Source: a virus. Taken from it: a stretch of DNA of 21,220 nt. A model generated the notes under the pieces. It did no database searches. It worked only from the letters and a program-made list of their open reading frames with translations, and had not been told where the DNA came from. The position numbers were made by a program, and so were the translations under genes. The stretch is from positions 1 to 21,220 of IMG/VR virus record IMGVR_UViG_3300013286_000076; one strand, given 5' to 3'. Positions 1-21,220 of this stretch are shown here, one piece after another; position 1 is the first letter of the stretch; each line of letters begins with the position of its first letter.

Positions 1-218
1 CGAGCCGTCTGAGTGACCGACTCTTCCGAGATCGTGGGGCCAAGAGCGGCATGGAGCCCCTCGTGCAGTTCGATTTCGAGCCTCTTTCTACCCGTCAATT
101 GAGAATGGATCAACACTTTTCTCTGCTCGAAGTCCGTCCAGCCGTCGGCCTTGCCCTTGAGCGGCGAGTACCGCCAGAGCCATTTCTGGCTGTCTATTTG
201 GAAGTGGTGGTCGCTCAA
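1..218 (-). CDS. Partial small HExxH metallopeptidase-like protein (N-terminal part)
   Basis: An open frame runs leftward from a TTG at 218-216 to the window edge, giving 72 residues without a stop. The TTG overlaps the TGA stop of the giant gene as TTGA, and AAGGGA lies about 6 bases upstream. This matches the coupling style of the whole operon. The visible protein holds the motif ELHEGLHAALG at about residues 51-61, which fits the zinc-binding HExxH signature, followed by ISEESV. A short HExxH with a downstream SEE is a pattern I recognise from small phage and bacterial proteins annotated as putative metallopeptidases, where the later Glu may be the third ligand. The substrate is unknown. 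A role in maturation or host entry is only a guess from its place after the tail genes. The C-terminus is outside the window. TTG as the start is less certain than the frame. Confidence 0.62.
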   Translation of the reverse strand, partial: MSDHHFQIDSQKWLWRYSPLKGKADGWTDFEQRKVLIHSQLTGRKRLEIELHEGLHAALGPTISEESVTQTA

Positions 219-3200
219 GTTGTGTCCCTTATGCCGCAGACGTCGTTGAGATTGCCAGACCCGCCGTTGTTTGCAAAAACATCCTTCCACTTAACAATTT
301 CTGAGGACACCTCAATGCTCCGATCGCAGTCCCCTTGAACAGAGACGGACGGCGGGGCTGATCGTGCGAGTGTGCTAAACTGACCGGTCTCGATCCACTT
401 GTTGCTAGTCAGGCTCACGGCCTCGGTGAGGTATCCAAAACTGTCTATGTTTTGCAGCCTCTGGTCTGTCGATGTTTGTGGCCCGCCCCAGTTCGCGGAC
501 TTCACGTCGGAGGTGCTGGTGTGAGCGATTGGAAGGCTGTATTCCGTCTGATAGGAATCCCATGCGATTGGGTAGTCGCTCTGGCTCCAATCGGAAAAGC
601 CTCTCGAAAGTGTGTCTCTGAAAGAGACACCAGTTTGCGATTCTGAAAAATACCCAGACGTTTCGTAAACAAGAACGACCGGGGGCCGCGACGAAGAATA
701 CTCAGAACCGCTGCTGCTGATAGAAATGCTTTGGATTATTCCGCCGGAAGAGGCGGCAGTCGCTAAAGCTCCCTGTCCGCAACCGTCGTGAATAATGACG
801 GCGGGCGAGATATAGCCGCTCCCTCCGTTGGAAACAGTCACTGAAGAAATTCTTCCGTCTCCGGAAACGGTGCATGACGCAACGCACGGTACATGCCTGA
901 GAATGCCGCCGGATAAGTCAATTCTTGTTCTTCGGACGTTGTACCCGCCCGCTGCGTTGGATATCGAAACTGACTGAACAGCCCCCGATTCGTCAAGGGT
1001 GGCAGAAGCCGTCATCCCCACGCCCGACTCGCTGCTGAAAATGACCTCTGGAAACTTGCCCTGCTCAAAATAGAGCCCAGACCAGCCTCGCCTTCTGCCG
1101 CCGGAATGGTCAGACCAGTTAAAGATCAGGTTGTTTTTAAGGCGTGGCCCCAGCCCGGAGTAGCCATAATCGCCGAACGTGCCTGCCGCCGGAAGCGTCA
1201 GTATCTGCCTAGTTCCGACCGAGGTTTCTATAGCTTGCTTAAAGACCTCAACGTCAACGTCTTGTGAGTTTGAAAATAAGACTTTTGGCTTCTGACAAAA
1301 CTTCTGCGTCGGCATTGCGAGAGGCTGCGAGATTGGCCCTCCGGGGCGTGTGCTTGGGGCATTGAAGTTGACGTTGATGCGACGGTTTCCGACAACGTGC
1401 GAGAAAGAAGGCACGCATGTGATGTCTTCGCTAACGGGGTAGCCGTATCCATTGTCGGCAAATGAGCTTGAGTAGAAGTTGCCGGGATTTATGATGTCGA
1501 ATCGGGAGATCGGCCCTTCGATTCGTGCCTGAATTTGTCCGGTCGCAGACTCAACGCGAGAGTCTCGTTCTTCTGCCGATATCAGGCCTCCCTGAAACAT
1601 ATCGTTGGCACCCGAGACGTCGAGATTCCCTCCTCCCGAGATGGCGACCTTCGGGGAAAACTGATATCCGCTTCCGGGGCTCTTCACTTTTGCGTACAGG
1701 ATGGATGCGTTGAGACGACAGGAGGCAGAAGCACCAGAGCCAGACTTCTCAACGCTCGCCGACGCAGAAGCCCCACTGCCGCCTCCGCCGACGAAAACAA
1801 TAGCCGGTGGGAATTCGACGTCATACCCAGAGCCGACTGCCGTCACGAAGATTTCAGTTACAGAGCCGCTCTTGTTGATCTTGCACGCCGCCGAGCCGCC
1901 GTCCCCAAGCCCTCTAGTGTCGACAACGACAACTCTAGGAGGCGTCTTGTATCCGCTTCCTGCAGACGCCAGCGAAATCGACTGAAATGTACCTGACGGG
2001 TCGAAAGAGATCGAAGGTGCTGACCTGTACTGACCAGCCGAGCTAAGGCTCAGCCCAGAAACGCTCATGGACAACAACGCAAAAACTTTTGCCTGAGTGT
2101 TGCTCTGTCCGAAAAGCATGATTCCGGGTGGCGAAGAGTATCCACCCCCGCCGCTCGTGAGTGTCACTGAAGAGACATACTGATCCATCGTTGCAGAAGC
2201 ATTGACAGATGACACGCTGCCGTCTTGATCAACCTCCTGAGAAACCGTCACTTCAGGGGCACCAGTGTATCCCTGCCCTTTGCTGGTCACTCGTATTGAG
2301 GACACGTAGTAGCGATCGATCGACTCGATGTATTGGCAAACTGCCTCAGCCTCCGCAGTCTCTGTTGCACCACCTCCGACAAACGATACGGTAGGAGGCA
2401 TTTTGAAAAGCCCAGACCGGCTTTCAATTCTTATGAAAGCAACTCGCTTGAGCATTACGGCCTCGGCTGTTGCCCCAGTTCCTCCGCCACCCGTAATCAC
2501 GGCGGACGGCTTATCTCTGTATCCATCTCCACCGTCAGCAATCACAAGGGACGAAACAAAACCCGAAACTGATGACGCCGCCGACGCTCGCGATCCGGCG
2601 TTTGAAAACACAACCTTGGGAGGAGCCTTGTATCCAGAGCCTCCGCCAAGTAACGAAAAGTCTCTGATAGGGCCAGAGATGACTGCCTCGGCCTCCGCTC
2701 CGCCGCCGCCTCCGCCCGACAGTGTGAGGGTAGGCGTGGACGTGTAGCCGTGACCAGTCTCGTCTACTCCGAGGGACACAAGCTTTCCGTCTAGAACGGC
2801 ATCAACTACGGCGACGTCTGGAGAAGACTGCTGAACCTTTATTAAAGGCCAGAGCGTGTAGTTGCTTCCGGGGTCTTCGACGCTGTATTCGACGTTCTGA
2901 ACTGCAATTGGTTTTTGCAGTGGAGAGCCTACGCCGATGTGATCGAGGAAATAAGCATCACCCGACGACGTGAGCCCCATATTGCACTCGGCCTTGTCGA
3001 AGCCGCTTGCATACGAGTCTGGCGGTGGTGCTAATGGGTTGTCAAAGCTCCGGAGAGAGCCATCCGTAGTGATCCCATATTTCACAGAGCAATCCCTCAA
3101 CGCAACGTCAAGATTTCTTAGACCTTCAGTGAGGCGATAAGGGCGAAAATTGTACGATGAGTTGTAATACGTGTTTTGAAATGCAGGCCGCGACGATGGG

Positions 3201-6200
3201 AGCAAAACAGCCCTCGCGCCGGTTCCTGATCCTCCCGAGATCACAACGTCAGGGATTCGAGTGTAGAACGGAATAACGAAGTCGTAGCCGCTTGCTGACG
3301 GAGAGTAACTTAATTGGTTGACTTCGTTGCTTGCGTTCCGGTCGTCCATGTAGACACCGCCGCCGCGAATGCAGTAGGAATTCAAAATAGGCCAAGTACC
3401 AAGAACAAAATCTGGTGCGGTGACTTCTTTGCACTCGAACTGATGAGATAAGCGTGCCGACAAAGACTTTAGGTATGTTGCTGATGCGTTTGCTGTCTTG
3501 AAAACTGGATTGCCCTGCGTCCACTGCCCAACATATGGCCTTGGGTACGGCAAACCGCCTAGGGCTGTTGTCCGCATGCTGCCAGTGTATGAAATGCCGC
3601 CAGTGTATGAAGAGCCGTTCCCTAACAAGTAGGAAGTCATTCTCGTTCCTGCAGAACCGCCGTTTTGGTTTAATACGTCAACCTCCACGGCAGGAACCTT
3701 AACACTAATCGTTTCAGATTTACTTGATGTGTAAGAAAAAGACGGAGCCGCGTTGCTAATAGTGGCAAAGCGTGCATTAGAGAGGGTAAAAGTTATCGTA
3801 TCGTCCGGCTTGTATCCATGACCGTGATCTGTAATTACAACTTTGTATGAAGCAGAAGGATATACAGAGGCAACAGTCCTATACCCTTGGTCTATCTTAA
3901 CCTTCTTCTCTGGAGGCAACAGGTACGTATGCGAGTAAGTTCCAAACGTGTATAGCGACCCTGTGGGCAGTCCGTATAAATTGCTATCGCCAGTCAATAC
4001 GGTAACGTCAGTGGTATCCTTCTTCCAACTCCACTCAACTTCGCACTCGGCTCCCCACGCCTTGATCGGAACCTTGTCTTGCTCATCAAGAGCCTGAGTG
4101 GCTGGATGAATTAATGGATTACGTAAATTGTCGGAAAGCATCCACAGGTCGTTCTCGCCGGATACTGCATAAAGTTGTTTGTCGTGATAAAACAACTTCC
4201 TGAACGAAGAAGGAGCGTCTAGTAATGCAACTCGTCCTCCGCCGAGATCGCCCGGAGAACGCGTGTAGCAGTTACCCGGAGCAGTTTCGTAGTAGTCTTG
4301 CTGCCCGACAGACCTCATGCGGATCGGAAGCAAAAGATCTCGACTGTAGGAAAAAGGCACGAATTGCTGATACCCGGTCTCGCCCCCCGGAAGCAATCTC
4401 CTTACCTCCGAAGGTACGCTGTTCATGTCAAGGCTGTACATGCCTTTCGTCATTCCAAAAGAGGACGACATGCAGACTCGTGAAAATGAGTTAAAGCCAA
4501 CAACGCCGCCCCCAACCCCAAGTGATGATGACAACGGTGCTAAGAACCGTGCAGCGTAATCGTAGTTGTAATGGAAGCCATACTCGGACTGGTATTGATA
4601 GGTGTCGGTTTTCTCCCTGAAAAAGACCGTGCTGTTAAAAAGCCCTTTGGTGTGCGGCCTGAGCAGTGAACTGCTGCACGCATTCTGTCCATACATCCTT
4701 TGCGAGTCGTCAAAAACCGCATCGTCTGAGGAGTGCTGTATGTCGACTCCAAAGCCGACGGGGGTTGGCGTTGGAGCTTGACCACCTGTCTCACCCCAAG
4801 AGTAAGGAAAGCCGCTCAATAGCCCACTGGACAGATAGTCGGCGCAGCAAACATCGCTCCATTCGCTACTCGTCCCCACTTGCCGAGGGCTAAGGGCTTC
4901 GGTGGTTATAAGAATATACGGCTCATACGTGTAGCCACTTCCTCCATTTGTGATTTGGTAGGTGAGCTTGTATGTGTCAAGTGACTTGTCTGTGCCAGTG
5001 AGCGTCCAAACCCCCGCCGCCGCCAAGCCGCCTCCCCCGACGTTGTTGCTATACACAAGCGTATTCATTGCAGCGGGGGACTGCGGCCTATAATGAGTGT
5101 ATGTAACGAACGGAGTTATCCATTGCGTAAGTTCAGGAATGGTTCTTGTGTATGTGTACTCGGGAGAGTAAATCTTGTTGTAGTAAAGTGGGTCGGTCCA
5201 TAGCTTTCCAAATGCAATGCCTTCCCGAAGCGGATGAAGAGGCTTTCCCGAATGGTATGCACCCCACGGCGTGTAGTTTTTCTCTTTGTAGGAGGGGTTT
5301 TTAAGGGAGGGGTCGTCCGCGTAGTCGAGATATGTCTCTGTTGTCGCCTGATTGCAAACAAGAGCCGCACCTCCTGCAAATCGATCTGCAATGCTCCATT
5401 TTCCGGAGTCGCAATAAGGGCTAGGTTGTCCATCGAGAAAGATGTAAGGAGAGGCGAAGCCTGCGGGTGTTGAGCCTGCCAGCGGTTGCCCGACAGTTGT
5501 TCCGTAGGTCGCCCACGGCGCACAAGGCGGGTATGTAAAGGTCGGCCAAGTAACCTGAATGATACCCGGAGACTTTCTCACTGGTGGATTATTTGGAAAC
5601 TGTATTACCCAAGAGCCTTGGTCATCCTTCGCTACCGCAAGTTCAAGGTCTTCGTCCTCGTAGCTGACAAGCTTTGCCGAAGGCGTTACGGAGCCGACAG
5701 TGCCGAGAATTTTTTCGAGTCCGTATTCTGTGTAGGAATACGGATATCCGCACTTAGATGTTCCACAGTAAAGCTTTCCGTTACCGACCTGTTGCGGCGA
5801 TCTAAATCCGTTGTCATCGATCTTTACGACAGAGGACGGTGATAAATTCACATTGGCAACGGTTACATCCTCTCTGAACGGCAGTGAGATTACAACTCTC
5901 GCTGGTGAGTCAATTCGATGACTGTACCCCGAACCGCCGTTCAGAACTGCCATGTCCATTCGTATCGACTGCACACCAAAAATGAGTCTCTGCGAAAACT
6001 GCGTCCCATCCTTTTGAACACCACTGAGATATGCAGACGGTATGTGCATATACTCGCCCGAAGACGTGCATTGGATCGACGCGATCGATCCATCATCTGT
6101 GAGGTTAACCGTAAAGGATGCTGCCTTAGCGTCAACGTCCCGTGCGTCCGGAGTAATAACGACAGAGGGTGAAGAGGAGAATGTAGGCAAAGGACTCGTG

Positions 6201-6898
6201 CGGCGATAGCTCTGTAGTGAATCGTCAAAGACAAGGCTATACCACACAGAGCATGAGACAGATGCGCCTGTGCCGTAATAGTCCGGTGCAACCCTTACCG
6301 ATGAAGGCTGCAATGACGTTATTGTCCCGTAGAAAATGTCATACCAAGAATTAGATAGCGAGACGTCGAACTGCGTCAGTGACTCTACACGTGAGTTTAA
6401 GACGGCGCGTGGAGTGGTGGCGGTGTTGCCTGACGTGTCTCTGCCCAAGCAGGAACCTCTGCCCCATGTCCAGACCGTACCGTCTTGCTTGAGAGCCACC
6501 GTGTGCGTTCCGCACGTTGAAACCTTTTTCCACGGACCGGCAGAAAGTTTCTTTGCAAAAATGCTTGCGTTGTATGTGCCGTCACCAAGCGGCGGATTGC
6601 CCCACCCCCATAAGCTTCCGTCGGCGAGTATTCCGTAGCCGTTTCGCGATCCTTGGCACAAGTACACCCAATCACCCTGCCTTGGAATCGTCGTCCCGCC
6701 GGTCCCAAGCAGCGGCGGGTTTATCGGGTATTGCGCTGCGTAACGGCCTCTGCCAATGGTTTGTAGCGGTGCGTCCCAATTGTCGCTGATTCCACCCTGA
6801 TAGTACCCACCGCTGTTAGTTTGCTCAGTTGATAAAGACAGAGCCCAGCTTGACCAAGAATACACCAGATTATTCGGGCAACAGCATCCCATACTCAC
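215..6898 (-). CDS. Giant RCC1/GSGY-repeat virion protein, probable tail fibre or host-contact protein
   Basis: This 2227-residue protein is the largest in the window. The N-terminus begins MSMGCCCPNN. Residues about 70-170 carry RCC1-type motifs (GILADGSLWGWG, TVALKQDGTVWTWGRG), the blades of a beta-propeller, and degenerate versions recur near the middle (YGITTDGSLRSF at roughly residue 1280). Residues about 1370-1740 and 1950-2080 are dense in a second beta-repeat of the form GSGY-x-xPP-x-V-x-x-x-GGGG-x-GA-x-A. The last 150 residues have neither. No signal peptide, membrane segment or enzymatic motif is visible. Size, repeats and position after the tape measure and tail genes suggest an extended tail-tip or fibre protein that contacts the host surface; this is inference. 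The GTG at 6898 overlaps the previous stop as GTGA. An ATG at 6892 is an alternative start, and neither has a strong ribosome binding site, so reinitiation is likely. Confidence 0.8.
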   Translation of the reverse strand: MSMGCCCPNNLVYSWSSWALSLSTEQTNSGGYYQGGISDNWDAPLQTIGRGRYAAQYPINPPLLGTGGTTIPRQGDWVYLCQGSRNGYGILADGSLWGWGNPPLGDGTYNASIFAKKLSAGPWKKVSTCGTHTVALKQDGTVWTWGRGSCLGRDTSGNTATTPRAVLNSRVESLTQFDVSLSNSWYDIFYGTITSLQPSSVRVAPDYYGTGASVSCSVWYSLVFDDSLQSYRRTSPLPTFSSSPSVVITPDARDVDAKAASFTVNLTDDGSIASIQCTSSGEYMHIPSAYLSGVQKDGTQFSQRLIFGVQSIRMDMAVLNGGSGYSHRIDSPARVVISLPFREDVTVANVNLSPSSVVKIDDNGFRSPQQVGNGKLYCGTSKCGYPYSYTEYGLEKILGTVGSVTPSAKLVSYEDEDLELAVAKDDQGSWVIQFPNNPPVRKSPGIIQVTWPTFTYPPCAPWATYGTTVGQPLAGSTPAGFASPYIFLDGQPSPYCDSGKWSIADRFAGGAALVCNQATTETYLDYADDPSLKNPSYKEKNYTPWGAYHSGKPLHPLREGIAFGKLWTDPLYYNKIYSPEYTYTRTIPELTQWITPFVTYTHYRPQSPAAMNTLVYSNNVGGGGLAAAGVWTLTGTDKSLDTYKLTYQITNGGSGYTYEPYILITTEALSPRQVGTSSEWSDVCCADYLSSGLLSGFPYSWGETGGQAPTPTPVGFGVDIQHSSDDAVFDDSQRMYGQNACSSSLLRPHTKGLFNSTVFFREKTDTYQYQSEYGFHYNYDYAARFLAPLSSSLGVGGGVVGFNSFSRVCMSSSFGMTKGMYSLDMNSVPSEVRRLLPGGETGYQQFVPFSYSRDLLLPIRMRSVGQQDYYETAPGNCYTRSPGDLGGGRVALLDAPSSFRKLFYHDKQLYAVSGENDLWMLSDNLRNPLIHPATQALDEQDKVPIKAWGAECEVEWSWKKDTTDVTVLTGDSNLYGLPTGSLYTFGTYSHTYLLPPEKKVKIDQGYRTVASVYPSASYKVVITDHGHGYKPDDTITFTLSNARFATISNAAPSFSYTSSKSETISVKVPAVEVDVLNQNGGSAGTRMTSYLLGNGSSYTGGISYTGSMRTTALGGLPYPRPYVGQWTQGNPVFKTANASATYLKSLSARLSHQFECKEVTAPDFVLGTWPILNSYCIRGGGVYMDDRNASNEVNQLSYSPSASGYDFVIPFYTRIPDVVISGGSGTGARAVLLPSSRPAFQNTYYNSSYNFRPYRLTEGLRNLDVALRDCSVKYGITTDGSLRSFDNPLAPPPDSYASGFDKAECNMGLTSSGDAYFLDHIGVGSPLQKPIAVQNVEYSVEDPGSNYTLWPLIKVQQSSPDVAVVDAVLDGKLVSLGVDETGHGYTSTPTLTLSGGGGGGAEAEAVISGPIRDFSLLGGGSGYKAPPKVVFSNAGSRASAASSVSGFVSSLVIADGGDGYRDKPSAVITGGGGTGATAEAVMLKRVAFIRIESRSGLFKMPPTVSFVGGGATETAEAEAVCQYIESIDRYYVSSIRVTSKGQGYTGAPEVTVSQEVDQDGSVSSVNASATMDQYVSSVTLTSGGGGYSSPPGIMLFGQSNTQAKVFALLSMSVSGLSLSSAGQYRSAPSISFDPSGTFQSISLASAGSGYKTPPRVVVVDTRGLGDGGSAACKINKSGSVTEIFVTAVGSGYDVEFPPAIVFVGGGGSGASASASVEKSGSGASASCRLNASILYAKVKSPGSGYQFSPKVAISGGGNLDVSGANDMFQGGLISAEERDSRVESATGQIQARIEGPISRFDIINPGNFYSSSFADNGYGYPVSEDITCVPSFSHVVGNRRINVNFNAPSTRPGGPISQPLAMPTQKFCQKPKVLFSNSQDVDVEVFKQAIETSVGTRQILTLPAAGTFGDYGYSGLGPRLKNNLIFNWSDHSGGRRRGWSGLYFEQGKFPEVIFSSESGVGMTASATLDESGAVQSVSISNAAGGYNVRRTRIDLSGGILRHVPCVASCTVSGDGRISSVTVSNGGSGYISPAVIIHDGCGQGALATAASSGGIIQSISISSSGSEYSSSRPPVVLVYETSGYFSESQTGVSFRDTLSRGFSDWSQSDYPIAWDSYQTEYSLPIAHTSTSDVKSANWGGPQTSTDQRLQNIDSFGYLTEAVSLTSNKWIETGQFSTLARSAPPSVSVQGDCDRSIEVSSEIVKWKDVFANNGGSGNLNDVCGIRDTT
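220..1040 (-). other. C-terminal part of giant protein: second GSGY repeat cluster plus unique tail
   Basis: The stretch near 670-1040 encodes further beta-repeat units, including SVTVSNGGSGYISPAVII and SISISSSGSEYSSSRPPVV. It is separated from the main repeat block by about 200 non-repeated residues. The final roughly 150 residues (about 220-670) are repeat-free and aromatic-rich. They could be a distinct C-terminal domain such as a receptor-binding or trimerisation tip. That assignment rests only on position. Confidence 0.4.
1640..2760 (-). repeat. GSGY/GGGG protein repeat block inside the giant gene
   Basis: About a dozen degenerate repeats are encoded here. Each has a GxGY turn, a short PP-x-V strand and usually a glycine run (SGGGGGGA, TGGGGTGA, VGGGGSGA) followed by alternating Ala/Glu or Ala/Ser and a V-x-S-I/L strand. 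The spacing varies from about 30 to 45 residues. The units differ at nucleotide level, so this is an old protein repeat and not a recent tandem DNA expansion. Such glycine-turn beta-repeats are familiar from phage virion proteins and probably form an elongated fibrous or solenoid region. Confidence 0.7.
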
Positions 6899-7254
6899 TC
6901 ACATGCCGACGTTAAGAGTACGTAGTTCCCATCCAGCATTGTCACGAAGCACAGGCGAGTGTTGGCAGAATACAGAATATCGGAGCTACTGTTTTTCACA
7001 TCAGCCGTGCTGCCCGACACGGTCAGAATCTTGTAAGAGCCCTTCAGCCAGCTTCCCGCAAACGTCGCCGTAGCAATCGCACCACCACCACCTCCAGCCG
7101 CCCTAGGCAGCGTGCTGCCCTTCCGCCCTCTCCGTGCCCCCTCAACCGCGCCGACGACGTTCGCAATCCTCTGAGCGTCAGCCAGCTTGAACTGAACAGG
7201 CTGCTCACCAGAGTTGCCAGCACCACGGCTTTGTTTCGATGGACCGTAGCCCAT
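6895..7254 (-). CDS. Small hypothetical virion protein (119 aa)
   Basis: The start is ATG at 7254, with GAGGTGA about 4 bases upstream. The stop overlaps the GTG of the giant gene as GTGA. The first 50 residues are basic and low in hydrophobicity (RRGRKGSTLPRA), followed by a GGGGG linker at about residues 55-59. The last 60 residues look like a small beta domain (FAGSWLKGSYKILTV ... TRLCFVTMLDGNYVLLTSACE). I do not recognise a named family. The C-terminal pattern, a G-S-W-x-KG-S start and a DGxYxL end with cysteines, resembles small domains seen next to tail-fibre genes in other phages. The tight coupling to the giant protein suggests an accessory of that protein, perhaps a linker to the tail tip or a fibre assembly factor. 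This is inference. Confidence 0.75.
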   Translation of the reverse strand: MGYGPSKQSRGAGNSGEQPVQFKLADAQRIANVVGAVEGARRGRKGSTLPRAAGGGGGAIATATFAGSWLKGSYKILTVSGSTADVKNSSSDILYSANTRLCFVTMLDGNYVLLTSACE

Positions 7255-7262
7255 GAGTCACC

Positions 7263-8120
7263 TCACGAAGGCAGGGACGGGAACGTCCCGGTGAACGCCA
7301 GCATCGGGTAGATGCGGAACGAGAGAAGGTCTGGAGGCTGGCCGGGAGTCTTGGCTCGACCGCTGCTCAACGCGGCTGGCTCGCTGACAGGCTCAGACCC
7401 TGCCATGATCTTTTTCCTCGCCCCTCCGACGATCTCATTGAAGCCGACGTCCCACGTCTGCAAGTCCCAGCCTGTATTGCGATACGCGAGAGTCGCGTTC
7501 GTCTCCCAGTACAGATACTTAGTGTTGTTGACGTCCTCGATCTTCCGGTTTCCCGTGATCGACATGCACTTCCAAGTCTTCGCGGCTCCGCCGCTCCACG
7601 AGTCTGAGTTGATCGCGCCAACGTAGGACTGGGCTTTCGCGTAGTCGAACGGGGGAGCCTTGTTGATCGTGATAGAGACCGTGAACTCGCCTTCGTCGCG
7701 GTCGAGTCCACCTATCGGGTCTCCAGCCGTGTTGATGATGACCTTCTTCGTGCTGTTGTCGCCAGAGTTGGGGAAGTACCAGAAAGCCGGGGCCGAGGCG
7801 AGGCTCCCGCTGAACGAGAACTGAGCAGGCCTGTTGAGAGGGTCTTTGTCGAGGTCAGTCGCAGACTTGTATGTGAACGTCAGCTTGTAATGAAACGGCG
7901 AGTCGCCGTCTTGCTGGATGTTCGAGTCGACGAGGAGAGCGTTTGAGTCCTCCGGGTGAGCGTCGAGCCAGTTGATGCCCGGCTTTGCGGAGATGTCCTG
8001 AAGGTCCGTATTCCCGTCATCGACACGCACGAGAAAGATGCGAGTGTACGTAGGCACGTCGCCGTAGGTCGTCTGACGACCGCGTCCGCGATACATCTCT
8101 CTGGAATCGACGACTGCCAT
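7263..8120 (-). CDS. Unrecognised tail protein (285 aa), between tape measure and fibre genes
   Basis: The ATG at 8120 is preceded by GGGAAGA and lies 3 bases after the tape measure stop. The protein is soluble, rich in aromatic and polar residues and without membrane segments or a signal peptide. Notable stretches are DSREMYRGRGRQTTYGDVPTYTRIFLVR near the N-terminus and KYLYWETNATLAYRNTGWDLQTWDVGFNEIV at about residues 200-230; the C-terminus is proline-rich. I do not recognise the family. In siphoviruses the gene directly after the tape measure usually encodes the distal tail protein, so a tail-tip or baseplate role is the best guess from position. The size also fits distal tail proteins, but no diagnostic motif was seen. 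Confidence 0.8.
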   Translation of the reverse strand: MAVVDSREMYRGRGRQTTYGDVPTYTRIFLVRVDDGNTDLQDISAKPGINWLDAHPEDSNALLVDSNIQQDGDSPFHYKLTFTYKSATDLDKDPLNRPAQFSFSGSLASAPAFWYFPNSGDNSTKKVIINTAGDPIGGLDRDEGEFTVSITINKAPPFDYAKAQSYVGAINSDSWSGGAAKTWKCMSITGNRKIEDVNNTKYLYWETNATLAYRNTGWDLQTWDVGFNEIVGGARKKIMAGSEPVSEPAALSSGRAKTPGQPPDLLSFRIYPMLAFTGTFPSLPS

Positions 8121-8123
8121 GAC

Positions 8124-11100
8124 TTATCTTCCCGGTGCGAGTTGTATGAGGGCGGGTGCTGCGTCTGGGTTGTTCGCGGCGTCAGCGAGAATCCGAGTGT
8201 TTCGTGCGATATCAAGCTGAGCCTTGAGCGAAGGGTTGTCGTTGCCGCGAAGGATGCGGAAGAACGTATCGACGCCGCCCTTGCTTCGAGAGTCCGAGGC
8301 CTCGACCCCCCTGCGGTCGGCCTTCGTGGCGTCGAGAGCGGGGGCCAAGTCTTGCTGGAGTTGGGCTTGGAGGTTTTTCTTGTTCTGCTCGAACTCTGGC
8401 GTCCCCTCTCCGAACGTCGCCTTCAGCTTCTCTAGGTCTTCTTGGAACTTCTGGACAGGGCTTTGCTGCTCAGCACCGGGGATCGACTCGTTCAACTTTT
8501 TCATGGCCGACTTGAACTTCTCAGGGTCGTCCTTGCCGTCCTTGCCGTAAGCTTCCTCGATCTTTGCTCGCTGCTCCTTGATCCTGCCGCCGAAGTCGGC
8601 TGCACTCTCGCCCCCCAGAGACTCGTCTCGCTTGCGGGCGGCGTTTGTCCTCGCTTGCTCGGCTTGCTCTCTTGTGAGTTTCTTCTCTGGGTCAGTCGAG
8701 GCGACTGCCTCGTCGATCTTTTTCATCTGCTCTTCAAAGACTTTCTGCGGGCTCTTCTCGATGCCGAGGTCGGCAAGGAACGCGTCCCTCGCCTGCTTGA
8801 CCGCACGATTGAGAAGCTCCAAGTCTTTCGCGTTGCCCTTCAGCTTCTCGCGAACCTCGCTGATGGGCCTGCCAGCCATGTCGAACTGGGCAGCGATATT
8901 GTCGAGAGCCCCCGACAACTGCTCGAACGGAGTCTTGGTCACCCCCAGAGCGGCCATGAAAGAGTCGTTAATCTTTTGGTTCGCCTCGAACTTTTCCCCG
9001 TCAGACATCTTTTTAGAAAGCGACGCAAGACTCTTTTCTGCCTCCGCGCGGACGGCGATCGCGCTCTTCTCCACGCCGATCGACTGAAGAACCGTGTCCC
9101 TGTCCTTCTTGATCGCCTCGTTGTATTCCTCAGTTCCCTTACCAGCCTCGCCGAATGCGTCGTTGATCTTGTCGACGCCAGCCTGAAGAGCCTGTGCAGG
9201 CGTGGCATCGAGCCCGGCAGCGGACCTCTTATCGATGTCGAGCTTGTTCTGGGCAACGGCAAACTTGTCAGGGTCTTTGCCCATGCCGTATGACTCGTTG
9301 ATCTTCGCCTGACGCTCGCGTAGCTGACCAGCAACGTCGGCACCGGCACCGAGAGATTCGTCTCGCTTGCGAGTGGCGGTGGCCTTTGCCTGAGCGGCCT
9401 CCGTCGACGTGATCTTCTTGTTGCGGTCTTTGGAGTTCAAAGCCTCGTTGATCTTCTTCAACTGCTCGTCGAGGACTTGCTGCGGACTCTTCTCGATGCC
9501 GAGAGAGGCGAGGAGGTTGTCGCGAGACTCCTTCAACGCCCGGTCGAACATCGCGAGTTGCTCAGCGTTGCCCTTGAGCTTCTCCCGAACGACGTCGAGC
9601 GGCTGGCCCGCGAAGCCGAACTGCTTGGCGATGTTGTCGAGCGAAGAGGAGAAAGTCTCGAACGGAGTCTTCGTGACGCCGACGGCAGACGCGAAGTCTT
9701 CTGCGGCTTTCTGGAGTTCAGCCTTGAGCTTGTCCTCTCCGATGAGCCCGGCCTCGGCGGCTTGCTTCACGTCACGAGTACGCTCTTGGAACGTGGTTTG
9801 ACCGTCCTTGCCGACGAGGCTCTCGGTCGCCTTCTTGCGAAGATCAGCCGAAGCCATCGTCTTCTCCATCGCGGTCAGAGACTTATTGTCCTTGATCTTC
9901 TTCAGTTCCTTCTCGAACTTCTGGACAGGCGAGAGGAAGGCGTCGTCGAGTGACTTGCGGATGTTCTCCGCGAATGAAGTATCAAGCTCGATTTCGATCT
10001 TGTTCTTGCGATCAAACTCCCGTTTGACCTCCTCGGCTGCAACGGACGCCTGCTCTTGAGCATTGGTTGAGTCGAGTTCCAGCTTGACTGTCTCGAACTG
10101 ATCTTTCGAGATTCGACCGGAGTCGAAGTCCGACTGGTTCTTATCCTTCTTCTGCTTGATCTCCGCAGAGAAAAAGCCTTCCTGCTGCTTCTTCTTAATC
10201 TCTTCGAGAGCCTTTATGTACTCAGACTTATACTGAGCAGCCTTGGCCTTGATTGCATCAGAGGTGGGAAAGAACTTGTCGTCGATGACAGTTCCGGCAC
10301 CGATGTCTCTGGTTGACTTCGTTGCAGCTTTCGCCGCGTCGTCGAGTTGCTTGTAGAGTTCGAGATTCTTCTTGAGAGCGATGGCTGGACTATCGTCCTT
10401 GTATGACTTGAGGTTGTCCTCAAGGTTTTTAGTGTTCTTTTTTGTCTGTTCGTCAAACTCTTCGAGCGTGATCCTTCCCTCGGACAGTTTCTGCTGGAGT
10501 TCACCGAACCCCTCCTGAGCAGCCTTCGCCGCAGCAGCCCCCTCTGAGCCGTACCTCGCAGACTCGATAATCAGTCCGTTGATCTCTCCCCGTGCTTCCG
10601 TGACCGACTTCTTCACTTCATCAAAAGCCGGGGCTTTTACACCTTTAAACTCGGCAGCAAGCCGCGAAGCCTCTGCAAGCTCCTCGACGGAGGCACGGGC
10701 AGCGTCAATCTTCTCAGGCGCGTCTTTGAAGCCAAGAAAAGACTTTGCGAGTCCGTAGACCCACTGGCCTGCCGCAATGAGCGCGATCGCGAGGTACGTG
10801 ACCGCAGCACCGATTGCCGCGAGAGCCACGACTGCGATGGTAATTGGCCCTAACGCAGCAGCCCACGCGATGGCAAAGTTAACGGCGGCAATCAGAGACG
10901 TTGCGCTGGCTAATCCAATCGCAACCGTATATATGCCCCACGCAGCGGCTCCGACCGCTATATAAATGGCAAGCTGTGCCAGCGAGGCTAAGACAACGCC
11001 CACGGCGGCTCCAAACCCTCGGATGGCGACTCCAAATAGGCTAAATACTCCAGTAAACTCTGCGGCTGGCCTCATGAACGCCGCGAAGCCGGAGGCAAGA

Positions 11101-13349
11101 TCGGCAGCACCAGCGATGAAGTCCTCAAGAGGCTTCATGGCCGCGTCAAAGCCAGACTTGATTCCCTCGAAGATGGCAGCAAAAGCAGCAAAGGCCTGCG
11201 TGGCTGCGGCAACCTGAATAATTACAGCTACCATTCGCAGGAAGATATTAATCACCCTGCCAACCATCTCAATGATAATCGCGAGCGGCTTGCTGACGTC
11301 GGCGAGCATGCTTGTAAGCGGTGTTAGGGCAGTAGACACGCCTCCCTTTACGTCTGCGGCGAAGTTGTTGAATGCTTTCTGAAGCTCGACGAACGTGATG
11401 AGGAGAGTCCCGCTAAGAATTTTTCCAGCCGCGTTGATCCTGTCAAATGAGTTTTCAACGTCGAGCAGCCTCTTCGTATCAAGACTGCTCACGGCTCCGC
11501 CAAGTCTCTTGAAGTCCTCCTCGACCTCACCAAGTTCCTTCAGGGCGGGCAGGATCAATGCGCCTGTTCTTCCGAACAAGTCCATTGCGATAGATGTTCG
11601 CTTCGCCGCGTCGTCAACCTTGGAAAGCTCTTTCGCGACAAGTCGGAAGGCTTCGTCGGGCTTTTTGTTCTTGATCTCATCCGCCGAGATGCCAAGCTTG
11701 TCAAAGGCAATCTTGGCCTCGCGGACGCTCTCCGTGTTGAACTGACCAGACTTGATCTTGCTCAGGTTCTGGTAGAACGACTGCTGCCCCTTGGCGAGCA
11801 TCCTCATGCTCACCTGAGTGTTGTCGGCGGCAAGCTGGAGCTTCTCCATCTCTTGAGTCGTCGTACCAAACCGCTCCGCCATCTGATCGAGCGACTGAGT
11901 GGCAACGCTGAGATGCTCAAGCGAGTGAAAGAACTTCCCGGTCGCGACGGCTGCGGCCATAGCACCGACGGCTGCGAGCGGGAACGTGGCTGCGAGACCG
12001 GCGATCGCCGTTGACGCTCCGCCTGTCACTCCTGCCGCAATAGCAGTCCCGGCGGCGTAGGCACGCACGCCTCCTGCGAGCGCGCCGAACATCACGGAGG
12101 TTACTGCAACACGAGCCGCGAGTGCTGCAAAACCGACAGCAGTCGTTGCCTTGTCTGAGGCTGCGGAAACAAGACTGAGAACAGACTGAATTTGCGTGAG
12201 CCTGTTGACGAAGCTGGCCGACGTCGCAACTGCGGACGCGATTCCTTGTCCGAGTCCCTGAATCACTCTCTGGAAGAATTGCGTCGCAGTCGACGAGCCG
12301 TACAACGCTGTTGCGACGAGCCTGTAGGCTGACGTTGCCGTCATCGCTCCGGCAGTTGCCCCGGCAAACGCTCCTGCTACCTGAGCCCCTCTATCGACAT
12401 ACCCCTGAGCCTCTTCGCTCATTCCAGAAGAGGCCACCTTTGCTGCCGTCACCACGGCAGCGTACACGCCAATCGACGTTATGGCCGACGAGAACGCTCC
12501 TGCGAGACTCCCTACCGTTACGGCAGTCGCTGCCGCGCTGCCGCCTGCGGCTCGCGTGAGAGTGCTGACTCCGCCAAGCTGCGTGACCAACGCCCGGAAG
12601 CCAGCAACCGAAGCCGTGGCTGCGGCAGGAATAGTCTCCTTGTATGCAGTGGCGAGGCTGACGGCAGCGTCATACGACCTTCCGGCGGCAACAACTGTCG
12701 CCTCTGTCGCCTTGCTAAAGCTATCAAACCCAGACTTCCCAGCCTCTGATATCGCGGTCGCGGCAGCACCGACCGCATTTACAGCGTTAGCAGTCTGGTT
12801 AGACGCGTTCTTGATTTCGGAGTAGGCCTTCGTCACGCCTCCTGCCATTGCCGTGGCAGAGGATCGAAACTGATCGAACCGCTCGGCACCCTGAACGACC
12901 TCGTCGCCGGATCGCGAGAACAGTTTCCCGGCAGTGCTTGCGAACTGCTGCACTACGCCGGTTGCCGTAGAGAGGCTCTTGGTGTCGGCCCTTACCTCAA
13001 CCTCGACCGGCTTGTCTTTGGACAGTCCTTCGATGGCTGACGAAACGGCTGACGTGTCTGCGGTGAGCGACACGGCCGCAGTGAGCTTGTCCGCTTCATC
13101 AATCGCCGTCTTCAAGTCGCTCACGTCTGCGTCGATTCGTATCGACTTCTCGACGTCTAGCTTATTGAGGGCGGCATTCGCGACCGCCACCTGCGCGGCC
13201 AGAACGGAGTTGAATTGCCTGATGTCTTCAGTCGCGCCGGTAATCTGATCGCGAAGATTCTGGAAGTAGCCGATGGCATCGTTAATGCCATCCCTTAGAC
13301 CGCCAGTGTCGGCGGAGAACTGGGCGACAATGTTTCCAACAGTTGCCAT
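8124..13349 (-). CDS. Tail tape measure protein
   Basis: This 1741-residue protein lies directly after the G/G-T chaperone genes, the standard place for the tape measure. The ATG at 13349 has a weak GGGGGC site upstream, 3 bases after the preceding stop. Residues 1-150 are helical and start VAQFSADTGGLRDGIN, a common tape-measure opening. Residues about 160-480 are rich in Ala, Ser and Thr. Residues about 480-660 hold a conserved-looking helical segment with MAERFGTTTQEMEKLQLAA and FRLVAKELSKV. Hydrophobic segments cluster near 690-720 and 770-870. From about 880 the protein is charged and coiled-coil-like up to a C-terminus with an internal duplication. The family sets tail length and takes part in genome entry. 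At the usual rule of about 1.5 angstroms per residue, the tail would be near 260 nm, as expected of a long siphovirus tail. Confidence 0.93.
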   Translation of the reverse strand: MATVGNIVAQFSADTGGLRDGINDAIGYFQNLRDQITGATEDIRQFNSVLAAQVAVANAALNKLDVEKSIRIDADVSDLKTAIDEADKLTAAVSLTADTSAVSSAIEGLSKDKPVEVEVRADTKSLSTATGVVQQFASTAGKLFSRSGDEVVQGAERFDQFRSSATAMAGGVTKAYSEIKNASNQTANAVNAVGAAATAISEAGKSGFDSFSKATEATVVAAGRSYDAAVSLATAYKETIPAAATASVAGFRALVTQLGGVSTLTRAAGGSAAATAVTVGSLAGAFSSAITSIGVYAAVVTAAKVASSGMSEEAQGYVDRGAQVAGAFAGATAGAMTATSAYRLVATALYGSSTATQFFQRVIQGLGQGIASAVATSASFVNRLTQIQSVLSLVSAASDKATTAVGFAALAARVAVTSVMFGALAGGVRAYAAGTAIAAGVTGGASTAIAGLAATFPLAAVGAMAAAVATGKFFHSLEHLSVATQSLDQMAERFGTTTQEMEKLQLAADNTQVSMRMLAKGQQSFYQNLSKIKSGQFNTESVREAKIAFDKLGISADEIKNKKPDEAFRLVAKELSKVDDAAKRTSIAMDLFGRTGALILPALKELGEVEEDFKRLGGAVSSLDTKRLLDVENSFDRINAAGKILSGTLLITFVELQKAFNNFAADVKGGVSTALTPLTSMLADVSKPLAIIIEMVGRVINIFLRMVAVIIQVAAATQAFAAFAAIFEGIKSGFDAAMKPLEDFIAGAADLASGFAAFMRPAAEFTGVFSLFGVAIRGFGAAVGVVLASLAQLAIYIAVGAAAWGIYTVAIGLASATSLIAAVNFAIAWAAALGPITIAVVALAAIGAAVTYLAIALIAAGQWVYGLAKSFLGFKDAPEKIDAARASVEELAEASRLAAEFKGVKAPAFDEVKKSVTEARGEINGLIIESARYGSEGAAAAKAAQEGFGELQQKLSEGRITLEEFDEQTKKNTKNLEDNLKSYKDDSPAIALKKNLELYKQLDDAAKAATKSTRDIGAGTVIDDKFFPTSDAIKAKAAQYKSEYIKALEEIKKKQQEGFFSAEIKQKKDKNQSDFDSGRISKDQFETVKLELDSTNAQEQASVAAEEVKREFDRKNKIEIELDTSFAENIRKSLDDAFLSPVQKFEKELKKIKDNKSLTAMEKTMASADLRKKATESLVGKDGQTTFQERTRDVKQAAEAGLIGEDKLKAELQKAAEDFASAVGVTKTPFETFSSSLDNIAKQFGFAGQPLDVVREKLKGNAEQLAMFDRALKESRDNLLASLGIEKSPQQVLDEQLKKINEALNSKDRNKKITSTEAAQAKATATRKRDESLGAGADVAGQLRERQAKINESYGMGKDPDKFAVAQNKLDIDKRSAAGLDATPAQALQAGVDKINDAFGEAGKGTEEYNEAIKKDRDTVLQSIGVEKSAIAVRAEAEKSLASLSKKMSDGEKFEANQKINDSFMAALGVTKTPFEQLSGALDNIAAQFDMAGRPISEVREKLKGNAKDLELLNRAVKQARDAFLADLGIEKSPQKVFEEQMKKIDEAVASTDPEKKLTREQAEQARTNAARKRDESLGGESAADFGGRIKEQRAKIEEAYGKDGKDDPEKFKSAMKKLNESIPGAEQQSPVQKFQEDLEKLKATFGEGTPEFEQNKKNLQAQLQQDLAPALDATKADRRGVEASDSRSKGGVDTFFRILRGNDNPSLKAQLDIARNTRILADAANNPDAAPALIQLAPGR
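8493..8945 (-). repeat. Tape measure internal duplication, copy 2
   Basis: This encodes GVTKTPFEQLSGALDNIAAQ through KLN near the C-terminus. It matches copy 1 (9240-9680) along its whole length, with the same order of motifs: VREKLKGNA, LGIEKSPQ, TRKRDESLG or ARKRDESLG, and a DP-x-KF end. Landmarks such as the CGAACGGAGTCTT stretch and CTCTTCTCGATGCCGAG lie exactly 735 bases apart in the two copies, so the period is 245 residues. This copy has a 4-residue insertion (GKDD region). Confidence 0.88.
9240..9680 (-). repeat. Tape measure internal duplication, copy 1
   Basis: This is the partner of the repeat at 8493-8945. It encodes GVTKTPFETFSSSLDNIAKQ through QNKL, at about residues 1223-1370. 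Between the copies is a more diverged unit (DKINDAFGEAGKG ... GVEKSAIAVRAEAEKSL) that looks like a partial third version. The repeat lies in the predicted coiled-coil part, so each 245-residue unit would add roughly 37 nm of tail by the usual rule. That number is an extrapolation from other tape measures. Confidence 0.88.
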
Positions 13350-13352
13350 CGC

Positions 13353-13646
13353 TTAGCCCCCGAATGCCTTTCGGAGTTCCGCGAGCATCTGCTCTTTCGA
13401 CTGCGGCGGCTTGCGGTGAGACGGCATGAGCATTTCCTCTTCGAGGTTCTTCGAGCCCCATGCCGTGCATAGAGCCGTGGCGAGACGGGCGACCTGACGC
13501 CACTCGTCTCCCCACGGTTCTATTTTCCAATAAGATTCCCACTCTGCGAGTTCAGCCGCATCGACTGACTCAAGAAGCTCTTGGTGAGACCGCCCCAAGG
13601 CTAATGCGAGTCGAAACTCGAATAGCCTCCGGGGTCTCGTCAGGAG
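13353..13646 (-). CDS. Tail assembly chaperone T-domain, read as G-T fusion by -1 frameshift
   Basis: This is the T part of a lambda GpG/GpGT-type pair. The frame is open from the slippery site leftward to the TAA at 13353-13355, and the only possible internal starts are poor (TTG at 13598, no ribosome binding site). Ribosomes slipping at 13646-13652 would pass from the G frame into this one and make a 211-residue fusion spanning 13987-13353. The translated extension reads LLTRPRRLFEFRLALALGRS, then ELAEWESYWKIEPWGDEW at about 30-50 residues from the junction. This W-x-x-Y-x-x-EPWG pattern is typical of GpT/DUF4035-type extensions. In lambda the G part binds the tape measure and the T part binds the tail tube protein. 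Anyone calling the gene from TTG 13598 would obtain only 81 residues and lose the conserved RPRRLFEFRLA segment. Confidence 0.88.
   Translation of the reverse strand, partial: LLTRPRRLFEFRLALALGRSHQELLESVDAAELAEWESYWKIEPWGDEWRQVARLATALCTAWGSKNLEEEMLMPSHRKPPQSKEQMLAELRKAFGG
13586..13638 (-). promoter_or_regulatory. Stem-loop stimulating -1 frameshift
   Basis: Beginning 7 bases after the slippery heptamer, the transcript can fold into a long interrupted stem. The outer pair is GAGACC (13633-13638) with GGTCTC (13586-13591), the middle pair is GGCTA (13623-13627) with TAGCC (13599-13603), and the inner pair is CGAGT (13616-13620) with ACTCG (13607-13611), closed by a TTCG tetraloop. CCCC and GGGG tracts near the base allow alternative pairing. 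Stem-loops 5-9 bases downstream of a slippery site are the usual stimulators of -1 frameshifting. Confidence 0.8.
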
Positions 13647-13987
13647 TTTCCCGCCAGTTCCTCGACGTCGTCCTTGGTGAAGCGATTGAGCTTCATGCAG
13701 GCCGTGAAAAGCTTGTCGAGGACCGCCGCCGACTTCTCGCCAAGCTGAGGAATCTCAGCCTCGGTGAACAAGCGGTTGCCTTCCTCGTCGCACAGGCACT
13801 TCGCCACCAGCTTCGCACGGACCATGTCGACGCCTTTGTTGCCGCCGACAAACTCCGACTCGAAACGGTCACGCTCGGTGCCCGTCATCACGCGAATCTT
13901 CACGGAGCCGTTCCACTCAGGAACTTCCATGTCGATCATCTTCTTGTCGTTCGCCGCCAAAATCGCTGCCTTATTGAGAACCGACAT
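13640..13987 (-). CDS. Tail assembly chaperone, G-like (115 aa)
   Basis: This is the short, unshifted product of the tail chaperone pair. The ATG at 13987 follows AAGGGAGTAGGCA, a good ribosome binding site. It is a small acidic soluble protein with the outline typical of this family: a start naming a beta strand that contacts the target (MIDMEVPEWNGSVKIRVMTGTERDRFE), then a helical region (RAKLVAKCLCDEEGNRLFTEAEIPQLGEKSAAVLDKL) and a C-terminal helix ending DVEELAGNS. The position between tail tube genes and tape measure, plus the slippery sequence in its last codons, supports the call. It would bind the tape measure protein and keep it soluble until the tube polymerises around it. The family diverges so fast that synteny and the frameshift are stronger evidence than sequence likeness. 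Confidence 0.88.
   Translation of the reverse strand: MSVLNKAAILAANDKKMIDMEVPEWNGSVKIRVMTGTERDRFESEFVGGNKGVDMVRAKLVAKCLCDEEGNRLFTEAEIPQLGEKSAAVLDKLFTACMKLNRFTKDDVEELAGNS
13646..13652 (-). promoter_or_regulatory. Slippery heptamer GGGAAAC for programmed -1 frameshift
   Basis: The G frame reads GCG GGA AAC TCC TGA here, so the heptamer is phased exactly as X-XXY-YYZ. Slippage by -1 re-pairs the two tRNAs on GGG and AAA and continues CTC CTG ACG AGA CCC, bypassing the TGA two codons later. Lambda uses the closely related GGGAAAG at the same place in gene G. The site, its phase, the 7-base spacer and the following stem-loop all agree. Confidence 0.9.
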
Positions 13988-14019
13988 TGCCTACTCCCTT
14001 AAGGAAAAACACTTCCGTA

Positions 14020-14409
14020 CTATTGGTTGGACAACTTGAACGTACAAGAGCCTCGAACCAACTCGCCTACTACAACTTCGTGAGAGATCGCCGTCAGGAA
14101 CGCAGGAGAACCTAGGTTTAGCCGAGAAACACTCAGCAATCTCTGCGTACCAAGAAGGTTTATGCCGAAACCACACGGTCCGAAAAAGTCACAACTCAAC
14201 TCACCGAGGTCGATCACGCTGTAATCGACGTCCTTCTTTACCAACTTGTGATTCGAGAAATTCGGGTCTGTAACGGAAATCGAACTGAGCGACGTGATGT
14301 CAATCTCACCAGCGGCTGAACCGCTGTATGACATTCTGGTGACGCCGATCACCGTCGTCCCCCAACTGATCGTAATGCCCTGACTTGATAACTCAGTCGT
14401 GAAAGGCAT
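14020..14409 (-). CDS. Tail tube paralog 5 (most diverged copy, 129 aa)
   Basis: Last gene of the five-member tail-tube-type array and the one next to the chaperones. The ATG at 14409 is 1 base after the previous stop. Kinship is visible at both ends: SSQGITISWGTTVIGVTRMS at the N-terminus, EIDITSLS near residue 36 and VVGELVRGSCTFKLSNQ at the C-terminus, matching GELIKGSCTFKISVD in paralog 4. The middle has changed: the ELKVDW strand of the other copies is replaced by LGELSCDFFGPCGFGINLL, and the ALCTG motif is lost (FLTAISH). It could be a specialised ring, for example a tube terminus or tape-measure-facing variant, or a decaying copy. The frame is intact, which argues against decay. The tail-tube fold is inferred from the siblings. 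Confidence 0.78.
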   Translation of the reverse strand: MPFTTELSSQGITISWGTTVIGVTRMSYSGSAAGEIDITSLSSISVTDPNFSNHKLVKKDVDYSVIDLGELSCDFFGPCGFGINLLGTQRLLSVSRLNLGSPAFLTAISHEVVVGELVRGSCTFKLSNQ

Positions 14410-14410
14410 C

Positions 14411-14791
14411 TCAGTCCACCGAAATCTTAAACGTGCAGGAGCCTTTTATTAGCTCGCCTGCTTGTGCGGTGATGGACAGTCCAGTGCAGAGAGCCTTCTT
14501 GCCAGTAAGCGACTCTCCAGTCAGCCCAGAGCCAGAGCCAGCACCGGAGCCAGCAAGCTCGATGTCGTACACGTTGTCTGTCAGTGGGAGCGTGTTGCCG
14601 ACCCAGTCGACCTTCAGTTCGAGAGACTTGAGCCCACCAGCGCGGTATCGACTCATGCAGCCAGCACCAGACGGAATGTCCGTGCTGGTCAGGTTAAACT
14701 CGCCCTGATTCTTCGACATGGAGATAGCAGTCGCCGTATACACGACGTTGTTAAACTTGAACGTAATTCCCTGAGAATTATCAAATGCCAT
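14411..14791 (-). CDS. Tail tube paralog 4 (126 aa)
   Basis: Member of the tandem tail-tube-type array. The ATG at 14791 shares one base with the TGA of the preceding gene. The protein starts MAFDNSQGITFKFNNVVYTATAISMS, has EFNLTSTDIPSG and a RAGGLKSLELKVDWVG strand at about residues 52-66, then ALCTGLSITAQAGELIKGSCTFKISVD. Beta-strand alternation throughout fits the tail tube fold. It is longest in the variable loop at about residues 75-95, where a Gly/Ser-rich insert (GSGAGSGSG) sits between the core strands. In tail tubes such loops usually face outward or join neighbouring subunits; which applies here is unknown. It is closest to paralogs 2 and 3. Confidence 0.85.
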   Translation of the reverse strand: MAFDNSQGITFKFNNVVYTATAISMSKNQGEFNLTSTDIPSGAGCMSRYRAGGLKSLELKVDWVGNTLPLTDNVYDIELAGSGAGSGSGLTGESLTGKKALCTGLSITAQAGELIKGSCTFKISVD

Positions 14792-15141
14792 CAGTCGTAG
14801 CTCACCTTAAAGGTCGCACTCCCCTTGATCAAATCTCCTGCGGTCGCAGTGAGTGACAAGCCCGTGCAGAGAGCAATCGTTCCGGTGTGACCAAGGCCAG
14901 AACTGAGAGTGAATGCGGCAGTGGCTTCGACGGGCGGGACTGTCAGTCCAATCCAGTCAACCTTTATCTCGCAGTTTTCAACCTCACCACCCCGAAATCG
15001 ACGAAAGCCGTCGTCCGAGACGTCCGTACTCGTGCAATCGATCTCGCTCACACTACGGCTAACGCTGATCTGCGTGGCCGTATACGCTGAGCCAGCGAAA
15101 GTGAACGTGATTCCAGTTGCGTATGTTGCGTCGAACGGCAC
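14791..15141 (-). CDS. Tail tube paralog 3 (116 aa)
   Basis: Third gene of the tandem array. It starts with GTG at 15141, preceded by GAGGTGAAAC, and begins 8 bases after the previous stop. Shared landmarks are GITFTFAGSAYTATQISVS, EIDCTSTDVSDDGFRRFRGG, EIKVDWIGLTVPP and ALCTGLSLTATAGDLIKGSATFKVSYD. This is the shortest copy: the variable loop before ALCTG is reduced to SSGLGHTGT. The conserved core and intact frame indicate a functional virion subunit. It would assemble as rings in the tail tube, alone or mixed with the sibling products. Confidence 0.85.
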   Translation of the reverse strand: MPFDATYATGITFTFAGSAYTATQISVSRSVSEIDCTSTDVSDDGFRRFRGGEVENCEIKVDWIGLTVPPVEATAAFTLSSGLGHTGTIALCTGLSLTATAGDLIKGSATFKVSYD

Positions 15142-15149
15142 GTTTCACC

Positions 15150-15506
15150 TCAGTCTTGCGAGACCTTAAATGTCGCGCTTCCTTTGATCATGTCGCCTGC
15201 TGCACCAGTGACGCTGAGCCCAGTGCAGAGGGCTTTTCTTCCAGTGAAGTCGCTGGCACCAATATTCGGACCCTCAATGGCGAAAGTCTGCACAGTCTTA
15301 ATTGGAGGTATGGTCCCGCCAATCCAGTCAACTTTGATCTCAACGCTATTCAGCTTCCCGGCACGAAGCCTGCGAAAGCTCCCGACTGCGAGGTCTGTCG
15401 TCGAGATGTCGTTCTCTCCACGACTTCGAGACACAGCGATCGACGTCGCCGTGTACACGACGCTGGCGAACGTGAACTTTATTCCTTGAGATACCTCGAA
15501 CGCCAC
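15150..15506 (-). CDS. Tail tube paralog 2 (118 aa)
   Basis: Second gene of the array, starting with GTG at 15506 after GCGAGGCCACGA and 12 bases from the previous stop. The protein reads MAFEVSQGIKFTFASVVYTATSIAVS, then ENDISTTDLAVGSFRRLRAGKL, VEIKVDWIGGTIPP and ALCTGLSVTGAAGDMIKGSATFKVSQD. It shares short near-identical DNA stretches with paralogs 3 and 4, such as CCAATCCAGTCAAC on the plus strand in paralogs 2 and 3, so these copies probably arose by tandem gene duplication within the phage lineage and not by independent acquisition. Confidence 0.85.
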   Translation of the reverse strand: MAFEVSQGIKFTFASVVYTATSIAVSRSRGENDISTTDLAVGSFRRLRAGKLNSVEIKVDWIGGTIPPIKTVQTFAIEGPNIGASDFTGRKALCTGLSVTGAAGDMIKGSATFKVSQD

Positions 15507-15518
15507 TCGTGGCCTCGC

Positions 15519-15890
15519 TTAGTTCAGGGTCAACCGGAACGACGCGGAGCCTTTGATGAGTTCGCCTACTTGAGCCGTGATGTCCGCCGACGTGCAGAGA
15601 GCCGCCGTTGGGATGCCGGTCGTGAACGCGGCATTCGAGCCAGTGCCGTCGACGGCCCACGTGATCTGACCGGTGGCGGTCATCTGTGGCAGCGTGAGGC
15701 CGACGAATTCAACCTTCAACTCGTCTCCATCGCGAATCGGAGAGATGCGGTATGAACGATACGAGCCGGTCGGGCTTTCCAGCGAAGTGACGTCGAGTTC
15801 GCTGGCCTTCTTCGACACGGCAATCTGGTTCGCGGTGAACTTCGTGCCAGAAAACGTGAAGGAAATGCCCTGAGATGATTCGTATGCCAT
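15519..15890 (-). CDS. Tail tube paralog 1, probable major tail tube protein (123 aa)
   Basis: First gene of the array, directly after the tail terminator. The ATG at 15890 has the strongest ribosome binding site of the set (GAGGAGGGACGACAATA), so I prefer it to the upstream ATG at 15953, which would overlap the preceding gene. The protein is MAYESSQGISFTFSGTKFTANQIAVS, ELDVTSLESPTGSYRSYR, ELKVEFVGLTLPQM, a hydrophobic TWAVDGTG strand and ALCTSADITAQVGELIKGSASFRLTLN. This is the plain outline of a small siphovirus tail tube subunit, a two-sheet beta sandwich. The strong start site and first position make it the candidate for the most abundant tube subunit, but this is inference. Confidence 0.87.
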   Translation of the reverse strand: MAYESSQGISFTFSGTKFTANQIAVSKKASELDVTSLESPTGSYRSYRISPIRDGDELKVEFVGLTLPQMTATGQITWAVDGTGSNAAFTTGIPTAALCTSADITAQVGELIKGSASFRLTLN

Positions 15891-15912
15891 TATTGTCGTC
15901 CCTCCTCGGACG

Positions 15913-16308
15913 CTAAGTAGATTCTGTGAAACGGACTTCGTAGACCTGATCAACCCTGTACAGAGGTTTGGCCTGTCCCTCGAACGGACGTTCCATGTTG
16001 TCCTGCTCCGAGACGAGTGCCGTCGTTACTATTTTCACGCCCTGAGAGTCACCCGTAAAGTTGTCGCAGGTGATTCTGACCGAGTCGGCGATGTCCTTGG
16101 CTTGGCTGTAGGTCTCCGAGACGATCGCGACCGAGAAGGTCGCCACAGGGACGCCGTAGCTGCCAGTCAGGCCACGCTCGCGGCGAGTGCCCGTCCGCCT
16201 GTAGACGACAAGAGGGAAAGGAGCATTCTGCACGGCAAGCACCGGGTAGATGCCCGCCGTCGTCGCCGAGTCGAGACGCTCTCGAAGCCACTTCTCAGGT
16301 GCCGCCAT
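15913..16308 (-). CDS. Tail terminator / tail completion protein (DUF3168-like, 131 aa)
   Basis: The ATG at 16308 follows GGAGCAAATCA and overlaps the previous gene by 14 bases. The longer reading from 16347 lacks a good site and would extend the overlap. The protein opens APEKWLRERLDSATTAGIYPVLAVQNAPFPLVVYRRTGTRRERG, continues with a strand TFSVAIVSETYSQAKDIADSVRITCDNF and ends YRVDQVYEVRFTEST. This matches the layout of DUF3168/gp17-type proteins: an N-terminal helix, the phrase P-x-V-x-Y, a helix running A-x-x-x-A-D-x-V, and a final strand describing the output. These proteins cap the tail tube and join it to the head. The gene order (adaptor, HK97 gp10, this gene, tube) agrees. Confidence 0.85.
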   Translation of the reverse strand: MAAPEKWLRERLDSATTAGIYPVLAVQNAPFPLVVYRRTGTRRERGLTGSYGVPVATFSVAIVSETYSQAKDIADSVRITCDNFTGDSQGVKIVTTALVSEQDNMERPFEGQAKPLYRVDQVYEVRFTEST

Positions 16309-16699
16309 TGATTTGCTCCACGAGTCTGTCTTGCATGAACAGAACACCCTCCGCCGCGTAGGCGTCGAAAGTCTCCTCCAGAACCGTGCCTAGCTCGTCC
16401 GAAGAGACCCACTTCAGCACGCTGCGGCCATTTGTTTTCGGACGGATCACGCTGTCGAGGGCTGAGTTACCGGCAGTCTCGACCTCTTTTTCGTATCCGA
16501 CAAACGCTTCCTCGTCCGAGGCCTCGTAGATCACAGAGTCTCTCAGCTTGCCGCTGTACCCCGCTGGCGTCGCTGCCCGGAGTCTGGCGGCGAAGATTTC
16601 GGCGACCTCTTTGAGGACGCCAGCACGGTCGGTCGACGCAGGGAGCTTCTTTAGCTCCCTCTCTAGCTCTGGGAGTCCTACCAGCTTCACGCGGATCAT
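16295..16699 (-). CDS. HK97 gp10-like head-tail joining protein (134 aa)
   Basis: The ATG at 16699 overlaps the preceding stop as ATGA, which decides the start over the longer frame from 16801. The N-terminus MIRVKLVGLPELERELKKLP is the hallmark of the HK97 gp10 family, followed by a helix (VLKEVAEIFAARLRAATPA) and S-G-K-L-R-D-S-V (residues 49-56), equivalent to the usual T-G-x-L-R-x-S-I. The C-terminal half has VGYEKEVETAG and a last helix. Family members sit at the head-tail interface in HK97-type phages. Normal family length is 120-150 residues, so the protein is complete. Confidence 0.9.
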   Translation of the reverse strand: MIRVKLVGLPELERELKKLPASTDRAGVLKEVAEIFAARLRAATPAGYSGKLRDSVIYEASDEEAFVGYEKEVETAGNSALDSVIRPKTNGRSVLKWVSSDELGTVLEETFDAYAAEGVLFMQDRLVEQINGGT

Positions 16700-17034
16700 T
16701 CGGCGTTGTTTTCCTTGCAGACAACCGAATGCTCTTCTCGGTTGTTTTTCTCTGTGATCGAGTAGATGTCGAGAGTCCGGACTGGAGTGCGGCTCGTCCA
16801 AATGATCCGCATACCAGTGACGAGCCCAGTCACGTACCGGAATCGAACAGTGTGCGTGGCCTGAGTGGCAAGCTCCTCCGGCAGCATGGACTCAGTCACC
16901 GTCAGCCCCTCGACCGCAGCACGGCGAGTGGCAAACGGAGCCCACGTGGCAGTCGACTCGCCGTAGGCGTTTGTCGCCTGAGTTGCGACCTGAATGGTCA
17001 CAGCCTCTCGCAAGTCTCCTGCACGGAGGGTCAT
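16696..17034 (-). CDS. Head-tail adaptor (SPP1 gp16 / Phage_H_T_join family, 112 aa)
   Basis: The ATG at 17034 overlaps the connector stop as ATGA; a longer reading of the same frame extends into the connector gene and is not credible. The protein starts MTLRAGDLREAVTIQVATQA, then GESTATWAPFATRRAAVEGL, TVTESM and THTVRFRYVTGLVTGMRIIW, with a last part RTLDIYSITEKNNREEHSVVCKE. These are the consensus positions of the head completion or stopper family: an initial L-R strand, G-x-x-x-x-W, the R-A-x-V-E element, the H-x-V-R-x-R-Y strand and the M-R-I-x-W strand. The family forms a ring below the connector and closes the filled head. Confidence 0.92.
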   Translation of the reverse strand: MTLRAGDLREAVTIQVATQATNAYGESTATWAPFATRRAAVEGLTVTESMLPEELATQATHTVRFRYVTGLVTGMRIIWTSRTPVRTLDIYSITEKNNREEHSVVCKENNAE

Positions 17035-17657
17035 CGGTACTGCCCCCAGTTGATCGAGCCGAGGAGCATATCCACCGCCATCGGGACCGGATTGAGCGAG
17101 CCCTGAACGATCGACTCGCGGTTCGCGTACCACCCGCCGACGAGCATCAGCATCGCGTGGCGGGCCGGGGCTGGCACTGAGCGGCCACTGTCGCCGTAGC
17201 CTGCCCAGTACGTGATCGTGACGTCGTTCTCCGCGCCACGGCACGGAGGCCACGTCCTGTTCCACTGGGGGCGAATCACGGCCGGAGTCGCGTCCCTGTC
17301 CTGACGGAAGTCCGTGAACGGCACCGGATAGTAGACGCCGTCGCTGGGCACGTAGGTGACGACGATGTCGCCGGTCGTGATCGGTGGACGGGGAAGCTCG
17401 ATGTCCCAAGACGGAAACGCGTCCAGCTTGATCTGCCACTGGGATCGAATGAGAGTCCTGTCGCTCACTGTCTCGACGTGGTGCCTCGCCGCCGACACGA
17501 GACCCATCACGTACAGATCGTCAGCGTCAAAGTCGGCGTCGATCCGCAGGTGAGACTTGGCCTCGGCCAACGAGATCGGCTCGACTACCGGCTCCGTGAT
17601 TCTTCGGATCGACCGGTATCGGAGATTGTTTCGTTGGACGATCTCGTAGTATTTCAC
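17031..17657 (-). CDS. Head-tail connector protein (gp6-like, 208 aa)
   Basis: It starts with GTG at 17657, overlapping the previous TGA as GTGA. The sequence EPISLAEAKSHLRIDADFDADDLYVMGLVSAARHHVE at about residues 26-62 is the typical opening of the phiE125 gp8 / HK97 gp6 type of connector: P-x-x-x-x-x-A-K-x-H-L-R, then a charged loop and a long helix. The middle carries the usual strand pattern W-x-I-K-L-D-A-F-P and I-E-L-P-R-P-P-I-T-T, and YVPSDGVYYPV. The last third is a helical region (PAPARHAMLMLVGGWYANRES). The protein would form the ring that adjoins the portal. Length agrees with the family. Confidence 0.9.
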   Translation of the reverse strand: MKYYEIVQRNNLRYRSIRRITEPVVEPISLAEAKSHLRIDADFDADDLYVMGLVSAARHHVETVSDRTLIRSQWQIKLDAFPSWDIELPRPPITTGDIVVTYVPSDGVYYPVPFTDFRQDRDATPAVIRPQWNRTWPPCRGAENDVTITYWAGYGDSGRSVPAPARHAMLMLVGGWYANRESIVQGSLNPVPMAVDMLLGSINWGQYR

Positions 17658-17836
17658 GGCTTGACTTTCCGCCTTTCGACAGTCATCGTCGCCTGCTCGA
17701 CCTTGATCGCCCTCGACTCTTCAGTGACAGGCTTGGCGATGCCTTCGTGAATCCAGTTCTTGGCCGTGACGTCGAAGATTTCGACGACGTCGCCTTCCTT
17801 GTGCCAGCCCCAGTCCATCAACATCTTGATGATCAT
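17654..17836 (-). CDS. Small head-module protein (60 aa)
   Basis: The ATG at 17836 overlaps the glycosyltransferase stop as ATGA and follows GGAGAGAAGTCGAA. A start at 17869 would add 11 residues but would run deeper into the preceding gene. The protein reads MIIKMLMDWGWHKEGDVVEIFDVTAKNWIHEGIAKPV and then a charged tail. The phrase GDVVE ... A-x-x-W-I-x-x-G-I-A-x-P-V is common in short phage proteins between capsid and connector genes. It suggests a small SH3-like beta domain followed by a helix. Its job is unknown, perhaps a head assembly or minor capsid role. Confidence 0.8.
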   Translation of the reverse strand: MIIKMLMDWGWHKEGDVVEIFDVTAKNWIHEGIAKPVTEESRAIKVEQATMTVERRKVKP

Positions 17837-18588
17837 TTCGACTTCTCTCCGTGTTCCTGCGATCCCCATGCCTCCGGTGGTCGCCGTCCGCCTTTATTCC
17901 AAAAGTGTGTCGGGTACTGATGGATTGCCTTGAGCCGCTGGTCAGGCCACGTGATGACGAGTTCCGCGTGACCAATCGCGACTTGAGGACAGACCGCCAG
18001 CTTGTTGCCGCACTCGCGGAACTTGTTCCAGAAAAATATGTCAGGGTCTTGGCGGTCCGGTCCCCAGTCTCCGTCCTCGCTTGGGACGCCAAGAAACCAA
18101 GGCTTCTTCATCCGACGAAGAGCCGACGTGCGAATGAGAGTCAGGCCGAAGTGCGCCGTGTCGACGATCTGGGCGGGCTTCTCCCACCAGTCGGCTGGCA
18201 TCGTGACTTGCTGCTCACCCTTGCCGCCGAGGCCTTCGGGGGTGAACATCAGTTGCTTGTCGTCTCTCTTCATCTGGAGAGGAGCGATCGCGTCGACGCC
18301 TGAGATCAGGATTGCAGACAAGAGACGAGGCAGGCACTCAGGTTCAAAGACACTGTCGTAATCCAAAGTGCATATAAAATCGTTACCAGCCTCTTCGGAC
18401 GAGAGGTCCGTGAGAATGCGATTCATCGTCTGGTCCCAGAAAGCACCAGTTCCCTTTACGACTTGGATGCCGTGCGGGGCGAATGTGCTGGTGACCGTGA
18501 AGAAGTTGTCTGTAAAAGCAAGTCGCGGCATGCTTAGGCACGCCGCGACTTTTACATCATGTTCCACGTTGCCGACGAGAATCCGCAT
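17833..18588 (-). CDS. GT-A fold glycosyltransferase (251 aa)
   Basis: The start at ATG 18588 is chosen because GGAG sits 6 bases before it; an in-frame TTG at 18600 lacks such a site. The protein starts MRILVGNVEHDVKVAACLSM, has NDFICTLDYDSVFEPECL with a D-Y-D motif at residues 76-78 (the likely metal and nucleotide-sugar DxD of GT2-type enzymes), DAIAPLQMKR, then HFGLTLIRTSALRRMKKPWF at about 146-165 and an acidic D-x-D-I-F-F-W (181-187), and VAIGHAEL with His 207 near the end. The layout (nucleotide strand, DxD, acceptor-site acidic pair, late His) fits a soluble single-domain glycosyltransferase. The sugar donor and acceptor are not readable. Located between capsid and connector genes, it may act on a virion protein. 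No signal peptide or membrane segment is seen. Confidence 0.85.
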   Translation of the reverse strand: MRILVGNVEHDVKVAACLSMPRLAFTDNFFTVTSTFAPHGIQVVKGTGAFWDQTMNRILTDLSSEEAGNDFICTLDYDSVFEPECLPRLLSAILISGVDAIAPLQMKRDDKQLMFTPEGLGGKGEQQVTMPADWWEKPAQIVDTAHFGLTLIRTSALRRMKKPWFLGVPSEDGDWGPDRQDPDIFFWNKFRECGNKLAVCPQVAIGHAELVITWPDQRLKAIHQYPTHFWNKGGRRPPEAWGSQEHGEKSK

Positions 18589-18658
18589 CCGACACTCCAA
18601 GCCCCTCCAAGGGTTGAAATAGCTTGGGCATCCTTGCCCCGTTGAGTCCGTCCGTGGA
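18589..18658 (-). other. Intergenic gap with two short GC-rich hairpins
   Basis: Two inverted repeats lie here: AGTCC/GGACT around a 6-base loop at 18645-18660, which touches the stop of the decoration gene, and GGGCA/TGCCC around TCCT at 18626-18639. Neither is followed by a T run, so neither looks like an intrinsic terminator. They might slow RNA decay or reduce read-through before the glycosyltransferase. I saw no convincing promoter. Confidence 0.35.
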
Positions 18659-19120
18659 CTAGTAAGTCTGGAACTGCTTGTTCAGCGTCGGCACGGCAGG
18701 GGCGACGTTGTTCACGCCCATGTCGGCAGCGGTGATCGGCATGTCTTCCTGCTTGCCGAGGCGAGCAACCGTCGCGATCGTGGAGGCGTTGCCGGGGGTC
18801 GCAACGACCGTCAGGTAGCGAGACTTGCCACGCATGTCGACGTTGAACCGGGCCACAGCACCCGTGCTGCCAGTCGTCGCACCAGCACCGGCGGTGATGG
18901 TGAAGCCGCTCACGTCGGCCTGACCGCTGCCGGAAGTGTTCGACTGCTGGAGCTTCAGGACGCTCGCGTAGCTGGTCGTCGCTGCGGTGAACGTCGAGAA
19001 GACGACGTCGATGCTCGCGTAGTCGGCACCGTAGGTGTCGATCTCGTGCGAGTGAGTGCCGCTCGTGGCAACAGCCACGCTCACCTTGGCAACCGTCTTC
19101 GTTCCTTCGAGATGATTCAC
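18659..19120 (-). CDS. Probable head decoration or minor capsid protein (153 aa)
   Basis: It starts with GTG at 19120 after AAGGACTTAGAAC, 49 bases beyond the capsid gene stop. The protein is small, with Gly, Ala, Ser and Thr dominating and strong beta alternation: VSVAVATSGTHSHEIDTYGADYASIDVVFSTFTAATTSYASVLKLQQS and RYLTVVATPGNASTIATVARLG. A segment of the type V-L-K-L-Q-Q-S followed by a second V-x-F-x-V strand is frequent in small phage head proteins next to the capsid gene. The lack of enzymatic motifs and the position favour a decoration protein on the capsid surface. No family was recognised with certainty. Confidence 0.72.
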   Translation of the reverse strand: MNHLEGTKTVAKVSVAVATSGTHSHEIDTYGADYASIDVVFSTFTAATTSYASVLKLQQSNTSGSGQADVSGFTITAGAGATTGSTGAVARFNVDMRGKSRYLTVVATPGNASTIATVARLGKQEDMPITAADMGVNNVAPAVPTLNKQFQTY

Positions 19121-19169
19121 GTTCTAAGTCCTTGTAGTGAAGGGTTGAAAGTAAGAGTGTCCGTACTAA

Positions 19170-20624
19170 TCAGGAAGCAGCGGTCCGGAGAGCCACAAGC
19201 GGGCCAGCCCGATTTGCGTCGCCAAGATCGTGCGTGAGAGCGTCGAAACGCATCGTGGAGTAGAGCAAGGTCTGATCCAATTCCGCGTAGCGTTCCGTGG
19301 ACTGCTTGATCGTCAGGCCACGACGGGTCGCGTAGAAGGAACTCAACGACAGGTCGCCGAAGAGGAACTTCACCACGCCGGGGTCAGCCGACACGTTGTT
19401 GGAAAGCGTGTGCACGAAGACAATCGGATATCCCAGCAAACGCATCTCTGCACCAGCCGACACGGTGGCAGGCGTGTTGCCACCAGCGATTCCCACGTTG
19501 TTCACGAGGCCGAGACGCTGCACGCTGGCGGCGAACACGGCGGGATTAACGAACCACTTGGCGTTGGCCCTCGCAAAAAGCGGGAGTCGACCGGCAGCGG
19601 AGATCAGCGAGTTCAGGGTGAGAGTCTGGGCACCAGTCTCGCCGCTGCCAGCCGTGATCAGGCCAGCACCGTGATTGCCGTCGGCGATCTTCACCGCAGC
19701 ACCGATGATACCACCATTTTCCCCGCTGCCCGTCCCGACGAACGCACAAACGTCGACCAATTCCGCGATAGCCCGGCTCACTTCACCCGTCAGATAATCT
19801 GCGAGGTTCAGTACGGACGAGTCTTCAAGGATTTCCGACGAGATGCGGGAAGCGACCGCCGCCTTCTTGGCGACAAGCTGCACTCGGTCCCAAGCCGCAT
19901 CGGACTCGCTGATGCTCGAATTTTCTCCGACGAAGTAGGCCTTCAGACCGCCAACTCGACGAGGAACGATGAGCGTGTCGCTCTTCATGCTGAGGTTCCG
20001 GGCATTCGCAGGGAACGCACCGAACTCTTCGACGAGGACGATGATCTCGTTGAGGATTTCCTCATTCACGAAGATGCCGCCCTGAGCGTTGACGCCCTCG
20101 TTGAGGGCACGCGACTCGGTCACGTTGTTGTCCTTGCACCAACGCTGGGCCTCGACGTCCTTGAGGAGCGTGGCACGGAAAAACTGACCGGCACGGTACG
20201 CACGCTCTTCAGCGTTGACGCCCTTGAAATTCTTGAGTCGGCCTGCGCCCGGAAGGGCGATCGGGTTAATCTTCACGGGGCTCTCCTTGGAGTTGCGAGT
20301 TTCGATCTTGGCGGGGGTGGACTTGTCGAGGACGGCCCGGAGTTCAAGCTCCTTGGAAGCGACGTTCTCGTAGAAGGTGATCTGGTCGCGGAGCTTCTCG
20401 GCACGCTCGCACAGGCAGCGAAGCTTCTTCTGCTTCTCGCCTTCGACTTCCTGCGTGTCCTCGACTTGGTCTGCCGCTTCGTCTGCGGGGTTCATGCCGT
20501 TCCGCTCGGCCATGTCCTCGTTCTGGTCAGCGGTCTCGGTGTCGGTCTCCTGAACCACGCCCATCTCTGCGAGGACGGCGGCGAGTTCGTCGAGGAGCTT
20601 TTTGACTTTGGCCGAGGCTTCCAT
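19170..20624 (-). CDS. Major capsid protein, HK97 fold, with N-terminal scaffold-like domain
   Basis: The ATG at 20624 follows AAGGAACACGAAGC. The 484-residue protein has an N-terminal part (about 1-115) that is acidic and coiled-coil-like (KVKKLLDELAAVLAEM, then an Asp/Glu/Gln stretch, then KLRDQITFYENVASKELELRAVL). This resembles the delta scaffold domain removed from HK97 gp5. The mature part begins near residues 110-125 and shows family features: AYRAGQFFRA, GGIFVNEEILNEIIVLVEEFGAFPANAR (N-arm and long helix), WDRVQLVAKKAAVASRISSEILEDSSVLNLADYLTGEVSRAIAE (spine helix), NAKWFVNPAVFA and the loop before SSFYATRRGLTIKQSTERY. The cleavage site is not visible by eye, and the processing protease would be to the right of the window. 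Confidence 0.95.
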   Translation of the reverse strand: MEASAKVKKLLDELAAVLAEMGVVQETDTETADQNEDMAERNGMNPADEAADQVEDTQEVEGEKQKKLRCLCERAEKLRDQITFYENVASKELELRAVLDKSTPAKIETRNSKESPVKINPIALPGAGRLKNFKGVNAEERAYRAGQFFRATLLKDVEAQRWCKDNNVTESRALNEGVNAQGGIFVNEEILNEIIVLVEEFGAFPANARNLSMKSDTLIVPRRVGGLKAYFVGENSSISESDAAWDRVQLVAKKAAVASRISSEILEDSSVLNLADYLTGEVSRAIAELVDVCAFVGTGSGENGGIIGAAVKIADGNHGAGLITAGSGETGAQTLTLNSLISAAGRLPLFARANAKWFVNPAVFAASVQRLGLVNNVGIAGGNTPATVSAGAEMRLLGYPIVFVHTLSNNVSADPGVVKFLFGDLSLSSFYATRRGLTIKQSTERYAELDQTLLYSTMRFDALTHDLGDANRAGPLVALRTAAS

Positions 20625-20749
20625 GCTTCGTGTTCCTTACTGGTGGTTTGACGATGCGGCCACGCGATGCGTAGCGACACGTTCAAACTACGGGCAAAGA
20701 ACGAGCGACCCGAAGAGGAGGGTCAAAGAAAGTGTTGTATGAAACAACA
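20625..20749 (-). other. Gap before the capsid gene: no gene, possible regulatory stretch
   Basis: No reading frame of note is present. A hairpin sits at the upstream end, a weak pair GACCC/GGGTC follows, and the ribosome binding site of the capsid gene is at the downstream end. A TTGACC lies in a plausible -35 place, but I find no matching -10, so a promoter is only a possibility. Confidence 0.35.
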
Positions 20750-20751
20750 CT
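20731..20751 (-). terminator. Hairpin after the zinc-ribbon gene, possible weak terminator or operator
   Basis: The perfect inverted repeat AGTGTTGT-(5 bases)-ACAACACT overlaps the TAG stop of the zinc-ribbon gene. On the minus strand it is followed by TTCTTTGA, giving a run of T interrupted by C. The 8-base-pair arms with 3 GC pairs each are weak for a terminator, so partial termination or a protein-binding palindrome are equally possible. This is the only such site in the window. Confidence 0.45.
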
Positions 20752-20935
20752 ATTTTGGATTGGTGCGACGCCAGCAAATGGAGCGCACGTCGTTGGCAGC
20801 AACGATGCAGCGGTCCTGTCGACCGCAGACTTGGCACTTGAGATACCTCACTTGGAGGTCGCCGCTCTGGCGACTGCTTCGAGTGATCATCCGTCCGCTG
20901 CACCCGGCGCAGCTACACTTGTCACCGCTTTGCAT
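20750..20935 (-). CDS. Small zinc-ribbon protein, Ogr/Delta-like or Com-like (61 aa)
   Basis: The ATG at 20933-20935 follows AGGAAGCCAA and overlaps the preceding gene by 14 bases. The protein has two cysteine pairs, C-S-C-A-G-C at residues 7-12 and C-Q-V-C at 34-37, with another Cys at 43. Between them is the phrase RMITRSSRQSGDLQVRYLKC. This resembles the Ogr/Delta family of P2-type late transcription activators, where C-x-x-C is followed by a T-S-R element, then a Q/E-R-Y-x-x-C-Q-N-x-x-C segment. The spacing of the second pair differs, and Com-like translation regulators share a similar ribbon. It is probably a zinc-binding nucleic-acid protein. The place just before the capsid operon makes a late-gene regulator attractive, but this is inference. 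Confidence 0.7.
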   Translation of the reverse strand: MQSGDKCSCAGCSGRMITRSSRQSGDLQVRYLKCQVCGRQDRCIVAANDVRSICWRRTNPK

Positions 20936-21200
20936 TTGGCTTCCTGTAGAAAGAGTCTGTGAAATGCGTATCGAACACGAGGTCCGCAGTTCCCAAGACT
21001 GCATCTGGAACGGAAGTTGCGACTCCTGACACGACGGCGGTTGCCGCCAGAACACCAGCACTCTTAGCAGCGACGACGAATCCCTTCTTGGCAAGTCGTG
21101 ACGCGTAGCTGAGCGAGTTGGTCTTGATGATGATCGTCGTCTCCTTCGGAGCGTTCTCCGAGGCGATCTTCTTGACCGTGGCGATCTGGTCATCGGTCAT
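20922..21200 (-). CDS. Hypothetical protein with one hydrophobic segment (92 aa)
   Basis: The ATG at 21200 follows GGAAAGAG, and the frame ends 14 bases inside the zinc-ribbon gene. The protein has a charged N-terminus (MTDDQIATVKKIASENAPKE), a hydrophobic segment at about residues 41-62 (FVVAAKSAGVLAATAVVSGV) and a polar C-terminus. This could be one membrane helix or a buried amphipathic helix. I recognise no family. It is the first gene seen in the window and may follow a portal or protease gene. Holin-like or head-associated roles are both possible, and nothing in the sequence decides between them. Confidence 0.65.
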   Translation of the reverse strand: MTDDQIATVKKIASENAPKETTIIIKTNSLSYASRLAKKGFVVAAKSAGVLAATAVVSGVATSVPDAVLGTADLVFDTHFTDSFYRKPNAKR

Positions 21201-21220
21201 CTCTTTCCGCCCGGCCAGAG

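Follow-up and report, generated by a model that had tools for sequence, protein, structure and literature searches.

The virus fragment under study comes from IMG/VR and comprises 21,220 bases, and this whole stretch of DNA is called the window below. Its structural genes are encoded by the minus strand and follow, in the direction of transcription, the order major capsid, head-tail adaptor, head closure, neck protein, tail terminator, five tandem genes (copies 1 to 5), tail assembly chaperone (TAC), a minor tail protein T-like frame, and tape measure (Table 1). All five tandem frames are intact, and they are spaced by 12, 8, -1 and 1 bases in order from copy 1 to copy 5.

Table 1. Features of the window in the order of transcription. 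Energies refer to the Shine-Dalgarno duplex.
Feature	Position	Strand	Remarks
Major capsid	20624-19170	-	
Glycosyltransferase-like protein	17833-18600	-	255 aa
Head-tail adaptor	17657-17031	-	
Tail terminator, upstream of copy 1	15913..16347	-	phrog_347, E 5.8e-10
Copy 1 Shine-Dalgarno, AGGAGG	15901..15906	-	duplex energy -12.3 kcal/mol
Copy 1	15519..15890	-	123 aa; tail tube protein; likely major tail protein
Exchangeable cassette, copies 2-5	13998..15518	-	DNA similarity borders
Copy 2	15150..15506	-	118 aa; tube paralog; GTG start
Copy 3	14791..15141	-	116 aa; tube paralog; GTG start
Copy 4	14411..14791	-	126 aa; tube paralog; 1-base overlap with copy 3
Copy 5	14020..14409	-	129 aa; diverged 'last' paralog
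TAC, downstream of copy 5	13640..13987	-	phrog_344, E 1.3e-30
Minor tail protein T-like frame	13353..13598	-	PF06223, E 1e-8, above Pfam cut-off
Tape measure protein	8124..13349	-	1741 aa; phrog_8462, E 2.8e-14
Tail-end protein	215-6898	-	2227 aa

When the window was searched with copy 4, copy 2 (E 8e-34), copy 3 (E 1e-25) and copy 1 (E 4e-23) were recovered, and copies 2 and 4 share 51% identity. A sequence-only reading of this DNA had described five intact and tightly coupled paralogous frames, and these are indeed present on the minus strand, with similarities far above chance. Copy 5 was matched by copy 4 over the C-terminus only (E 1.2e-4) in the window search. A profile made without any last-copy protein nevertheless recovered copy 5 at E 2.5e-13, and the same profile recovered every one of the 51 last copies, whereas the 5,100 shuffled sequences gave no hit. 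Comparison of the first/middle-copy profile with the last-copy profile gave a probability of 99.8%, where the first/middle profile contained P0005, an overlap from which the leave-out profile is free. Judged by these profiles, copy 5 is divergent yet homologous to the other four. The common motif set that had been ascribed to all five copies is complete in copies 2-4 and looser in copy 1, but only partial in copy 5, with AFLTAIS and ELSCDF in place of ALCTG and ELKVDW. Other metagenomes supplied about 15 more contigs with the same arrangement, in some of which it is cut off by the contig edge, and an assembly artefact of a single contig is therefore excluded.

The five copies occupy the slot of the major tail protein, with the tail terminator on one side and the TAC and tape measure on the other. 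The TAC and T-like frames (13353-13987, minus strand) resemble the G/GT frameshift pair of lambda, and in the Streptomyces phage Dubu the annotation joins their counterparts into one product. Inside the head-neck module lies a gene for a 255-aa protein with a weak match to glycosyltransferase family 2 (PF00535, E 9e-4, below cut-off); the gene is retained in most related loci, and its product could, as far as the match goes, serve in the modification of virion proteins. The 2227-aa tail-end protein has RCC1-like repeats (PF13540 above cut-off) and many Gly-rich repeats.

None of the five window proteins gave a Pfam or PHROG match beyond chance or a sequence match in the PDB, and the phrog_1407 major tail protein was matched weakly by four of 88 relatives (best E 0.0012). 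The tube assignment comes from structure and gene position. An AlphaFold2 model of copy 1, built from 88 family members (pLDDT 82.9), was matched by Foldseek to solved tail-tube proteins, the PDB matches including a gene transfer agent (GTA) protein (6toa_G, E 6.7e-4) and the monocin tube (8qhs_A, TM 0.64), with further matches to lambda gpV, phage 812, the eCIS tube and Hcp proteins. The model of copy 5 was poor (pLDDT 56), and its best matches, which were weak, were again Hcp and lambda gpV. Copies 2-4 may be assigned the tail-tube fold by homology. Among isolates, TAC similarity led to Dubu and the Streptomyces phage phiSASD1, which have the same gene order and a TAC about 41% identical; unlike in the window, the slot is occupied there by one annotated major tail protein, with only a weak sequence match to the window paralogs. 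A profile of the major tail proteins of Dubu, phiSASD1 and Yara gave 93% probability against the last-copy profile and 78% against the first/middle profile. Since fold and gene position agree, we conclude that the five copies are tail-tube-fold proteins within a siphovirus-type tail module; the identity first proposed from the letters alone is borne out by the structure match of copy 1 and by the gene order.

In the class alignment, the most variable stretch of the tube proteins is a loop and helix (region 80-95) preceding ALCT, which agrees with the earlier remark that variation is greatest before ALCTG. The hinge-loop region, assigned by position as residues 28-55 of copy 1, comprises 38 residues in the last class as compared with 27-29 in the other classes. 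The hinge loop of phage JBD30 makes contacts between successive discs (PMC11445458), and the roughly ten extra residues in this region suggest that the last-class copy probably contacts a different neighbour. The copies, each about as large as a single tube domain, showed no receptor-binding or Ig-like domain.

Relatives of the tube paralogs were confined to uncultivated viral contigs. None was found among 50,697 phage records or, by tube or TAC alignment, in the GTDB genome collection, so that these searches pointed to no host. Viral contigs were scanned with tube alignments and, to avoid choosing by copy number, also with the TAC, an array being defined as the interval from terminator to TAC. 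Among the 72 distinct arrays counted, two copies were detected in 48, three in 11, five in 10 (window included), six in 1 and one in 2, where a few of the two-copy counts (L074, L115) come from arrays with a gap in which a third copy could have escaped detection. The window's own clade exhibited only two, five and, once, six copies, and none of its complete arrays had one, three or four. No additional tube copy was seen elsewhere in 14 longer records. In the relatives L210, L211 and L212 (TAC identity 48-49%) only one tube gene, coding for 132 aa, was detected, and this single-gene state is possibly ancestral.

In a tree of 143 copies, where the shortness of the proteins leaves the deep forks with weak support, the copies cluster by position and not by genome, which rules out local gene conversion or recent duplication. 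Within the window's clade the first copies fall together and so do the last copies, while one larger group (96/83) unites copies 2-4 of the five-copy phages, and the positional order is retained in 10 distinct five-copy arrays. The second copies in the three-copy arrays of two other groups (L063-L073 and L079-L084) are of separate origin from the middle trio of the window. Extra copies (the middle trio in the window's clade, and the second copies of these two groups) have arisen independently on three or more occasions across the wider family, which points to repeated amplification of tube genes. Copy 1 is the most conserved, with 65% within-class identity (32 clade members) versus 39% for the last copies. 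For orthologs, dN ranges from 0.07 to 0.44, as compared with a dS of at least 0.5 in the cases where it is defined (saturation or lack of a value affects several dS estimates), showing that all five copies are under purifying selection. The copies are thus old positional orthologs, and the earlier suggestion that they are a reservoir of locally diversifying variants finds no support.

L032 and L035, both near relatives, have a single gene on about 430 bp in place of copies 2-5. According to the flanking proteins (adaptor, terminator and TAC) the window phage falls among two-copy phages, being 94% identical to L032, and these flanks reject the five-copy phages as one clade (p-AU 1e-66, at least four changes). 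Monophyly of the five-copy phages is rejected by copy 1 too (p-AU 5e-24). In contrast, the last copies of the five-copy phages form one clade (96/97, with the six-copy L020 left out). Between the window and the two-copy L035, the identities are 92% for the capsid, 93% for the adaptor and 92% for the terminator on the upstream side, 74% for copy 1, 38% for the last copy and 94% for the TAC, and, on the downstream side, 79% for the tape measure and 88 and 91% for the next two genes. The five-copy L012 and the two-copy L025 share 93% in copy 1, 39% in the last copy and 89% in the TAC, and copy 1 is 93-94% identical between one two-copy phage and two five-copy relatives. The DNA similarity of the window and L035 breaks at the stop codon of copy 1 and restarts 10 nt before the start of the TAC, and the similarity borders of ten further pairs lie at or near the same two places. 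The borders of the exchange coincide with gene ends.

Faster evolution of the cassette genes alone could also make alignments end at gene borders. However, it would neither turn one gene into four nor unite the fifth copies as one clade against the flanks. Given the borders, the gene number and this conflict between fifth copies and flanks, we conclude that copies 2-5 are a linked cassette that is swapped with a one-gene version and moves as one replaceable unit between related phages. Mere deletion of the three middle genes was rejected, as the last gene that remains shares only about 31-38% identity with copy 5 although the flanks are about 90% identical, and is contradicted also by the common clade of the five-type last copies. 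A longer tail as the reason for the extra copies found no support: complete tape measures in the window's clade measure 1737-1911 aa in five-copy phages (three complete cases only) and 1544-1879 aa in two-copy phages, so that the ranges overlap, and with tape-measure length unchanged there is no sign of extra copies lengthening the tube.

The translation signals of the five genes are unequal. In many relatives the Shine-Dalgarno sequence of copy 1 is AAGGAGGG, which is near-consensus, and it was the strongest or tied, as scored, in 46 of 51 arrays. The median Shine-Dalgarno energy in two- and five-copy arrays was -11.9 for copy 1, to be compared with -1.4 to -6.4 for the other copies. With Shine-Dalgarno strength as a proxy for the amount of protein, copy 1 would be made in larger amount than copies 2-5.

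Taking together the computed tube fold of copy 1, the five-way homology, the positional orthology under purifying selection, the all-or-none block exchange and the unequal ribosome-binding sites, we propose, with a probability of roughly 0.55, that the genes are a heteromeric tail-tube set in which copy 1 acts as the major tube protein, with copies 2-5 as minor subunits that are inherited as one unit. The bulk of the tube that encloses the tape measure would consist of copy 1. The products of copies 2-5, minor tube-fold subunits made in smaller amounts, would be built into this tube too, either as specialised rings, for which a place near one end is the simplest, or by substitution for individual subunits, and the four-gene cassette would alternate with the one-gene version between copy 1 and the TAC. 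All five products would then be part of the virion, with copy 1 dominant and the minor copies in defined places, although one of the minor copies could be a non-virion protein, e.g. an assembly factor. A more specific form of the proposal, which we advance only tentatively, is a modular siphophage tube of five different subunits in defined positions, in which the four- or one-gene minor cassette is swapped at exact gene borders and the main tube protein and the tail length stay unchanged.

A different arrangement, in which several copies co-assemble in each ring at a fixed ratio so that the whole tube is a mixed polymer of hetero-hexamers, seems unlikely to us. It has a precedent in the Bacteroidales T6SS loci GA2 and GA3, which typically encode five Hcp proteins (PMC4714493), and in the solved Hcp2-Hcp3 heterohexamer (PDB 9vne), to which the copy 5 model has a weak Foldseek match. 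All-or-none inheritance of the cassette would also suit obligate partners. The Bacteroidales sets resemble the window in having about five tube-fold paralogs per locus, but they belong to a contractile secretion system with effector loading and not to a phage tail; no sequence relationship between the two was detected. The strong difference in Shine-Dalgarno strength between copy 1 and the rest argues against equal stoichiometry, and the near identity of copy 1 in two- and five-copy phages implies that it tolerates a complete change of partners.

It is less likely still that the minor copies serve as a cassette for evasion or surface variation, altering a surface that the tail or its free subunits expose, with copy number mattering little. 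The route would be escape from tube-sensing immunity such as DSR2, which is triggered by a phage tail tube protein (PMC11087589, PMC10981675), or altered host contacts. The faster evolution of the last copies, the variable loop and helix, and a block swapped between flanks of about 90% identity would all fit. However, copy 1, which is predicted to be the abundant subunit and the likeliest trigger, lies outside the exchanged block, and the absence of a recognised receptor-binding or Ig-like part from these single-domain copies also speaks against this role. Redundant amplification of little functional meaning, retained by chance or for dosage, is very improbable: the separate origins of extra copies suggest that amplification is easy, but the copies are old, diverged, under purifying selection and kept in order, and copy numbers of one, three and four are absent from complete arrays of the window's clade.

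Phages usually carry one tube-forming gene, and siphophage tail tubes have been described as stacks of one repeated protein. SPP1 has one tail-tube gene, plus a C-terminally extended form. The window copies share with the lambda gpV, GTA and SPP1 gp17.1 type the beta-sandwich tube fold (predicted here), in which a long loop follows strand two, as well as the location between the tail terminator and the TAC and tape measure. In that type the major tail protein is usually one gene, whereas the window family has two to six separate paralogs. Nor do the copies correspond to the extended form of SPP1 and TP901-1, where the same gene gains an extra C-terminal domain, as they are separate frames of 116-129 aa. 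T5 has a fused tandem duplication, which forms trimers (PMC9022992). Several tube-fold proteins in one particle are known from the eCIS, in which Alg5 and Alg7 make initiator rings beneath the main tube protein Alg1 (PMC8894135), i.e. a main tube together with specialised rings at the baseplate end. The initiators are, however, part of a contractile baseplate, and the excerpt of that paper considered here does not describe block exchange with variable copy number. The sequence-only reading knew of no system with five adjacent tube paralogs. For phages this agrees with the open-access literature, in which no phage with a set of tail-tube paralogs was found, but the statement does not extend to the Bacteroidales loci with five Hcp proteins discussed above. 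While the fold is known, the gene organisation, the all-or-none inheritance and the block exchange appear to be new.

Two or more tube paralogs, six at most, are always present in the main clade, and the minor set is exchangeable as a cassette, which suggests that several different subunits take part in the tail tube of this family. The window phage and L035, with flanks about 90% identical, a similar tape measure and four versus one minor genes, constitute a natural experiment on the minor subunits. If the proposal is true, the composition of a tail tube can be regulated and can evolve modularly.
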